A DNA stretch of 64,000 nt from an uncultured Burkholderiales bacterium (GTDB lineage: Bacteria; Pseudomonadota; Gammaproteobacteria; Burkholderiales; Burkholderiaceae_C). The notes beneath the pieces are model-generated. The model did no database searches. It had not been told where the DNA came from and was given only the letters and a program-made list of their open reading frames with translations. The position numbers were made by a program, and so were the translations under genes. Shown piece by piece: positions 1-64,000 of this stretch (position 1 is the stretch's first letter; each line of letters begins with the position of its first letter). The stretch covers positions 1 through 64,000 of the forward strand of contig CAILYC010000039.1 in NCBI GenBank assembly GCA_903838355.1, in the 5' to 3' direction.

Positions 1-1
1 C

Positions 2-145
2 GCAGTCAATATGTTAGAGCGCGGGCAGCGCTTGTTGGCCTGTGCAGAGGAAGGCTCTGGCCGGGGTCGTAAGACCACGGCGAAACCCGCCTCAGTGAAG
101 CAAGAACCCACTGAAGTGACTGCGCATGAGGTTTCTCATGCCTAG
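2..145 (+). CDS. C-terminal end of an unidentified protein (5' truncated by window edge)
   Basis: An open frame enters from the left edge and ends at TAG 143-145, giving 47 residues. The visible tail begins with a helical, LERGQRLL-like segment and then becomes basic and polar (GRGRKTTAKPA), which looks like a disordered C-terminus. I do not recognise the family. It is convergent with the RidA-family gene that follows, with about 22 bp between the stops. The frame has no internal stop, and codon use resembles its neighbours, so it is probably a real gene end. Identity needs the sequence to the left. Confidence 0.5.
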   Translation, partial: AVNMLERGQRLLACAEEGSGRGRKTTAKPASVKQEPTEVTAHEVSHA

Positions 146-167
146 CACCGCAGGAATCCCGGTCTCT

Positions 168-650
168 TCAAGGCTGGGAGGATGTCAAGGTGGCCACGAG
201 TTCAATCTCAACGCACGCACCCATGGGCAGTTGGGCAACCCCAAAGGCCGAGCGGGCATGTTGACCCCTTGGGCCCAACACGTCGAGCAGCAGCTCACTG
301 CAGCCATTGGTGACCAGGTGTTGCTCGGTATACAGTGCCGTGCTGTTGACCAAGCTCATGACTTTGACGATTTTATCGATCTGGTTCAAGTCCTTGCCCA
401 CCGACAGGCATGCAGCGTGCAAGGTGCCCAGTAAATCTATGGCAACCCGCTTGGCGGCCTCATACCCCTGAGCCGTGCTCATGTTGAGTCCGAGTTGACC
501 GCTGTAGACCAGCCCCTCTTTTTTGGCAATGTGGCCACTGAGGTAAATCCAAGAGCCTTGAACGACAAAGGGAACATAGGCCGCAGCGGGCGTGGCAACA
601 GGGGGCAAATCAATGCCAAGGGTTTGGAGTTGGGTGTAGATGTTGTTCAT
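168..650 (-). CDS. RidA/YjgF-family protein
   Basis: The protein belongs to the RidA (YjgF/YER057c/UK114) family, whose best-known members hydrolyse reactive enamine/imine intermediates from PLP enzymes. This longer variant (about 160 aa rather than 130) resembles the Atu1372-like subgroup: an N-terminal LxxLGIxLP segment, then WIYLSGHIAKKEG, GYEAAKRVAIDLLG and a C-terminal ARSAFGVAQLPMGACVEIE stretch that matches the family's closing RxxxGVxxLPxxxxVEIE signature. The start is taken at the ATG at 650. The frame is open to 722, but the extra 24 residues are atypical and no ribosome site supports either start. Family is confident; substrate unknown. Confidence 0.85.
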   Translation of the reverse strand: MNNIYTQLQTLGIDLPPVATPAAAYVPFVVQGSWIYLSGHIAKKEGLVYSGQLGLNMSTAQGYEAAKRVAIDLLGTLHAACLSVGKDLNQIDKIVKVMSLVNSTALYTEQHLVTNGCSELLLDVLGPRGQHARSAFGVAQLPMGACVEIELVATLTSSQP

Positions 651-921
651 GAATAAAGCGGTAAAAAAAGGGGGGGCTAGAGTGCGTCTGGGCAGTTCTC
701 CATGATATGGGGGTTGCGACATGGACTCAACAACTGAATTTTAACCATCGGCGTATTTGATGCTTGCTGGTAGCCCGGGGGGTGGGCGGGCTCAAGAAAA
801 AGGTTTTGAAGTCGATCATTCACCAGTCGGGATCAATGAGACCACCCTTTCGACGCGGTCTGCTCGATTGTTTCTTGCATTGAGTCCAACATGAAGTTCG
901 TCCCTTTTTAATTGCTCTACC

Positions 922-1410
922 ATGTTCAATCTCGCTCATTTAACGTCAGGCTCAAACACCCGAGGCCAATCTCCAGAGGGCCAGTTTGGCCGTGGACTCA
1001 AGCGTTTGGCAGCCTCATTGCTCTGTGCATTGGTGTTGGGCTCACCGTTTTTGAGTGCCCAAGCCGATTGGGCCGAGTTGGACAAAGATGAAGACGTCAC
1101 CCACCTCTGGGACAAAGAAGCTGTGAAAGCGGTTCATGTCTCGCGTTACGTCTGGACTTTGGCCAATTTGAGCAAGGCCTCCTCCACCGTCAATGGCGAC
1201 AGCTACCAGTCTCAGATGACGCGCTGGCGGCTTTACTGCGTGAACGACACTTTTGTGAAACTGTCGGTCTCGATGTTTGAAAAACCTTTGGGCAAAGGCA
1301 AAGAGGTTTTTACCACCGACGAGCAAGAGTGGAAAACCAAAGAGTATCCGATACGCCCCAATACCTATTTGGCGACCCTTAAAAAGCAAGTTTGCCAAAA
1401 CGCCAGTTGA
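922..1410 (+). CDS. Secreted surface-adhesin-E-like (CNP1-type) protein
   Basis: This is a 162-residue protein with a long polar N-terminus followed by a hydrophobic segment (LAASLLCALVLGSPFLSAQA, about residues 29-48) that reads as a Sec signal peptide, with probable cleavage after AQA. The mature part (ADWAEL, VSRYVWTLANL, YQSQMTRWRLYCVNDTF) resembles the small beta-rich surface-adhesin protein E / CNP1-like family of betaproteobacterial envelope proteins: a conserved Trp in VWTL, followed by a basic YxxxxxRWxxxC motif. Function in the family is poorly known. It stands alone, convergent with cphA 50 bp downstream. The 270 bp upstream contains no recognised element. An alternative is a generic periplasmic hypothetical protein. 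Confidence 0.6.
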   Translation: MFNLAHLTSGSNTRGQSPEGQFGRGLKRLAASLLCALVLGSPFLSAQADWAELDKDEDVTHLWDKEAVKAVHVSRYVWTLANLSKASSTVNGDSYQSQMTRWRLYCVNDTFVKLSVSMFEKPLGKGKEVFTTDEQEWKTKEYPIRPNTYLATLKKQVCQNAS

Positions 1411-1460
1411 CAAGCCCTGCCACTGGGGGGGTGAGGCGCAAAGGCTTGGGTGTTGCTCCC

Positions 1461-4040
1461 TTAAGTCTTGATGGCCGCTTGGACGCGGCCCATGATGTGG
1501 GCCAAGGCTTCTTCTACTTGGTCAATCAAGATCAAGCACAAATCCCCTGAAGTCAGCGCATTCAAGGCCAAATCAATGGCCAAAAACTCGCCATAGACTT
1601 CTTCAATTTTTTCGGTTTTTTTGGCGCCTTGAAGGCCCTCACGCAAAAGTGCCAAGACTTCACCGTCGATACGACCACGCTGGCAAGCATCTTGGTAAAG
1701 AACCACTTCGTCAAACACGTCGCCAATGATGCGGGTTTGCTCGCGAATGTCTTCGTCCCTGCGGTCCCCAGCGCCCGAGATCACGACGCTGCGTTTCTTG
1801 GCCGGCAGGTTTGTGACCGCTTGGACCAAGGCTTTGATGGCGTCGGGGTTGTGGCCGTAGTCGGCAATCACAGTGGCACCTTTGTAGTCAAACACATTGA
1901 AGCGCCCCGGAACGGCTTGGGCGTCGCTCACAAAAGTGGACAGCCCTTTGCAAATCATCTCCCAAGACAGACCTGAAGCCCAAGTGGCGGCAATCGAGGC
2001 CATCGCATTTTCAATCTGAAAGTTGATCGCGCCGCTGCGCGTCAAAGGAATGTCCACCATCGGGATTCTCACTTGCATGCTGCCTTGCATGGCCACGATT
2101 TGGTCGTCTTCGACAAACACCACCCGTTTGCCCTGGGCACGGTGCGTGGCGATGACGGGGTGGTGTGGGTCGAGTGCAAAAAACGTGACCTGTCCGGGGC
2201 AATTGGCCGCCATCGCCGCCACCATGGGGTCAGAGGCGTTCAAGACTGCCATGCCGTTTTCGGCCACGTTTTGCACGACCATGCGCTTTAAGACGGCCAA
2301 ATCATCCACGGTGGTGATGTAGTTCAGCCCCAGGTGGTCTCCCATGCCGATGTTGGTGACGACCGCCACTTGGCAGCGATCAAAGGCCAATCCTTCTCTG
2401 AGCATCCCGCCTCGGGCCGTTTCAAAAACAGCCGCGTCGACATCGGGGTGCATGAGCACATTGCGGGCACTGCGCGGCCCAGAGCAATCGCCCGAATCAA
2501 TTTGCCGGCCATTGACAAACACCCCGTCGGTGTTGGTCATGCCAATTCTGAGCCCACTCATTCTAAGCAAGTGACTGATCAATCGAACGGTGGTGGTTTT
2601 GCCATTGGTCCCGGTGACTGCGATCACGGGAATGCGACCATCTTCATCCTTGGGGAAAACCTGGGCAATGATGGCTTCGCCCACATCCCGCCCTTTGCCA
2701 AAGGAGGGGTTCAAGTGCATCCTGAGTCCCGGCGCGGCATTGACTTCCACCACGCCACCGTGTTGTTCTTCCAGAGGTTTTAACACCGTCTCGCACACCA
2801 CGTCCACGCCGCACACGTCAAGGCCTACCATCTGGGCTGCGGCCACGGCGCGCGCCGCCACCTCGGGGTGCACATCGTCGGTCACATCGGTGGCACTTCC
2901 GCCGGTTGATAAATTGGCGTTGTTTCTCAAAATCACCCGCACGCCTTTGTCGGGCACGCTGTCGGATTGGTAGCCTTGCTCTTGCAAACGCATCAAGGCC
3001 ACATCGTCGAAACGAATTTTGGTGAGCGCCGTCGCGTGTCCGTCTCCGCGCTTGGGGTCAGCGTTCACGAGGTCGACCAGTTGTTTAACGCTGTGCACAC
3101 CGTCGCCAGTGACAAAAGGTGGCTCGCGCCGGGCTGCCGCCACCAGTCTCTCGCCCACGACCAAAAGCCGATAGTCGTTGCCAGGTAAAAAGCGTTCAAC
3201 CAAGATTTCTTCACGAAAGGACCTGGCATTGTCATACGCCTGCATCACTTCCTCTTGGGTGTTCACATTGACCGATACACCTTTGCCTTGATTGCCGTCT
3301 CGGGGTTTGACGACCACCGGCAGACCAATCTCCAAAGCCGCCGCCCAGGCATCGCCTGCATCGTTCACCGGTCGTCCATGGGGCACGGGAACGCCTGCAG
3401 CAAAGAGCAATTTTTTGGTGAGTTCTTTGTCTTGAGCAATGGACTCGGCAATGGCACTGGTCGCATCGATCTCGGCGGCTTGGATGCGTCGCTGTTTGGA
3501 TCCCCAACCAAATTGCACCAAACTGCCCTGGGTCAATCGTCGGTAGGGAATTCCCCTGGCCAATGCAGCGTCAACGATCGAGCCTGTTGAGGGGCCGAGT
3601 CGAATGTCCTCATCGAGTTCGCGCAGGCGATTCAAGGCCGCATCCAACTCGAATCCCGTGTCATTCAACGCCGCTTTGCACAATGCTTGCGCCAACTCCA
3701 GTGCCAAGATGCCCACTTCCTCTTCGGTGTACTCTACCACCACTTGGTAGAGGCCTTGCTCTGAGGTGGGGGTGGTGCGACTAAAGGTGACAGGACAACC
3801 CGCCTGGGTTTGCAGATGCAAGGTGGCAATCTCCAACGCATTGGCCAAACTCATCTTGGCGCCACGCTCATTGGGTCTCAAGTTGCCCATGCCGGGGAAT
3901 AGATTGCGCAGTCGCTGCTCAAAATGGGGCAAGGCGCTCAAGTCGTTGTGCAGGCCTTCGCACTTGATCAACGCTTCGATGGCGGTGTGGCGTGTCCATA
4001 AATTGGGCCCTCTCAGGGCGCGAATGCGAGAAACGTTCAT
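1461..4040 (-). CDS. cphA: Cyanophycin synthetase (CphA, complete)
   Basis: Non-ribosomal enzyme that builds cyanophycin (multi-L-arginyl-poly-L-aspartate) from Asp, Arg and ATP in the cytoplasm. The 859 residues show the three expected parts: a family-specific N-domain starting with RALRGPNLW, an ATP-grasp domain (KPRDGNQGKGVSV near residue 243) and a Mur-ligase-like domain with an intact P-loop (GTNGKTT near 475) and its C-terminal lobe (PGRFN then DYGHNPDAI). Both ATP sites therefore look functional. It is the second gene of a minus-strand pair: its ATG overlaps the stop of cphA' by four bases (ATGA, 4037-4040), indicating translational coupling. No cyanophycinase or isoaspartyl dipeptidase gene is in the window. 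Confidence 0.95.
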   Translation of the reverse strand: MNVSRIRALRGPNLWTRHTAIEALIKCEGLHNDLSALPHFEQRLRNLFPGMGNLRPNERGAKMSLANALEIATLHLQTQAGCPVTFSRTTPTSEQGLYQVVVEYTEEEVGILALELAQALCKAALNDTGFELDAALNRLRELDEDIRLGPSTGSIVDAALARGIPYRRLTQGSLVQFGWGSKQRRIQAAEIDATSAIAESIAQDKELTKKLLFAAGVPVPHGRPVNDAGDAWAAALEIGLPVVVKPRDGNQGKGVSVNVNTQEEVMQAYDNARSFREEILVERFLPGNDYRLLVVGERLVAAARREPPFVTGDGVHSVKQLVDLVNADPKRGDGHATALTKIRFDDVALMRLQEQGYQSDSVPDKGVRVILRNNANLSTGGSATDVTDDVHPEVAARAVAAAQMVGLDVCGVDVVCETVLKPLEEQHGGVVEVNAAPGLRMHLNPSFGKGRDVGEAIIAQVFPKDEDGRIPVIAVTGTNGKTTTVRLISHLLRMSGLRIGMTNTDGVFVNGRQIDSGDCSGPRSARNVLMHPDVDAAVFETARGGMLREGLAFDRCQVAVVTNIGMGDHLGLNYITTVDDLAVLKRMVVQNVAENGMAVLNASDPMVAAMAANCPGQVTFFALDPHHPVIATHRAQGKRVVFVEDDQIVAMQGSMQVRIPMVDIPLTRSGAINFQIENAMASIAATWASGLSWEMICKGLSTFVSDAQAVPGRFNVFDYKGATVIADYGHNPDAIKALVQAVTNLPAKKRSVVISGAGDRRDEDIREQTRIIGDVFDEVVLYQDACQRGRIDGEVLALLREGLQGAKKTEKIEEVYGEFLAIDLALNALTSGDLCLILIDQVEEALAHIMGRVQAAIKT

Positions 4041-6241
4041 GCAAGAGTCCTGACTTCTTGGGTCGCAACATTGGTTTTTTGGCCGAAATTTTTCAAACCC
4101 GCTCGGATGAGCAATGGCGCAATGTCAAGCGCCCATGCACACGCAACGCCCGCCAAGAGGGTCTCCAATTGAAACCCGTCTTGTTTGATGCGCACCGCAA
4201 TCGGCGGGAAATCAAGGTGAAAAAGCAGGGTTTCTTGATCTCCCCGAGCAAGCACCACATGACCGTCTCTGAAGTAAACGCTGCGCCGTCCTTGAGCGCG
4301 GTTTTGCTCAATGGCCTCAATGCTGGGGTCGGTAGAGTAAAGAATCACTTCACCGTCGCTGTACTGGGCCAAGTTCAAAACTTGTTCGTCCTGAGCATTG
4401 AGCACGCTCACGCCCTCGTTCAAGACCAAGTCAATTTGGGTGCGCATCACATTTTTAAATTTCTCTGCGTCATGGATGTCATGATCGTCCAAATCCCAGG
4501 CTTGGCGATTCATGTCGGTCACCACGCCGACCAAGCAGCGATCATAAGGCAAGCCGTCTTGCAAGATATGCCAAGGCGAGGTTTGAAACACGGCGGCATC
4601 AAGCGTGCGGTTGATCAGCAGTCTCTCACCAATGGAGAAAACCCGAGCGTCTTGGGTTTGGACTTGACGCTGATCCATGAATAAACCGTCCTCGCAGGCG
4701 AGTCCCACGCGAAGGCCTGAGAGGTGAACGAGCCAGGTGATCAAATGCGAGAGCAAATTTGTTTGGGTCGAACCCAGCACGCCCACAATAGGAATGCGCC
4801 CGTTCTCTTTCTTGCTAAACAAGTGATCAATGATGGCTTGCCCCACGGGTCTGGGTTTGCCCGTCAAAGGCTTGAGGTGCATCAAAAGACCTGGGCCAGC
4901 GTTGACCTCCACAATGGCGGCGCCTTGGTCTATCAAGGGCTTGGAGATGTCTTGGGCGACCAGGTCAATTCCCGCAATGTCCAATCCCACCACACGAGCT
5001 GCCAGGCACACGGCTGCGGCAACCTCGGGGTGAACCCAATCGGTGACGTCGTTGTTCAAATTGCCATCGCGCTTGACAATGATCTCTTGGTTGACTTCCA
5101 GGACCGTTTCAGGCTTAACGCCTTGACTCTCGATTTGCAACAAATCTTGCGGATTTTCATGAAGTCGAATGATATCCATGGGGAAATGGTCTTCACGCCC
5201 GCGTCTGGGGTCGGAGTTGATTTGGATCTCGATGAGCTCGCTTACCGTGTGCTTGCCATCTCCAACCACAAAGACCGTCTCGCCCTTGGTGGCGGCAACC
5301 AATTGGTTTCCAACGACGAGCAAGCGGTGTTCGTCACCTAAGATGTAGCGCTCGACGAGCACCTCGGAGCCGGCTGCATCGGCGATGTGAAAGGCGGCTC
5401 TCACGCCTTCTTCAGTTTTGAGTCCCAGGGAGACGCCAATGCCATTGTTGTTGTCGGTGGGTTTGATGACCACCGGCAGTCCAATGTCTTGCGCCACACG
5501 CCAAGCCTCATCCGGGCTTTTGACCAAGGAGCCTTCAGGCACAGGGATGCCACAGTTTTGAAGGAGTTGTTTGGTGAGGTCTTTGTCGCTGGAGATGTTC
5601 TCCGAGATGGCGCTGGTGTGGTCGGACTCGGCGGTCCAAATGCGACGCTGTTTTTTACCGTAGCCCAATTGCACCAAATTACCTTCGGTGAGTCGAATGT
5701 GCGGGATTCGCCGAGCAACGGCGGCTTCAACGATGCAGTTGGTGCTGGGCCCTAAGCACAACTTGTCCACCAGTTTTTTCATGAGCTTGACGGTGGCCTT
5801 GATGTCATAAGGGACATCGTTGATGGCCGACATCACCAAGTCTTTGGCCATGAGCAAACTTTGACGCCCAACTTCCTCCTGCGCGGCGCGAATGACGACT
5901 TTGTAGACCCCAGAGGTACTGGTCTCGCGTGCTTTGCCAAAACCCGTCTCGAGTCCTGCCAAAGTCTGTAATTCCAGTGCCACGTGCTCCATGATGTGGC
6001 CAGCCCAGGTGCCGTCTTTGAGTCGCAGCAAAAAGCCACCTCTCTCGCCGATGCCACAGCGGTGCTCGATGAGTCCTGGCAACCAGGATGTCAGCCGTTC
6101 ATAAAAACCTGGGATTAAATTGGAGGGAAATTGCTCCAATTCACCCAAATCAACCCACGCTTCAATCACCGAGCGGTAAGTCCAAATATTGGGACCACGC
6201 AAATAGCGCATTTTGAGGATTTGAATGTCTTTGTGTGACAT
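4037..6241 (-). CDS. cphA': Cyanophycin synthetase-like protein CphA' with defective Mur-ligase half
   Basis: This CphA paralogue of 734 residues is first in the pair with cphA. The N-domain (MRYLRGPNIWTYRSVIEAW) and ATP-grasp core (KPTDNNNGIGVSLG, near residue 257) match CphA well, so an amide-forming activity is plausible. The Mur-ligase part is degraded: where CphA has GTNGKTT, this protein has GSTQTNLL (near residue 487), which lacks the P-loop lysine, and the protein stops before the C-terminal lobe that carries DYGHNP in CphA. That combination recalls cyanobacterial CphA2, which is shortened and polymerises beta-aspartyl-arginine dipeptides using one ATP site. The same role here is inference. 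An alternative start is the Met at residue 11. Confidence 0.9.
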   Translation of the reverse strand: MSHKDIQILKMRYLRGPNIWTYRSVIEAWVDLGELEQFPSNLIPGFYERLTSWLPGLIEHRCGIGERGGFLLRLKDGTWAGHIMEHVALELQTLAGLETGFGKARETSTSGVYKVVIRAAQEEVGRQSLLMAKDLVMSAINDVPYDIKATVKLMKKLVDKLCLGPSTNCIVEAAVARRIPHIRLTEGNLVQLGYGKKQRRIWTAESDHTSAISENISSDKDLTKQLLQNCGIPVPEGSLVKSPDEAWRVAQDIGLPVVIKPTDNNNGIGVSLGLKTEEGVRAAFHIADAAGSEVLVERYILGDEHRLLVVGNQLVAATKGETVFVVGDGKHTVSELIEIQINSDPRRGREDHFPMDIIRLHENPQDLLQIESQGVKPETVLEVNQEIIVKRDGNLNNDVTDWVHPEVAAAVCLAARVVGLDIAGIDLVAQDISKPLIDQGAAIVEVNAGPGLLMHLKPLTGKPRPVGQAIIDHLFSKKENGRIPIVGVLGSTQTNLLSHLITWLVHLSGLRVGLACEDGLFMDQRQVQTQDARVFSIGERLLINRTLDAAVFQTSPWHILQDGLPYDRCLVGVVTDMNRQAWDLDDHDIHDAEKFKNVMRTQIDLVLNEGVSVLNAQDEQVLNLAQYSDGEVILYSTDPSIEAIEQNRAQGRRSVYFRDGHVVLARGDQETLLFHLDFPPIAVRIKQDGFQLETLLAGVACAWALDIAPLLIRAGLKNFGQKTNVATQEVRTLA

Positions 6242-6639
6242 GGTGGAGTTTCTGTATTGAAAGGATTAAAACGCTGGCCCCCACGCAAAAGTCGAAAGCC
6301 AAGGGACCCAAAATGCCGTATTCATCGACTTGCTCGCAGCTGTGGCTAGGCGGTTTTTGAGACCCTAGAGCCGCACAAAGAGCAGGGACTTTGATTATCA
6401 CTTTTTTTGGCCAAGTTTCTGATCCTTAGACTGTTAAATGGGGTGTGTGGACTGATTTTGGGCGCAACGATGGGGGCTACAATGTTGGCTGTGTCAACCC
6501 CAGTGGGGGGGCGTGCGTTATAGAGTTTTGAGCATTTTTAAGCGGGTCAAGCTCAACGAAGTCACCCGCCCCCATGGGGGTGAACGTTTGTTCTTTTTTT
6601 GGTGTTTTTTGCCTCATTTTGTTTGATTGCCCTCACTGA
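6242..6639. promoter_or_regulatory. Divergent intergenic region between cphA' and the cyanophycin-associated ABC gene
   Basis: This 398-bp gap separates the two arms of the cyanophycin block and must hold promoters for both. Visible structure: an imperfect stem GCGGGT (6542-6547) with ACCCGC (6564-6569), directly followed by the perfect palindrome CCCCCATGGGGG (6569-6580), about 60 bp before the ABC gene start. A T-rich run (6592-6622) follows. These could be an operator or a leader-RNA hairpin. I could not assign convincing -35/-10 boxes or a known riboswitch class. Confidence 0.4.
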
Positions 6640-8973
6640 ATGTTCATCTCGACTCAAGTTCCAATGCCCACAAGCCTGAGTGCTTTGGTGAAATCGCAAC
6701 TCGATACCCATGAGAACGTTTTGGCGTGGCTAGAAGTTGACTTGAGCCTTCAATTAAAGTTTATTCAAGGGTTTTTAGTGGCCACCAATCAACGCTTGTT
6801 GTCTTGGATGCCCTCAATTGACGGTGAATTCTCCCCCGATTTGAGTTGTCAAAGCTTTCCCCTTGCTGGCTTGGCCATCCTCAGGCACCAAGATTATGCG
6901 GGTGTGGGTTCATTGGAATTGGTTGACACTCAAGAAAGACTGGCCCGTTGGCGCTTTACCCTGGCTCACAACGTGCAGGCACTGTCTTTACAAGTGGCCT
7001 GGAACCAAGTGGTGGCGCGTTCAGGACTGTCCTCGTCAAGAGCAGTGAGCATGGAGGCCGCCCACGGGGAGGACTTTGCTGCTGCGGGCGTTAGGGGTCA
7101 GTCCCCTTCTTTAGATCACGCTCACCTGGGCGTTTTTGATGAGGTCGTCGAAGACACCACGCCATCAACTTGGGGGCTTTTTAGACTTTGGCGTTTTGCC
7201 CGGCCGTATCGCACACGGTTGGCGCTTGGTTTTGTCTTGACCTTGTGCTCAACTGCTGCGACCTTGGTGCCGCCTTACCTCACCATGCCACTCATGGACG
7301 AGGTGTTGATTCCATTTCAAAATGGGCAGCAAATTGAAGCGTCCACCGTGTCCAAGTATTTGTTCGGTTTGATGGGGGCTGCATTGCTGGCCTGGGGATT
7401 GGGGTGGATCAAAACCTATATTTTGGCCTTGGTCTCAGAGCGCATCGGGGCGGACTTGCGCACCACGGCTTATGAGCACTTGATGAAGCTGTCGTTGGAG
7501 TACTTCGGTGGACGGCGCACGGGAGACTTGATGACCCGAATTGGTGGTGAGACAGACCGTTTGTGCGTCTTTTTGTCGCTGCATTTGCTCGATTTTGCCA
7601 CCGACTTTTTGATGATCGTGATGACCTCCATCATACTCTTTAGCATCGATCCATATTTGGCCATGGCCACCTTGCTGCCACTGCCTTTTATTGGTTGGCT
7701 CATTCATGTGGTGAGAGACCGGTTGAGGCTGGGTTTTGAAAAAATAGACCGGGTTTGGTCTGAACTCACCAATGTGCTGGCGGACACCATCCCCGGCATT
7801 CGCGTGGTCAAAGCCTTCGCCCAAGAAGGGCGAGAGAGTGCACGCTTTCGGGAGGCGAACAAGCACAATTTGGCCGTCAACGATCGGATCAATTTTTTGT
7901 GGTCTTTGTTTTCCCCCACCGTGACGCTGATGACCGAGATCGGACTCTTGGTGGTCTGGGCCTTTGGGATTTGGCAAGTGTCGCAGCACAAAGTGACGGT
8001 GGGTGTGTTGACGGCTTTTTTAGCCTACATTGGACGCTTTTACACGCGACTCGATTCCATGAGCCGAATTGTCTCCCACACCCAAAAGGCGGCGGCAGGC
8101 ACCAAACGTATTTTTGAAATCCTTGATCACGTCTCGAGTGTGCCCGAGCCCAAAGATCCCATCGCCTTGAACCACGTTCGTGGCGAGATCAAACTCAGCA
8201 ACGCATCCTTTCGCTATGGCAACCGTTTGGTGATCAAAAACCTGAATTTGAATATCCAACCCGGTGAGATGATTGGATTGGTGGGGCAAAGCGGATCGGG
8301 TAAAAGCACGCTGGTGAATTTGATTTGTCGCTTTTATGACCTCAGTCAAGGTCAAATCGAAGTCGATGGCGTGGACATCAGGCGTTTTCCCTTGGCGCAA
8401 TACCGTGGACACATTGGCTTGGTCTTGCAAGAGCCTTATTTGTTTTTTGGCACCATTGCCGACAACATTGCCTATGGCAAAAGCACGGCCACTCGGCAAG
8501 AGATCATCGCTGCCGCCAGGGCCGCGCATGCCCACGAATTTATCTTGCGCTTGCCCCAAGGTTATGACTCCTTGGTGGGTGAGCGTGGACAAGGGCTCTC
8601 GGGGGGTGAGCGTCAACGCATCTCCATTGCACGCGCTTTGCTGATCAATCCCCAGATCTTGATCATGGACGAGGCCACCTCGTCGGTTGACACAGAAACG
8701 GAGCAAGAAATTCAAAAAGCACTGGACAATTTGGTTCAAGGGCGAACCACCATTGCCATTGCCCATCGACTCTCCACTTTAAAGCGAGCGGATCGCTTGG
8801 TCGTGATGGAGCAAGGGGTCAAGGTGGAGGAGGGGCGCCATGATGATTTGTTGGCCGCCCGAGGCGCCTACTGGCGTTTGTATGAAGCCCAGGCCCAACA
8901 GGCCCAAGATGCATTGACCAGTGGCGGTGTGGATATGCCGCACCATCTCGCACTCAATGCGCAAGAACTTTGA
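6640..8973 (+). CDS. Cyanophycin-associated ABC transporter, fused permease/ATPase with N-terminal PH-like domain
   Basis: The 777-residue protein combines an extra N-terminal domain (residues about 1-135; DTHENVLAWLEVDL, GFLVATNQRLLSW), which resembles bacterial PH-like domains, a six-helix type IV/MsbA-like transmembrane domain (about 187-470) and one nucleotide-binding domain. The latter shows Walker A GQSGSGKST near 550, signature LSGGERQR near 651, Walker B LIMDEA near 674 and the H-loop AIAHRLS. The half-transporter layout predicts a homodimeric exporter. Its position divergent from cphA'/cphA and ahead of a DUF1854 gene matches a conserved arrangement in Burkholderiales. The transported molecule is not known, so the role in cyanophycin metabolism is inferred from context. 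Start choice between ATGs at 6640 and 6664 is open. Confidence 0.88.
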   Translation: MFISTQVPMPTSLSALVKSQLDTHENVLAWLEVDLSLQLKFIQGFLVATNQRLLSWMPSIDGEFSPDLSCQSFPLAGLAILRHQDYAGVGSLELVDTQERLARWRFTLAHNVQALSLQVAWNQVVARSGLSSSRAVSMEAAHGEDFAAAGVRGQSPSLDHAHLGVFDEVVEDTTPSTWGLFRLWRFARPYRTRLALGFVLTLCSTAATLVPPYLTMPLMDEVLIPFQNGQQIEASTVSKYLFGLMGAALLAWGLGWIKTYILALVSERIGADLRTTAYEHLMKLSLEYFGGRRTGDLMTRIGGETDRLCVFLSLHLLDFATDFLMIVMTSIILFSIDPYLAMATLLPLPFIGWLIHVVRDRLRLGFEKIDRVWSELTNVLADTIPGIRVVKAFAQEGRESARFREANKHNLAVNDRINFLWSLFSPTVTLMTEIGLLVVWAFGIWQVSQHKVTVGVLTAFLAYIGRFYTRLDSMSRIVSHTQKAAAGTKRIFEILDHVSSVPEPKDPIALNHVRGEIKLSNASFRYGNRLVIKNLNLNIQPGEMIGLVGQSGSGKSTLVNLICRFYDLSQGQIEVDGVDIRRFPLAQYRGHIGLVLQEPYLFFGTIADNIAYGKSTATRQEIIAAARAAHAHEFILRLPQGYDSLVGERGQGLSGGERQRISIARALLINPQILIMDEATSSVDTETEQEIQKALDNLVQGRTTIAIAHRLSTLKRADRLVVMEQGVKVEEGRHDDLLAARGAYWRLYEAQAQQAQDALTSGGVDMPHHLALNAQEL

Positions 8974-9027
8974 GCCACTGCGGGGACTTTCATTCAACTT
9001 TTCTTCTGAGAATATTCAGCTCCACCC

Positions 9028-9534
9028 ATGCCAAGCACCGACACTTTATCCTCTCAGGCTGATCGCTTGAACACCAAAGGCCCGAAGCTTTGGGTCGATG
9101 CTTTGGGTGTTTGGCATTTGAGTGTGAGCCTAGAGGTCCATGATCATGTGACCGTGGTTCGGGCCTTTCCCATCACGAGTCCAGACGATGGGGTATCCAT
9201 ATTGAGTCGAGATGGCAAAGAGCTCTGTTGGTTTGATTCCTTGGCCGCGATCGCAGGCGAGCTCAAAGAGGCTGTGCTGCAGTGCTTGGAGATGCGAGAG
9301 TTCATGCCTGAAATCTTGAAACTCGAATCTGTGAGCGGCTTTGTCACCCCATGCAACTGGCGCATCCAAACCAATCGTGGTGAGACTCAACTCCTTCTCA
9401 ATGGAGAAGAAGACATCAAACGGCTCAATGCCAACACACTCATCGTCTCGGATGCCTTTGGGGTACAGTTTTTGATCAAAGACTTGTCCAGCATGGACCG
9501 ATTGAGTCGCAAACTGCTGGATCGTTTTTTGTGA
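9028..9534 (+). CDS. DUF1854 family protein, cyanophycin-associated
   Basis: A 168-residue soluble protein with no signal peptide or membrane segment. The C-terminal half carries the family hallmarks: CWFDSLAAI, MREFMPEI, a W-R-I-x-T-x-R-G-x-T stretch, EEDIKRL, and the strongly conserved ending SRKLLDRFL. It follows the ABC gene by 54 bp on the same strand, so the two are probably co-transcribed. DUF1854 genes commonly accompany cphA loci in betaproteobacteria. No biochemical role is established to my knowledge; an accessory or regulatory partner of the ABC protein is a reasonable guess because the two genes travel together. Confidence 0.85.
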   Translation: MPSTDTLSSQADRLNTKGPKLWVDALGVWHLSVSLEVHDHVTVVRAFPITSPDDGVSILSRDGKELCWFDSLAAIAGELKEAVLQCLEMREFMPEILKLESVSGFVTPCNWRIQTNRGETQLLLNGEEDIKRLNANTLIVSDAFGVQFLIKDLSSMDRLSRKLLDRFL

Positions 9535-9552
9535 AAACCGCAGGCGGCCTCG

Positions 9553-9601
9553 TTCATTTCGCCAAATGAATTCTCCCACCGCTAAGCCTGGGCTGTAGCG
9601 G
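9553..9601. terminator. Two adjacent hairpins downstream of the DUF1854 gene
   Basis: TTCATTT-CGCC-AAATGAA (9553-9570) is a perfect seven-base stem with a four-base loop. It is followed by CCGCTAAGCC-TG-GGCTGTAGCGG (9579-9601), a ten-pair stem with one bulge. They lie 18-67 bp after the DUF1854 stop. No clean T-run follows on the plus strand, so termination may be weak or the hairpins may serve as 3' end stabilisers. Confidence 0.5.
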
Positions 9602-9764
9602 GGGTTTCTTGGGTCAACGACCCTAGCGCCTGGGTGTTGCCACTCAGAAGAGCCACCCACCTTGTTTTTTGTAATGCCACTCTTTTGCCCATCTTGTGAA
9701 CGCAGGCACCACTGAGCACCAACCAGACCCCACCCTGTCTCGCGCCGAGAGTGGGGGGATTCGC

Positions 9765-10145
9765 TCACATTTGTTCAAGCCACGACACATGCGCGCTCAC
9801 GACCAACCAGCGGTTGTCCTTCTTGATCCAAGTTTGGGTTTGCCGGCCGGCTTTGCCAGAACTCAAGTTGACATACTCAATATGGGTGCACCCTAGCGAA
9901 TCGCCGTAAGTGGTGATCGATTGTCGCTTGATGGTTCGGTTGAGTCCCTTGGGAGATCGAGAGTTGCGAAACTCTTGTATTTCAGCGTATCCGTACAAGT
10001 TCTCACCCGCGCCATACCGAATGGTGCGAGGATCATTCCAAAACAATCGGTCCAAAGTTTCAACATCATTGTTGACCAAGGCCTGTTCATATTCGGCAAA
10101 GACCAAGGTCAACTCTTGCAGTGTATTTGTCTGATCAATGATCAT
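9765..10145 (-). CDS. hpxZ: HpxZ-like protein (AtzH/DUF3225, SnoaL-like fold)
   Basis: A 126-residue protein of the NTF2/SnoaL-like fold. The sequence IIDQTNTLQELTLVFAEYEQALVNNDVETLDRLFW then RYGAGENLYGYAEIQEFR and the ending GRQTQTWIKKDNRWLVVSAHVSWL are typical of HpxZ of the oxalurate/purine pathway and of AtzH, reported to act on 1,3-dicarboxyurea in cyanuric acid breakdown. It is the last gene of the minus-strand arm, 22 bp after the DUF1116 gene. Its usual partners HpxX and HpxY lie on the plus-strand arm of the same cluster (20804-22402), which supports one shared pathway. Exact substrate here is unknown. Confidence 0.82.
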   Translation of the reverse strand: MIIDQTNTLQELTLVFAEYEQALVNNDVETLDRLFWNDPRTIRYGAGENLYGYAEIQEFRNSRSPKGLNRTIKRQSITTYGDSLGCTHIEYVNLSSGKAGRQTQTWIKKDNRWLVVSAHVSWLEQM

Positions 10146-10167
10146 GGAGGAGGGTGTTTCGGTTAGG

Positions 10168-11535
10168 TTAAAGATGGCTGGGATCTGGGGTGTGCAGTTG
10201 CGTTGCGGCTTGTGCGCTCAAAACTGGATCCAATTCGTAAACGCCACGACCCAAGAGTCCACTCACGCCATCATTGGCCAACATGGCGATGTTGATCAGT
10301 GGGTTGCAATGCAGCTCGACAATGCGAAGAACATCCAAGCCACAGCGTACCTTGGTCTCCTTCATGTCCTTTGCAACCTCGGTGGGCCCCAAGATACTGC
10401 CATTGAAATGGTCATGGTCCATGGCCATGATTTTCTTGGAGCGAGTGGCATAGTCTTGGGGGCAAAAGGGTTGTAAAGATTGCATGACCGTTGGGCTGGC
10501 GTTGATCAGTTGTCCGCCAAAGCCCATGGCATCAATCACACAACTGTCGCCCACGGCAGCTTCGATGGCAACGGTTGGATGGGCGTGAACAAAGCGTGTG
10601 CCCTTGGGGGCAGTTGAGGCTTGGCACAACCACTGCATTGGGGCTTGAGAGGTGGACAATCCCATGCTCTGTCCATTGCCACCCAGACGTGTGATGAAGC
10701 TGCAAAAGGGAATGGCCTCAATGCTGGTGAGCATCAATTTGCAAGCGGCCATCCAAGGTGTTAAGAAAAACCCTGGATTGCTTTTGATCAACTCCTCCAC
10801 GACGAGAGTTTGGTCGAGGGCAAATGAAGATTGCTTGAGTCGTGTATGAATCTCTTGGCCCAAAGCCTGCGTTGCTGCTGTCGTGCTTGAATGCAATTCG
10901 TCCCCGCCTTGGAGGCCCAATAAAGCGAAATCAAAGAGTTCTATTGGCATCTTCAATACAGCCATCATTGCACGGGTCAAGAGTGTGTCGCGCAGAGTGA
11001 GTGTGCTCAAGACCCCTGGGTTGTTGGTGCCAAATCGAATGTCCGCGCCCGGCCCACTTGCAAGCGGTGCAAAACAAGCGGGCAAAGTGGACTTGGCATC
11101 CTTCACGCAAAGCAAGGATGTTTTGGGTGAAATGGTGGCAGCCAGTGGGGTCACGCAGCGGAAATCTTGTGCAGGTTTAAGCTCAATCAGTCCACGCTCT
11201 AAAAGTGCCAAAACCTCTAGCTCGTTGTTGGCCCATCCTTCGTAAATCGCTGACAATACAATGGACGATTGAATGGTTTTGGGTAGACTTTTTGTGTCTT
11301 TGAAGGGAGGTCCTGCATGGAGCAGTGTGTAATTCTTGAGACCCAAAACCGACATGGCCGAACCAACTGCTGTGAGTTGAGGCCGGACACGAAGCATTTT
11401 TTGTGCTGCAGCCTCGTTGGCCAGTCGGTTCAATTGCTTGAATTCGTTCATTAAAACTTGATCCAAGCTTTCATCGGGTATTGGGGGCAACAATGCTGCG
11501 GTGTGTGGGATTTTTTCAGGCTTGACGTCTTGCAT
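10168..11535 (-). CDS. DUF1116 protein, AllG/YlbE-like
   Basis: About 455 residues belonging to DUF1116 (YahG/YlbE family). Typical segments are RPQLTAVGSAMSVLG, LLHAGPPF near the N-terminus, GADIRFGTNNPGV in the middle and LGRGVYELDPVL at the end. In E. coli the family member YlbE (AllG) is one of three proteins reported to form oxamate carbamoyltransferase, which splits oxalurate into oxamate and carbamoyl phosphate. Here neither FdrA/AllF nor an AllH (DUF2877) partner is in the window. It overlaps the end of the molybdenum-hydroxylase small subunit gene by 20 bp, so it is tightly coupled to it. The ATG at 11535 is preferred over an in-frame GTG at 11544. The function assignment is by analogy. 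Confidence 0.75.
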   Translation of the reverse strand: MQDVKPEKIPHTAALLPPIPDESLDQVLMNEFKQLNRLANEAAAQKMLRVRPQLTAVGSAMSVLGLKNYTLLHAGPPFKDTKSLPKTIQSSIVLSAIYEGWANNELEVLALLERGLIELKPAQDFRCVTPLAATISPKTSLLCVKDAKSTLPACFAPLASGPGADIRFGTNNPGVLSTLTLRDTLLTRAMMAVLKMPIELFDFALLGLQGGDELHSSTTAATQALGQEIHTRLKQSSFALDQTLVVEELIKSNPGFFLTPWMAACKLMLTSIEAIPFCSFITRLGGNGQSMGLSTSQAPMQWLCQASTAPKGTRFVHAHPTVAIEAAVGDSCVIDAMGFGGQLINASPTVMQSLQPFCPQDYATRSKKIMAMDHDHFNGSILGPTEVAKDMKETKVRCGLDVLRIVELHCNPLINIAMLANDGVSGLLGRGVYELDPVLSAQAATQLHTPDPSHL

Positions 11536-11992
11536 GCAATACACTCAAAATGGCCTTGACGATGCCACTGTATCCCGTACAACGGCATAAATTACCGGCC
11601 AATTCTTTTCTCACCCGCGCTTCATCGGCCAGTGCAATTCTGTTGACGATATCGTGCGCCGTCATCAGCATACCTGGTGTGCAGTAGCCGCATTGAAGGG
11701 CATGCTCTTTGGAGAATGCCTCTCTCAATGCAGACATGGTGTCATCGTTTTGAAAATCCTCAATGGTTCTCACCTTTTTGGATTCGCAAGAGGCGGCCAA
11801 GGTAATGCATGAACGTGCGGGTGTCCCTTCAATCTGTAAGGTGCACGCGCCACACACGCCATGCTCGCAGCCGAGATTCGTTCCTGTGAGCAGTAAATCT
11901 TCGCGTAAAAAATCTGCCAGACTCGTGCGCGCTTGAATCTGGCGATCAAGGATTTGGCCGTTAACGCTTAAGCTCAGGGTAATGGTTTGCAT
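11516..11992 (-). CDS. Molybdenum hydroxylase small subunit, two [2Fe-2S] clusters
   Basis: Electron-transfer subunit of a xanthine dehydrogenase/CO dehydrogenase-family molybdenum hydroxylase; 158 residues. The plant-ferredoxin-type cluster ligands are Cys42, Cys47, Cys50 and Cys62 (GCEHGVCGACTLQ). The second cluster, in the helical domain, uses Cys101, Cys104, Cys136 and Cys138 (CGYCTPGM and CRCTGY). All eight cysteines are present, so the subunit looks functional. It follows the FAD subunit gene by 18 bp and runs into the DUF1116 gene, forming the L-M-S order of separate-subunit enzymes. It passes electrons from the Mo centre to the FAD subunit. Confidence 0.93.
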   Translation of the reverse strand: MQTITLSLSVNGQILDRQIQARTSLADFLREDLLLTGTNLGCEHGVCGACTLQIEGTPARSCITLAASCESKKVRTIEDFQNDDTMSALREAFSKEHALQCGYCTPGMLMTAHDIVNRIALADEARVRKELAGNLCRCTGYSGIVKAILSVLHARRQA

Positions 11993-12010
11993 GACAGTTT
12001 TACTTCGGTT

Positions 12011-12856
12011 TTAACGCTGGATTTGATCTTGAGACTTGATCATTTGAATGGCCCGTGCAACAGCGACGACATGGTTTTGAAGTTCAAATGCATCTGCTTC
12101 CAAGCCGTGGTGGAGCAGTGACGATTGAATGGTGTTTTTATTGCAGTCGTTCAAAAGTGTCTTGGCGTCATCGATTAAAAGGGGTGTTGAGCTCGTTGCG
12201 CCCACAACCATGCGATACAGCCCAAGACTTTGAATTTGCAAGACGGCTGCGATGGATTGGGCGAATTCACCCGGTTTTTGGCATATTTTGTAGTACCCCC
12301 ACTGCGCATCGGCTGGAAAAGCCGTGATGGTAATGCGGTTGAGGATTTCATCTTCTTGCAGTTGCGTGGTGAACGCACCGAGCATGAAGTCGCTGGCTAG
12401 AACTTGCCGAGTTTGCACGCTGCCACTCGCATCTAGGCGCGCGAGCTCCAGTGTCGCATTGAGCAGCATCATGGTGCTCACCCAATCGGCCGCAGGGTCG
12501 GCGTGGCATAAACTGCCGCCCAGAGTGCCTTGGTTGCGGATGGCCCGGTAGGCAATGTTGGCCGCCACAAAGGGCAAGAGCCCATGGGTCACGTCGGGCA
12601 CCACTTTGTCTTCAATTTTTGCGTGGGTGATCAATGCCCCAAGGCTGAGTTTGGCGTCATGCAGGCGGTGTGATTTGAGTTCTGCCAATCGTTGAAGGCT
12701 GATCAATTGATCGGGCTGCGCCAGTCTTAAATTAAGCATGGGACCCATGGATTGCCCCCCACCCAGAAATTTGCTGTGGTGAGGACTTTGGGACTGAAGA
12801 GTCAAAGCTTGGAGAAGCTGAGTGGGCAGCTCAAAATCAAATGCGGCAGACTTCAT
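12011..12856 (-). CDS. Molybdenum hydroxylase medium subunit, FAD-binding
   Basis: A 281-residue FAD subunit of the same molybdenum hydroxylase. The flavin-binding signatures of the PCMH-type fold are present: GGGQSMGPMLNLRLAQP near residue 31 and IRNQGTLGGSLCHADPAADW near residue 105. The C-terminal CO_deh_flav_C-like part (KICQKPGEFAQSIAAV) is also recognisable. Length is normal for coxM-type subunits. Its ATG overlaps the end of the large subunit gene by four bases (ATGA at 12853-12856). It should take electrons from the iron-sulphur subunit and pass them to an unidentified acceptor. Confidence 0.93.
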   Translation of the reverse strand: MKSAAFDFELPTQLLQALTLQSQSPHHSKFLGGGQSMGPMLNLRLAQPDQLISLQRLAELKSHRLHDAKLSLGALITHAKIEDKVVPDVTHGLLPFVAANIAYRAIRNQGTLGGSLCHADPAADWVSTMMLLNATLELARLDASGSVQTRQVLASDFMLGAFTTQLQEDEILNRITITAFPADAQWGYYKICQKPGEFAQSIAAVLQIQSLGLYRMVVGATSSTPLLIDDAKTLLNDCNKNTIQSSLLHHGLEADAFELQNHVVAVARAIQMIKSQDQIQR

Positions 12857-15246
12857 GGTTGCATCACTCCAGCATGCCCAGCCATCTGAGCTTTGGCCTT
12901 TGCCAAAGCATTCACGATTTTTCTGGGGGTGATGGGCAACTCGGTCATCTCTACCCCATAAATGCGCAAGGCATCATTGACCGCATTGGCGATGGCGGCC
13001 GGCGGGCCAATGGCACCCCCTTCCCCAATGCCTTTTTGACCAAAACTCGTGTAAGGCGAGGGCGTCTCCAGATGAACAATGGTGGGGGTTGGGACTTCAG
13101 TAGCACCGGGCAAGCAATAGTCGGCAAGGGTTGAGGCCTGGGGTTGGCCTTGATCGTCATAGTTCATCTCCTCATAAAGTGCTGTTCCAATGCCCTGGGC
13201 TAAGCCACCGATGATTTGACCCTCCACGATCATGGGGTTGATCATGACGCCAGCATCTTCTGCAATGACGTAGTCTAAAATTTTGACCTGGCCCGTTTGT
13301 GTGTCTACACTCAGTGCAACAGCGTGGCAGGCATAGCTGAAAGTGCCGGTGTCGACCAAGGGTTTGTAGCCAGCGGTGACCTCGAGTCCTGCTGGATCTG
13401 CATCGGGGGGCAAGCGTTGGGGTTGGCGGTACCAGACATGACAAATTTCAGCCATGGTGAGACTTTTTTGACCATCTAGACTTTGAATGCATTGGTTGAC
13501 TGTATTCAGGTCACTGGGCTCGCTACAGAGTAAAAAACTTGCAATCTTGATGAGACGTTCGTGCAGTTGTTTGCAGGCCTGTGCCACAGCACCGCCAGAC
13601 ATCACCATGCAACGCGAACCCCACGTTCCCGTGGAGTAAGGCGTCATGGCGGTGTCGCCATGCAGCACCCTGACTTGACTTGGATCGATGCCAAGAATTT
13701 CATGGGCGACTTGGGATAAAGTGGTCTCCAAACCTTGGCCGTGTGAGTGAGCGCCAATGCGCAACTCGAGCAATCCGTCTGGTGTCATCCTGGCGTGGCA
13801 CTGTTCATGGCCTGGGACCATGGGGATGCCCCATCCATGATAGACCGATGTGCCGTGGGCCGCTTGTTCGCAATACACCGCTAGGCCCACGCCGATCAGC
13901 GCTTTGTCAGCGTCTTTTTTGTTGTCATGGCGTTGCAGATCCCGCCACTTCTGGAGGTCCAATGCCTCAATGGCTTTCTCGACAGCCAGGTGGTAGTTGC
14001 CCGAATCAAAATGTTTCCCCGTGATATTGTCATAAGGCATCTCATCTTTGGAGATGAGGCTGTTGAGCCTGAGTTGGTAAGGCTCAATGCCCATCTTTAT
14101 GGCCAAGGCATCCATCATGACTTCAAGAGCAAAACAAACATCGGTTCTGGCCACGCCGCGGTAAGGCAGAATCGGTGGTTTGTTAGTGGCCACAGACCAA
14201 GCGGTGCATTCATAGCCTTGCATTTTGTAGGGCCCCGGCAAGATGGACACGACTTGGGCTGCTTCCAAGCAGGCTGAGAAAGGGTAAGAGGAATAGGCCC
14301 CTGAGTCAACAGTGGCTTCGCACTCGATTCCCAAAAGCCGTCCGTGGTCATCACCATAGACCGTGATGACATAGGCGTGTTCTCTACAATTGGCATTGGC
14401 GGTGAGTTGCTCGCGGCGGTCTTCAATCCATTTGACCGGTTTGTCCAAATGCATGCACAACCAAGCCAGACAAATCTCTTCTGGCAGCAAGATGCCTTTG
14501 TAGCCAAACCCTCCCCCCACATCGGGGGCAACCACACGAATGCTGGCTTGGTCTAGACCCAAGCATTCGGACAGTCCTGCTCGGTTGATGTGCGGCATTT
14601 GCGCAGCACTGTACATGATCAGTTGCTCAAGTCGCGCATTCCATTGGCAGACCACACCACGGCCTTCCATCGGCGACATGACTTGTCTCGCAGTTTTGAG
14701 CTGTTTGGTGATTTTGTGCTTGGCACTGGCCCGTATTTGCGATAGCTCACCCGTTTTTTTGCTGGTTAAAAAGATGTTGTCCCCCCAGTGCTCATGGACC
14801 AAGGCGGGCGGTGCTGTGCGTGCTGTGATCATGTCCATGACACAGGGGATGTCGTCATAGTCAACCATCACTTGTTGGGCAATATCCTCGGCCTCAGCGC
14901 GAGAGGGGGCCACGCACATGGCGACCAATTCTCCGACTTGACGAACTTTTCCCTTGGCCAGTGGCCACTGATCACTGGCCTTGAAGCCTTCGAGCTGGGT
15001 TTGAGCTTGTATGGGTTTGACCCCATACAGGTCGTCCATTGTGAAGACCTGGCTCTCAAAACCAAGAGGTTTTTGAATGTTGCGCAAATGGGCATGCGCA
15101 ACGCTTGAGCGAACAAAAGCCACTTCGAGCATGCCGGAGACGTGAATGTTGGCAACGTACTCACCTCGACCCGATAAAAAGCGATTGTCCTCTTTTCTGA
15201 GAAGGCTCGCGCCAACCCCCAGCCTGCTGCTTTGGTTCTTGTTCAT
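12853..15246 (-). CDS. Molybdenum hydroxylase large (catalytic) subunit, form II type
   Basis: Catalytic subunit (797 residues) carrying the molybdenum-pterin cofactor. N-terminal domain starts RLGVGASLLRKEDNRFLSGRGEYV. Cofactor-binding segments include GGGFGYKG, HSHGQGLETTLSQVAHEILG and GTWGSRCMVMSGGA. The active-site loop reads PYRGVART rather than the AYRCSFR of true aerobic CO dehydrogenase, and the catalytic glutamate motif GQKGIGEGGAIGPP is intact. It is therefore a hydroxylase of an organic substrate, probably an N-heterocycle given its neighbours. The ATG at 15246 overlaps the metallohydrolase stop (TGATG); an upstream in-frame GTG at 15249 is possible. The MocA-like gene at 22419-23051 could mature its cofactor. 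Confidence 0.92.
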   Translation of the reverse strand: MNKNQSSRLGVGASLLRKEDNRFLSGRGEYVANIHVSGMLEVAFVRSSVAHAHLRNIQKPLGFESQVFTMDDLYGVKPIQAQTQLEGFKASDQWPLAKGKVRQVGELVAMCVAPSRAEAEDIAQQVMVDYDDIPCVMDMITARTAPPALVHEHWGDNIFLTSKKTGELSQIRASAKHKITKQLKTARQVMSPMEGRGVVCQWNARLEQLIMYSAAQMPHINRAGLSECLGLDQASIRVVAPDVGGGFGYKGILLPEEICLAWLCMHLDKPVKWIEDRREQLTANANCREHAYVITVYGDDHGRLLGIECEATVDSGAYSSYPFSACLEAAQVVSILPGPYKMQGYECTAWSVATNKPPILPYRGVARTDVCFALEVMMDALAIKMGIEPYQLRLNSLISKDEMPYDNITGKHFDSGNYHLAVEKAIEALDLQKWRDLQRHDNKKDADKALIGVGLAVYCEQAAHGTSVYHGWGIPMVPGHEQCHARMTPDGLLELRIGAHSHGQGLETTLSQVAHEILGIDPSQVRVLHGDTAMTPYSTGTWGSRCMVMSGGAVAQACKQLHERLIKIASFLLCSEPSDLNTVNQCIQSLDGQKSLTMAEICHVWYRQPQRLPPDADPAGLEVTAGYKPLVDTGTFSYACHAVALSVDTQTGQVKILDYVIAEDAGVMINPMIVEGQIIGGLAQGIGTALYEEMNYDDQGQPQASTLADYCLPGATEVPTPTIVHLETPSPYTSFGQKGIGEGGAIGPPAAIANAVNDALRIYGVEMTELPITPRKIVNALAKAKAQMAGHAGVMQP

Positions 15247-16520
15247 CACGCGGCCATCTCTAACTCAGACAATTGTGGCAATATATTGGCATTGGCGGGG
15301 TAATAAATACCTTGGCGCAAACAAAAGTCTGGACTCAAGAGTCGATCTGCTTTCACGCGTGTGCCTTCATTGTCTTTGAGCCACCACTTGCCTCGGTGGT
15401 CGTTCAAGACGGTGATATCGGCTGTGCTTGAGACCTTCAAGCACCCGACCTCTTCTCCCAAGCCCGCCATGGCCGCTGGGGCAGAGGTCACCATGGGAAT
15501 GATGTCTTGAAGTTTAAGGCCCAAGGCCAGCATGGTCGTCATGGTGGAGACCAATGAGAATTTGACGCTGCCAGCGAACATGTGCTCAGTGTCAGAATGT
15601 TCGTCGGGTGTTCCTGCGGGTTTGGGGATGTGACTGTTATAGCCATGCAAGTCCGCACCCAAGGTATCAGGAACAATGCCAGCATCCAGTGAAATGCGGG
15701 CCATGTTGAAGCTAAAGTGTGAACCGTGTCCTACATCGATTTTCAAGCCCCTGGCCATGGCCTCTTTAACGATCGGGTGAACTTGCCCTTTGCGGTTGAC
15801 AAATCCGCCTGGGTGACGTGTGAAAGGGTGCGCCAAAATGTCGCCTGGTTTTAACAGGTCGACCACTTGCTCCAGAATGGTGTCAGCATCGACACTTTGA
15901 TCGCCATCGTAGGGGACGGGCCAGAGTTGACCAAAATGGATGTAAAGCGGCAACTTGGTTTGTGTGGCTATTTCTGCGCAAAGCTCCATGACTTTCACGC
16001 CCCACCTGGCAAATCCACCCAATTCTGCATGGGCTTTGAGTCCTTTTACAATGTCTCGGTTGGCCATGGCGCTTTTGACGGTGGCGTCCACATCAAGGCA
16101 ATCTGGTTTATAAAGAGATGGGTAGTAATGTCCCTCTAGTCCTCCCACCAAATAGGAGGACAAGAAGGCAACGACCTTGCTTTTTTTGGACTCTACAACA
16201 TACCGTCTAAACGCGGGCAGGGTAATGCATGAGGGTCCTCCTTGGTCAATCAAGGTGGTCACGCCCGAGTAAACCCCTGAGAGGTCCGCATCCACTCCAA
16301 AACGCCCGGTGACCAAATCAAAAACATGGGCATGGGTATCGATTAGGCCTGGCAGAACCAACTTTTCACGGACTTGTAGAGTCTGGCTTGCCAAATTGGC
16401 GTCAATTTGAGGGGCAATGGCGACAATTTTGCCGTCCTTGATGGCGATGTCCATCACGCCATCGAGTTGCTGAGTCGGATCGATCACATGTCCGTGTTGC
16501 AGCAAAGTGTCATACATCAT
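15246..16520 (-). CDS. Amidohydrolase/deacetylase-family metallohydrolase
   Basis: About 424 residues of the amidohydrolase superfamily, close to dihydroorotase/dihydropyrimidinase-like and AHA_3915/EF_0837-type metallohydrolases. The metal-site motifs are visible: GLIDTHAHVFD after strand 1, LYIHFGQLW, HPFTRHPGG, DVGHGSHFSF and the aspartate motif GADLHGYNS. Such enzymes cleave cyclic amides or N-acyl groups. In this operon, opening of an oxidised heterocyclic ring is a natural guess. The start is placed at the first of two adjacent ATGs (16520); the frame stays open to 16541. It is the second gene of the minus arm, 83 bp after the DUF1989 gene, and overlaps the molybdenum hydroxylase large subunit gene. 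Confidence 0.82.
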   Translation of the reverse strand: MMYDTLLQHGHVIDPTQQLDGVMDIAIKDGKIVAIAPQIDANLASQTLQVREKLVLPGLIDTHAHVFDLVTGRFGVDADLSGVYSGVTTLIDQGGPSCITLPAFRRYVVESKKSKVVAFLSSYLVGGLEGHYYPSLYKPDCLDVDATVKSAMANRDIVKGLKAHAELGGFARWGVKVMELCAEIATQTKLPLYIHFGQLWPVPYDGDQSVDADTILEQVVDLLKPGDILAHPFTRHPGGFVNRKGQVHPIVKEAMARGLKIDVGHGSHFSFNMARISLDAGIVPDTLGADLHGYNSHIPKPAGTPDEHSDTEHMFAGSVKFSLVSTMTTMLALGLKLQDIIPMVTSAPAAMAGLGEEVGCLKVSSTADITVLNDHRGKWWLKDNEGTRVKADRLLSPDFCLRQGIYYPANANILPQLSELEMAA

Positions 16521-16603
16521 GGAGTTTCCAATCAAATGCAATGATGAAGGGTTGATGGGTGCTGTGCACTGAAGATGGGGGAGTGAAGGCCGTTCTAGCG
16601 CTT

Positions 16604-17227
16604 TTACTGTTGATCCCAGATCGAAACTTCGATGGGGGTTGGCTTGAAGCCGGCCGCTGCATTGTGTTCTTGAGGGCAGTTAGAGATGACGGCGATGATG
16701 GGCATTTCGGCACGCAGTAAGACATGGTCACCGGGTTTAGATGTGCTTGGAACAATTTCAACTTCGCCGTGAGGCCCGACTGTGACTCGCATAAAAAAAT
16801 TGATATTGGAGACTATGTCAGAAGTGGACATAGACCATTTGGCCAGTTCGGCGGTGAAGTTGGCGCGACAACTCTGGGTTTTGACAACGCCATAGCGCAC
16901 GTAGTCAATTTCATTGCTGCAGCAACCGGCCAAAGTATCGTGCAAGCCACAGGTGTCTTCAACCAGGGTGAACATTTTTTTTGCAAGATCAGAATAAATG
17001 ACGTGATTTTTTTCAATATAAAGTGATTTATTGAGCTTGACCGTATTGGGGATGTTGAGTCGATCGATAGGCAACTCGGCAGAGAAACACAAAAAATCGA
17101 CAGCTTGCTGGCCTTCAAGATCGATAATTTTTAAAAATTGCCCTTTCTCGATTCTTCGAGACCAACGACCCTTGGCGGCGATCACCTCTTGGTACAAGGG
17201 CTTGACGAGGGTTTGGGTTTGAGACAT
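16604..17227 (-). CDS. DUF1989 / urea-carboxylase-associated family protein
   Basis: A 207-residue protein of the family once called urea amidolyase-associated proteins (UAAP1/UAAP2). Members acting with guanidine carboxylase are now described as carboxyguanidine deiminase subunits. Likely metal ligands and core motifs are present: D91-T-C93-G-L-H96 followed by Cys101/Cys102 and N105, then C120-R-A-N-F, and NFFMRV further on. It is the first gene of the minus arm, reading away from the regulatory gap. Unlike the guanidine loci, there is only one DUF1989 gene and no carboxylase or allophanate hydrolase nearby. It may deiminate an amidine- or guanidine-containing intermediate; this is inference. 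Confidence 0.82.
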   Translation of the reverse strand: MSQTQTLVKPLYQEVIAAKGRWSRRIEKGQFLKIIDLEGQQAVDFLCFSAELPIDRLNIPNTVKLNKSLYIEKNHVIYSDLAKKMFTLVEDTCGLHDTLAGCCSNEIDYVRYGVVKTQSCRANFTAELAKWSMSTSDIVSNINFFMRVTVGPHGEVEIVPSTSKPGDHVLLRAEMPIIAVISNCPQEHNAAAGFKPTPIEVSIWDQQ

Positions 17228-17439
17228 GCGAAGATTCCTTCAGTAATAAAATGGATGCAAACATTGTTTCAATCGAAGCAATGTTGAGGTTCTTCTAGCA
17301 TAAGTCGAGCCAATGCCAATGCCAATGAGGTCTGCGCCAATGACCGATCATCAGCATGAGCGCTCATCAAGCGTGTCCATGAGAACAAAGATCAGTGCCT
17401 GTGTTTTTCTAGAAGGCCTTTAATTGGGCGTGAAGGTTT

Positions 17440-17510
17440 GCACCAATATGGATTTTTTATGGCACCAAAATGGATTGTTTATTTTTAGACGGCACCAAAA
17501 TAATATTTAT
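17440..17510. promoter_or_regulatory. Three NtrC-like binding repeats
   Basis: GCACCAATATGGATTTTTTAT (17440-17460), GCACCAAAATGGATTGTTTAT (17462-17482) and GCACCAAAATAATATTTAT (17492-17510) are direct repeats with 22- and 30-bp spacing. The NtrC consensus is TGCACC-N5-GGTGCA. The first two repeats match GCACC-N5-GG, and the third matches one half-site. They lie 98-168 bp upstream of the sigma-54 promoter, a normal distance for an enhancer-type activator site. Binding by NtrC is inferred, not shown. Confidence 0.6.
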
Positions 17511-17607
17511 GCAGGTATCTAGAAGAATATTTTGAGCTTGTTTCTCATCCTGTTCACACGAGTCTCGCACAAGACAGGGAGATCTATTTCATAACCTGAT
17601 AGGTCAC

Positions 17608-17623
17608 TGGCACATCAATTGCT
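17608..17623 (+). promoter_or_regulatory. Sigma-54 (RpoN) promoter
   Basis: TGGCACATCAATTGCT fits the -24/-12 consensus TGGCAC-N5-TTGCW exactly, with ten bases between the GG and GC elements. Transcription would start near 17634, about 110 bp before the binding-protein gene (17747), driving the plus-strand arm. Such promoters need an enhancer-binding activator, consistent with the NtrC-like repeats upstream. Confidence 0.75.
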
Positions 17624-17746
17624 AAACACTTGTGTGCGTTGAGTGGTTTGTTTTTTAAAGCCAAGCTTTGAAATCAGCACAAATGAATACACGATGTTTA
17701 TTTCATACGAATGCCAATTGTTCTCCTCTATTTAAAAGGAATTTTC

Positions 17747-18628
17747 ATGTTTTTACGTTCAGTCAAATCCAGTGCGTCTCAATCCAGTTCCCATGATTGG
17801 AAAAGAAAAATTGTCAAGCTCACAGGCTTTGGCGTCTTGGCTTCAGTGCTGACTGTTGCTCAATTGCATATCGTCCTAGCGGCGAGCTTGGATGAAGTCA
17901 AATCTCGTGGCTACATAGCCGTTGCCACAGAAGACGATTTCAAGCCCTTTGAGTTTGTGGAGAATGGCACCCCCACAGGGTTTGATACCGAGTTACTCGG
18001 TTTGGTTAAGAAAAAAATGTCCATCGATATCAAGCAAGACATCATGCCTTGGCCTGGTATTTTGCCCGGTGTTACCACCGGTAAATATGAAGCAGCGGTC
18101 ACAGCTGTTTTGGTGACAACTGAGCGCAAAGGCACTTTTGATTTCACCACGCCTGTGGCCGAGTCGACCACCTACTTCGCAACCAAAAAGGGCTCGAGCG
18201 TCAAGTCAGTTGATGATTTGGTGGGCAAAGTGGTCGGTGCTCAAACGGGAAGTGCGATGTTGGGCGACTTGAAAGCGCTCGACAGTGATTTAAAAAAGAA
18301 ACACGGTGGCAATGGAATTAAAGAAATTGTCGAGTATCAGTCTTATCCTGAAGCTTACCAAGATGTGGGCAATGGTCGACTCGACGCAGTGGCCAATACA
18401 CAAATCAATTTGAATTCATTGATTCAAACCCGGCCCGACATGTTTGTATTGGGTGCTAAGGTGGGTTCACCAGTCTACATTGCCTGGGCTTTGAAGAAAG
18501 GCAACACTGGGGTCCTCCAACTCTTGAATGGTGCGTTGTTGGATATTCGCAAGAGCGGCGCCATGTATCAATTGCAAAAGAAATGGTTTGGTGCAACATT
18601 TGAATCCATGCCCCAGTCTGTCAATTGA
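17747..18628 (+). CDS. Polar amino-acid-type ABC transporter, periplasmic binding protein
   Basis: A 293-residue solute-binding protein of the SBP_bac_3 family. A basic N-terminus with a hydrophobic stretch ending VLA-ASLDE (about residues 21-45) forms the signal peptide. The mature protein opens with the family pattern IAVATEDDFKPFEF and GTPTGFDTELLGLV, and continues with DFTTPVAESTTYFA and GAQTGSAM. The ATG at 17747 is chosen because AAAGGA precedes it at the right spacing; an upstream in-frame ATG at 17711 would add 12 atypical residues. It is first in a transporter operon under the sigma-54 promoter. Ligand unknown; the operon context suggests an amino-acid-like or ureide nitrogen compound. 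Confidence 0.9.
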   Translation: MFLRSVKSSASQSSSHDWKRKIVKLTGFGVLASVLTVAQLHIVLAASLDEVKSRGYIAVATEDDFKPFEFVENGTPTGFDTELLGLVKKKMSIDIKQDIMPWPGILPGVTTGKYEAAVTAVLVTTERKGTFDFTTPVAESTTYFATKKGSSVKSVDDLVGKVVGAQTGSAMLGDLKALDSDLKKKHGGNGIKEIVEYQSYPEAYQDVGNGRLDAVANTQINLNSLIQTRPDMFVLGAKVGSPVYIAWALKKGNTGVLQLLNGALLDIRKSGAMYQLQKKWFGATFESMPQSVN

Positions 18629-18643
18629 TCTGAGAGATCTTTA

Positions 18644-19288
18644 GTGAATGCCAATGATTATTTCAGTATTTTGCAAGGGGCTCTATTAACGGTGTCCTTG
18701 TCAATTGTTAGTTTAATCATTGGTATCCCCCTGGGTCTTGGTTTGGCACTGATTCGTTGGGCCAAGCTCCCTTTGTTAAAAGACCTCGCCCATGTCTATG
18801 TCAATTTGATTCGGTCTTGTCCCACTGTGACGCTGGTGTTGTTGATTTATTACGCACTGCCTGAGTTTGGTGTTTCTTTGAATCCTTTGCCAGCGGCGGT
18901 TTTGGCGCTCACCTTGAGCACCACTGCGTTCAATTGTGAGGTTTGGCGAAGTGCCTTGGTCGAGTTTCCCAAAGATCAGCTCGATGCAGCTTATGCCTTG
19001 GGATTGAACCAAATCAATCGTATGCGATTGATTGTGTTTCCGCAAATTTGGCGAGCAAGTTTGCCTGGCCTCTTTAACGAAATAACGCTTCAGATCAAAT
19101 CCACCCCAGCCGTTGCAGTTATCGGCATTGTTGAGATCACCCGCGCAGCTTTGCGGGTGGGCTCCAATACTTACGAGCCTTTGCCTCCCTTTATTTTTGC
19201 TTTGTTGATCTACAGTGCCATTGTCTTTGTCTTTTTGAAGCTTCAAAAGTATTTTGAGCTTCAAATGAAAGAAAAAGGCTACCTCTGA
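18644..19288 (+). CDS. Amino-acid-type ABC transporter permease (first)
   Basis: Inner-membrane permease of the HisM/GlnP family, 214 residues with about five transmembrane segments (VSLIIGIPLGLGLALI, VTLVLLIYYALPEFG, FIFALLIYSAIVFVFL among them). The cytoplasmic EAA-loop equivalent, DAAYALGLNQINRMRLIVFP, is present and should contact the ATPase. The start is a GTG at 18644, 15 bp after the binding-protein stop. The stop overlaps the second permease's ATG by one base (TGATG), so the two are coupled and probably form a heterodimer. Confidence 0.88.
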   Translation: MNANDYFSILQGALLTVSLSIVSLIIGIPLGLGLALIRWAKLPLLKDLAHVYVNLIRSCPTVTLVLLIYYALPEFGVSLNPLPAAVLALTLSTTAFNCEVWRSALVEFPKDQLDAAYALGLNQINRMRLIVFPQIWRASLPGLFNEITLQIKSTPAVAVIGIVEITRAALRVGSNTYEPLPPFIFALLIYSAIVFVFLKLQKYFELQMKEKGYL

Positions 19289-19944
19289 TGAATGATTTCG
19301 CCATCATTTGGTCGCACCGAGACTCGGTTTGGGTGGGGCTGCTCAATACCCTGGTTTTGATTGTGTTGTCGGGTGCGATATCCATTGCCGTTGGATTGTT
19401 GCTGACACCTGTGCTGGTCGGCTCCCACAAGATGCTGGCCAAGATGGTTCAGTTTTATGTCGATGCAATGCGATGCGTGCCTTTTTTACTGTTTGTGTAT
19501 TTGATCTATTTTGGTCTTCCTAGCGCGGGACTGAGGTTGTCCAATTGGGCTGCAGGAGCGTTGGCTTTGGTGCTCTACAACTCTGCCTATATGGCTGAAC
19601 TTCTCAGAGGTGCTTGGCTGGAATTGCCGGCCTCCATTTTGGATTCGGGCCGATCATTTGGTTTCACAGGTTGGGGTTTACTTCGCCACATCATGGTGAC
19701 ACCCATGTTGATCAGGGCCTTGCCCATGATCGGCAACCAGTTGATCCAGATTTTGAAAGACAGCGCGTTCTTGACGGTGATTGCTGTGAAGGAGCTGACT
19801 CATGAACTCAATGGTATTCAGTCGACTTATTTTATTCCCTTTGCCTCTTTTATTACCGCTTTGATCTTGTATTGGATCGTTTGCATGGTGATGGAAACGA
19901 TGATGGGTTCATTTGAGCAATTCGCCGCTTCACGCAGGCCTTAA
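19288..19944 (+). CDS. Amino-acid-type ABC transporter permease (second)
   Basis: A 218-residue paralogue of the preceding permease. It has a similar hydrophobic pattern (LNTLVLIVLSGAISIAVGLLL, FLLFVYLIYFGLP, FITALILYWIVCMVM) and an EAA-type loop, DSGRSFGFTGWGLLRHIMVTP. Its start overlaps the upstream stop by one base. Together with its neighbour it would form the transmembrane channel served by the ATPase at 19968. Confidence 0.88.
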   Translation: MNDFAIIWSHRDSVWVGLLNTLVLIVLSGAISIAVGLLLTPVLVGSHKMLAKMVQFYVDAMRCVPFLLFVYLIYFGLPSAGLRLSNWAAGALALVLYNSAYMAELLRGAWLELPASILDSGRSFGFTGWGLLRHIMVTPMLIRALPMIGNQLIQILKDSAFLTVIAVKELTHELNGIQSTYFIPFASFITALILYWIVCMVMETMMGSFEQFAASRRP

Positions 19945-19967
19945 AGCACAACTCCTGAGGATTGTCC

Positions 19968-20765
19968 ATGCAAGAGAAAACGCTCACTCCTGAATTGGTT
20001 TTGCAAATCAATGGTGTATCCAAAAATTTTTCAGGCAAAAATGTCTTGTCAGATGTATCTCTTCAGGTCAAAAAAGGCGAGACCGTCTGTTTACTTGGCC
20101 CATCGGGCTGTGGAAAGTCCACATTGCTCAGGTGCATCAATTGGCTGGAAGTGCCCGATGCTGGTAGTATTCATGTGGCCGGTGTTCGCATGGGTGTCAA
20201 AGACAATGGTGTCGTTAAAATGAGCGATCACGATCTCTCGGAAATGCGCTCGCGCATTGGTATGGTGTTTCAAAGTTTTGCCCTCTGGCCCCATTTGAAT
20301 GTTTTAGACAACGTGATGTTGTCCCCCATTCATGTGCAAAAACGCGATAAAAAGACGGTGCGTGAAGAGGCACTCAACGTCTTGCAAAGGGTGGGACTGG
20401 AGGAGCATTGCCAGCAATTCCCAGCCAAGTTATCTGGTGGGCAAAAGCAACGAGTGGGCATTGCTCGGGCCTTGGCCATGAAGCCACAGGTGCTTCTCTT
20501 GGACGAACCCACCAGTGCGCTCGACCCCATGCTGGTGGGCGAAGTGTTGTCGGTTATTCAGTCTTTGGCTCTTGAACAAGTCACCATGGTCATCGTCACC
20601 CATGAAATGCAATTTGCCAAACAAGTCTCCAATCGGGTTGTTTTCATGGACCAAGGTCAAGTCGTTGAGTCGGCCGATCCGGAGCGGTTTTTCAATCACC
20701 CACAAACAGAAAAAGCCCAAAAGTTTTTATCCCGTTTCCATGGTCTGGGTCACCCAATTCATTGA
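19968..20765 (+). CDS. Amino-acid-type ABC transporter ATPase
   Basis: A 265-residue cytoplasmic ATPase of the GlnQ/HisP class. It has Walker A GPSGCGKST, Q-loop MVFQSFALWPHLNVLDNV, signature LSGGQKQRVGIARAL, Walker B VLLLDEPTSALDP and the switch histidine in IVTHEM. The start is the ATG at 19968 with CTGAGG upstream; an in-frame TTG at 19962 is less likely. It completes a standard binding-protein/two-permease/ATPase importer and is followed 38 bp later by hpxX, tying uptake directly to the amidase step. Confidence 0.92.
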   Translation: MQEKTLTPELVLQINGVSKNFSGKNVLSDVSLQVKKGETVCLLGPSGCGKSTLLRCINWLEVPDAGSIHVAGVRMGVKDNGVVKMSDHDLSEMRSRIGMVFQSFALWPHLNVLDNVMLSPIHVQKRDKKTVREEALNVLQRVGLEEHCQQFPAKLSGGQKQRVGIARALAMKPQVLLLDEPTSALDPMLVGEVLSVIQSLALEQVTMVIVTHEMQFAKQVSNRVVFMDQGQVVESADPERFFNHPQTEKAQKFLSRFHGLGHPIH

Positions 20766-20803
20766 GTTGATTGTGTTCAATTCGTCACCAATAGGAGTCA
20801 TCG

Positions 20804-21019
20804 ATGACTGTGTCCATGAAAAATTATGTGAGTGTGGTCTCTGAAACCATTGATTTGCAACTCGATGCGTCTCAGATTGAGCGTGTCGCCATGCATTTGG
20901 AGCGCACCAAGCTCATGTGCAAAGAATTGATGGATTTGGATTTTTCACCAGAATGTGAATTGGTCGAAATTTATGTTCCTGCCCCTTACCCCGTGCAATT
21001 GCCCAATCGGACATTGTGA
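20804..21019 (+). CDS. hpxX: HpxX/AtzG-like small subunit (DUF4089)
   Basis: A 71-residue protein of the DUF4089 family, related to GatC. In cyanuric acid catabolism the homologue AtzG forms a tight complex with the amidase AtzE and is needed for it. In the Klebsiella hpx purine operon the equivalent pair is HpxX and HpxY. The helix-rich sequence LDASQIERVAMHLERTKLMCKELMD and the ending YVPAPYPVQ, rich in Pro and Tyr, fit the family. An AGGAG site precedes the ATG at 20804 by the usual distance. The amidase gene follows 33 bp later, as expected for a two-subunit enzyme. Confidence 0.85.
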   Translation: MTVSMKNYVSVVSETIDLQLDASQIERVAMHLERTKLMCKELMDLDFSPECELVEIYVPAPYPVQLPNRTL

Positions 21020-21052
21020 AGAGCACCTTTTTCTTTTGAGCACATTGTCCTG

Positions 21053-22402
21053 ATGAAACACACCATCCGCGATCGCATAGAGCAACAGATCCTAACAATA
21101 GAACGCCTCGATCCTGCTGTCAACGCATTCACGTTCAGAAGCTTTGAGCGAGCGCGTCTTGAAGCAGACCGTGCTGACGCCTTGATCAACAGTGGCGTGC
21201 CCAACTCACCTTTGTGCGGTGTGGGCTATGGCGTCAAGAATTTGTTTGATGTTCAAGGTGTTACCACCTTGGCGGGTTCCAAAATTCTGGCCCAATCGCC
21301 ACCGGCTTCAAGCGATGCCGTCTTGGTTGAACGTCTTCATCTGGCGGGCGCCATTATGCTTGGTTGCCTCAATATGGATGAGTTTGCCTATGGCTTTACC
21401 ACGGAGAACTCGCACTTCGGGCCCACGCGCAACCCGCATCGGCTCTCTTGCATTGCTGGAGGCTCCTCGGGTGGCTCTGGCGCGAGCGTTGCCGCTGGCA
21501 TGCTCCCTTTTAGCCTGGGCTCCGACACCAATGGCTCGATCCGTGTACCCGCTTCCCTTTGCGGAGTCTGGGGGATCAAGCCCACCTTTGGTCGGCTCTC
21601 GAGGCGCGGAACCTACCCATTTGTCAACAGCATTGACCATTTGGGCGTGTTGGCCAACAGTGTTGAATTGCTCAGTGCCAGTTATGACGCCATTCAAGGC
21701 CCCGACCCCTTAGATCCTGGGTGTGCGGCCGAGTCCATTCATGAAACTTTTACCAGTCACAAGCTTGGAATCGAAGGGCTGCGCATTGGCATTTTGGGGG
21801 GCTATTTTTCCGATCACGCATTGGTAGATGCTCACTCTTCGGTTGAAATGGTCGCCAAAGTTTTGGGCGCCTGTCAGACCGTGACATGGCCGGATGCCAC
21901 CCTGGCCCGGGCCGCGGCATTTGTGACCACCGCCAGTGAGGGGGGTATTTTGCATTTGGAAGAACTCAAACGTCAAGCCGATGAGTTTGAGCCTTTATCG
22001 GTAGACCGCTTCTTGGCCGGTGCTTTGCAGCCTGTAGAGTGGTATCTGAAAGCACAGCGATTCCGACGACTTTACCGGCAAAAGGTCAATGACTTGTTCA
22101 AGGACTGGGATATTTTAATTTGTCCTGCCACCCCAGTGCCAGCCATAGAAATTGGCACCGAATGGCTAGAAATAAACGGGCATAAGTTGCCTGCGCGTGC
22201 TGCGATGGGGATATTGACGCAGCCCATTTCCTATGCGGGTTGTCCTGTGGTCGCAGCCCCGGTTTGGCCGGACTCAGGAGAGGGTTTGCCCTTGGGTGTG
22301 CAGATTATCGCTGCGCCTTGGCGCGAGGATTTGGCCTTGAGGGTGGCGCATGTTTTGCAAGTGTCAGGGGTGTGTCGTGTGAAGTTGCCTGTTTTGAATT
22401 GA
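21053..22402 (+). CDS. hpxY: AtzE/HpxY-family amidase
   Basis: Amidase-signature enzyme of 449 residues. The Ser-cisSer-Lys triad is visible: Lys62 in GVGYGVKN, Ser138 in AGGSSGGSG and Ser162 in GSDTNGSIRVP. It is closest in pattern to the AtzE family (1-carboxybiuret hydrolase) and HpxY of the oxalurate branch of purine breakdown, and its partner subunit gene (DUF4089) sits directly upstream. Expected chemistry is hydrolysis of a carbamoyl- or carboxy-urea-type amide to release ammonia and carbon dioxide or a smaller acid. It ends the plus arm and is convergent with the MocA-like gene, the stops being 16 bp apart. Confidence 0.88.
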   Translation: MKHTIRDRIEQQILTIERLDPAVNAFTFRSFERARLEADRADALINSGVPNSPLCGVGYGVKNLFDVQGVTTLAGSKILAQSPPASSDAVLVERLHLAGAIMLGCLNMDEFAYGFTTENSHFGPTRNPHRLSCIAGGSSGGSGASVAAGMLPFSLGSDTNGSIRVPASLCGVWGIKPTFGRLSRRGTYPFVNSIDHLGVLANSVELLSASYDAIQGPDPLDPGCAAESIHETFTSHKLGIEGLRIGILGGYFSDHALVDAHSSVEMVAKVLGACQTVTWPDATLARAAAFVTTASEGGILHLEELKRQADEFEPLSVDRFLAGALQPVEWYLKAQRFRRLYRQKVNDLFKDWDILICPATPVPAIEIGTEWLEINGHKLPARAAMGILTQPISYAGCPVVAAPVWPDSGEGLPLGVQIIAAPWREDLALRVAHVLQVSGVCRVKLPVLN

Positions 22403-22418
22403 ACTCGGACATGGTTGT

Positions 22419-23051
22419 TTATCCCAAGCTCAGAGTCGGCCAAGTCAGTTCAATACCCGTGCGCTCTTTGAACGCCACCACATCCTCAGGTGTATCGAGG
22501 TCGGTGGCGTAATGGTCGTTGTCACACTCGAGGACCATCACTTCCTCTTCGTGCAAACGTCTCCATTCTTTGACACCCATATCGCTGGAGCATGCCAGAA
22601 TGTTTTCTCGGGCTTTGCCACTGAGCAACACGGGGTTGCCGGGTTGGCCTTTTACCCTTGGGTAAACCACCGAGATTGACTTGGCGCATTGATCGTAGAA
22701 ATGGATGAGCTCAGCGATGTCTGATGTTTCTATCAAGGGCTGGTCAGCCAAAGCCATGATGATCGCATCATGGGTGGGCATGAGGTGCAAAAGACCCAGG
22801 CGTTGTGATGAGACTTGACCGAGGTTGGGTTCTGGATTATCGATGAAGGTGACTGGACAATTCTTTAGGGCTGCTCTCACTTCCTTGGCGTAATGGCCTA
22901 CCACCACCACCAGATCGTGGACCCCAGCATCCAAGAGCGCCTGGGTGGTTCGAACAATCAAGGCTTTTCCATCAATTTCCAGCAAGCATTTGGGCTTGTA
23001 GCCCATTCGTGAAGCAGAGCCCGCGGCTTGAAGAACAGCACCAAGTTGCAT
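22419..23051 (-). CDS. MocA-like molybdenum cofactor nucleotidyltransferase
   Basis: A 210-residue NTP-transferase-fold protein. The nucleotide-binding signature LQAAGSASRMGYKPK (residues 7-21), the metal-site motif ALADQPLI and the MocA-type GNPVLLS are all present. MocA-type enzymes add CMP to molybdopterin to give the MCD cofactor used by CoxL-type hydroxylases. Because a molybdenum hydroxylase lies in the same cluster, maturation of that enzyme is the obvious role, although the gene is on the opposite strand from the plus arm and far from the hydroxylase genes. Other nucleotidyltransferases of this fold cannot be excluded. Confidence 0.78.
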   Translation of the reverse strand: MQLGAVLQAAGSASRMGYKPKCLLEIDGKALIVRTTQALLDAGVHDLVVVVGHYAKEVRAALKNCPVTFIDNPEPNLGQVSSQRLGLLHLMPTHDAIIMALADQPLIETSDIAELIHFYDQCAKSISVVYPRVKGQPGNPVLLSGKARENILACSSDMGVKEWRRLHEEEVMVLECDNDHYATDLDTPEDVVAFKERTGIELTWPTLSLG

Positions 23052-23096
23052 GGGGAGTGGATGCGTGCGGTTAAATTTTAAGGTTCAGTGGGCGGT

Positions 23097-24086
23097 TTAG
23101 TCGGCTGAAATCTTAGCGGCACTGACCACAGACCGCCAGCGGACCACCTCTTTTTTGACCAAGTCGGCCAAGGCCTGGGGGGTGCTGGTTTCCACTTCTG
23201 CGCCTTGGTCTTCAATTTTCTTTTCATTGGCCTTTTCGCTGAGCACCTCATTGAGCTCTTTGTTCAAGCGCTCAATTACCACTTTGGGTGTTTTGGCGGG
23301 TGCAAACAGTCCATACCACTGACTGATGTTGACATTGGGAACACCCAGTTCTGTGAGTGTGGGAATTTCTGGCATGACAGACGAGCGTTTTTCGCCGGCG
23401 ATGGCCAATGCGCGCAGTTTGCCTGCCTTGACCTGCGGGTAAGCCGTGAAGAGACTGGGGAACATGACCTGGGTTGTGCCGCCAATGGTGTCCACCACCG
23501 CAGGTGCTGAGCCTTTGTAGGGAATGTGCACCAAGTCAACGCCAGTGGAGAGTTTGAAGAGCTCACCAGCCAAATGCGGCGCAGTGCCTTTGCCCGCTGA
23601 TGCGTAACTCATGGTGCCCGGTTTTGAATTGATGAGGGCAATGAGCTCCTTGGGGGTTTTGACATTCAAGCCCATGGTGGTGACCAGCAAAGTGGGTGAA
23701 TTCGCAACAAGTCCAATGGCTTCAAAATCTGTCGACGGATCGTATTTCAGTTTTTGCAAGGCTGGGTTGATGCCATGGGTGGCAATGTAGCCAAAAAGAA
23801 TGGTGTGGCCGTCGGGTGTGGCGCGAGCGACAAACTCACAAGCAATGGCGCCATTGGCTCCCGCGCGGTTGTCCACCACCACCGATTGTCCAAGCCGTGT
23901 AGACAAGCCTTGGGCAATGATTCGAGCCATGGCGTCATTGGCTCCTCCTGGGGCGGTGGGTACGACGATCGTCAAGGTTTTAGAAGGAAAGCTCTGCGCG
24001 AATGTGTAGGAGCACAGGCAGCCCAATCCCGCCATGAAGGCCAAGGCAAGGGAGGTTTTAAGAAATACTCTTGTGCTGGATATCAT
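23097..24086 (-). CDS. Bug-family (TctC-type) periplasmic solute receptor
   Basis: A 329-residue tripartite-tricarboxylate-type receptor. It starts with a signal peptide (FLKTSLALAFMAGLGCLCSYTFAQ), followed by the family opening FPSKTLTIVVPTAPGGANDAMARIIAQGL. Further landmarks are VVDNRAGANGAIA, PDGHTILFGYIATHG, SAGKGTAPHLAGELF and VHIPYKGSAPAV. No TctA/TctB membrane genes are nearby, which is normal for the expanded orphan Bug set of Burkholderiales. The ATG at 24086 is used; a TTG at 24095 would add three residues. It lies 45 bp downstream of mocA on the same strand but is divergent from the dehydrogenase at 24395. Confidence 0.88.
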   Translation of the reverse strand: MISSTRVFLKTSLALAFMAGLGCLCSYTFAQSFPSKTLTIVVPTAPGGANDAMARIIAQGLSTRLGQSVVVDNRAGANGAIACEFVARATPDGHTILFGYIATHGINPALQKLKYDPSTDFEAIGLVANSPTLLVTTMGLNVKTPKELIALINSKPGTMSYASAGKGTAPHLAGELFKLSTGVDLVHIPYKGSAPAVVDTIGGTTQVMFPSLFTAYPQVKAGKLRALAIAGEKRSSVMPEIPTLTELGVPNVNISQWYGLFAPAKTPKVVIERLNKELNEVLSEKANEKKIEDQGAEVETSTPQALADLVKKEVVRWRSVVSAAKISAD

Positions 24087-24148
24087 AAAGGGCAATCTCG
24101 GTTAAATCGAAGAGGGATTTGTTGTTGGGCGTGAGGGTGCTCAACGCA

Positions 24149-24188
24149 GTTATGGCGTTATGGCGTTGTGGCGTTGTGGCGTTGTGGT
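24149..24188. repeat. Five tandem copies of an 8-bp repeat
   Basis: GTTATGGC twice, GTTGTGGC twice and GTTGTGGT form a contiguous 40-bp tract. It lies 63 bp upstream of the Bug receptor gene (minus strand) and about 207 bp before the dehydrogenase gene (plus strand), inside the only promoter space available to both. The unit is not a multiple of three and lies outside any gene. Confidence 0.85.
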
Positions 24189-24240
24189 CAAGACACATTA
24201 CTGCAATTTTACTCCCTCGACAATTGTATGCGCGATCCTT

Positions 24241-24292
24241 CGAGCCGTTTTTCCAGGGCTCGCACTGCCACGTGCACAAGTGTTGACGTGGC
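24241..24292. promoter_or_regulatory. Nested inverted repeats in the divergent promoter region
   Basis: Two perfect inverted repeats lie next to each other: CGAGCC-N10-GGCTCG (24241-24262) and GCCACGT-N12-ACGTGGC (24267-24292). The second is typical in size for a dimeric regulator's operator. They sit between the 8-bp repeat tract and the dehydrogenase start. No regulator gene is adjacent. Function inferred. Confidence 0.4.
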
Positions 24293-24394
24293 TCATAAGG
24301 GTAAGCCACAAGCGCTCCCCATGCCGAAGTGGATATGATTTTTAAATGGCGAGGAAATCAATCAATGAGTGAAATTTTGACACAGAGGTTTTGA

Positions 24395-25279
24395 ATGATA
24401 TTTGGATTAATTGGTTTGGGACGCATGGGGCAAGCCGTGGTGCATCGTCTTCAGTCTCAGGGTTTTGATGAGATCTTGGTTTGGGATAAAAATGCCCAGC
24501 GCATGGGCGCCGCCAAGCAAATGGGGGTGATGGTGGCCGAGAACGCTGAGGAGGTGGCGCAAAAGGCCTCCATGATCATGTCTCTCATCAACGATGATGC
24601 AGGCGCCAAGAGTTTGTACCTCGGTCCACAAGGGCTCTTGCAAGCTTCGGTCGAAGGTAAATTGTTTATCGAGTCGAGCACCCTGCAGCCGCAGACCGTG
24701 CGCGAATTGAGTGTTCGTGTGCAAGAAATGGGCGCACAACTCATTGGTGCGCCCATCATGGGGACCATACCGACCGTGAAAGCGGGTTTGGTGTTCATCC
24801 CCGCTGGCGGGCGTTTGCAAGACATTGAGCGGGCCCAACCAGTTTTGAGTGCTTTGAGCATGTCAGTCAAGCACATGGGGGCTGTCGGCAGTGGGCACGC
24901 CATCAAATTGGTCTCCAATTTGACGATGGCGGCTTATATTCAGTCTTTGTCCGAAGGTCTGGCCATGGGTTTGGGTGAGGGCTTGGAGATGGAGCAAATG
25001 TTGGAGGTGCTCGCCATGTCACCGACGGCCAATGCGTGGTTGAAAAATAAAAAGAATGTGCTTTTGGGTCATTCAGAAGAGACGACCCTAGATATCAACA
25101 ATTTGCGCAAAGACATGATCAATGTGGTGGCCTGTGGCTCTGCAGTGGGTGTTCCTATGGGGTTGTCAAGTGCCCTCGTGTCCAATCTGTCGGGTGCGGT
25201 GGCGGGTGGTGCTGGGCAAGAAGACATTGCCCATTTGCCTCAATTTTTCATTGAGAAGATGGTACAAAACCCAGCTTGA
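24395..25279 (+). CDS. NAD(P)-dependent beta-hydroxyacid dehydrogenase (3-HIBADH/GarR family)
   Basis: A 294-residue oxidoreductase of the beta-hydroxyacid dehydrogenase family, which includes 3-hydroxyisobutyrate dehydrogenase and tartronate semialdehyde reductase. The Rossmann motif GLIGLGRMGQAV begins at residue 4, the substrate loop reads GAPIMGTIPTVKAG and the catalytic lysine is Lys171 in GSGHAIKLVSNL. Length is typical. An AGAGG site precedes the ATG. It is a single-gene unit ending in a strong terminator at 25363. A HpcH/HpaI aldolase gene lies 1.8 kb downstream, so a GarL/GarR-like pairing is possible but unproven. Confidence 0.88.
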   Translation: MIFGLIGLGRMGQAVVHRLQSQGFDEILVWDKNAQRMGAAKQMGVMVAENAEEVAQKASMIMSLINDDAGAKSLYLGPQGLLQASVEGKLFIESSTLQPQTVRELSVRVQEMGAQLIGAPIMGTIPTVKAGLVFIPAGGRLQDIERAQPVLSALSMSVKHMGAVGSGHAIKLVSNLTMAAYIQSLSEGLAMGLGEGLEMEQMLEVLAMSPTANAWLKNKKNVLLGHSEETTLDINNLRKDMINVVACGSAVGVPMGLSSALVSNLSGAVAGGAGQEDIAHLPQFFIEKMVQNPA

Positions 25280-25362
25280 ACGCATTTTTCTTCTGCTCTA
25301 CAGCGTGAGCAATCCGCCTCAACGGTCTGGGCGTTAAACCCAAATTCACAAAAAGTATAAAT

Positions 25363-25394
25363 AAAAAAAGCCCCGACTCAATCAGGGCTTTTTT
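25363..25394. terminator. Bidirectional Rho-independent terminator
   Basis: AAAAAAGCCC, an eight-to-eleven-base loop region and GGGCTTTTTT form a classic stem with flanking A and T runs, so it can act in both directions. It separates the convergent dehydrogenase (plus, stop 25279) and the LivK-type receptor gene (minus, stop 25433). Confidence 0.9.
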
Positions 25395-25432
25395 GCGATG
25401 TTGTCAGATTTGAGCGTGGATGAAATTTATTA

Positions 25433-26656
25433 TCAATTGACCTGCATTTTGACACCAGGAGCGGCCAAATTTTTCGGCCAAACCATCAGCCACTGACCGT
25501 TTTGGAGTTGTTTAACATGCATCAAATCATCGCCGTAATTGAAGGGCCCATCAAATCTCACTTTGCCCACGACGGTATCGACTTGGTTGGTTTTGAGCCA
25601 TTTGGCAAGCAAAGCGTCATCAAGACTCTTGGTGCCCGAGACAGCGGCTTCCAACATTTGCCAAGCGACAAATGAGCTGGCGGCTTGAACTTCCACTTTG
25701 GTGTAGGGTAAGCCTTCGGCCTTGGCTTTGATGTCAAAATTTTTGATCAAGGTCTCAGCGCCTTTGTTCTTGGTAAAGGGCGCGTGCTCTTCAAATGGAG
25801 AAATAGCAAATGAGCCTTGCCCTTCGGGTGCTGCGGCCAAGATGCCGGGGGAGGGGTAGACGTGGGTGTGCAAAGGGGGGGTGTAATCGATTTTTTTCAT
25901 CGCTTCGAGCACTTGATTGCCTTCGGCACCAATGTCGCCAATCCAGACCAAATCAGGTTTGGCATCTTTCACACGGGCTGCAATGGCGGAGAAATCGCGA
26001 TTGCCAAAATCCCAGTCCAAATAAAGCACTTCTTTCAAGCCGCGTTGCTTGGCCACTTCTCTGGCGCCAGTGGACAAAAAAAGCACAGAAGGGAATTTGC
26101 TCGTGATGATGGCAATGGTTTTGGGTGGTTTGTCCAGTGAAGCCATGGCATCAAAGACCGTATTGGGGACGGTTTTTTCTGGATAAGATCCCAACGCCCA
26201 TGCGGGAAACTGTTTGTCGTATTTCGCTTGACTTGGAATGCCGAAGGTGTGGTGAATGAGCAGTTTATTGTTGCGCTCGGCCACCACCATGGCCGCCAAA
26301 ATAGCGCCAGTGGCATAAGGCCCCATGAGCAAGTCGACTTTGTCGCTGTTCAAGAGCTGCTCATAGAGCGTACGGGCCAATTCGGGCTTGGATTGATCGT
26401 CCTTGAGCACCCATTCGACTTTGCGGCCCAAAAACCCCCCTCTTTTGTTGATGTCCTCAATGGCGATTTCACCGGCCAATTTGTGCACCACGCCTGTTGC
26501 CGAAAGTGGGCCCGTGAGTGCCAAGGTGCTGCCGATTCGAATTGGAGGGTTGGCCTGCGCAAACACAAGACCACTCAAAAGACTGAGCAATAAGCCACCC
26601 ATGATTGCCGGCAGCTTTGTGCTCAGTTGGATTGCCAATTTGAAGATGCGGTTCAT
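25433..26656 (-). CDS. LivK-type ABC transporter substrate-binding protein (orphan)
   Basis: A 407-residue periplasmic binding protein of the branched-chain amino acid/amide receptor class (Peripla_BP_6). It has a signal peptide (LSTKLPAIMGGLLLSLLSGLVFAQ), then PPIRIGSTLALTGPLSATGV, DINKRGGFLGRKVEWVLKDDQSKPELA and the later LVWIGDIGAEGNQVLEAMKKIDY. An AAAGGA site precedes the ATG at 26656. No permease or ATPase genes are adjacent. The nearest complete permease/ATPase set of this class is the LivHMGF group at 38245-41606, which has no LivK of its own, so a functional link is possible. Ligand unknown. Confidence 0.88.
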   Translation of the reverse strand: MNRIFKLAIQLSTKLPAIMGGLLLSLLSGLVFAQANPPIRIGSTLALTGPLSATGVVHKLAGEIAIEDINKRGGFLGRKVEWVLKDDQSKPELARTLYEQLLNSDKVDLLMGPYATGAILAAMVVAERNNKLLIHHTFGIPSQAKYDKQFPAWALGSYPEKTVPNTVFDAMASLDKPPKTIAIITSKFPSVLFLSTGAREVAKQRGLKEVLYLDWDFGNRDFSAIAARVKDAKPDLVWIGDIGAEGNQVLEAMKKIDYTPPLHTHVYPSPGILAAAPEGQGSFAISPFEEHAPFTKNKGAETLIKNFDIKAKAEGLPYTKVEVQAASSFVAWQMLEAAVSGTKSLDDALLAKWLKTNQVDTVVGKVRFDGPFNYGDDLMHVKQLQNGQWLMVWPKNLAAPGVKMQVN

Positions 26657-27035
26657 TTCATTCCTTTAAAAACAGAACATTTCTTCATGGTATTTTAAAG
26701 ATCATGGTTCAGTTGGAATCGGTAATTACCCTTTGACTTGTGATGTGACGCTGCGCGATGGGGGGACCCATTGGGGGACAATCGAAATTGCGTTGGCCCA
26801 TTATGCTAAGGCCCTATTGCCTCCAAGCTTGGCTTAGAGAGGCGTGGCGCGACGCGTCTTCGCTTTTCTTCATTCAATGGATTGAGCTCATGGAGTATTC
26901 TGGCGGTGTTCATCACTCGAGAATGTGTGTCATCAACAAAGCCCAAGACTTTGCAACCAAAGGGCAACTGTAAAATGACTATGAGGTGGGCTCATCTTTT
27001 GTGGCCCTCATGTTTTTTTGTATGAGAGGTGTTTT
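26657..27035. other. Intergenic region without a recognised gene
   Basis: This 379-bp gap between the divergent LivK-type gene and the aldolase gene shows no coding sequence I would defend. It must contain promoters for both genes, but I found no convincing boxes or palindromes. A GAGAGGTG ribosome site for the aldolase lies at its right end. Confidence 0.5.
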
Positions 27036-27839
27036 ATGGGTGCAGAATTGTCGGAAATACTGAAGAACAATGTTTTGGAAAAGCTCAGGGCCAATCAAGT
27101 GGTTTCTTCCATGACGGTCAAGTTGGTCTCTGGCATTGAGATTGCTCAGATTGCCAAAACAGCGGGTTTTGATTCGATCTACATCGACTTGGAGCACAGC
27201 AGTTTTTCTCTGGAAACCACGGGTCAAATTTGCATGGCCGCCATGGCCATTGGTGTGGCCGCCTTTGTGAGAGTGCCTGACAACTCTTCGCAATGGATCT
27301 CCAGGGTCTTGGATGGCGGTGCCTTGGGTGTGATTGCCCCTCATGTGCAGAGCAAAGAAGAGGCGCAAGCGGTGGTGGCCTATGCCAAGTTCCCGCCCTT
27401 TGGCGAGCGTTCAGCGGCAGGCGTCATGCCCCATTTGCAATACCGTTCATTCCCCCCGGACAAGGCTTATCCAGCTTTGAATGCCAACACGATGGTGATT
27501 GTTCAATTTGAAAATCAAGCGGCCCTGGATCATGCCGACGCGATCATGGCGACACCTGGCGTGGACATGGTCATGATTGGCTCCAATGACTTGCTCGCCG
27601 ACATGGGACTGGCCGGTCAGTACGATCACGTCAAGCTCAAGGAGGCCTACGCACACACCATTGGGGTGTGTCAAAAGCACGGGAAATTTTGCGGGGTTGG
27701 GGGCTTGTCGTCAAGACCGGACTTGGTCGCGCAATTTGTTCAAATGGGTGCGCGTTATGTGTCCACTGGCACCGATTTGGCGTTTCTCTTGGGGGCTGCT
27801 ACAGAAAAAGCCAAGCAAGTCAATGGCTTGAAGGTGTGA
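27036..27839 (+). CDS. HpcH/HpaI-family aldolase
   Basis: A 267-residue class II (metal-dependent) aldolase of the HpcH/HpaI/citrate-lyase-beta fold, which cleaves 4-hydroxy-2-oxo acids to pyruvate and an aldehyde. Key segments are IYIDLEHSSFSLE, the conserved arginine region FVRVPDNSSQWI, GALGVIAPHVQSKEEA, VQFENQAALDHADAI with a metal-binding Glu, and VDMVMIGSNDLLADMG with the metal Asp. The start is ATG 27036 with GAGAGGTG upstream; an in-frame TTG at 27018 is rejected. It is a single plus-strand gene, convergent with the lactonase-like gene at 27918. Confidence 0.87.
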   Translation: MGAELSEILKNNVLEKLRANQVVSSMTVKLVSGIEIAQIAKTAGFDSIYIDLEHSSFSLETTGQICMAAMAIGVAAFVRVPDNSSQWISRVLDGGALGVIAPHVQSKEEAQAVVAYAKFPPFGERSAAGVMPHLQYRSFPPDKAYPALNANTMVIVQFENQAALDHADAIMATPGVDMVMIGSNDLLADMGLAGQYDHVKLKEAYAHTIGVCQKHGKFCGVGGLSSRPDLVAQFVQMGARYVSTGTDLAFLLGAATEKAKQVNGLKV

Positions 27840-27917
27840 GGGTTCAACGACTGCCACTCACGGGTGTGCCCCCGTTCAGATCATGCGATGGCTGTAAACC
27901 CCCCGCCTGGACTCTTG

Positions 27918-28787
27918 CTAGGCTTCAAAACCAAAGAGCCTAGAGGGGTTGTCGCTCAAGATTAATTTTTTTTCGTGATCATTGTCACACCAGCGGTCCA
28001 GTAAATTAAAAAGTGCGACCGAGCTGTGCTCCCCAAAAGACAAGTGAGGGTAATCGCTGCCCCAAATGATGCGGTCTGCGGCTACTTTGATGAGGGCGCG
28101 CGCCATGGGATCTGCATCGGTGTAATGGTCAAGCTTGGACATGCGGTAAATGCCGGTGAACTTGACATAAGCCAAGCGTTGTCCTTCGCTCACGAGTTTC
28201 AACAAGTCTTGGAACCCTGGGGCATTGACGCCGTCTTTGGCCAAATTCATCCCCATGTGCGCCATGGAAAAGGGAATGGTCAAGTGCTTCATGAGTTCGA
28301 GCAGTTCTGCGGTCAGCCACCCAGGGAGCAAAAAATCGAGGTGCCAGCCCAATGTCTTGCATTTCTCCGCCAAGGTCTCGATGCGAGGTGTCATCTTTTG
28401 CGCCAAGCCGGCCTCATAGGGGTGAACCGGGCTCACATTGATGCGGATGCCTCGCACACCCAAAGCGTGCAGGGTCTGCATGTGCTCCAAAGTGACGTCG
28501 TCTTCCAAGTCCACCACACCACGGCAACGTTTGACGCCCACCGCTTTCATGGCGTCGAGCATGCAGCTGTTGTCACGTGCGTACGCACTCGGCTGCACAA
28601 ACACAAAGCGTGTGAGCCCCAAGTGCTGGGCCAACTTTAAATAGTCCTCGAGTGGCGCGAGCGGGGGGGCATACCTTAAATCTGCGCCATAGGGGTATTG
28701 CGCAGCTGGGCCAAAAACATGAAAGTGTGCGTCGCAGGCCAAGGCAGGAGCGGTGAAGATGGGTTTTTCGGAAAGATCAAAAGACAT
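27918..28787 (-). CDS. LigI-like amidohydrolase (2-pyrone-4,6-dicarboxylate lactonase family)
   Basis: A 289-residue amidohydrolase_2 family protein. Its N-terminal metal motif ACDAHFHVFGPAAQYPYG and the following LRYAPPLAPLEDYL are the usual start of the PDC-lactonase/sulfomuconolactonase group, and the C-terminal WGSDYPHLSFGE carries the conserved metal aspartate. It would hydrolyse a lactone or similar ester. It is distinct from the pmdD protein at 44849 of this window and so probably serves another pathway. It is the last of four same-strand genes (M24-like, two Bug receptors, this one) that could form a transcription unit. Confidence 0.82.
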   Translation of the reverse strand: MSFDLSEKPIFTAPALACDAHFHVFGPAAQYPYGADLRYAPPLAPLEDYLKLAQHLGLTRFVFVQPSAYARDNSCMLDAMKAVGVKRCRGVVDLEDDVTLEHMQTLHALGVRGIRINVSPVHPYEAGLAQKMTPRIETLAEKCKTLGWHLDFLLPGWLTAELLELMKHLTIPFSMAHMGMNLAKDGVNAPGFQDLLKLVSEGQRLAYVKFTGIYRMSKLDHYTDADPMARALIKVAADRIIWGSDYPHLSFGEHSSVALFNLLDRWCDNDHEKKLILSDNPSRLFGFEA

Positions 28788-28911
28788 GGTGATGTATGCG
28801 TGAATCGGTGAGCCAAGGCGCGTTTGAAAAAATCACACATTGAGTGTGATGGACGTGCGAACTGTAATGGTTGATGAGCTCAATGGGGCTGCTCGAGAAG
28901 CGGTCTCATGC

Positions 28912-29892
28912 TCATTGAGACGTCAAAGATTTTAGCCCAGCTTTTTTGATCACCTCAGCCCACATGGCCGATTCTTCCCGAACCAAATTGGCGTATTCGG
29001 TCGGTGTATTGCTCGCAGGTTTAACGCCTGCGGCAGCAAAAATCTCTTGGACTTTGGTCTGGGTCAAGGCATGGACGACTTCTTTTTGCATTCGATCGAT
29101 GATGTCCTTGGGTACCCCGGTGGGGGTCATCAAGCCAAACCAATACATCATTTTGTAATTGCCAAAACCAGATTCGGCAAAGGTGGGTACTTGTGGCAAG
29201 AGTGGGCTGCGTTGTGTGCCACTCACGGCGATACCTTGCAAACGCCCCTCCTTGATATAGGCCTGCGCGGAGCCCACCGACCCAATGGCCAAGTCCACTC
29301 GGTCGGCTGTCACATCGGTGATGGCTCCAGCAATGCCTTTGAACGGAATGTGGGTGAGTTGGACGCTGTTTTGAGTAAGAAAGGCTTCCATCGCCAAGTG
29401 GGCCGAGGAGCCAATGCCACCTGAACCGTAGGTGAGCGCGTTTTGATTTTTTTGGCCAAATTGAACAATGTCTTTGAGGCTCTTTAAATTCAAGCCCGGT
29501 CTGGCCACCAGCACCGCGGGGGACTCTGCCACAAGGGTGACTTGCGCGATATCTTTGACTGGGTTGTAAGGGAGTTTGTCATAAAGAGCGGTGGATACGG
29601 CAAACGAATTGTCAGTGAGCAAGAATGTGTAGCCGTCAGGCGCGGATTTGGCCACTTGATCCGTGCCCAAAGTACTCCCCGCTCCACCTTTGTTGTCAAC
29701 GATCACGGTTTGTCCGACCTGTTTGCTCAGTTCCACGCTCAGCACCCTTGCAGCGGTGTCGGTGAAGGAGCCCGGCACAAAGGGCACGACGATTTTGATG
29801 ACTTTATTGGGCCAAGCATTGTTTTGTGCGCTGACATTGAGCGAGACACACCACCACAATGCGACACACCATAAAAGGTTTTTGAGGTTCAT
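28912..29892 (-). CDS. Bug-family periplasmic solute receptor
   Basis: A 326-residue TctC-type receptor. The signal peptide MNLKNLLWCVALWWCVSLNVSAQ precedes WPNKVIKIVVPFVPGSFTDTAARVL. Other landmarks are VVDNKGGAGSTLG, PDGYTFLLTDNSFAVS and THIPFKGIAGAITDV. The start is set at ATG 29892 because the signal peptide begins there; the frame remains open for 56 further residues that do not look like protein of this family. It lies 103 bp downstream of another Bug gene, and the two may have arisen by duplication, though their sequences have clearly diverged. Confidence 0.87.
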   Translation of the reverse strand: MNLKNLLWCVALWWCVSLNVSAQNNAWPNKVIKIVVPFVPGSFTDTAARVLSVELSKQVGQTVIVDNKGGAGSTLGTDQVAKSAPDGYTFLLTDNSFAVSTALYDKLPYNPVKDIAQVTLVAESPAVLVARPGLNLKSLKDIVQFGQKNQNALTYGSGGIGSSAHLAMEAFLTQNSVQLTHIPFKGIAGAITDVTADRVDLAIGSVGSAQAYIKEGRLQGIAVSGTQRSPLLPQVPTFAESGFGNYKMMYWFGLMTPTGVPKDIIDRMQKEVVHALTQTKVQEIFAAAGVKPASNTPTEYANLVREESAMWAEVIKKAGLKSLTSQ

Positions 29893-29995
29893 GAGGGGGG
29901 TCTTTTTAAATGGGTTTAACGGTCGATAAAAAAACGGTACACAATCCGCAGCCATGATGCGGCGGATGGATCTCATATCAAGCTTGGATTGAGGT

Positions 29996-30988
29996 TTATT
30001 GTGGCTTGATATTGGCCAGTTTAACCACGTTGCTCCATTTGATTCTCTCTGATTTGACAAACTCGGTAAACTGTTCGGGATTTTTACCGCCCGTCAAGGA
30101 CCCTGTGGTGGCAAAGAGTTCATGAACCTCTGTGCTCGAGAGTGAGAACACCAGCGCTTTGTAAATGGTTTGAACAATCTCTTTGGAAGTGCCCGCTGGT
30201 GCAAAAAGACCATTCCAAGCCGTCGTGTCCATGCCCGGCAAGCCCGACTCGGTCATGGTCGCAATTTCTGGGGCCATGGGCAAGTGAGCAGAACTCGCGA
30301 CAGCCAAGGCTCTGATTTTGCCGCTTTTGATGAGGGGGCCCAACACGGCCCACACGCCAAATCCCACATCTAAGTGACCTGCGATCAAATCGGGCGTTTC
30401 AGCGCCTGGTGACTTGTAAGGCACCTCCAAAATCTGGATGTCTGCGGCGAGCTTGACGCGCTCGCCCATCAATTGGATCAGTCCACCGGCTCCCCCAGAG
30501 CCATAGGTCAGGGCATTCGGTTTGGATTTGGCCAAATCAATCAGCTCCTTGAGCGTTTTCACGGGAACGTTGGGGTTGACCACCAAGATCAAAGGGCCCG
30601 ATTCAATGTCGCCGATGGCAGGCAGATCTTCTCCCAAGCGGGTGCCTTTTTCAGCGGTGAACACATCGTTGAGCAAGTTGCTGATGTTGGCGTGCAAGAA
30701 GGTATACCCATCTGGCGCGGCTTTGGACGCTTCCCGTGCCCCAATGGCACCGTTTGCTCCTGGACGATTTTCAATGATCAAGGGTTGACCCAAAAACTCG
30801 CCCATCTTGGGGGCGACTTGGCGCATGCGCACATCCGGTGCTGAACCCGCCGTGGCCGGGACAATGATCACAATGGGTTTTTTTGGATAGTTTTGTGCAT
30901 GGCTTTGCAGCACGGTCACGCTCAGCAAAACCATCAAGATGCTAGCGAGGGGTTGCAATTGCTTTGTCATGTGAAAGAGGGGTTTCAT
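29996..30988 (-). CDS. Bug-family periplasmic solute receptor
   Basis: A 330-residue TctC-type receptor with signal peptide (LASILMVLLSVTVLQSHAQ) followed by NYPKKPIVIIVPATAGSAPDVRMRQVAP. It retains IENRPGANGAIGARE, GGLIQLMGERVKL and LEVPYKSPGAETPD. A GGAG ribosome site precedes ATG 30988. It lies 48 bp after the M24-like gene on the same strand and upstream of a second Bug gene. No TctAB genes are in the window. Ligand unknown, likely a carboxylate. Confidence 0.87.
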   Translation of the reverse strand: MKPLFHMTKQLQPLASILMVLLSVTVLQSHAQNYPKKPIVIIVPATAGSAPDVRMRQVAPKMGEFLGQPLIIENRPGANGAIGAREASKAAPDGYTFLHANISNLLNDVFTAEKGTRLGEDLPAIGDIESGPLILVVNPNVPVKTLKELIDLAKSKPNALTYGSGGAGGLIQLMGERVKLAADIQILEVPYKSPGAETPDLIAGHLDVGFGVWAVLGPLIKSGKIRALAVASSAHLPMAPEIATMTESGLPGMDTTAWNGLFAPAGTSKEIVQTIYKALVFSLSSTEVHELFATTGSLTGGKNPEQFTEFVKSERIKWSNVVKLANIKPQ

Positions 30989-31036
30989 GGTTGACTCCTA
31001 TTGAAAAGGGCTGTGCAAGGGGCGGGCAGAGTCCCG

Positions 31037-32266
31037 TTACACATGGGTCACGTGACAAGGGATGCGATTGAGCTCTTCGCATCCGCTATCGGTCACGACC
31101 ACCGTGCCCCCAATGTTGACGCGGTGACTCTCCCAGCAGGCATTGGGCTCGAAGGCGAACACCATGCCAGCTTGGATCACGGCTTGCCGAATAGGCGCTG
31201 AGGGCTGGCCCATGAAGGTCACGCCCATATTGAGTTTTTCCGTATTGACTTGACTCCTGCCGGCCAAAAAATGCGGTGAAATTGAGTGCACCAATGGGGT
31301 GTAAGCCCAGTGTCCCGAGGTCTTGAGGGGCTCCTCCATGGCTTGCACCAATTCCTGAAAGGTGATCCCAGGTCGCAAGGCTTTGATGCCGGCGTCATAG
31401 GACAGCCTGGCCACTTTTTCGCACCCTTGGTTGACGCTGTCAATGGGGTCAAGTGCCACGGTCATTTGAACTTGAACCTCTTGATTGCCACACATGGGCA
31501 TGAGTTCGGTTTGCAGCAAGTCACCGCGCTGCAAGACCCTGGGTTTTTCGCCGCGCGTGCTCCAACGTGGGGGGCCCCATGAGAGCGTTGCGGGGCCCGA
31601 GTTCATGACCAAGGCGGGATAACGCAGGCCGATGCCAAACTCAAGCATGGCCATGCTGGCGTGGGCAAATATTTTCTCTTCACCCACGCCAGGTTTGGCC
31701 AATTTTGCCACCACCTCGCACGCGACCTCTGCCGCATGGGCGGCGTAACGAATTTGGACCAACTCCTCAGGGGACTTGACGAGCATCAGATGGCTAAAGA
31801 GTTCAGAAACATCTTTGAACTGTGCTTTGGGGAGCGCTTGGGTGAGTTGCATCCAGAAGTTGGCGGGGATGGCGCCATACACTTCGGTGGGTGCTTGGGA
31901 AGTGAGTCCCACAACGCCCAACTGCTCTTGATCCAAATGCAAATCTTTGAACCATTGCGCCACCGCTGTGCCATTGGTGGCCACACGGTAGTCTTGTATC
32001 CACAACTTGTGCCCTCGCTCTTCGGACCATCTCGCCCTCATCACCCGCAAGTGTGCCCAGGTGATCACCACGGGCTCACCTTCCAGCGGAAAGAGAACGC
32101 AGCCTTCGTTGTAGTCGTCGCTCAGATAACTCTCATACATTTCACGTGAGCGAAATCCTGCGACCAACACCGCTTTGAGGTGTTGCTCACGCATCATGGT
32201 CCTCACCCGCGCCCAGCGGCGGTCGCGTTCGTTGATGCTGAGCTCTGGCGGTTGGGCTTGAGTCAT
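31037..32266 (-). CDS. M24-fold (creatinase/aminopeptidase-like) protein lacking the usual metal ligands
   Basis: A 409-residue pita-bread-fold protein. It has a creatinase_N-like N-domain (residues about 15-160) and an M24 C-domain starting near LVKSPEELVQIRYAAHAAE. In active metallopeptidases the first two ligands are two aspartates in an IDV-x8-GD-type segment; here the region reads LLQTELMPMCGNQEVQVQMTVAL, and the late ligand Glu is replaced in NIGGTVVVT. The middle histidine (PLVHSISPHF) and a glutamate (FAFEPN) remain. It may be a metal-free hydrolase as in creatinase, or a non-enzymatic relative. An AAGGT site supports ATG 32266. It is the first gene of a possible operon with two receptors and a lactonase. 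Confidence 0.8.
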   Translation of the reverse strand: MTQAQPPELSINERDRRWARVRTMMREQHLKAVLVAGFRSREMYESYLSDDYNEGCVLFPLEGEPVVITWAHLRVMRARWSEERGHKLWIQDYRVATNGTAVAQWFKDLHLDQEQLGVVGLTSQAPTEVYGAIPANFWMQLTQALPKAQFKDVSELFSHLMLVKSPEELVQIRYAAHAAEVACEVVAKLAKPGVGEEKIFAHASMAMLEFGIGLRYPALVMNSGPATLSWGPPRWSTRGEKPRVLQRGDLLQTELMPMCGNQEVQVQMTVALDPIDSVNQGCEKVARLSYDAGIKALRPGITFQELVQAMEEPLKTSGHWAYTPLVHSISPHFLAGRSQVNTEKLNMGVTFMGQPSAPIRQAVIQAGMVFAFEPNACWESHRVNIGGTVVVTDSGCEELNRIPCHVTHV

Positions 32267-32410
32267 GGCTTACCTTTGTTTGAAATTTTTCAGAAATATT
32301 AAAGTCAATTTTTAATGGATTTACTCAACTTGATCAATAGCGTTTATCCCCATTGATCTGGGTCGGGGCGCTATTTCAACACCTGTTTTAAAGTTGATTG
32401 TCCAAAATCA

Positions 32411-32440
32411 AAGCCCCTGGGCTTTGAACTCCAGGGGCTT
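32411..32440 (-). terminator. Rho-independent terminator after dnaJ
   Basis: AAGCCCCTGG-N10-CCAGGGGCTT is a perfect ten-base stem. Read on the minus strand it is followed by TGATTTT. It lies 29 bp downstream of the dnaJ stop and closes the grpE-dnaK-dnaJ unit. Confidence 0.85.
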
Positions 32441-32468
32441 GTGTGGCAACGAGACTTGAGAGGAAGCG

Positions 32469-33602
32469 TCAGTTGAAAAATGCTTTCAACTTTTCTGCCC
32501 AACCGCCTTCATTAGGGGAATGCTTGACCCCTCCTTTGCGAAGAGATTCGTCCAACTCTTTGAGCAGCTTGCGTTGGTGTTCGGTCAGTTTAACGGGTGT
32601 CTCCACCGTGATATGGCAATACAAGTCACCGTTGAAGCTCGAGCGTATGCCCTTGATACCTTTGCCCCTTAAGCGAAATTGCTTGCCCGTTTGCGTGCCT
32701 TCTGGAATGTCAATGGCCGCCTCGCCTTGGAGGGTGGGCACTTGAATCTCACCGCCCAAGGCGGCAATGGTAAATCCAATGGGCACGGCACAATGCAAGT
32801 CGTCACCGTCGCGCTCAAAGATGTCGTGCTTGTGAATTCTAATTTCTATGTACAAGTCCCCAGCGGGACCGCCATTGGCACCGGGCTCGCCGTTGCCCGT
32901 GCTCCTGATGCGCATGCCCGAGTCGATGCCAGACGGGATTTTGATCTCGAGTGTCTTTTGCGTCTGGATTTTGCCTTGTCCGCGACAAGGGCTGCAGGGG
33001 TCTGAGATGACCTTGCCCGCACCACGGCAGTGGGGACAGGTTTGCTGCACGCTGAAAAAACCTTGGCGCATTTGCACCGATCCTGAGCCGCCGCAGGTGC
33101 CACAATTTTTGGCCGAGGTGCCTGGCTTGGCGCCCGAGCCGTGACAGGTTTCACAGGAGTCCCAGCTGGGCACCTGTATCTGGGTCTCCTTTCCCTTGGC
33201 GGCTTCCTCCAGCGTGATCTCCATGGCGTAGTTCAAGTCATTCCCACGGTAGACTTGTCTGCCCCCTTGCTGGCGTCTGGCTTGACCAAAGATATCGCCA
33301 AAGATGTCGCCAAATGAGTCCCCAAACCCACCAAATCCAGCGCCGCCCGCACCGCCACCCCTCATGTTGGGGTCCACGCCTGCATGACCAAATTGGTCAT
33401 AAGCACTGCGTTTTTCTGGGTCAGAAAGCATCTCGTAGGCTTCCTTGATCTCTTTGAACTTCACCTCGGCTTCCTTGGCGGCATCGCCTTGGTTGCGGTC
33501 AGGGTGGTGCTTCATCGCCATTTTGCGATAAGCTTTTTTGATCTCATCATCACTGGCAGTTTTGGACAGACCCAGAACTTCGTAAAAATCGCGTTTTGCC
33601 AT
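32469..33602 (-). CDS. dnaJ: Chaperone DnaJ
   Basis: Hsp40 co-chaperone of 377 residues that delivers unfolded clients to DnaK and stimulates its ATPase. The J-domain ([12 protein letters not shown] in KHHPDRN) is followed by a Gly/Phe-rich linker ([13 protein letters not shown]), four CxxCxGxG zinc motifs ([32 protein letters not shown]) and the C-terminal substrate domains. The start MAKRDFYE at 33602 matches the family; an ATG three codons earlier (33611) is possible and sits only three bases from an AGGA motif. It follows dnaK by 91 bp on the same strand. Confidence 0.97.
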
Positions 33603-33693
33603 GATATCCATGCGTCCTTGTTGAACAACAAAGCCGCGCCCACCTCACAAAGAGGCCTGGACGCGGCGTGATTGCCGATGCGGCGTGAGGGCT

Positions 33694-35646
33694 TTAGCCT
33701 TTTTTAACTTCCTTGACTTCTGCGTCAACCACATTGTCGTCCTTGGCGGCGCCGGCACTGGCTGCACCTTGAGCTCCCCCATCATGGGGCGCCCCAGCGG
33801 CTTGAGCAGCAGCGTTTTGCGCTTGCATGTCGGCGTAAGCCTTTTCACCTAACTTTTGACTCACCGTCATCAAGCTTTCTGTTTTGGCCGTGATGTCGTC
33901 TTTGTCTTCAGTTTTGAGCGACTCCTCCAAGGCTTTCAGGGCGCTTTGGATGGATTCCTTCTCGGTAGCATCGAGTTTGTCACCATGCTCGGTCAAGCTC
34001 TTTTGCACAGAGTGGAGCGCGGCGTCGCCTTGATTTTTGGCTTGAACAATTTCGAGTTTCTTTTTGTCCTCGCCAGCGTTGAGCTCGGCGTCTTTGACCA
34101 TTTTTTGAATCTCTTGCTCGGACAATCCTGAATTGGCTTTGATGGTAATTTTGTTTTCTTTGCCAGTGCCTTTGTCTTTGGCGCCAACGTGCAAAATGCC
34201 GTTGGCGTCAATGTCAAAAGAGACCTCGATTTGGGGTGTGCCTCGGCTTGAAGGCGGGATGCCCTCCAAATTGAATTCACCCAGCATTTTGTTGCCAGAG
34301 GCCAACTCACGCTCACCTTGGAAGACCTTGATGGTGACCGCGGGTTGGTTGTCCTCGGCAGTCGAGAAGGTCTGCGCGAATTTGGTGGGGATGGTTGTGT
34401 TTTTGGTGATCATCTTGGTCATCACGCCACCCAAGGTCTCAATCCCCAAGGACAAGGGGGTGACATCGAGGAGCAACACGTCGGTGCGGTCGCCTGAGAG
34501 CACTTGGCCTTGAATGGCCGCACCCACTGCCACGGCTTCATCGGGGTTCACGTCTTTTCTGGGCTCTTTGCCAAAGAATTCTTTGACCTTGTCTTGAACC
34601 TTGGGCATGCGGGTCATGCCGCCCACCAAAATGACGTCGTCAATTTGATCAACACTGACGCCGGCATCTTTGATGGCCATTCGGCAAGGTGCGATGGTGC
34701 GCTCAATCAACTCGTCGACCAAGGACTCGAGCTTGGCGCGGTTGAGTTTGATGCTCAAGTGCTTTGGCCCAGAGGCATCGGCAGTAATGTAGGGTAAATT
34801 GATATCGGTACCCGTCGAAGAAGACAGTTCAATTTTGGCTTTTTCAGCAGCCTCCTTAAGGCGTTGCAAGGCCAATACGTCTTTGCCCAAATCCACGCCT
34901 TGCTCGCGTTTGAATTCAGAAATAATGAAGTCTATGATGCGTTGGTCAAAATCCTCGCCACCCAAGAACGTGTCGCCATTGGTGGAGAGCACTTCAAATT
35001 GCTTTTCACCGTCTACATCGGCAATTTCGATGATGGAGACGTCAAAGGTGCCGCCGCCCAAGTCATAAACCGCAATTTTGCGGTCGCCTTTTTCGGTTTT
35101 ATCGAGGCCAAAGGCGAGCGCTGCGGCCGTGGGCTCGTTGATGATGCGCTTGACTTCAAGTCCGGCAATGCGCCCCGCATCTTTGGTGGCTTGGCGCTGA
35201 GCGTCATTGAAGTAAGCCGGAACTGTGATCACCGCTTCGGTGACCGCTTCGCCAAGATAGTCTTCGGCGGTTTTCTTCATTTTGCGAAGAACCTCAGCGC
35301 TCACCTGTGGGGGAGCGAGTTTTTTGCCGCGCACTTCAACCCAAGCGTCCCCATTGTCAGCTTTGGCAATGGTGTAAGGCATCAAGTCAATGTCTTTTTG
35401 GACTTCTTTTTCTTCAAATTTACGGCCAATCAAACGTTTGACGGCGTACAAGGTGTTCCTGGGGTTGGTCACCGCTTGGCGCTTGGCCGAAGCACCGACC
35501 AAAACCTCGCCATCCTCTTGGTAAGCGATGATGGAAGGGGTGGTTCTAGCGCCCTCGGAGTTTTCGATCACGCGGGTGGTGTTGCCCTCCATGATGGCCA
35601 CACAAGAGTTGGTGGTTCCCAAGTCAATACCAATGATTTTGCCCAT
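33694..35646 (-). CDS. dnaK: Chaperone DnaK (Hsp70)
   Basis: ATP-dependent Hsp70 chaperone of 650 residues in the cytoplasm. Characteristic signatures are [14 protein letters not shown] at the start, [27 protein letters not shown] and the substrate-domain linker [14 protein letters not shown]. The C-terminus ends in a variable Ala/Gly-rich tail and an acidic [15 protein letters not shown] typical of proteobacterial DnaK. A GGAG site precedes the ATG. It is the middle gene of grpE-dnaK-dnaJ, 130 bp after grpE. Full length with no anomaly seen. Confidence 0.98.
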
Positions 35647-35776
35647 TTTGATGCTCCGGTGATTGTGGGATTGGTTGCGCCCACGCTTTAATTAAAAACA
35701 GTTGATTTGGATATTGGGACGAGTTTTGTAAAAACAAGACCGACCCAGAAAATTGAAAATGAGGGCCCTCCAGGGG

Positions 35777-36364
35777 TCAAGACGCAGCAGTGACCGTCAC
35801 CAAGGCAGGGCGCAAGATTCTTTCGGCAATGGAATAGCCTTTTTGCAAAACGCTCACCACCGTATTGGGGGCTTGCTCCGCACTCACGACACTGATGGCT
35901 TGGTGCTGGTGCGGGTCAAATTTCGTGCCGACAGCGGGGTCAATGGCCAGGACTTTGTTTCTCTCCAAGGCGCTTTTGAGTTGCCTCAAAGTGGCTTCAG
36001 CCCCTTCTTTGATTTGCTCGGGTGTGGCCTCATGGATGGCCAAGCCCGCCTCTAGGCTGTCGAGCACGGGCAACAAGCTCTCGGAAAACGATTCCAAGGC
36101 AAATTTGCGCGCTTTGCTCACCTCTTCATCGGCACGCCTTCTGGCATTGAGCACTTCGGCTTGACCTCTTAAATACTGGTCTTGGAGTTCGCTCACTTTG
36201 GCCGTGAGCAAAGCCACATCGGCCAAGGCTTTGGCCAGGGGATCCTCATGAGAAGCTTCGCCCGCACCCTCTTGGTGCTGGGCTTCATGGGGGTGTGGTG
36301 ACAATGGCTCAGTGGAAGGCACCGAGTGGGCGGCAGGATCAAAAGGTTGTGAGGGGTCAGACAT
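35777..36364 (-). CDS. grpE: Nucleotide exchange factor GrpE
   Basis: A 195-residue co-chaperone that releases ADP from DnaK. It has an acidic, Pro/His-rich N-terminal tail (about 45 residues), a long dimerising helix ([42 protein letters not shown] in sense, residues 47-90) and the beta domain with [13 protein letters not shown] and [20 protein letters not shown] at the C-terminus. It is the first gene of the heat-shock operon, with a sigma-32-like promoter 46 bp upstream. No hrcA, recN or nadK neighbour is present, unlike some relatives. Confidence 0.97.
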
Positions 36365-36409
36365 GGTTGAAGGTGTGGGTGCGAATAAAAAATAGGATTT
36401 CAGTATTAA

Positions 36410-36436
36410 ATGAGGCCTTTGGTGACGATTTCAACC
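36410..36436 (-). promoter_or_regulatory. Sigma-32 (heat-shock) promoter of grpE-dnaK-dnaJ
   Basis: On the minus strand TTGAAA (36434-36429), a 13-base spacer and CCTCAT (36415-36410) match the RpoH consensus CTTGAAA-N13-15-CCCCAT with one mismatch in each box. It lies 46-70 bp upstream of the grpE start. No CIRCE element for HrcA was found nearby. Confidence 0.65.
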
Positions 36437-36845
36437 CCAAAACAGGCCGTTATTGATTTTTTTATTCAATAGCGAGTAAAACCTTGTCCTCCAAGGTGGC
36501 GAGATCGGCACTGAATTTCAGTCAGCTCGTGCTGGGGACTTTACTGGGGCTCTGGGCAATGTTGCGTCATTGAGGTCGGAGCCCCGCCGCAACTCTGTGC
36601 AAAATTGGCGGAAGGCCTTAAAGCAGCGAAGATGGGGTTTCGAATGACCAGATTGAACGTTTGGTCAAAGTGCAGCTCCCAGCAGAGCCTTGGGCAGGTA
36701 AGGCCGCAAGCCACAACAGCCGACATGGCCAGCGATCAAAGGCAATACAGAAAAGACAACAAAGAAAAGGCAAGGCCCAAGGATCCCCTGGGTCGATGGG
36801 GGTCCTAGGGGGGGCTTTTGACTCAGGGCAGGGCGCTTAAAGCGC
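36437..36845. other. Intergenic region without a recognised gene
   Basis: A 409-bp stretch between the grpE promoter and the stop of the MetE-like gene. Short open frames exist on both strands but none has a ribosome site or a recognisable protein. The right end (36834-36848 region) contains GGGCGCTTAAAGCGCTC, a hairpin-like GC-rich palindrome that may help end the MetE-like transcript. Confidence 0.45.
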
Positions 36846-37970
36846 TCAGGCGCCCCAAACTTCTTGAGCCGTCTCAATCACCAGTCTGAGCTTATTGCGT
36901 TGGGCTTGCACGGCGATGTTGTTGCCGTGCACGGTGCTTGAAAAACCGCATTGGGGTGACAAGGCCAGTTGCTCAATGGGGGCGTATTGGGCTGCTTGGT
37001 CAATGCGACGCTTGATATCGTCTTTGGTCTCCATGGTGTCAAACTTGGTGGTGATCAAGCCCAAAACAACAATTTTGCCTTTGGGCAAATACCTCAAGGG
37101 CTTGAAGTCACCACTGCGGTCGTCGTCGTACTCCAGAAAGTAAGCGTCCAAATTCATTTCGGACAAGAGGGCCTGGGCCACCGGTTCGTAGTTGCCCGAG
37201 GCTGCATGGGTGCTTTTGAAATTACCACGGCACAAATGCATGGCCAAGGTCATCCCTTCGGGCTTTTGGGCAACCACTTTATTGACAAAGGCGGCATAGC
37301 GATGGGGCAATTCGTCAGGGTCATCCCCGCGTTGCAAGGCGGCTTGGCGCATTTTGTCATCGCACAAATAAGCCAAGTTGGTATCGTCCATTTGCACGTA
37401 GGTACAACCTGCAGCGGCCAAAGAACGCAACTCATCCCCATAGGCCTTGGCCACATCATCATAAAACTGGGGGTCAAGCTCAGGATAGGCTTCACGGCTG
37501 ATGCCCGCGCGCCCGCCCCTAAAGTGCAGCATGGTGGGTGAGGGAATGGTGACCTTGGGCGTGTGGCCCGCACTCACATGGGCTTTTAGAAATTCAAAGT
37601 CCGCGAGTTGAATGTTTTTGGCGTGAACCACCTTGTCAATAACTTTGATCACGGGAGGGGCCAGTTCTTCGCTACCGTCGGGTTTTTTGATGGTCACGGG
37701 GATGTCGGTTTTAACACCACCGAGTTGCTCCAAAAAGTCGATGTGAAAGTAAGTTCTTCTAAACTCTCCATCGGTGATGCTTTTGAGGCCCACATCTTCT
37801 TGGAATGCGATGATTTCTTTGATCGCGCGGTCTTCGACTTCACGCAATTGCTCAGCATTGATCTCACCTTTGGCTTTTTGCGCGCGGGCAGTGAGCAAGT
37901 ATTCGGGGCGCAAGAAGCTTCCCACGTGGTCAAAGCGGGCGGGCAAGATTTTGTCTAAAGGCAGAGTCAT
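36846..37970 (-). CDS. MetE C-terminal-domain-like methyltransferase (cobalamin-independent)
   Basis: A 374-residue protein equal to the catalytic C-terminal half of cobalamin-independent methionine synthase, like the short YxjG/YxjH-type proteins. The four zinc ligands of MetE have counterparts: His and Cys in LAMHLCRGN, Glu in YFLEYDDDRSG and Cys in SPQCGFSS. Substrates could be homocysteine with a short-chain methyl donor, or another thiol or corrinoid carrier; the family also includes coenzyme M-type transferases. GGAG precedes ATG 37970, and the frame upstream begins only with TTG. It is a single gene divergent from the Liv transporter operon. Confidence 0.83.
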   Translation of the reverse strand: MTLPLDKILPARFDHVGSFLRPEYLLTARAQKAKGEINAEQLREVEDRAIKEIIAFQEDVGLKSITDGEFRRTYFHIDFLEQLGGVKTDIPVTIKKPDGSEELAPPVIKVIDKVVHAKNIQLADFEFLKAHVSAGHTPKVTIPSPTMLHFRGGRAGISREAYPELDPQFYDDVAKAYGDELRSLAAAGCTYVQMDDTNLAYLCDDKMRQAALQRGDDPDELPHRYAAFVNKVVAQKPEGMTLAMHLCRGNFKSTHAASGNYEPVAQALLSEMNLDAYFLEYDDDRSGDFKPLRYLPKGKIVVLGLITTKFDTMETKDDIKRRIDQAAQYAPIEQLALSPQCGFSSTVHGNNIAVQAQRNKLRLVIETAQEVWGA

Positions 37971-38244
37971 GGTGTCTCCAATGTTAAAAATGCGCAAATG
38001 TTAATCCAATATTCTCGCCGATTGGGGGGTGAATTGGAATTGATCGTGAAAATTAAGCTAGAAATCAATATCCTGGGCGCAAAGCGCAATGCCCGTCTAT
38101 CCACGCAAGTCGAGCCTTGGCAGCGCAAGGGGCGGGCTTCATGCCAGAGCTGCAGAGGATGCGATTCAATCCCATAAAGCGTCTAAAATAAGAGGGCTTT
38201 CTTATGAAACCTCCAACTCCTCACCATTTTCACACGCCCCCAAT

Positions 38245-39114
38245 ATGCTGACGCTACTCTTTGACGGTGTGGCCTATGGCATGCTGCTGTTTGTCTTGGC
38301 GGTGGGCTTGTCCATCACCTTGGGGCTGATGAATTTTATAAACCTCGCCCATGGCGCCTTTGCCATGGTGGGAGGCTATGCCATGGTGATCTTGTCCAAG
38401 CAACTCCAAATCCCCTTTTTGATTTGTTTGCCACTGGTGTTTGTCGTGGTCGCGCTGCTGGGCGCTTTGTTGGAAGCGACCCTGTATCGCCGAATGTACA
38501 AAAAAACGCATTTGGATCAGGTGCTGTTTTCCATCGGTTTGGCTTTCATGTCGGTGGCTGCAATGGACTTTGTTATGGGCTCTTCCCAGCAAAACATGGA
38601 CTTGCCGCTGTGGCTCAGAGGCCGAGAGGAGTGGGGAGAGGCGCCTTGGGTGCTCGGTGTTGGGCACTACCGGCTCTTTATCGTGGCTGTGTGCGCGCTC
38701 TTGACCTTGGTGCTTCAACTCATTTTGTCCAAAACCCGTTTTGGCTCACAGTTGCGCGCCTCGGTGGACAACCCTGTGGTTGCCTCGGGATTGGGCATTG
38801 GGGTGAATCGGGTGTTTTTGATCACCTTCGCCGTGGGCTCCGGTTTGGCGGGGCTGGGCGGCGCCTTGGGGGCTGAAATTTTGTCCATCGAGCCCCTGTT
38901 TCCATTAAAGTACATGATCTATTTCTTGATTGTGGTGGCAGTGGGTGGCACCTCGTCCATCACGGGGCCACTTTGTGCTGCGGTGTTTTTGGGCGTGGCC
39001 GATGTCTTTGGGAAATACTATATCCCGCAGTTGGGCGGTTTTGTCGTCTACGTCTTGATGATTTTGATCCTGCTCTGGCGTCCACAAGGCCTTTTTATTC
39101 GGGGGGCGAAGTGA
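38245..39114 (+). CDS. livH: Branched-chain amino acid-type ABC permease, LivH family
   Basis: Inner-membrane permease of 289 residues with about eight hydrophobic segments. The family start MLTLLFDGVAYGMLLFVLAVGLSITLGLMNFINLAHGAF is unmistakable, so ATG 38245 is used although the frame is open from 38089. Later landmarks are VDNPVVASGLGIGVNRVF and VVAVGGTSSITGPLCAAVFLGV. It begins a four-gene transporter operon; the stop overlaps the next start by one base (TGATG). Homologues of this class move aromatic acids, urea or amides as well as amino acids, and the downstream protocatechuate genes suggest an aromatic ligand. Confidence 0.92.
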   Translation: MLTLLFDGVAYGMLLFVLAVGLSITLGLMNFINLAHGAFAMVGGYAMVILSKQLQIPFLICLPLVFVVVALLGALLEATLYRRMYKKTHLDQVLFSIGLAFMSVAAMDFVMGSSQQNMDLPLWLRGREEWGEAPWVLGVGHYRLFIVAVCALLTLVLQLILSKTRFGSQLRASVDNPVVASGLGIGVNRVFLITFAVGSGLAGLGGALGAEILSIEPLFPLKYMIYFLIVVAVGGTSSITGPLCAAVFLGVADVFGKYYIPQLGGFVVYVLMILILLWRPQGLFIRGAK

Positions 39115-40088
39115 TGAGTGACCCAATCAGTTCGAGCAGCAGCTTTTTGAATTTAAAAAACCACGCCAAGATCAAGTCTTGGGAGTGGGTCGGTTTGCTG
39201 TTGGTTTTGGCCTGCCCTTGGGTGTTTGTGTCGCACGCCATGCTGGTCAATGAAATAGCCATCACCGCGCTTTTTGCCGTTTCCTTGGATTTGATTTTGG
39301 GCTACAGCGGCATTGTGTCCTTGGGACAAGCTGCGTTTTTTGGTTGGGGTTGCTATAGCGCAGGCTTGTTTGCCAAATTGTGGATGCCCGACCCCATTGT
39401 GGGATTGGTTTTTTCCACATTCAGTGGCGTTTTGCTCGGGTTCGTGTTGAGTTTCACGATTTTGCGTGGGACGGATCTCACGCGAATCATGGTCACCCTA
39501 GGCGTGTCCTTGATTGGCTACGAGTTGGCCAATCGGCTTAGTGGTCTGACTGGAGGCGCCGACGGACTGCAAGGCGTTTTGATGGGGCCGGTGCTTGGGC
39601 TCTTTGAATTCGATTTGATTGGCAAAGTGGCCTCGCTTTACTCCGTCACGGCCTTGGTGCTCGTCTTGGTGCTGCTGCGTCATTTGGTTTACTCCCCTTT
39701 TGGGGTTGGACTCACGGCCATTCGCGACAACCGTTTGCGCGCCGAGTCGGTGGGCCTGCCAGTGGCCGTTCGCTTGGTGGTGATTTACAGCGTGTCGGCC
39801 GGTGTAGCCGCGCTCTCGGGTGCGTTGCTTGCGCAAACCACCGGCTTTGCTTCCTTGGATGTCTTTTCCTTTGAGCGTTCAGCCGATGTGCTCTTGATGC
39901 TGGTCATTGGCGGCGCGGGTTGGCTTTATGGAGGGGTGGTTGGAGCGATTGTGTTTAAATTGTTTCAGCAAGAGCTCTCGTCGATCACGCCTCAGTATTG
40001 GATGTTTTGGATTGGGCTTTTACTCGTTATTTTGGTGCTGGTTGGCCGTGAGAAATTGTTCAGTCCTTTTAAGCGTTTGATGCCATGA
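39114..40088 (+). CDS. livM: Branched-chain amino acid-type ABC permease, LivM family
   Basis: The second permease, 324 residues. It has a polar N-terminal tail (SDPISSSSSFLNLKNH) before the first membrane helix, then ALFAVSLDLILGYSGIVSLGQAAFFGWGCY, the LivM signature, and TAIRDNRLRAESVGLPV in the cytoplasmic loop. It ends with a run of helices (FWIGLLLVILVLVG). Its ATG overlaps the livH stop by one base and its stop overlaps livG by four, a tightly coupled operon. Confidence 0.92.
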   Translation: MSDPISSSSSFLNLKNHAKIKSWEWVGLLLVLACPWVFVSHAMLVNEIAITALFAVSLDLILGYSGIVSLGQAAFFGWGCYSAGLFAKLWMPDPIVGLVFSTFSGVLLGFVLSFTILRGTDLTRIMVTLGVSLIGYELANRLSGLTGGADGLQGVLMGPVLGLFEFDLIGKVASLYSVTALVLVLVLLRHLVYSPFGVGLTAIRDNRLRAESVGLPVAVRLVVIYSVSAGVAALSGALLAQTTGFASLDVFSFERSADVLLMLVIGGAGWLYGGVVGAIVFKLFQQELSSITPQYWMFWIGLLLVILVLVGREKLFSPFKRLMP

Positions 40089-40885
40089 GCGCGCTTTTGA
40101 TGTCCGATCTGCCGAACGTCGAGATTGTGCTCAAGGCCAGCGCTTTGTGCAAGAATTTTGGCGGGATCAAGGCCACTCAAAATGTGAGTCTTGCCTTGCC
40201 TCGCGGTGCGCGGCATGCTTTGATTGGTCCCAACGGTGCGGGTAAAACTACCTTGATCAATTTACTCACTGGCGTGTTGCCATTGAGTTCAGGGCGCATT
40301 GAGCTGTTGGGTCAGGACATTACCCATTTGAGCTCGAGTCAACGCGTCAAACGCGGTTTGGTGAGGACCTTTCAAATCAATCAACTTTTTGGCTCCATGA
40401 CGCCAGTCTCCACGCTGGCTTGGGTGGTGAGCCAACACTGGGGTTTGGGGTCGCGGTGGTGGAATCCTCTGGGACACAAGCCCGTGGTGTTGACGCGTGT
40501 CGATGAGTTGTTGGTGCAGTTTCATTTGACCGATGTGGCACTCGAGCGGGTGAGCACCCTGAGCTACGGCAAACAGCGATTGTTGGAGATCGCCATTGCC
40601 TTGGCCTGTGAGCCCAAAGTGCTCCTTCTCGATGAGCCGGTGGCGGGTGTCCCCGCTGGTGAGCGAGAAGAAATTTTGATCACCTTGGGTCAGTTGCCAA
40701 TGGATGTGTGTATCTTGCTCATTGAGCACGACATGGATTTGGTCTTTAGTTTTGCCAATCGCATGACGGTGCTCGTGAACGGCACCTTGCTGTGTGAGGC
40801 AAGCAACGAAGAAATTGCCAACGACCCGCGAGTCAAAGAGGTCTATTTGGGGGCTGAGGCCATTGAGGGAGTGACCCATGGGTGA
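40085..40885 (+). CDS. livG: Branched-chain amino acid-type ABC ATPase, LivG family
   Basis: A 266-residue ATPase. Walker A GPNGAGKTT, a LivG-type RTFQINQLFGSMT Q-loop, a signature region reading LSYGKQRLLEIAIAL, Walker B VLLLDEPVAGVP and switch His in LLIEHDMD are present. It starts at an ATG overlapping the livM stop (ATGA); a second ATG six codons later is possible. It pairs with LivF to drive the LivHM channel. Confidence 0.92.
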   Translation: MSALLMSDLPNVEIVLKASALCKNFGGIKATQNVSLALPRGARHALIGPNGAGKTTLINLLTGVLPLSSGRIELLGQDITHLSSSQRVKRGLVRTFQINQLFGSMTPVSTLAWVVSQHWGLGSRWWNPLGHKPVVLTRVDELLVQFHLTDVALERVSTLSYGKQRLLEIAIALACEPKVLLLDEPVAGVPAGEREEILITLGQLPMDVCILLIEHDMDLVFSFANRMTVLVNGTLLCEASNEEIANDPRVKEVYLGAEAIEGVTHG

Positions 40886-41606
40886 GATCTTGCGGGTGAG
40901 TCGCGTGGTGGCCGGTTATGCAGAATCGATTATTTTGTCCGATGTGTCTTTTGCACTTCAAGAGGGTCAGACCCTGGCCTTGCTTGGGAGAAACGGCGTG
41001 GGCAAAACCACCCTGATCAACACCTTGATGGGGGTTACGAGACTGCATTCGGGTGTGATTGTGATGGATGGCCAAGAGATTGAGCGTTGGCCTTCTTACA
41101 AACGGGTCAATGCCTTGGCGAAGGGGGGAATGGGATGGGTGCCTCAAGAGCGGGACATTTTCAAGTCCTTGACTGTCCACGAGAACTTGACCGCGGTCTA
41201 CCGCCACGTCGAGTCCGCGCATGCATGGAACCCCGCGCGCGCTTATGAATTTTTCCCCCGATTGCTAGAGCGTCAGAACAATTTGGGCAATCAACTCTCT
41301 GGCGGCGAGCAGCAAATGTTGGCCTTGGCGCGAGCTTTGATGGTCAATCCTCGATTGCTCCTGCTTGATGAGCCCTTGGAGGGCTTGGCGCCCATTATTG
41401 TGCAAGAAATTTTGGCTGCGATTCGTCGAATCACGCAAGAAGAGGGTATGACGGCCATCATCGTTGAGCAGCACCCTCAGATGATCTTGGCCATCTCCGA
41501 CCAAGCCTTGGTATTGGACCGAGGGCAAGTGGTGCTACAAGAGTCGGCGGCGAGGTTGCTCGATCGTCCCGATTTGTTGGGGGATTTGTTGGGTGTGAAG
41601 CGCTGA
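40878..41606 (+). CDS. livF: Branched-chain amino acid-type ABC ATPase, LivF family
   Basis: A 242-residue ATPase with Walker A GRNGVGKTT, LivF-type GMGWVPQERDIFKSLTVHENL, signature LSGGEQQMLALARAL, Walker B LLLDEPLEGLAP and the histidine in IIVEQHPQ. Its ATG overlaps livG by eight bases. It closes the LivHMGF set, which lacks a LivK-type binding protein gene; instead a Bug receptor gene follows 45 bp downstream. Confidence 0.93.
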   Translation: MGEILRVSRVVAGYAESIILSDVSFALQEGQTLALLGRNGVGKTTLINTLMGVTRLHSGVIVMDGQEIERWPSYKRVNALAKGGMGWVPQERDIFKSLTVHENLTAVYRHVESAHAWNPARAYEFFPRLLERQNNLGNQLSGGEQQMLALARALMVNPRLLLLDEPLEGLAPIIVQEILAAIRRITQEEGMTAIIVEQHPQMILAISDQALVLDRGQVVLQESAARLLDRPDLLGDLLGVKR

Positions 41607-41651
41607 GCAACAAACCATATCAGTATGTCGTTTATCAAACTAGGGCAAAAG

Positions 41652-42656
41652 ATGAAATTGATCAATCGTTGGGTGTGTTTGGCGTTGAGGCGCTTGAAGG
41701 AAATCGGTGCGTTCAGCATCTTGGTCTTGCTCACTGTTGTACCCCTGGCGCAGGCGCAGACTTATCCCGTCAAGCCCATCCGCATTGTGGTGCCTTTTGG
41801 GGCCGGGGGAGTGGCCGATCTCACGGCACGCATCGTGGCGCAAAAAATGTCTGAAGGCCTTGGCCAGTCGGTCGTCGTTGACAATCGTCCTGGGGCCGGT
41901 GGGGTTGTGGCGGCCGACTTGGTCGCTAAGTCAGAACCCGATGGTTACACCTTGTTTTTGATCTCCAACGGAACCGCGGTGAGTGCCTCCTTGATGCACG
42001 CCTTGCCCTTTGATCCGATCAATGATTTTGTCAATGTGGGATTGTTGGCGACTTTTGATATTGCTATTGTGGTGAATTCCGATTCGAAATTCAATGCCCT
42101 GAGCGACTTTATTCTTCACGCCAAGGCCCATCCCGGTGCACTCAATGTGGGAAGCATCAATATTGGCAGCACGCAAAATTTGGCCGCCGAGTTGTTCAAG
42201 TCGACAGCAGGAGTTGATGTGCAAGTGGTGCCTTTCAATGGCACCCCTGCTGTCATGACGGCCCTCAAAGGTGGGCAAATTGATGTGGCCACTGAAATTT
42301 TGGGTCCCGTGCTGCCCCAAATCAAAGCCAAAAACTTCAAAGTCTTGGCGCTCACCAGTGAACAGCGCTCGCCAAGCCTGCCCGATACTCCCACCGCCAA
42401 AGAGTTGGGCATCAAGTCCTTGGTGGCTTCTTCTTGGAACGGCCTGGCCGTGCCGGCCAAAACCCCTAGGGCCATTGTTGATCGACTCAATAAAGAAATC
42501 AATATTGCCCTTCAAAACCCAGCGACTGAAAAAAAACTCTTGGAGCTCAACATCAACCCCAAGGTGTCCACGCCAGCGCAGGCGCAAGAATGGTACCTCT
42601 CTGAGATTAAAACCTGGGCCCGCGTGATTGAGAAAGCGGGCATTGCCAAGCAGTGA
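41652..42656 (+). CDS. Bug-family periplasmic solute receptor
   Basis: A 334-residue TctC-type receptor. The signal peptide (RLKEIGAFSILVLLTVVPLAQAQ) is followed by TYPVKPIRIVVPFGAGGVADLTARIVAQ, VVDNRPGAGGVVAADLVA and PDGYTLFLISNGTAVSA. ATG 41652 has AGGG upstream; an in-frame ATG at 41625 would add nine residues. It sits between livF and the pmd genes on the same strand. Bug receptors normally serve TctAB or other transporters, so whether this one works with LivHMGF is an open question. A role in uptake of protocatechuate or a related aromatic acid is plausible from position only. Confidence 0.88.
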   Translation: MKLINRWVCLALRRLKEIGAFSILVLLTVVPLAQAQTYPVKPIRIVVPFGAGGVADLTARIVAQKMSEGLGQSVVVDNRPGAGGVVAADLVAKSEPDGYTLFLISNGTAVSASLMHALPFDPINDFVNVGLLATFDIAIVVNSDSKFNALSDFILHAKAHPGALNVGSINIGSTQNLAAELFKSTAGVDVQVVPFNGTPAVMTALKGGQIDVATEILGPVLPQIKAKNFKVLALTSEQRSPSLPDTPTAKELGIKSLVASSWNGLAVPAKTPRAIVDRLNKEINIALQNPATEKKLLELNINPKVSTPAQAQEWYLSEIKTWARVIEKAGIAKQ

Positions 42657-42857
42657 GCCCTCTTAGGCGGTTCAATGCAATAAAATTGTGATTTTGAAAG
42701 CCTCAGGCTCTAAAATCTTCGAATTGTTAAATTTGGACCATTTTTTTTGGAATTTGAAGTTCCTCGTGGTGGGAAAATCCAAGTCCAAAGAACGCAATGG
42801 GGTAGGCTTCCATTACTAAACACTAAACGATCTTCTCTAGTCAAAAGGATTTTTCAC

Positions 42858-43904
42858 ATGAGTCAGCAAAACCCCTTGATCATCGATGTGCATGGTCACT
42901 ACACCACCGCGCCCAAGGCGCTTGAAGAGTGGAGAAACCGGCAAATTGCCGGCATCAAGGATCCGCATCTCGTGCCCAAGGTCTCCGAGCTTAAGATCAG
43001 TGACGATGAGTTGCGAGAAAGCATTGAGAGCAACCAATTGAAGTTGATGCGTGAGCGTGGCAGTGACCTCACCATCTTTAGTCCACGTGCGAGTTTCATG
43101 GCTCACCACATTGGTGATCTACAAGTCTCCTCCACTTGGGCTGCCATTTGCAACGAGTTGTGCTACCGCGTCTCCAAGCTCTTTCCGGAAAGCTTCATGG
43201 GAGCGGCCATGCTGCCCCAGTCACCAGGCGCGGACCCCAAAACCAGCTTGGCCGAAATTGACAAGTGCGTGAATGAATATGGTTTTGTGGCGATCAATCT
43301 GAACCCGGACCCATCCGGTGGACACTGGACCTCACCGCCCTTGAGTGACCGCCATTGGTACCCCATCTATGAAAAAATGGTCGAGCTCGATATCCCCGCC
43401 ATGATCCATGTGTCAACGAGTTGCAACGCTTGCTTTCACACGACGGGCGCTCACTATTTGAACGCCGACACCACGGCCTTTATGCAGTGCTTGACCTCGG
43501 ATTTGTTCAAAGACTTTCCCACCTTGCGTTTTTTGATCCCGCATGGAGGCGGTGCTGTGCCTTACCACTGGGGGCGTTTCCGCGGCTTGGCCCAAGAGCT
43601 TAAAAAACCGCTCTTGAGCGAGCATTTGATGAACAACATCTTTTTTGATACCTGCGTTTATCACCAGCCGGGGATCAATTTGCTCACCGAAGTGATCGAT
43701 GTCAAAAACATTTTGTTTGCCAGTGAGATGATCGGTGCGGTGCGCGGGATTGATCCACAAACGGGTCACTATTTCGATGACACCAAGCGCTATATCTTGT
43801 CCACGCCCCATTTGAACGACGAACAGCGCTACCAAGTCTTCGAAGGCAACGCACGCCGTGTCTTTCCCCGCTTGGACGCCGCGCTCAAAGCGCGAAGCCT
43901 CTGA
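42858..43904 (+). CDS. pmdE: 4-oxalomesaconate hydratase (LigJ/PmdE family)
   Basis: A 348-residue amidohydrolase-superfamily enzyme that hydrates 4-oxalomesaconate to 4-carboxy-4-hydroxy-2-oxoadipate in the protocatechuate 4,5-cleavage route. It matches LigJ closely in memory: DVHGHYTTAPKALEEWR, ERGSDLTIFSPRASFMAHH, GFVAINLNPDPSGGHWTSP, MIHVSTSCNACFHTTGAHY and FASEMIGAVRGIDPQTG. ATG 42858 has AAGGA at a good distance; the frame is open to 42747 without support. It opens the pmdEFDABC set, in the gene order known from Comamonas. Confidence 0.93.
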   Translation: MSQQNPLIIDVHGHYTTAPKALEEWRNRQIAGIKDPHLVPKVSELKISDDELRESIESNQLKLMRERGSDLTIFSPRASFMAHHIGDLQVSSTWAAICNELCYRVSKLFPESFMGAAMLPQSPGADPKTSLAEIDKCVNEYGFVAINLNPDPSGGHWTSPPLSDRHWYPIYEKMVELDIPAMIHVSTSCNACFHTTGAHYLNADTTAFMQCLTSDLFKDFPTLRFLIPHGGGAVPYHWGRFRGLAQELKKPLLSEHLMNNIFFDTCVYHQPGINLLTEVIDVKNILFASEMIGAVRGIDPQTGHYFDDTKRYILSTPHLNDEQRYQVFEGNARRVFPRLDAALKARSL

Positions 43905-43967
43905 GCTTTAAGCCCCTCAAAGATTTGCGAAATTGAATCCACTCTTCACTGACAAAAGGACAACACA

Positions 43968-44657
43968 ATGAGCATGAATCACATGGGAATGGTCAAGCGC
44001 AATATTCCTCGCGCTGCGTCTTCTACCATTGCCCACTTGGAGAAATTTGGTGTGGCCACGGTTCATGAGGCGATGGGTCGCGTGGGCTTGATGCAAAACT
44101 ATATGCGACCGATTTATTCAGGCGCTCGCATTGCGGGCAGTGCTGTCACCGTTTTGGCTCACCCAGGCGACAATTGGATGATGCACGTGGTGGCCGAACA
44201 AATCCAACCTGGCGACATCGTGGTGGTGGCCTTGTCGGCAATCAACTGCGATGGATTTTTTGGCGATCTCTTGGCGACCTCCTTCAAGGCCCGTGGTGCC
44301 AAGGGCTTGATCATTGACTCAGGCGTTCGTGATGTCAATGAACTCACCGCCATGGGCTTTCCCGTTTGGAGTCGTGGCATTAGCGCCAAAGGCACCATCA
44401 AGGCAACACTGGGCAGTGTGAATTTCCCTGTGGTCTGTGCGGGCATCAATGTCAATCCTGGCGACGTGATCTTGGCCGATGACGATGGAGTGGTGGTGGT
44501 GCCTTTTGGGCACGCCGAGGAAGCGGCCAAAGCGGCCCAAGCCCGGGAGGACAACGAAGGCGAGAAGCGCGCCAAATTGGCCGCGGGTGTCTTGGGGCTT
44601 GATATGTACAAAATGCGAGAGCCTTTGGAGAAAGCGGGATTGAAATACATTGACTAA
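43968..44657 (+). CDS. pmdF: 4-carboxy-4-hydroxy-2-oxoadipate aldolase / oxaloacetate decarboxylase (PmdF/LigK)
   Basis: A 229-residue RraA-fold class II aldolase that splits 4-carboxy-4-hydroxy-2-oxoadipate into pyruvate and oxaloacetate, and usually also decarboxylates oxaloacetate. Visible features are the N-terminal [22 protein letters not shown], the pocket segment [28 protein letters not shown] with the conserved Arg-Asp pair, and [18 protein letters not shown] precedes the ATG at 43968. It follows pmdE by 63 bp and precedes a hairpin at 44676. Confidence 0.93.
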
Positions 44658-44675
44658 AACGCAGTGCACGTGATG

Positions 44676-44705
44676 CCCAACCATGACCGAGGGTTGGGTG
44701 TTTTC
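44676..44705 (+). terminator. Hairpin terminator inside the pmd cluster
   Basis: CCCAACC-N9-GGTTGGG followed by TGTTTTC lies 18 bp after the pmdF stop, in the 191-bp gap before pmdD. It would partly separate pmdEF from pmdDABC. A possible promoter for the latter, TTGACC near 44743 with an AT-rich -10 area around 44766, lies just beyond; that part is weak. Confidence 0.6.
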
Positions 44706-44848
44706 AAGCTTCTTGAACGCTGCCCATGGATCCTTTTAGTCATTGACCCACGGGAAATTATTTATTTTATGGAGCAATGAACCCTTGCCTGCCAAGCAAA
44801 GGCGACATGGCTTATTTGCATTAACCTCAAAGACAAGAGAGACCGACG

Positions 44849-45766
44849 ATGAATGAATTTACCAAAACCCCAGGATGGCTCGATTGGTTTACCGGGCCGA
44901 GCAAGCCGCATTTTAAGTTGCCCCAAGGTGCTGTGGACGCACATTGTCATGTGTTTGGACCCAGCGATATTTTTCCTTATTCGCCGGAGAGAAAGTACAC
45001 CCCTTGCGACGCAAGCAAGGCGCAACTCTTTGCTCTGAGAGACCATCTGGGTTTTGATCGCAACATCATTGTCCAAGCCACCTGCCACGGTGCAGACAAC
45101 CGCGCTTTGGTGGACGCCTTGACCCATTCTGGGGGCAAAGCCAGAGGCGTCGCCACGGTCAAGCGCAGTGTCACTGACCATGAGTTACAAAGCCTGCACG
45201 ATGCGGGGGTGCGTGGCGTGCGCTTTAACTTTGTCAAACGTCTGGTCGACTTCACGCCCAAAGACGAGTTGATGGAAATTGCGGCCAGAATCGCGCACTG
45301 GGGATGGCATGTCGTGATTTATTTTGAAGCCGTGGACTTGCCCGAGTTATGGGACTTTTTCACGCAATTGCCCACCACCGTGGTGGTCGATCACATGGGG
45401 CGTCCTGATGTGAGCAAACCCGTCGAAGGACCTGAGTTTGAGCTTTTCATGAAATTCATGCGCGAGCACCCTAACGTCTGGAGCAAGGTGACTTGTCCCG
45501 AACGTTTGACCGTTACTGGACCCGCCGCTTTGAATGGTGAGAGACACGCTTACCATGATGTGATTCCTTTTGCCAAGAAGTTGGTTGACAGCTTCAGTGA
45601 CCGGGTCATTTGGGGTACCGACTGGCCCCACCCAAATTTGAAGGACCACATGCCCGACGATGGATTGTTGGTTGATTTCATCCCCCATATTGCCACGACA
45701 GCTGAGCTCCAGCAAAAGTTGTTGGTCACCAACCCGCGTCGGCTTTACTGGCCAGAGGAGAAATAA
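44849..45766 (+). CDS. pmdD: 2-pyrone-4,6-dicarboxylate lactonase (PmdD/LigI)
   Basis: A 305-residue amidohydrolase-superfamily lactonase that opens 2-pyrone-4,6-dicarboxylate to 4-oxalomesaconate or its tautomer. The signature metal motif is GAVDAHCHVFGPSDIFPYSPERKYTP, with GVRGVRFNFVKRLVD, VVVDHMGRPD and the late WGTDWPHPNLKDHMPDDG carrying the catalytic aspartate. It is at the expected place in the cluster, and its stop is one base before the AUG-context of pmdA, indicating coupling. Distinct from the LigI-like gene at 27918. Confidence 0.94.
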   Translation: MNEFTKTPGWLDWFTGPSKPHFKLPQGAVDAHCHVFGPSDIFPYSPERKYTPCDASKAQLFALRDHLGFDRNIIVQATCHGADNRALVDALTHSGGKARGVATVKRSVTDHELQSLHDAGVRGVRFNFVKRLVDFTPKDELMEIAARIAHWGWHVVIYFEAVDLPELWDFFTQLPTTVVVDHMGRPDVSKPVEGPEFELFMKFMREHPNVWSKVTCPERLTVTGPAALNGERHAYHDVIPFAKKLVDSFSDRVIWGTDWPHPNLKDHMPDDGLLVDFIPHIATTAELQQKLLVTNPRRLYWPEEK

Positions 45767-45767
45767 A

Positions 45768-46211
45768 ATGGCACTGGACAAACCCTATTTGGATGTACCT
45801 GGCACTACGATCTTTGACGCCGAGCAGTCGCGCAAGGGCTACTGGTTAAATCAGTTTTGCATGACCCTCATGAAAGCTGAAAACCGAGAGGTGTTCAAAG
45901 CCAATGAGCGTGCCTATCTGGATCAATGGGCCATGAGCGAAGAGCAAAAACAAGCCGTGCTCGCACGCGACTTGAACCGCTGTATTTCTTTGGGTGGCAA
46001 CATTTACTTCTTGGCCAAAATTGGTGCCACCGATGGTAAAAGTTTTCAGCAAATGGCGGGCAGCATGACTGGTATGACCGAAGAGGAGTATCGCGATATG
46101 ATGATTAAAGGTGGCAGAAGCGTGGTCGGTAACCGAGTCATTGGCGAAGACGGGGACGCGCAAGCCCATCACCAGCCGCAGGGCCAACATTCACCCCTAG
46201 GAGCCCATTGA
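45768..46211 (+). CDS. pmdA: Protocatechuate 4,5-dioxygenase alpha subunit (PmdA/LigA)
   Basis: The small subunit (147 residues) of the extradiol ring-cleavage dioxygenase, which opens protocatechuate between C4 and C5. LigA-domain segments are GYWLNQFCMTLMKAENREVFKANERAYLDQW, ARDLNRCISLGGNIYFLAKIGATDGKSFQQMAGSMTGM and EEYRDMMIKGGRSV. ATG 45768 follows GAGGAG. The C-terminal QAHHQPQGQHSPLGAH tail is His/Gln-rich and variable. The stop directly abuts the pmdB ATG. Confidence 0.93.
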   Translation: MALDKPYLDVPGTTIFDAEQSRKGYWLNQFCMTLMKAENREVFKANERAYLDQWAMSEEQKQAVLARDLNRCISLGGNIYFLAKIGATDGKSFQQMAGSMTGMTEEEYRDMMIKGGRSVVGNRVIGEDGDAQAHHQPQGQHSPLGAH

Positions 46212-47066
<855 letters not shown>

Positions 47067-47099
47067 TTTCTTTTTTATATTACTCATTCAGGAGCTTGC

Positions 47100-48053
47100 A
47101 TGAAAACCATTAAAGTTGCTCTCGCTGGTGCTGGTGCCTTTGGCTCCAAGCACTTGGATGGCATTAAAAATATCGACGGCGTGGAGGTCATCTCTTTGGT
47201 GGGTCGTGAGTTGGGAAAAACCAAGGAAATTGCAGCCAAATACGGCATTGATCACGTGAGCACCGATTTGGCCGACAGTTTGGCCATTAAGGAAGTGGAT
47301 GCGGTGATTTTGTGCACGCCCACACAAATGCATGCGCAGCAAACCATGGCATGCCTGCGAGCGGGCAAGCACGTTCAGGTTGAAATTCCCATGGCCGACA
47401 AGCTTGAAGATGCCAAGGCCATTGTGGCTTTGCAAAAGTCCACGGGTTTGGTTGCGATGGCCGGGCACACACGGCGCTTTAATCCTTCGCACCAATGGGT
47501 TCACCAAAAGATCAAGAGTGGAGAGTTCAACATTCAACAAATGGATGTGCAAACCTATTTTTTCCGCCGCACCAATATGAACGCTCTGGGCCAACCCAGA
47601 AGCTGGACCGATCACTTGTTGTGGCACCATGCTGCCCACACCGTCGATTTGTTTGCCCACCAGTGTGGCAGTCCAGTGGTGAAAGCCAATGCGGTTCAAG
47701 GCCCCATTCACCCCACATTAGGGATTTCCATGGACATGAGCATCCAGTTGAAGGCGGCCAATGGTGCCATTTGCACACTGTCATTGTCTTTCAACAACGA
47801 TGGCCCCTTGGGCACGTGGTTTCGCTACATTGGCGACACGGGAACCTATTTGGCCAAGTACGACGATTTGTACAACGGCAAGGACGAACAAATTGATGTC
47901 TCCAAAGTGGCCGTCAGTTTAAACGGCATAGAGTTGCAAGACCGCGAGTTCTTTGGCGCGATCCAAGAAGGTCGCGAGCCCATCTCCAGTGTCTCCAATG
48001 TTCTCGCCTGCTACCAAGTCTTGCATGACTTGGAAGTACAGATGGGCCATTGA
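47100..48053 (+). CDS. pmdC: 4-carboxy-2-hydroxymuconate-6-semialdehyde dehydrogenase (PmdC/LigC)
   Basis: A 317-residue Gfo/Idh/MocA-fold NADP-dependent dehydrogenase that oxidises the ring-cleavage product (as its hemiacetal) to 2-pyrone-4,6-dicarboxylate. Rossmann start KVALAGAGAFGSKHLDGI, conserved CTPTQMHAQQTMACLRAGKHVQVEIPMAD, and GHTRRFNPSHQWVHQKI and SWTDHLLWHHAAHTVDLF in the catalytic domain are all as in LigC. A GGAG site precedes the ATG at 47100, 33 bp after pmdB. Confidence 0.93.
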   Translation: MKTIKVALAGAGAFGSKHLDGIKNIDGVEVISLVGRELGKTKEIAAKYGIDHVSTDLADSLAIKEVDAVILCTPTQMHAQQTMACLRAGKHVQVEIPMADKLEDAKAIVALQKSTGLVAMAGHTRRFNPSHQWVHQKIKSGEFNIQQMDVQTYFFRRTNMNALGQPRSWTDHLLWHHAAHTVDLFAHQCGSPVVKANAVQGPIHPTLGISMDMSIQLKAANGAICTLSLSFNNDGPLGTWFRYIGDTGTYLAKYDDLYNGKDEQIDVSKVAVSLNGIELQDREFFGAIQEGREPISSVSNVLACYQVLHDLEVQMGH

Positions 48054-48094
48054 GTTCATTTTTATTTCTCTGTGCACACCTGTAGGCATCCTCT

Positions 48095-49096
48095 ATGACC
48101 CAACGCTCTATCGGCCCTTTTCAAGTCAACCCCGTCGGCATGGGGTGTATGAATTTAAACCACGCTTACGGTGTGCCGCCTACGAGTGAGCAAGCCGCGA
48201 AGGTGGTTTATCGCGCCTTGGACCTGGGGGTGGATCTTTTTGACACGGCCGCTCTTTATGGCTTTGGAGCGAATGAGACACTCTTGGCGCCCTTGCTAAA
48301 GTCTCACCGCTCTGAGATCACACTTTGCTCCAAAGGTGGTATGGCGGGGGTCCATTTCCCCGATGGAGTCAAGCGCGTGATTGATGGCAGCCCCCAGGCG
48401 ATTCGGCTCAATTGTGAGGACTCTTTGAAGAGGCTGCAAACTGATATCATCGATTTGTATTACCTGCACCGTTGGGATAAAAAAGTTCCAATCGAAGACA
48501 GTGTGGGTGCGATGAGCGACTTGGTCAAAGCGGGCAAGGTCAGGGCCATTGGTTTGAGTGAGGTTTCAGCGCCCAGCATTTTGCGTGCAAATGCGGTGCA
48601 CCCTATCGCTGCCGTTCAAACTGAGTATTCCTTGTGGACCCGAAATCCGGAAATTGCAGTCCTCAAAGCTTGTCGCGACATTGGGGCCACCTTTGTGGCT
48701 TTTAGTCCGGTGGCGCGTGGATTTTTGTGTACAAGCGAGCTCGACATTCAGACCTTTGAGGCCAAGGACATTCGGCGCGCCATGCCGCGGTTTGAGGCGG
48801 CGAATTTTGCGGCCAATCAAAAGCTTTTGGCGCCTTTTTTGGAAATTGCTCGCGAGCAGCATTGCACGCCCGCGCAGTTGGCACTGGCTTGGCTGTTGAC
48901 CAAGGAGCCCAATTTGATTGCAATTCCAGGTACGCAAAATATTTTGCACTTGGAGGAAAACGTGGCTGCGTCTTCCCTTAGGTTGAGTCAAGCCGTGATG
49001 CAAAAATTAGAAGCCCTGATCAATCAAAAAACCGTCAGCGGCAACCGCTACAACCCGCAAAACGCTTCTGAAGTCGATACCGAAGAGTTTGTCTGA
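48095..49096 (+). CDS. Aldo/keto reductase
   Basis: A 333-residue (alpha/beta)8 NADPH-dependent aldo/keto reductase. The tetrad is visible: Asp and Tyr in DLFDTAALYGFG, Lys in LCSKGGMAG and His in LYYLHRWDKK. NADPH-site features IPGTQNILHLEENVAA and AFSPVARGFL are present. It follows pmdC by 42 bp on the same strand, so it is probably co-transcribed. No AKR step belongs to the known protocatechuate meta pathway, so it may reduce an aldehyde feeding the pathway, such as a vanillin-type compound, or detoxify a semialdehyde. That is inference. Confidence 0.9.
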   Translation: MTQRSIGPFQVNPVGMGCMNLNHAYGVPPTSEQAAKVVYRALDLGVDLFDTAALYGFGANETLLAPLLKSHRSEITLCSKGGMAGVHFPDGVKRVIDGSPQAIRLNCEDSLKRLQTDIIDLYYLHRWDKKVPIEDSVGAMSDLVKAGKVRAIGLSEVSAPSILRANAVHPIAAVQTEYSLWTRNPEIAVLKACRDIGATFVAFSPVARGFLCTSELDIQTFEAKDIRRAMPRFEAANFAANQKLLAPFLEIAREQHCTPAQLALAWLLTKEPNLIAIPGTQNILHLEENVAASSLRLSQAVMQKLEALINQKTVSGNRYNPQNASEVDTEEFV

Positions 49097-49108
49097 CGCG
49101 CAAGACAC

Positions 49109-49144
49109 GCAGCGCCTACCTTTTTTATTGAAAAGGCGTGCTGC
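49109..49144. terminator. Hairpin between the aldo/keto reductase and uspA
   Basis: GCAGCGCCT and AGGCGTGCTGC pair around a T- and A-rich loop (49109-49144), leaving two unpaired bases. It follows the reductase stop by 13 bp and precedes the end of the opposing uspA by 49 bp, so it could serve both. There is no long T-run after the stem. Confidence 0.5.
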
Positions 49145-49192
49145 ATTGATAAGGCAGATTCTGAGGCGGTTTGAAAGCGTTTGGGGGATTCT

Positions 49193-49636
49193 TTAGCGCA
49201 AGACCAACACGGGGATTTCTGAGTGGGTGAGTACATTTTGAGTCTCGCTGCCTAAAATTAACTTCTGAATACCACGCCTGCCGTGCGAGGCCATCACGAT
49301 CAGATCTGCTTTTTTCTTGATGGCCACTTCAATGATGGCCTTGTAGACGATGTCTGATTTGGCCACCATCGACTCAGCTTTCAGGCCCATTTTTTTTGCT
49401 CTGTCGCTGTCATCATCCACGATATCGTGCGCAGACTTGGCCCAGCTTTTCTCAATTCTTGAAATCTCTGAGGCCCTGAGCGCCATCGCGCCATCAAAGT
49501 GGTTTTCTATCACACGCGGGATGATTTTGAGGATCAGCACTTCTGAGTTCATCAATTTGGCCAGTTTGAATGCATGGCCAACCGCACGTTTGGACAGCGC
49601 GGAGCCGTCGTTGCAAATCAAAATTTTCTTGTACAT
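49193..49636 (-). CDS. Universal stress protein UspA family
   Basis: A 147-residue UspA-fold protein. It starts MYKKILICNDGSALSKRAVGHAFKLAK and ends with the ATP-site region MASHGRRG-x7-GSETQNVLTHSEIPVLVLR, keeping the G-9X-G-S part of the nucleotide motif. ATG 49636 has AGAGG upstream; the open frame beyond is not used. Such proteins accumulate in stress, starvation and low oxygen. An Anr/Fnr-type box lies 64-77 bp upstream of the start, which points to anaerobic induction. Confidence 0.92.
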   Translation of the reverse strand: MYKKILICNDGSALSKRAVGHAFKLAKLMNSEVLILKIIPRVIENHFDGAMALRASEISRIEKSWAKSAHDIVDDDSDRAKKMGLKAESMVAKSDIVYKAIIEVAIKKKADLIVMASHGRRGIQKLILGSETQNVLTHSEIPVLVLR

Positions 49637-49699
49637 GAATGAACCTCTTCTTTGGTGTGAATGTATTTTTAATGGTATGGGCTCAAACAGTTGAATTGA

Positions 49700-49713
49700 T
49701 TGATGTGCGTCAA
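49700..49713 (-). promoter_or_regulatory. Anr/Fnr-type box upstream of uspA
   Basis: TTGATGTGCGTCAA matches TTGAT-N4-ATCAA in nine of ten defined bases. It lies 64-77 bp upstream of the uspA start, a spacing that suits an activator site near -41.5 if transcription starts about 25-35 bp before the ATG. Confidence 0.6.
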
Positions 49714-50333
49714 AAATTGCACACATTTCGATTCAATTTCTGGTTTTGAGGCCAAGCATGGGGGTGCATTTTCGACACACCCGGCCATGGCGCCGCTTTC
49801 CCGGCAGAGTTCCAAAAACAACAAAGTACTGATCTTTGGCAATACTTTGTGATTTATTGACTTCTTAAATATTAATTACAGTTATTGTGAGAATGGATGT
49901 TTTCCATCCTTGGCGTATTGCTTGAGAAAGGGTGACCACCTTTAAACGGCCGAAGTCGCTTTTTAGATTGGAACGCACAAGATGCTAATGATGTTTCTTG
50001 CCTTACTGACCAACGAACGAGGAGACTCGTCAAACAAAAGTTTCTCCCATCCCAGAGAAGTGCTAAGCTTGGGGCGGGTTTTATGTCATATCCTTTTGAG
50101 CACAGGGTTTGGGCTCATGAGACTCGCACTTGGCAGCGTTGCGCTGGCCCAAGCCCAAACAGTCCCGCCACGATGCCCGCGTTGGCGCCATATATCAATC
50201 CACTGCGACGCCTCACATACCCTTGTTCCCCAACTATACAAATTGGGGGGGCTGGGATCATTATTTCTCAGTGAAGTCTATTGACGATCTATTGACGATT
50301 TATTGAACTCTAGGATTTCTTTTGTCAATCACT
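49714..50333. other. Intergenic region, possible gene remnant
   Basis: Between the uspA promoter and the end of the exporter operon (620 bp) no intact gene is convincing. From about 50020 to 50280 the plus strand reads as a hydrophobic, signal-peptide-like stretch (LLSTGFGLMRLALGSVALAQAQT) which then runs into unrelated sequence. A second frame there is also open for some 60 codons. It could be a decayed secreted-protein gene. It has no recognisable homology from reading alone. The stretch around 49850-49880 is very AT-rich. Confidence 0.3.
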
Positions 50334-51467
50334 TCAATCGATGGTTTGGCGGTAACGCCTTAAAGCCACTAGGCCACTCAGGAATAAAAACAAGGTGAGC
50401 GGCCACAGTTCAGGCCAAAGTTCAGTGAGGACATTGCCTTTGAGCAAAATACCCCGAACGATTCTTAAAAAATGAGTGAGCGGCAAGATCTCACCGAGCC
50501 ATTGAGCCCATAGCGGCATGGCCCGAAATGGAAACATGAACCCCGACAAGAGCATAGAGGGCAAGAAAAAGAAAAACGTCATTTGCATGGCTTGCAATTG
50601 ATTTTTGGCAATGGTGGAAAAAGTAAAACCTACACTCAAATTCGCGACCATGAACACCCCAATCATGGCCATCAGGAGCGAAAAACTCCCCATCATGGGC
50701 ACTTCAAAGAGCATGAAGGCGGCTATCAAGACAATGCCCAATTGCACATAACCTAAAAAAATATAGGGCAGTATTTTGCCGACCATCACCTCGAGGGGTT
50801 TGACGGGTGTTGCCAATAAATTTTCCATGGTGCCACGCTCGACTTCTCTTGTCATGGCCAATGAGGTGAGCATCACCATGGTCATGGTGAGTATGGTGCC
50901 CACCAAACCTGGTACCACGTTGTAGCGCGACAACCCCTCTGGGTTGTAGCGCCTTTGAACGCGAACTTCGTAAGGTGGGTCACTGGCATTGAGTCTGGCC
51001 AAAGGCCCCACCAAGTCGTGGCTCAAGGCCTGGGGGATGATGGCCAATACGGCCGCAATGGCATTGGCCGAGGCCGAGGGGTCGGTGGCGTCGGCCGAGA
51101 GCAAGATGGCTGGTTTGTCACCTCGAATCACGCTTTTATTGAAGTGAGGCGGGATCACCACCATGAATTGGACCTCGCCTCGCTCAACCATTTTGTTGGC
51201 CTCTTGCTCATTGGTCATCACTTGTTGAATGTGAAAGTAGCCAGTGTTTTCCATGGCTGAGACGAAGCTTTGCGACAGTGCGCTCGAGTCGGTGCTCACC
51301 ACCGCGGTGGGCAAACCCTTGGGGTCGGTGTTGATCGCGTAGCCAAAGAGGACCAACTGAAGGATTGGCACCCCAATGGCCATGCCAAAGGTCAAGCGAT
51401 CCCGCATCATTTGATGGAACTCTTTGGTAACGATGGCCCAGGCGCGTCGCCAAGAAAAAAGGCTCAT
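50334..51467 (-). CDS. ABC-2 family exporter permease
   Basis: A 377-residue permease of the YhhJ/YbhR type. One N-terminal membrane helix (LTFGMAIGVPILQLVLFGYAI) precedes a periplasmic domain of about 150 residues. A cluster of five helices follows (GLVGTILTMTMVMLTSLAMT, FLGYVQLGIVLIAAFML, LLMAMIGVFMVANL and others) with the conserved REVERGTMENLLATPVKP loop. It is the third gene of an HlyD-ATPase-permease set; its ATG overlaps the ATPase stop by four bases. The gene would form the membrane part of a drug or small-molecule exporter. Confidence 0.9.
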   Translation of the reverse strand: MSLFSWRRAWAIVTKEFHQMMRDRLTFGMAIGVPILQLVLFGYAINTDPKGLPTAVVSTDSSALSQSFVSAMENTGYFHIQQVMTNEQEANKMVERGEVQFMVVIPPHFNKSVIRGDKPAILLSADATDPSASANAIAAVLAIIPQALSHDLVGPLARLNASDPPYEVRVQRRYNPEGLSRYNVVPGLVGTILTMTMVMLTSLAMTREVERGTMENLLATPVKPLEVMVGKILPYIFLGYVQLGIVLIAAFMLFEVPMMGSFSLLMAMIGVFMVANLSVGFTFSTIAKNQLQAMQMTFFFFLPSMLLSGFMFPFRAMPLWAQWLGEILPLTHFLRIVRGILLKGNVLTELWPELWPLTLFLFLSGLVALRRYRQTID

Positions 51468-52408
51468 GCCGATACCTTTGCGTTCGTGGAGAAGTTGCCC
51501 ACAAAATTAATGAATACGTCCTCTAAATTGGCCGCAATGCGCTCCATGCTCACCTGTTCGTTGTGCATGAGCTTGGCCAAGGCCTCTTTGAGCGCCACCT
51601 CATCCTTGGTGGCCACATGGTAGGCGCTGCCAAACGGAGTGACGCTCAAAATGCCCGGGGTGTTTTGTAAGAAAGTCAGCTGCTCTTTGATACCTTTGCC
51701 CTGCAAAGCATAGACCACCAAGCCCGATTGGGCCACGATGCTCTCTTCTGTGCCTTGGGCCAAGATCAGCCCATTGGCAATGTAGACCAATTCATGGCAA
51801 CGTTGCGCCTCATCCATGTAGTGTGTGGACACGAGGACCGTGATACCCGACTCGGCCAAGTCATGAATTTCATTCCAAAACTCTCGCCTGGCGCTTGGGT
51901 CCACACCTGCAGTGGGTTCATCCAAAAGAAGGAGTTCCGGTTCATGGATCATGCAAGCGGCCAAAGACAAGCGCTGCTTCCACCCCCCCGACAAGGCGCC
52001 TGCGAGTTGATGTTGACGCTCACCCAAGTGCAGTCGCTCCAACGCGTGATCGACCGCGCGTCGCCGGTTTGGGAGTTCAAAGAGTCGGGCAATGAAGTCC
52101 AAGTTCTCACGGATCGACAAATCCTCGTAGAGGCCAAACCTTTGGGTCATGTAGCCCACGCGGCGCTTGATTTCTCGAGAGTCGCGAATCAAATCAAACC
52201 CAAGCACCGTGCCAAACCCCGCGTCAGGCGACAGCAGTCCACACAGCATTCGGATGGTGGTCGTTTTGCCGCTGCCATTGGGCCCCAAAAAACCGCAAAT
52301 TTGACCCTTTCTCACATGAAGGGCCATGTTTTGAACGACCATTTGGGCGTTGTAGCTTTTTCTGAGCCCAGACACATCAATCACGTAGGGGCTTGCTGAT
52401 TCACTCAT
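51464..52408 (-). CDS. ABC exporter ATPase
   Basis: A 314-residue ATPase of the DrrA/CcmA-like class. Walker A GPNGSGKTT, Q-loop GYMTQRFGLYEDLSI, signature region LSGGWKQRLSLAACM (W in place of the usual Q), Walker B LLLLDEPTAGVDP and the switch histidine in VSTHYMDEA are present. The C-terminal 80 residues form the accessory domain typical of this group. ATGA overlaps link it to hlyD upstream and the permease downstream. Confidence 0.92.
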   Translation of the reverse strand: MSESASPYVIDVSGLRKSYNAQMVVQNMALHVRKGQICGFLGPNGSGKTTTIRMLCGLLSPDAGFGTVLGFDLIRDSREIKRRVGYMTQRFGLYEDLSIRENLDFIARLFELPNRRRAVDHALERLHLGERQHQLAGALSGGWKQRLSLAACMIHEPELLLLDEPTAGVDPSARREFWNEIHDLAESGITVLVSTHYMDEAQRCHELVYIANGLILAQGTEESIVAQSGLVVYALQGKGIKEQLTFLQNTPGILSVTPFGSAYHVATKDEVALKEALAKLMHNEQVSMERIAANLEDVFINFVGNFSTNAKVSA

Positions 52409-53427
52409 GGCGTTGGACTGTTGACGCCAGCGGTTTGTCGGTGCGGGAGTGGCTGTAAAACCCGACTCACATCAATGGGTTGCCCCGGGTGCAGTCGAGG
52501 CGCGTCATTCTCGCTTGGATGCGCCTCAATCAAATAAACCAGTTTGCTGCGTTGGGCGTTGGAGTAAATGACGGGTGGGGTGTATTCTGCTTGGCTTGAG
52601 ATGCGCGTGATCTTGGCTTGAATGGGTGGCCCACAGGCGTCGCATTGGATTTGTACAGTTTGGCCCAATTGCATTTGGCTTAAGTCGGTTTCGTTCACAA
52701 AAAATCGCGCTTTGATGTTGCTCGGCGGCAGCAAAGACAAGACGGGTTGGCTCACGCCAATGAGCTCGCCGGTTCTAAAAAACAGTTCATTGACCAACCC
52801 TTGTACGGGAGCTTGGAGGTGTTTTTGTTTTGTGCGCCACAGGTTTTGTCTGAGCACATCGGCGGCGGCCAAGGCGTTGGCACGCCCGGCTTTTTGCGCG
52901 TCTTCGCGGGCGGGAAGTTTGGCCACTTGGAGCGATGCGGTCAATTCGGCCACCCGCGCCTGGGCCACTTGGACATTGTTGAGTGCGTCATCCCAGGCGG
53001 ACTTGGAGATGAAAGATTGCTCAAAGAGTTGGCGCTGGCGCAGCAAATTGGTGTTTGTGAGCTTCTCGCTTGCCAAGGCTTGGTCGAGTTGGGCCTGGGT
53101 CACGGCGATCTCATCAGCCCGTCGCCCTTTATCGAGGTCATTGGCCAAGGAGCGAGCGTTGTTGAGTCGGTCCAAGGACTCCTGGCTGGAGGCTTGCTCG
53201 ACCTCGTCTTCTAAATCGTAAAGGGCTTGACCCACTTGGACTGTGTCTCCGGGCTGCACCCAAAGCTTCTCTAGTCGCCCGGCGATTGCGGGAGAGATGT
53301 AGACAAAGTCGCCCACCGCATATCCTGACCACGTCTGCGGGCCATCAGGACTGCAAGACGCTAGGAGCAGTCCAAGGGTCAAACTGCGAAGTAGATTTGA
53401 GCAAGTCAATGATCGATGCAAAGCCAT
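52405..53427 (-). CDS. HlyD-family membrane-fusion lipoprotein
   Basis: A 340-residue periplasmic adaptor. It has a lipobox LLASC with the modified cysteine at position 25, a biotinyl-lipoyl-like segment (GDFVYISPAIAGRLEKLWVQPGDTVQVGQALYDLE), a long coiled-coil hairpin (residues about 80-190, rich in Ala, Gln, Leu) and a second lipoyl half (LQAPVQGLVNELFFRTGELIG). It links the inner-membrane ABC-2 exporter to the outer membrane; no TolC-type gene is adjacent. ATG 53427 places the signal peptide correctly. The gap to the upstream unknown gene is 90 bp, so it could share the hemerythrin promoter. Confidence 0.9.
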   Translation of the reverse strand: MALHRSLTCSNLLRSLTLGLLLASCSPDGPQTWSGYAVGDFVYISPAIAGRLEKLWVQPGDTVQVGQALYDLEDEVEQASSQESLDRLNNARSLANDLDKGRRADEIAVTQAQLDQALASEKLTNTNLLRQRQLFEQSFISKSAWDDALNNVQVAQARVAELTASLQVAKLPAREDAQKAGRANALAAADVLRQNLWRTKQKHLQAPVQGLVNELFFRTGELIGVSQPVLSLLPPSNIKARFFVNETDLSQMQLGQTVQIQCDACGPPIQAKITRISSQAEYTPPVIYSNAQRSKLVYLIEAHPSENDAPRLHPGQPIDVSRVLQPLPHRQTAGVNSPTP

Positions 53428-53517
53428 GGAGTTCGAGCCAAATGAGTGATGCGCTGACGGCCTTGATCCTACTCCATCTTGGTGAGTATTCGACGACAAG
53501 GCTCTTGAGGTGTTGAT

Positions 53518-54228
53518 TCACTCAACTTTGTAACAATTGGTGTTTTTGAACCATTGTCCTTGATCGCTCACGCAGTGCTCAACGTAGCGACCGTGTTGGA
53601 GATCGGTTAGAAAATACGAGCGATAGACCACGTTGTGTTTGATCACCAACGTGAGGTTGTGTTCGATTTGGCATTTGTGATGATCAATGCAGTTGTGCAA
53701 TTGTTCTGTGGTTTGATACAAACGCATCGTAATGAGGCCTGGCGTCAAGCTTTTCTCATTTTCAATGCTGATGATGCAAGCCGACTTGTCAATGCTGACC
53801 AATTTGGATTGGGTTGCAAAGTAATTCATCTCTTCGCTCGCGAGGCTTAAAAACCAGTCGGCGACCAAGCCAGGGCAGGCATAGAAATTTTCTTTCTCCT
53901 GCGTTTTAATGACGTCGGTCATCGGTAAGTGGTTGATGCCAAGGGTCAACATCGGTCCAACATGCTCTTTGTCGGTTTTGGTGTTGAGCGCGCTCACAGC
54001 GTTCACTGAGCTCGTGGTGACTTGCGAGTTGGGCGCAGTCGCGCCCTCAACGCCAGTGCTTGTGCGCGCGCCCAAAGCCCACGCAAGGGGGGTGCAAAAG
54101 CTCAGCAAGACGGTCAACATTAACGCAAAGATGGGACTCAAGATCGGGGAGATCAACCCCCACAGGCGAGGTGGGTTCAAGCGCCACATGGGCGACTTTA
54201 AATTAAAGAGTTCCAACGGAAGCTTCAT
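53518..54228 (-). CDS. Unknown secreted or membrane-anchored protein
   Basis: A 236-residue protein I do not recognise. A basic, hydrophobic N-terminus (LWGLISPILSPIFALMLTVLLSFCTPLAWALG, about residues 23-53) reads as a signal peptide or anchor. A low-complexity Ser/Thr/Ala linker follows (about 54-85). The rest is a compact domain with five cysteines (YACPGLVADW, KSACIIS, LHNCIDHHKC and others) and several histidines, ending CVSDQGQWFKNTNCYKVE. The ATG overlaps the hemerythrin-gene stop by four bases (ATGA), so the two are translationally coupled. The Cys/His content and genetic coupling suggest a periplasmic redox or metal-related role; that is speculation. Confidence 0.7.
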   Translation of the reverse strand: MKLPLELFNLKSPMWRLNPPRLWGLISPILSPIFALMLTVLLSFCTPLAWALGARTSTGVEGATAPNSQVTTSSVNAVSALNTKTDKEHVGPMLTLGINHLPMTDVIKTQEKENFYACPGLVADWFLSLASEEMNYFATQSKLVSIDKSACIISIENEKSLTPGLITMRLYQTTEQLHNCIDHHKCQIEHNLTLVIKHNVVYRSYFLTDLQHGRYVEHCVSDQGQWFKNTNCYKVE

Positions 54229-54779
54229 GATTTACCAAAAAGACTCGCTTTGTTCGAGTGAGGTGATTTTGGCATGGATTTCTTGAGTTGGTACAACTCG
54301 CGACCGCTTTTTTCAAGTCGCCATTTTTTGATCGACTCTTTGGCCTTGGGGTATGCAATAGTCTCTTCGAGTTGCATGTGCTCCAAGTTGAGCAGATAAA
54401 AAATTTCAAAACCATGCACCAATTCACTCAGGTTGGGCCAGGATTGCCCGTTCTCAAAGGCTCTGAGCATGGGGCCGAGTTCAATCCAATTTTCTTCCAG
54501 CCAACCGTGGTCTTGGAAGAGTTGATTGGCCACGCGCAATATGCGCAAATCATCGGAATGAATGAGCGATGGGAAAACCAGGGTTTCCTCTTGTAAATGG
54601 TGTTCTCGCACCTCGGTATCAAAGAAATGACAAATCGACCCCAACTGCGCTTTGTTGCTGCTTTGAAATCGATCTTCATGGATGCACTGCACGATCTCTT
54701 TGAGCGCGTTGAGTTGCGCGTGGATGGTGCTGTGGGTATTGTCTAAAAATTCAAACAAGGTGTCGTCAGGGTTATCCAT
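54225..54779 (-). CDS. Hemerythrin-domain protein
   Basis: A 184-residue four-helix-bundle protein of the hemerythrin HHE type. Likely di-iron ligands are in THSTIHAQ, REHHLQEETLVFP, QDHGWLEENW and LEHMQLEETIAYP. Bacterial members bind oxygen, nitric oxide or act in iron-sulphur repair. ATG 54779 is used; an upstream TTG at 54815 is less likely. It is divergent from another hemerythrin gene at 54948, with an Anr-type box in between, and it overlaps the following unknown gene. It may be the first gene of a five-gene unit extending through the exporter to 50334. Confidence 0.88.
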   Translation of the reverse strand: MDNPDDTLFEFLDNTHSTIHAQLNALKEIVQCIHEDRFQSSNKAQLGSICHFFDTEVREHHLQEETLVFPSLIHSDDLRILRVANQLFQDHGWLEENWIELGPMLRAFENGQSWPNLSELVHGFEIFYLLNLEHMQLEETIAYPKAKESIKKWRLEKSGRELYQLKKSMPKSPHSNKASLFGKS

Positions 54780-54841
54780 GGGAGTGTTGTGTCCATTGAA
54801 AGTTGTTGAGTGCAATTGTTTCGTTTTTTTTCAGTTGGACC

Positions 54842-54855
54842 TTGACTCACATCAA
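54842..54855. promoter_or_regulatory. Anr/Fnr/Dnr-type box between two hemerythrin genes
   Basis: TTGACTCACATCAA fits TTGAY-N4-ATCAA. It lies 63 bp from the left gene's start and 92 bp from the right gene's start, so it could serve both. Low-oxygen or nitric-oxide control is implied. Inferred from the consensus only. Confidence 0.6.
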
Positions 54856-54947
54856 GAAGCGCTTTCTAAGCCTATAGAAAAATCAAATCTTCACGTCCTT
54901 TGGGCTTTAAGGCAACAAGGCGAACATCAAGTCCTCAGAGAAACCCT

Positions 54948-55553
54948 ATGCACCCAACTCTACAAATCATTCAGAAAGAGCATGCCAGTTTGACCGCCAT
55001 GCTGCAGTCCATTCGCATGATGATCAAGCGCGGGCCGCGCGACAAGCCAGCGACCTTCTTTGAGGTGATGCGTGCCATGCTGTTTTACATTGACGAGTTT
55101 GCGGAAAAATCGCATCACCCCAAAGAAACCCAATATTTGTTTCCGGCGATCTTGTCGGTCTGCCCAGAGGTCAAAGGCGTGATCGGTCTCTTGGACGCCG
55201 AGCATGAAACGGGGGAGAGACGGGTGCGAGAGTTACAGCACTTGCTCTTGGCCTGGGAGATTTTGGGGGTCACCCACCAAGACGCATTCACCCGCGCTTG
55301 TGAGGCCTATATAGACTACTACTTGGAGCACATCCATGTCGAGAACACCCAAGTACTCCCCCAAGCGGCGCAACACTTGAGTGCTCAAGACTGGGAGCGT
55401 TTGGATGTGGAGTTTTTGAAAAATGTGGATCCGCTGGCCAACCATGGGTTGGCAGCATCGCAGGACCATCCGTCCTTGGCCAATGAATTCAGTCACCTCT
55501 TTACACAAATCACCCGCCACGCCCCCGCCCCAATTGGGCTCGGGGACGATTAA
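54948..55553 (+). CDS. Hemerythrin-domain protein (second, divergent)
   Basis: A 201-residue protein. The HHE-type core is clear: IIQKEHASLTAMLQSI, EKSHHPKETQYLFPAI, DAEHETGERRVREL and YYLEHIHVENTQVLPQA, giving the histidine and glutamate ligands for a di-iron site. It differs in sequence from the divergent copy at 54225, so the pair is not a recent duplication. ATG 54948 is preferred over an in-frame TTG at 54900. The extended C-terminal tail (about residues 150-201) is polar. It ends 43 bp before the rpoD stop, with a hairpin between. Confidence 0.88.
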   Translation: MHPTLQIIQKEHASLTAMLQSIRMMIKRGPRDKPATFFEVMRAMLFYIDEFAEKSHHPKETQYLFPAILSVCPEVKGVIGLLDAEHETGERRVRELQHLLLAWEILGVTHQDAFTRACEAYIDYYLEHIHVENTQVLPQAAQHLSAQDWERLDVEFLKNVDPLANHGLAASQDHPSLANEFSHLFTQITRHAPAPIGLGDD

Positions 55554-55561
55554 ACCCGGTG

Positions 55562-55588
55562 CAGGCCTGGTGGTTTTCGATAGGCCTG
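55562..55588. terminator. Hairpin between convergent hemerythrin gene and rpoD
   Basis: CAGGCCT-N13-AGGCCTG is a perfect seven-base stem, extendable with AACCC/GGGTT on either side. It lies in the 43-bp gap between two converging stops. The T-run is poor on both strands, so strength is uncertain. Confidence 0.55.
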
Positions 55589-55596
55589 GGTTGTGT

Positions 55597-58251
55597 TCAG
55601 ATGGTGTCGATGAAGCTGCGCAGTTTGTCGCTGCGTGAAGGGTGTTTGAGTTTCCTCAAGGCCTTGGCCTCGATTTGACGAATTCGCTCACGCGTCACAT
55701 CAAACTGCTTACCCACCTCTTCCAAGGTATGGTCGGTGCTCATCTCGATGCCAAAACGCATACGCAGCACCTTGGCTTCACGTGGGGTGAGCCCATCCAA
55801 GATGTCTTTGACCACATCCCTCAAGCCCGCCTGCATGGCCGCTTCGATGGGCGCGGTGTTGGCCGAGTCTTCAATGAAGTCGCCCAAATGCGAATCCTCG
55901 TCGTCGCCGATGGGTGTTTCCATGGAAATGGGCTCTTTGGCGATTTTCATGATCTTGCGAATCTTGTCTTCGGGGATCTCCATTTTTTCCGCCAACACGC
56001 TGGCGTCTGGCTCAAAACCAAATTCTTGCAAGTGCTGCCGAGAGATCCGGTTCATTTTGTTGATGGTCTCAATCATGTGAACAGGAATGCGAATGGTGCG
56101 GGCTTGGTCGGCAATGGAGCGCGTGATGGCCTGGCGGATCCACCACGTGGCATAGGTTGAGAATTTATAGCCGCGGCGGTATTCGAACTTGTCCACCGCT
56201 TTCATGAGGCCAATATTGCCTTCTTGGATCAAATCGAGAAATTGCAAGCCACGGTTGGTGTATTTTTTGGCAATTGAGATGACCAAACGCAAGTTGGCTT
56301 CGATCATTTCTTTTTTTGCATTTCGAGATGATGTTTCGCCTTCGTTCATGCGCTTGTTGATATCTTTGAGTTCACCCAAAGGCACCACCACTTTGGACTG
56401 CAAATCCATCAAATTTTGCTGCAACTCTTGAATGGGAGGAATGTTTCTGGCCATCGTATTGGACCAGTTTTTACCCGAATTCGATTGCTTGATCACCCAC
56501 TCCAAATTGAGCAAATTGGGGGGGAAGTCTTTGACAAAGACGTCTTGCGGCATGCCACACTTGTCGACGATGATGCGCCGCAGTTGGCGCTCTTTTTTGC
56601 GCACATCTTCAACTTGGGCGCGAACCATATCACACAATTTTTCAATGGTTTTGGCTGTGAAGCGGATCGTCATGAGCTCGTTGCTCAAGGCGCGCTGGGC
56701 GGTCTGATAAGCGGGTGTGCCGTAGCCTTCCTTGTCGTAGATTTTGTGCACAGTCTCAAAGAGGCCCACTATGCGATCAAAGCGCACCAAGGCTTCGCGC
56801 TTGAGTTCTTCGAGTTTTTTGGTCAAGGCCTTGGAGCCGCCTTTGCCGTCGTCGTCGTCGGCCTCGTCGAATTCGTCAAAGTCCTCTTCGGCCACATAGT
56901 CATCGGCCTCATCGGTGTTGCTGAACCCATCGACCACGGTGGAGATGACGATCTTATCGCCGCGAATATCGTCGGCCAAGCGCAAGATCTCTGCAATCGT
57001 GGCCGGCGACGCACTGATGGCCTCCATCATGGCCATCAAGCCGCCTTCAATGCGTTTGGCAATTTCAATCTCGCCTTCTCGCGTCAAGAGCTCAACTGTG
57101 CCCATCTCGCGCATGTACATGCGCACAGGGTCCGTGGTGCGACCAAATTCGGAGTCAACCGTGGATAGTGCCGCTTCGGCCTCCTCCTCAGCTTCTTCCT
57201 CGGTGGCCGTCGTCGCCCCGGTGTTGTTGATCAAAAGTGTCTCAGCGTCTGGCGTTTGCTCAAACACAGCAATGGCCATGTCGTTGAGCATGGTGATCAC
57301 CACTTCAAGTGTCTCGGCGTCAACGAGTTTGTCGGGCAAATGGTCGGAGATCTCACCGTGGGTCAAATAGCCACGGGTCTTGCCAAGTTTGATCAAGGTC
57401 TTCAAGCGCTGACGACGCTTGGCAATATCCTCTTCTGAGAGCACCGTCTCATCGAGGCCAAACTCCTTCATCAAAGCGCGTTCTTTGGCCTTGCTGATTT
57501 TCATGCGCAAGGGTTTGACTTTCTCGGTGCCAGCGGCGCCTTCTTCTGCAAACTCAGCCTCAATGTCGATTTCATCCTCGATCACCAAGTCTTTGGGCTT
57601 GGTCGACTTGACCGGCGCAGCTTGGCTGCCTTTAGCCGGTGCTTTAGCCGGTGCTTTTGCCGGTGCTTTGGCGGCTGACTTTGCAGCGGTCTTCGCTACC
57701 GTCTTTGCTGCTGCATTGGTCGCGGGTTTTGCTACAGTTTTTGCGCTGGGTTTGCTGGGCGCGGCGCTCTTTGCGGGTGCTTTGCCGGATGTGGCAGATT
57801 TGCCAAGCGGTTTTGCGATTGGTTTTGCGATTGGTTGGGTAGGCACTTTGGCCGGTAATTGCGTCGTCGTCTTGCTGTTCTTGGCGGCTGGCGTGCTTGT
57901 TTTGAGTGCCACCTTTGGCGGCGTCACAGACTTGGCGGGGGGCTTGGTGGCAACAGGTGCTTTGGCGGTGGAATTGGTTTTGGAGACGGGCACAGTTGCT
58001 TTCTGAGGGGGCTTGGAGGCTGGGGCTTTGGCAGCCGAGGCTTTCGATGCTGGGGGTTTTGCCGAGGTACTGACTGGAGTCTTGATTGGCGCCTTGGCTG
58101 GTGCTTTGGCTGGCGTTTTGGCCGCTACTTTCACGGCAGCCTTCACCACAGTCTTGGTCGTGACCTTGGGCGCGGGTTTGGCCACAGGTTTGGCGATGGT
58201 TTTGACCGCCGTCTTTGCGGTAGCCTTGGCGTTGGGTTTTTTATCCGGCAT
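55597..58251 (-). CDS. rpoD: RNA polymerase primary sigma factor RpoD (sigma-70)
   Basis: The housekeeping sigma factor, 884 residues, unusually long because of an N-terminal Ala/Lys/Pro-rich region (about residues 1-217). It is followed by region 1.1 ([33 protein letters not shown]), region 1.2 ([21 protein letters not shown]), an acidic non-conserved insert ([14 protein letters not shown]), region 2 ([27 protein letters not shown] and [11 protein letters not shown]), region 3 and region 4 ending [25 protein letters not shown] 58251 follows GAGGA. It lies downstream of dnaG on the same strand, part of the usual macromolecular synthesis arrangement. Confidence 0.97.
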
Positions 58252-58459
58252 GTTAAAAGTCCTCGACAGCAGTATTTGTGAGCCACAGTGAGCGGCACAC
58301 ACGCATGAAATTAAGGGGAATGGACGGGGGAAATTGACAAACGCAAGAGGTTGGGGCGAACATTTGGTATGCAGTCCTTGCGGTGAGTGGCGATCGATGC
58401 GCGTAAAGCGTCAAAATTGGCCGGCCCGGAGGTGTTGCTGTCGCACTTGCTGATGAGGA

Positions 58460-60385
58460 TTATACTGAAACTTTGGCTTTTAGTAAAGCAAAACGCGCGC
58501 TCAAGCTTTTGAATTGTTGATAAATTTGGGGATCATTCCCCACCAAAGGCGCCATTTGGGTGAGTTGCGCCGAAACATCGGCTTTTTCAAGCTCCAATAG
58601 GATGCTGATGAGCTCGCTGGCTTCGGTTTCCAAGTCGCTGGGGATATTTTGGATCAATGCCACCAGCCAATTGGCCCAACTGTCGGGCATGGGCAGGGTG
58701 CAAAGCGTTGACCAGCTCATGAGGCCGTGCTCATTGAGTTGTTGGTCAAGCCAAGTAAAGGCGCTGCCATGGGGCGAGGGCAGGTGACAGAGTAGATTTT
58801 GTTGCTCTGTGCTCAGTTGAGCCCAGCCGCTCATGGACTGGAAAAGAATTTGCACCGCCCGGTCTTGGCGCGACATCGGGGCGTGTCGCAGCGAGCCACG
58901 TGGCGCGGTATTGTGGTCCGCAGCAAAGCCATCGGATTTGAAGCCCCATCGCTTGCCCGTTTTTGAAAAAGCCCTTTTAAACACCCCGTTGGGGTTGGCA
59001 AAATTGCCAGCGCCAGCTGGCTCCACACCTCTTTGACCGCTCAGGCCTGACGAGCCAGAGTAGCCCTGAGCAGGTGTTGCTTGTTGCAGCCACAAGTTGC
59101 GCAATTCATGGGGCCCGAGGTTTACCAAGAGGGCTATATCGCTCAGAATTTGGGCTTTTAAAACGCCTTCGGGCAACTCGCTCCAAAGTGGAAACGCTTG
59201 GGAGGCGAGCAATGAGCGGCCCTCAGCACTGGCGAGTTCGCAGCCCAATCGGGCTTGCTCGACAAGAAATTGGCTCAGGGGTGTGGCGCTGGCGATCATG
59301 CGTGAAAACGCATCCACCCCTTGCTCGCGCACGAAACTGTCGGGGTCGTGCTCGGGTGGGAGAAATAAGAATTTCAGGCTTCTCGTGTCCTTGGCAAAAG
59401 CAAGAGAGACCACCAAGGCTTTTTTCGCGGCACGCCGCCCGGCCGCGTCACCATCAAAACTGAAAACGATGGTGTCGGTGTGGCGAAAAAGTTTTTGCAC
59501 ATGGTCACTGGTGCAGGCTGTGCCCAAGGTGGCAACGGTTTGCGGAAAACCCAGTTGCGCCAGCGCCACCACATCCATATAACCCTCCGTCACAATGGCA
59601 TAGGCCGCCTCCTTGATGGCTTGGCGGGCTTCAAAAAGACCGTAGAGCTCGCGCCCTTTGCTAAAGACCGGGGTCTCAGAAGAATTGAGGTATTTGGGGG
59701 TCCCCTCACCGAGAACTCGCCCACCAAAGCCGATGCACTCGCCCTTGATGTTGCGAATCGGAAACATGATGCGGTCGCGAAACCGGTCGTAGCGTTTTTG
59801 ACTTTGTGGATCCTCTTGGTGGTCGATCACAAGGCTTGATTCAACGAGCCTTGGGTCTTGGTAGTCTTCAAAGACCCGGGTGAGTTGCGTCCATTCATCC
59901 AGGGCATAGCCCAAACCATACGTTTTGGCGATTTCACCCGAAAGACCCCGTTGTTTGAGATACGCCACCGCCTTGGGGGAGTCCTTGAGATGTTGACGAT
60001 AAGCCGCCGCGGCCGACTCCAAGATGTCGATCAAGCTGTTTTGAGTGCGACGCTTCTCGACCGCGCGCTCTTGGTCTTGAGGTGAGAATTGGGTCTGGGG
60101 CATCACCATGCCAAAACTGTGCGCCAAGTCTTGTACGGCATCGACAAAGTGCATGCCACTGTGCTCCATCATGAAGCCCAATGCATTGCCACTTTTGCCG
60201 CAGCCAAAGCAGTGGTAAAACTGCTTGACGGGACTCACGGAAAAGGAGGGGGACTTTTCATTGTGAAATGGGCACAGGCCAACAAAATTCGCCCCGGCCT
60301 TTTTCAAGGGAACATGGCGCCCCACCACCTCGACAATGTCGGCACGGCTCAAGAGGTCATCAATGAAGGTTTGGGGGATGGACAT
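58460..60385 (-). CDS. dnaG: DNA primase DnaG
   Basis: The replicative primase, 641 residues. The CHC2 zinc-binding domain is clear (LCPFHNEKSPSFSVSPVKQ and FYHCFGCGKSG, about residues 39-66), then the RNA polymerase core with the Toprim motifs VTEGYMDVVALAQLGF and SFDGDAAGRRAAKKA. The C-terminal region beyond residue about 440 is divergent, as expected for the DnaB-binding domain. The gap to rpoD is 208 bp. No rpsU gene lies upstream; the divergent neighbour is a patatin-like lipoprotein gene. Confidence 0.97.
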   Translation of the reverse strand: MSIPQTFIDDLLSRADIVEVVGRHVPLKKAGANFVGLCPFHNEKSPSFSVSPVKQFYHCFGCGKSGNALGFMMEHSGMHFVDAVQDLAHSFGMVMPQTQFSPQDQERAVEKRRTQNSLIDILESAAAAYRQHLKDSPKAVAYLKQRGLSGEIAKTYGLGYALDEWTQLTRVFEDYQDPRLVESSLVIDHQEDPQSQKRYDRFRDRIMFPIRNIKGECIGFGGRVLGEGTPKYLNSSETPVFSKGRELYGLFEARQAIKEAAYAIVTEGYMDVVALAQLGFPQTVATLGTACTSDHVQKLFRHTDTIVFSFDGDAAGRRAAKKALVVSLAFAKDTRSLKFLFLPPEHDPDSFVREQGVDAFSRMIASATPLSQFLVEQARLGCELASAEGRSLLASQAFPLWSELPEGVLKAQILSDIALLVNLGPHELRNLWLQQATPAQGYSGSSGLSGQRGVEPAGAGNFANPNGVFKRAFSKTGKRWGFKSDGFAADHNTAPRGSLRHAPMSRQDRAVQILFQSMSGWAQLSTEQQNLLCHLPSPHGSAFTWLDQQLNEHGLMSWSTLCTLPMPDSWANWLVALIQNIPSDLETEASELISILLELEKADVSAQLTQMAPLVGNDPQIYQQFKSLSARFALLKAKVSV

Positions 60386-60663
60386 CGGTGTTGGGAAGGT
60401 TCAAGCCTTGATTTTAGGCGCTTTGCGCGATCAGGTTGTGAGCCTATGTTTCTTGGCCTTTTGGATTTTTGACGAACTGTTTTTGGGCAGACAAAGAAAG
60501 GCGCAGCAGATGGCGTGGGCGTTAAGTTTTTTTACAAAGCTTCACGGCACTCGGGGATAATGGTTCGCGTTGAGGTGTGACAAAGTCCATGCCTACATTT
60601 GTGTTGATGCGCTCTTGCTGTTTTAAAGTCAATGAGGGCGTCTGTTTTTTTGAAGTGTGCCCC

Positions 60664-61686
60664 ATGCTTGAGTTCTTGCGTTTTGATTGGCCCGCCTGTT
60701 CAGTCTCTCTGAGTTCTGGGGCTGGATGGCGCCCCCATGTGAGGGGTCTGTTTTTGGGTTTGCTCTGCCTCATGGTGGTGGCCTGCTCTACGCCCCAAGG
60801 CCCGCTCAAGGGTGACCCCGAGTTGGCTCAATCCAAGACGGGCGTCTCGGCATTGACCCCTGAGGCGGGGCAGAACAAAACACCCACAGCGGTGGTGACA
60901 TCGGTGAAAAAGCCCATCCGCTTGGGGCTTGCGCTGGGCGGGGGGGCAGCCCGGGGGTTTGCCCATGTCGGGGTGATCGAGGTGCTGGAAGAGGCGGGGA
61001 TCAAGCCGCAGTTGATTGTCGGCACGTCCGCGGGCTCGGTGGTGGCCGCTTTTTATGCCAGCGGTAAAAATTCGTCGCAGTTGCAGCGCATCTCTGAGGT
61101 GATGGATGAGTCCATGCTCACCGATTGGACGGTGCCCTTGATCTCGCGCGGTGTGATGCGAGGCGACGCGCTCACCAAATACATTGATCAGCAACTGAGC
61201 GTTAAAAAAATCGAGGACATGAAAATCCCCCTCGGTGTGGTTGCAACTGACTTGCATTCAGGGCAAGCGATTTTGTTCCAACGTGGCGACGTGGCGTTGG
61301 CGGTGCGGGCGTCGAGTTCGGTGCCAGCGGTGTTTCCGCCTGTCAAAATCGGTGAACGCGAATATGTCGATGGCGGCCTGGTCTCGCCCGTTCCAGTGCG
61401 TTTTGCCAGACAAATGGGCGCCGATGTGGTGCTGGCTGTGGACATCTCCTCCCCCCCTGAGGGAAACAAGGCCGACGGCATGCTGCAAATCTTGCTGCAG
61501 ACCTTTAGCATCATGAGCAAAAGCATCAACGACTTTGAGCTCAAGGATGCGGATCTTGTCGTGAAGCCCCAACTCCAAGGTGTGGGTTCGGCCGCTTTCA
61601 ATGAAAGAAAGCGCTCGATTGAGGCAGGACGCGCGGCCATGCAGGCCTTGCTGCCCCAATTAAAATTATTGCTCGATAACCACTGA
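60664..61686 (+). CDS. Patatin-like phospholipase lipoprotein (RssA-like)
   Basis: A 340-residue membrane-bound hydrolase of the patatin family. It has a lipoprotein signal ending VVAC with the modified Cys at 41, the oxyanion glycine loop GGGAARG at 92-98, the nucleophile Ser122 in GTSAG and the catalytic Asp235 in DGG, completing the Ser-Asp dyad. The frame is open from 60577, but ATG 60664 gives a sensible signal sequence. It stands alone between dnaG and the phasin gene; its physiological lipid substrate is unknown. Confidence 0.88.
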   Translation: MLEFLRFDWPACSVSLSSGAGWRPHVRGLFLGLLCLMVVACSTPQGPLKGDPELAQSKTGVSALTPEAGQNKTPTAVVTSVKKPIRLGLALGGGAARGFAHVGVIEVLEEAGIKPQLIVGTSAGSVVAAFYASGKNSSQLQRISEVMDESMLTDWTVPLISRGVMRGDALTKYIDQQLSVKKIEDMKIPLGVVATDLHSGQAILFQRGDVALAVRASSSVPAVFPPVKIGEREYVDGGLVSPVPVRFARQMGADVVLAVDISSPPEGNKADGMLQILLQTFSIMSKSINDFELKDADLVVKPQLQGVGSAAFNERKRSIEAGRAAMQALLPQLKLLLDNH

Positions 61687-61755
61687 TTCGTATCCCCTCC
61701 ACCGCCTCCACCCGCTCGATTGCCATGAACAGCCATGTCAAAAAGCCCATTAAAA

Positions 61756-61784
61756 AAGCCCATTCAGGTGCACCGAATGGGCTT
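61756..61784 (-). terminator. Rho-independent terminator after the phasin gene
   Basis: AAGCCCATTC and GAATGGGCTT pair around GGTG/CACC with one bulged base, giving an almost perfect 29-base palindrome. Read on the minus strand it is followed by TTTTTTA, a proper T-run. It lies 65 bp after the phasin stop. A partial copy of the stem's left arm lies just to its left (near 61743-61750). Confidence 0.85.
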
Positions 61785-61848
61785 AACAGGGCTTGAGTCA
61801 ACCGAGGTGTTTTAAACCCAAGGGTCTTTCAGCGCGAGTTTGTTTCAA

Positions 61849-62406
61849 TCAAGCGCGTTTTTTTGCGGCGGCTTTGGTGGCCACTTGTGCATTGGACATG
61901 GTGCTCGCTGCGACGGCTTGTAGATTGGACTCCACCGTTTCGCTCACTTGTTTGGCGGCTTTTTGGACCGTTTCAACGGCGTTTTGACCGGCAGTCATGG
62001 CGCTTTTGAACATGGCCACGAAGGCTTCTGAGCCATTGGGTGCGTTTTTTGTGCTGGCATCGATGAAACCCATCATGCCGTGTTGGGCCTCAGCAACTTG
62101 GGATTCGAAAGTTTTGCTGATGTCAGCGCTGGTGCTTGAAGCAATTTCGTACACATGGCGACCATAGGCCACTGCTTTTTCAGCCATGGGTTGCACCATG
62201 GTGCTTGGCAAGGTGGTGATTTCCTGAGGGTCTTTGATCGAAATCAAAGTGTTCGCTTGGTGAACGCTCTCGCTGATGGCACTTTTGGCCGCGGCCAAAT
62301 TGAGCTCAACCAATTTTTCAACGCCTGCGAAGGCTTTTTCTGACATGCCAAAGAAAACGTCGAGGTTGTTTTTGTGGGCAGTGGTGATTTGGTCAACAGT
62401 TAACAT
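61849..62406 (-). CDS. phaP: Phasin family protein (PHA granule-associated)
   Basis: A 185-residue amphipathic, Ala-rich helical protein of the phasin family that coats polyhydroxyalkanoate granules. It begins MLTVDQITTAHKNNLDVFFGMSEKAFAGVEKLVELNLAAAK, the usual PhaP-type opening, and ends with the basic AAAKKRA tail. No signal peptide. It is a single gene with its own terminator. Its presence implies PHA storage, complementing the cyanophycin reserve genes; no phaC synthase is in the window. Confidence 0.92.
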   Translation of the reverse strand: MLTVDQITTAHKNNLDVFFGMSEKAFAGVEKLVELNLAAAKSAISESVHQANTLISIKDPQEITTLPSTMVQPMAEKAVAYGRHVYEIASSTSADISKTFESQVAEAQHGMMGFIDASTKNAPNGSEAFVAMFKSAMTAGQNAVETVQKAAKQVSETVESNLQAVAASTMSNAQVATKAAAKKRA

Positions 62407-62630
62407 CGTGATACTCCTATGGGATTAAAAATAAGTTTGAAACCTGTGCAATGGGTCAAATTGATTTGATGCACTGCAACATGATTGAAGTATAGGGGGC
62501 TCGCGGGTTAAAACAAGGCTTTAGGCCAGTTCGAGAGCCACATTAGAGGTGGATCTCTAAAAACTGCGAAGCTTTGTTGGCACAAGGGTGGGGGTGTTTG
62601 ATCAATGGACAACTTGGGGATGAGGCGCAG

Positions 62631-63557
62631 ATGAAGGTTTTTTATGCGGCCAGCGATTTGCAAACCCTGCCCCTTGGGCACCGTTTTCCCATGGGCAAGT
62701 ATGCCTTGTTGCGCCAGATGCTGCGAGAGCGCTGGCCTCAAATTGAGCAAGTCAAGGCCTTGCCTGCCAGCTTGGGGGAACTCGCCTTGGTGCACGACAC
62801 CGACTACATCGAGGCGGTCGTGGCGGGCACCTTGGAGGCCTCGCACCAACGCGAAATTGGATTTCCTTGGTCTGAGGGCATGGTCGAGCGCGCGCGCGCC
62901 TCGGTCGGTGCCACCGTCATGGCGGCAAGACTTGCACTCGTGGACGGGGTGAGCGGCAATATGGCCGGGGGCACCCACCACGCTGATCGCCGCCGAGGTG
63001 GGGGCTTTTGTGTGTTCAACGACGTGGCTGTGGCTTCACGCTTGATGTGGGTGGAGGCCAAGCGCCGCGGGGTCCAGCGTTTTCAAGTGGCCATCATTGA
63101 CTTGGATGTGCACCAAGGCAATGGCAGCGCTGCCATCTTTCATGGCGACCCGCGCGTCTTCACCCTGTCGCTGCACGGGGCCAAGAATTTCCCCTTTCGC
63201 AAAGAAAAGAGTGACCTCGATATTGAATTGCCCGATGGCTGCACCGACGGTCCTTACTTGAGGGCGCTTGATGGGGCTTTGCTCGAGCTCGATCAAAATG
63301 GACCATTCGATTTGGTGTTTTATCTGGCCGGGGCCGACCCCCATGTTGATGACCGCCTGGGGCGATTGGCCTTGAGCGCAGACGGTTTGGACAAGCGCGA
63401 TAGCAGGGTTTTGGATTGGGCGAGCGCGCGTCAAATCCCTCTGGCCTTTGTGATGGCGGGCGGCTATGGGCCGAGCTTGGAGCACACCGTGGAGCTTCAG
63501 CTCAATACCTTTGCGCAGGCCTACCGGTCTTGGCAGCTTTGGCCCAGACCCGTCTGA
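62631..63557 (+). CDS. Histone deacetylase-family protein (acetoin utilisation/APAH-like hydrolase)
   Basis: A 308-residue zinc-dependent deacetylase-fold enzyme. Active-site motifs are GGTHHADRRRGGGFCVFNDVAVA with the catalytic His pair, IDLDVHQGNGSAAIF with the metal Asp/His, and YLAGADPHVDDRLGRL. In bacteria such proteins deacetylate polyamines, acyl-peptides or acetylated small molecules. ATG 62631 is used; upstream ATG 62574 adds an unrelated leader. It ends just before a repeat-rich region. Its true substrate is not predictable from sequence. Confidence 0.9.
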   Translation: MKVFYAASDLQTLPLGHRFPMGKYALLRQMLRERWPQIEQVKALPASLGELALVHDTDYIEAVVAGTLEASHQREIGFPWSEGMVERARASVGATVMAARLALVDGVSGNMAGGTHHADRRRGGGFCVFNDVAVASRLMWVEAKRRGVQRFQVAIIDLDVHQGNGSAAIFHGDPRVFTLSLHGAKNFPFRKEKSDLDIELPDGCTDGPYLRALDGALLELDQNGPFDLVFYLAGADPHVDDRLGRLALSADGLDKRDSRVLDWASARQIPLAFVMAGGYGPSLEHTVELQLNTFAQAYRSWQLWPRPV

Positions 63558-63560
63558 GGC

Positions 63561-63697
63561 CTTCAAGGCCTTCAAGGCCTTCAAGGCGTTCAGGGTGGCA
63601 GGTGGTCAAAGCCATGCGACTCTCTTGAAGGGGCTTGAGCTTGCTGGAGCTTGCTTGAGGGCGCTTGCTTGAGGGCGCTTGAGGGCGCTTGAGGGCG
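63561..63697. repeat. Two short direct-repeat tracts
   Basis: CTTCAAGGC occurs three times in tandem (63561-63587), with a degenerate fourth copy. Further right GCTTGAGGGC occurs four times (63653-63662, 63667-63676, 63677-63686, 63687-63696). The two units are related in reverse-complement sense (AAGCC/GCTTG-like). They lie between the deacetylase gene and pncB and do not encode a plausible protein. Confidence 0.75.
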
Positions 63698-63826
63698 CGT
63701 GCATACGCGCGTCGCACAGGGCGTGTTCTGTGGGGGCAAAGAGAAGGTTTTTCGAGAGATAATCATTTGGGGCACCGGCGCTCCATGCTCGAGCCTAGGT
63801 CCAAACCCTTCCAAAGCACCATCACC

Positions 63827-64000
63827 ATGATCATCACCAGTTTATTGGATACCGACTTGTACAAGTTCACCATGATGCAAGCGGTCTTGCATCAGTTTCC
63901 CGGTGCACAAGTGGAGTACCGCTTCAAGTGTCGCAATCCTGGCGTCAAACTCGGTCACTTGGCTGGTGAAATTCGCCAAGAAATCAAATCGCTGTGTTCC
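63827..64000 (+). CDS. pncB: Nicotinate phosphoribosyltransferase, N-terminal part (cut by window end)
   Basis: The first 58 codons read [21 protein letters not shown], then [16 protein letters not shown], the conserved start of PncB, which makes nicotinate mononucleotide from nicotinate, PRPP and ATP in NAD salvage. The [11 protein letters not shown] motif is diagnostic. The gene runs past the right edge, so the catalytic region is not visible. Upstream, GAGATAATCA near 63756 could be part of a -10 element. Confidence 0.93.

Follow-up and report, generated by a model that had tools for sequence, protein, structure and literature searches.

Several described systems share components with the locus analyzed here. 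In Klebsiella, the HpxXYZ oxalurate system is encoded in the hpxWXYZ cluster, which adjoins a polar amino acid-type ABC importer and whose HpxW is an oxamate amidohydrolase. Carboxyguanidine deiminase (CgdAB) requires two different DUF1989 subunits. Enzymes of the xanthine oxidase family consist of molybdenum, FAD, and [2Fe-2S] subunits and contain an active-site glutamate in the motif GxGEGG; aerobic CO dehydrogenase has an active-site cysteine loop. The oxidative pyrimidine pathway comprises uracil dehydrogenase, barbiturase, and ureidomalonase. In E. coli, AllG (DUF1116) is part of AllFGH, the known oxamate carbamoyltransferase, for which, according to the available part of PMC11326118, all three genes are required. 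As the preliminary description of the locus anticipated, no description of a gene set or pathway of the kind reported below was found in the literature (open-licence papers).

Gene arrangement and recurrence of the cluster

The window, that is, the whole 64-kb stretch of DNA analyzed, comes from a host genome that is 87.6% complete. Profile searches of the window recovered every family that the preliminary description had named, each in the position assigned to it, in two divergent arms:

9765..10145, minus strand: HpxZ/AtzH-like protein (PF11533, 161 bits; NCBIfam HpxZ, 161.8 bits, cut-off 135)
10168..11544, minus strand: DUF1116 (AllG-like) protein of the stand-alone type (PF06545, 147.8 bits, cut-off 27)
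11516..11992, minus strand: CoxS-type [2Fe-2S] subunit (PF01799, PF00111)
12011..12856, minus strand: CoxM-type FAD subunit (PF00941)
12853..15249, minus strand: CoxL-type molybdopterin subunit, putative N-heterocycle hydroxylase (PF02738, PF20256)
15246..16541, minus strand: cyclic amidohydrolase (AH), proposed ring-opening enzyme (NCBIfam PRK09237 family, 399.1 bits, cut-off 371)
16604..17227, minus strand: DUF1989 protein (PF09347, 191.6 bits)
17297..17312, minus strand: possible left-arm sigma-54 promoter (two mismatches, GG/GC core retained)
17440..17501, plus strand: GCACCA as a direct repeat in three copies between the arms, perhaps serving as activator sites
17608..17623, plus strand: sigma-54 promoter motif TGGCAC-N5-TTGCW (zero mismatches), 87 bases upstream of the binding-protein gene
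17711..18628, plus strand: periplasmic binding protein (SBP_bac_3) of a polar amino acid-type importer (PF00497)
18644..19288, plus strand: ABC permease (PF00528)
19288..19944, plus strand: second ABC permease (PF00528)
19962..20765, plus strand: ABC ATPase (PF00005)
20804..21019, plus strand: HpxX/AtzG-like small subunit (PF13318, 20.9 bits, under the cut-off of 24)
21053..22402, plus strand: HpxY/AtzE-type amidohydrolase (TIGR02715, 633.9 bits, cut-off 425.75)
22419..23051, minus strand: MobA/MocA-like NTP transferase (PF12804; TIGR03310, 124.8 bits, under the cut-off of 186.45)

The left arm looks like a single operon because AH overlaps CoxL, and CoxL overlaps CoxM, by 4 bases each, and CoxS overlaps DUF1116 by 29 bases (starts being the first possible start codons). 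At the end of the right arm, the MocA-like gene faces HpxY. The gene order is identical in a second MAG (L042, CAIPFK010000152), which argues against an assembly artefact.

The gene set is modular, with parts recurring in other Proteobacteria. We found 405 AH relatives and counted gene neighborhoods in the best 80. Among these 80 loci, a CoxL gene (at least 50% identity) lies within about 10 kb of AH in 63 and a DUF1116 gene lies near AH in 30; 8 contain neither the hydroxylase nor DUF1116. The importer is also present in 12 of the 13 loci with DUF1989. Genes for HpxZ, an amidase, and HpxW-like proteins were counted in 6, 7, and 3 of the 80 loci, respectively, and AH clusters with HpxW-like genes occur in Azospirillum, Variovorax, and Pseudorhodoferax. 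The co-occurrence of the nine families suggested previously thus holds in part: linkage of the genes extends beyond a single strain, but they do not make up a fixed set, all nine being found together only in L042 among the best 80 AH relatives. On a plasmid of Azospirillum ramasamyi, the order is different, with DUF1116-MarR-HpxZ-amidase-CoxGSML-importer-GGT opposite AH. The HpxW-like GGT of this cluster is 55% identical, in two pieces, to K. pneumoniae DNA in which no gene is listed and which directly precedes hpxX, an AtzE-family gene, and hpxZ. In S. meliloti, the hydroxylase is 59.5% identical, but no AH is listed within 14 kb.

That DUF1989-importer-HpxXY and AH-CoxLMS-DUF1116 are two unrelated islands brought together by chance appears very unlikely. 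Such an origin would agree with the independence of DUF1989 from DUF1116 (Fisher p = 1, 52 loci) and with the lack of HpxXY in most AH loci, but in loci titled Ramlibacter, Herbaspirillum, Caballeronia, and Bradyrhizobium both DUF1989 and the importer occur close to AH and CoxL, a single intergenic region is common to both arms, in L042 as well, and the Hpx genes of this one locus are split between the arms, with HpxZ on the left and HpxXY on the right. In the AH tree, moreover, HpxZ and amidase genes were gained or lost jointly, with 7 of 8 independent pairs concordant (p = 0.016). The DUF1989-importer linkage is strong in counts (10/10 vs 1/42, 52 loci) but falls short of significance when only independent pairs of the tree are compared (5 pairs, p 0.06-0.25); no tracking on the AH tree was detected for DUF1116 with CoxL, HpxZ with DUF1116, or HpxW with DUF1116. 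In Bradyrhizobium/Xanthobacter-type loci, an alpha/beta hydrolase seems to stand in for DUF1116, the two occurring together in 0 of 52 loci; this replacement received no independent support on the AH tree.

Comparison of the encoded proteins with described relatives

CoxLMS comprises all three subunits of the xanthine oxidase family and contains its glutamate motif (GIGEGG at 740). The best PDB match of CoxL is quinoline 2-oxidoreductase (1T3Q, 457.7 bits), and the motif PYRGVAR (at 362) is common to the window protein and 72 of the 74 matches with at least 50% identity. CO dehydrogenase is not the closest relative: the NCBIfam scores are under the CODH cut-offs, and CO dehydrogenase and aldehyde oxidase were rejected on the basis of the PYRGVAR loop, which differs from the cysteine loop of CO dehydrogenase, and the ranking of solved relatives. 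The earlier proposal of an N-heterocycle hydroxylase gained support from 1T3Q and from CoxL relatives with 45-51% identity: of the 12 listed, five were examined (Aminobacter, Paracoccus, and three Variovorax), and all five lie near 2,5-dihydroxypyridine-type genes, the gene annotated leucyl aminopeptidase in L134 and L135 being taken by us as the dioxygenase. CoxLMS shares its three-subunit architecture with quinoline 2-oxidoreductase and the pyridine hydroxylases but differs from them in pairing with a cyclic amidohydrolase.

These relatives, along with the nicotinate-type genes that adjoin AH in A. brasilense, could point to a pyridine substrate. Two ring hydroxylations of a pyridine or pyrazine carboxylate would then yield a cyclic imide of the 2,6-dihydroxypyridine type or a cyclic oxamide of the 2,3-dihydroxypyrazine type to be opened by AH, with Hpx-type amidases freeing the amide nitrogen. 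We consider this route improbable: in the 37 kb displayed, no genes of the nicotinate type are listed for the similar A. ramasamyi AH locus, and a ring with a single nitrogen leaves HpxXYZ and DUF1116 without a reason.

Metal ligands in binuclear amidohydrolases are an HxH motif, a lysine, two histidines, and an aspartate. This set is complete in AH (positions aligned to 2OGJ), with H70, H72, K169, H202, H238, and D297 invariant in 97 of 97 alignment rows. AH is a member of the dihydroorotase-like superfamily and shares its family and metal ligands with PRK09237-type amidohydrolases such as 2OGJ, a group also named cog3964. The match to 2OGJ reaches only 123.6 bits, however, and AH belongs to a conserved sub-clade tied to the molybdenum hydroxylase. 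To our knowledge, no substrate or activity is on record for the core enzymes of the cluster.

Membership in this superfamily also fits an oxidative pyrimidine pathway in which CoxLMS would be a uracil or carboxyuracil 6-hydroxylase producing barbiturate, AH a non-AtzD barbiturase, and DUF1116, HpxXYZ, or the alpha/beta hydrolase a ureidomalonase. The logic of ring oxidation, ring opening, and ureide cleavage is that of the described pathway, although an AtzD-type barbiturase was not met in the window's cluster. C6 of uracil, an sp2 carbon beside nitrogen, offers normal chemistry for the molybdenum hydroxylase class. Importers of the pyrimidine type are encoded in some AH loci, NCS1 in 8 of the best 80 and NMT1-like ones in seven, and a phosphoribosyltransferase-domain gene lies near AH in L149, L054, and L077, although this protein weakly resembles adenine, not uracil, enzymes. 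Given also that the window importer is of the amino acid type, that HpxXYZ and HpxW are named for oxalurate/oxamate, and that open-licence papers yielded no account of such genes, this pathway, too, seems unlikely.

HpxY and HpxZ are 53% and 44% identical to their K. pneumoniae counterparts. HpxX, with its score under the Pfam cut-off, is the weakest assignment, and a PF13318 profile search yielded no match in the host genome and none in the controls either, so that it carries no weight here. The HpxX gene directly precedes that of HpxY, as in Klebsiella; its product is 25% identical to Klebsiella HpxX over 51 residues and 72% identical to the counterpart located in the same place in L042. The HpxX-HpxY order, HpxZ, and the adjoining importer are common to the window and the Klebsiella cluster (L132). 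Unlike in the latter, no close match to HpxW was found in the host genome (best 36%); conversely, CoxLMS, a PRK09237-type AH, DUF1116, and DUF1989 are not listed in the incomplete gene table of the 25.6-kb Klebsiella locus, and the importer binding proteins are only 26% alike over 152 residues.

Binding proteins of PAAT-family amino acid importers use an arginine for the carboxylate and an aspartate for the amino group of the ligand. The window protein retains the arginine but has a threonine in place of the aspartate, as do 16 of 16 importer proteins from AH loci; the Klebsiella hpx importer has a glycine at this position. The DUF1989 protein (207 residues, DUF1989 domain only) is the single PF09347 match in the 87.6%-complete genome and, because the known carboxyguanidine deiminase needs two such subunits, the function proposed for it earlier is not supported. 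In the trimethylamine N-oxide (TMAO) demethylase, as presented in the available part of PMC12560246, DUF1989 is joined to a GcvT domain and has a proposed iron-ligand histidine. The window protein keeps the three zinc cysteines but lacks a GcvT domain and has a threonine aligned with the histidine position (demethylase residue numbering mapped to the PDB chain via an inferred offset of 22), so TMAO-type demethylation, as portrayed in those sections, was rejected.

The AlphaFold model of DUF1116 (pLDDT 86.4) matches 3CLQ (TM 0.82-0.91), the only fold search hit at E 0.001 and a protein without an assigned function; no distant functional relative was retrieved. DUF1116 shares the AllG domain and this fold with the E. 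coli system, but its identity to the high-scoring AllG type (25 loci, L002-L026) is 24-32%, and the AllFGH partners were not found. AllH was detected in 0 of 15 genomes or records (two of which are single plasmids, and one the 87.6%-complete host genome), AllF over the 433-bit cut-off in 0 of 15, and carbamate kinase, which would use the carbamoyl phosphate, over the cut-off in 0 of 9 genomes (G400 has a partial match containing a stop). Partial AllF matches of up to 49 bits occur in 13 of the 15 and likewise in 9 control genomes without an over-cut-off match. Judged by these searches, DUF1116 here stands alone and is not the known oxamate carbamoyltransferase; the AllFGH reaction was rejected for this protein, and the E. 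coli-like role envisaged for it is not supported.

Proposed route and nitrogen control

Our preferred reading, which we rate, as a class of pathway, at about an even chance, is a nitrogen-scavenging island for the oxidation of an azaarene or cyclic ureide, ring opening to an oxalurate-type acyl-ureide, and deamidation by HpxXYZ. The genes, their synteny and co-occurrence, promoter motifs, conserved active sites, and the failure to find AllF and AllH are observations; all reactions and their order are inferred. The importer would take up a small acidic N-heterocycle, and DUF1989, linked to the importer, would act first on the imported compound. CoxLMS would hydroxylate a ring carbon adjoining nitrogen, with the MocA-like protein assisting in the formation of its molybdenum cofactor, and AH, as a binuclear enzyme, would open the resulting cyclic imide or ureide, yielding an oxalurate-type acyl-ureide. 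HpxXY would then liberate ammonia from the terminal amide nitrogen, with HpxZ handling the N-carboxy product; what remains would be an oxamate-like amide. DUF1116 could act on the same ureide or an adjacent one without AllF/AllH, neither of which was found, so that hydrolysis is a likelier mode of action than transfer to phosphate. The oxalurate-like ureide, already part of the preliminary description, is supported by HpxXYZ here and by HpxW-like proteins in sister clusters. Parabanate, oxalurate, and oxamate as successive intermediates are a rather doubtful first guess, with barbiturate and ureidomalonate as the second. C5 of hydantoin, being sp3, is ill suited to attack by a molybdenum hydroxylase, and the parabanate route would therefore have to start from a different precursor. 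Two other candidates were rejected on the available parts of the respective sources, namely, riboflavin/lumichrome catabolism (different genes and hosts) and a purine pathway involving a new carbamoyltransferase (another enzyme family).

The motif at 17608..17623 is the only exact match to TGGCAC-N5-TTGCW in the 64 kb and is identical in L042. Across AH loci, sigma-54 motifs lie upstream of AH in 32 of 93 (random mean 1.1); none with at most one mismatch was found directly upstream of AH in the nearest relatives (L042-L052). The stretch at 17297..17312 is unaltered in L042 and belongs to a class of two-mismatch matches with 61 occurrences in the window, equal to shuffles. The palindromic NtrC site GCACC-N5-GGTGC (at most one mismatch) is only weakly enriched, being found near 16 of 93 AH genes against a mean of 6.5 and a maximum of 16 in 1000 random draws, and five other pattern settings gave no enrichment. 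The cluster is probably under sigma-54 control, and the motifs between the arms and before AH support the nitrogen scavenging postulated at the outset. In the available part of PMC5491218, an ntrC mutant of Burkholderia is impaired when parabanic acid serves as the nitrogen source; on biuret and uric acid, its growth is improved rather than reduced. The accessible portion of a Paraburkholderia sigma-54 paper does not mention xanthine dehydrogenase, amidohydrolase, oxalurate, or molybdopterin.

More broadly, and tentatively, the locus may exemplify an undescribed, widespread route in Proteobacteria, controlled by sigma-54, that would degrade a cyclic ureide or pyrimidine-type base oxidatively: a quinoline oxidoreductase-like enzyme would make a cyclic imide, the PRK09237-type AH would be a new parabanase or barbiturase, and stand-alone DUF1116 would be a single-protein ureide cleaver. 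The exact sigma-54 motif between the arms and the enrichment before AH are new. If the proposal is correct, a common pathway would emerge for stand-alone DUF1116, single DUF1989, and the PRK09237 sub-clade, three families whose roles are ill defined, and for many of the 405 AH loci (80 examined) a nitrogen source that current annotation conceals with labels like xanthine dehydrogenase family protein. A short list of candidate compounds for cultured isolates results, and the cluster could name the genes behind parabanate use, an NtrC-dependent phenotype in Burkholderia according to the available part of PMC5491218.

Architecture and genomic setting of the cluster

The host genome comprises 2.74 Mb on 72 contigs (87.6% complete, 0.26% contaminated); one of these contigs, 88 kb long, supplies the window as its opening 64 kb. 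Two divergent arms share a 483-base gap as their common origin. The left arm encodes, in this order, DUF1989, a cyclic amidohydrolase (AH), the CoxL, CoxM, and CoxS subunits of a molybdenum hydroxylase, an AllG-like DUF1116 protein, and HpxZ, with three junctions overlapping by 4, 4, and 29 bases (gene starts as called). The right arm encodes the binding protein, two permeases, and ATPase of a polar amino-acid-type importer, followed by HpxX and HpxY; a MocA-like gene at its end opposes HpxY in direction. The gene inventory of the preliminary description was borne out in every item along both arms. The same gene order and the same outer neighbors were found in a second MAG, CAIPFK010000152 (L042), with an AH 85% identical. 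The central gap and the flanking groups are as follows:

1461-6241 (minus strand): two consecutive cyanophycin-synthetase-type genes (PF18921, ATP-grasp, and Mur ligase domains), a nitrogen-storage function adjoining the nitrogen-scavenging cluster
6640-9534: ABC exporter-type gene, then a DUF1854 gene; a similar pair occupies the equivalent place in L042
17228-17710: gap between the arms
23097-26656: TctC, 3-hydroxyisobutyrate-dehydrogenase-like, and Peripla_BP_6 genes adjoining the cluster, their order kept in L042; possibly, but not necessarily, part of the pathway
27018-32266: further catabolic-looking group (HpcH/HpaI aldolase, Amidohydro_2, TctC, M24 peptidase)

Spread and modularity of AH loci

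Scanning the AH alignment against the genome collection yielded 405 relatives, of which the best 80 were retained with up to 10 kb per side. Among these 80 loci, CoxL (at least 50% identity) was present in 63, CoxS in 55, MarR in 46, CoxG in 44, DUF1116 in 30, an alpha/beta hydrolase in 14, DUF1989 and the importer binding protein in 13 each, NCS1 permease in 8, amidase in 7, HpxZ in 6, 2OG oxygenase in 5, an HpxW-like protein in 3, and PhyH in 2, all of these being lower bounds because just 52 of the 80 loci reach at least 21 kb. CoxL and DUF1116 were both present in 21 of these best 80 and both absent in 8. Of 398 genomes sampled from the phylum, 11 matched AH with an E value of 1e-100 or lower, and 36 of 399 genomes of the order matched DUF1116 (own genome counted in both). 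AH was detected in 8 of the 11 fetched low-scoring DUF1116 loci, and not in L031, L032, or the 5.6-kb contig L036; high-scoring DUF1116 loci were covered at about 3.6 kb each.

The gene set is modular. The annotated plasmid of Caballeronia sp. M1242 carries MarR, AH, CoxLMSG, DUF1116, HpxZ, amidase, PhyH, and the importer; that of A. ramasamyi carries DUF1116, MarR, HpxZ, amidase, CoxGSML, a branched-chain-type importer, a GGT gene, and AH. Annotated plasmids of Methylobacterium radiotolerans and a Geminicoccaceae combine AH, alpha/beta hydrolase, CoxLMS, and an importer, with DUF1116 not listed, and C. glathei (L111) combines AH, CoxLMS, DUF1116, HpxZ, amidase, DUF1989, and the importer binding protein. 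The A. ramasamyi GGT is 54% identical to Variovorax and Pseudorhodoferax copies sited between AH and DUF1116. It also matches, at 55% and in two pieces, K. pneumoniae DNA directly before hpxX, an AtzE-family gene, and hpxZ, where no gene is listed, and a gene labeled hpxW in Paraburkholderia (57%). The position before K. pneumoniae hpxX and the Paraburkholderia label suggest that GGT is HpxW.

On a quick AH tree (97 rows, 73 with long loci), every scored trait switches state two to eight times. HpxZ and amidase co-vary in seven of eight independent pairs (p 0.016); the remaining trait pairings with a displayed result did not reach significance on this tree.

Several other associations were observed. 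An acetamidase/formamidase-family gene lies inside five AH loci (L110, L112, L097, L095, L117), and a phosphoribosyltransferase-domain gene with weak likeness to adenine phosphoribosyltransferases lies near AH in L149, L054, and L077. A DAO-type FAD oxidoreductase and an importer-like gene, perhaps another entry module, adjoin MarR and AH in L150 (11249-12430). The titles of the environmental MAGs L060, L066, L075, and L081 (for example, Bordetella parapertussis and Klebsiella pneumoniae) look misplaced beside AH loci, and the plasmid records include L132, a K. pneumoniae entry of 5.37 Mb.

Enzyme assignments and candidate substrates

The substrate would be taken up, hydroxylated at the ring carbon adjoining nitrogen, and ring-opened by hydrolysis, and the resulting acyl-ureide would be deamidated. 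The binding proteins of the window and 15 relatives retain the Arg that grips a carboxylate in this family, with Thr in place of the Asp that grips the amino group; the importer ligand is therefore likely to be an acid lacking an alpha-amino group. All six AH metal ligands are kept in 97 of 97 rows.

Two enzyme assignments of the preliminary description were not supported, namely, AllG acting as in E. coli and DUF1989 as the known carboxyguanidine deiminase. The DUF1116 fold resembles 3CLQ. Among 15 genomes or records, there were no matches to AllH and none over the cut-off to AllF (partial matches of at most 49 bits in 13), and carbamate kinase gave none over the cut-off in 9 genomes. DUF1989, present in a single copy in the host genome (87.6% complete), retains three zinc cysteines, whereas the His proposed to bind iron in TMAO demethylase is absent from it in the alignment. 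Three DUF1989 stretches per locus occur in seven Bradyrhizobium-type loci (L068, 2475-4940, and its kin L074, L076, L089, L090, L106, and L119), only some of the stretches having all zinc cysteines; a RidA-type gene, near the importer, occurs in eight.

The oxalurate-oxamate pair is where the indications from HpxXYZ, HpxW, and the AllG fold converge. Oxalurate in its cyclic form is parabanate; we know of no simple hydroxylase substrate leading to parabanate, which weakens this route. PMC5703782 describes hydrolysis of parabanate to oxaluric acid at neutral pH, and PMC5491218 describes a Burkholderia ntrC mutant growing more poorly on parabanate but better on biuret and uric acid. Barbiturate and ureidomalonate would also fit as intermediates, agreeing better than parabanate with the hydroxylase chemistry but worse with the Hpx names. 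Among solved structures, CoxL best matches quinoline 2-oxidoreductase (457.7 bits), then CO dehydrogenase (396.2). All five CoxL relatives examined (45-51%; from 12 plasmid records) lie near 2,5-dihydroxypyridine-type genes, in varying sets of dioxygenase, isochorismatase, and maleate-isomerase-type or alpha/beta hydrolase genes. The intermediate that best fits the hydroxylase's kin would be an imide of the pyridine or pyrazine type, but it fits DUF1116 worst. Sequence on its own does not choose among the three. A close CoxLMS set (59.5%) on S. meliloti pSymA (L131), with no AH listed nearby, neighbors the F420-type genes cofC and cofD and an F420-dependent oxidoreductase.

Promoter motifs and nitrogen supply

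The sole exact TGGCAC-N5-TTGCW in the window, TGGCACATCAATTGCT at 17608-17623, lies 87 bases upstream of the binding-protein gene in a stretch unchanged in L042; it is weak on its own because 33 of 100 shuffles also contain at least one. An opposite-strand site with two mismatches (17297-17312), likewise unchanged in L042, lies upstream of DUF1989; such sites are no commoner in the window than by chance. Three GCACCA repeats sit between the two sites.

Across AH loci, up to 350 bases ahead of each AH gene, its start being estimated by alignment, were scanned, with the GG/GC core required, using the sigma-54 consensus as quoted in PMC5491218; 94 loci were supplied, and one was too short. The signal over these relatives is strong: sites with at most one mismatch were found in 32 of 93 loci, whereas 2000 random placements averaged 1.1 and never exceeded 7; exact sites were found in 9 (0.19 at random), and sites at the two-mismatch setting in 48 (5.0 at random). 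Thirty of the 32 sites fall 14-77 bases upstream of AH. Their named hosts span alpha-, beta-, and gammaproteobacteria, and the loci are not all independent, since 13 are from Bradyrhizobium. The window's nearest relatives (L042-L052) contribute no locus to these 32; in L042, as in the window itself, DUF1989 separates AH from the gap. For the binding-protein gene, 6 of 15 loci (L042 included) show an upstream site with no more than one mismatch. NtrC sites are only weakly enriched near AH genes, and sigma-54 also works with activators other than NtrC.

The nitrogen-scavenging cluster of the preliminary description is real, conserved, and modular, with a nitrogen-type promoter motif, and its support exceeds what that description could draw on. 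It probably belongs to a known kind, catabolic operons for N-heterocycles, and would serve nitrogen supply, a role for which the sigma-54 motifs are the best evidence.
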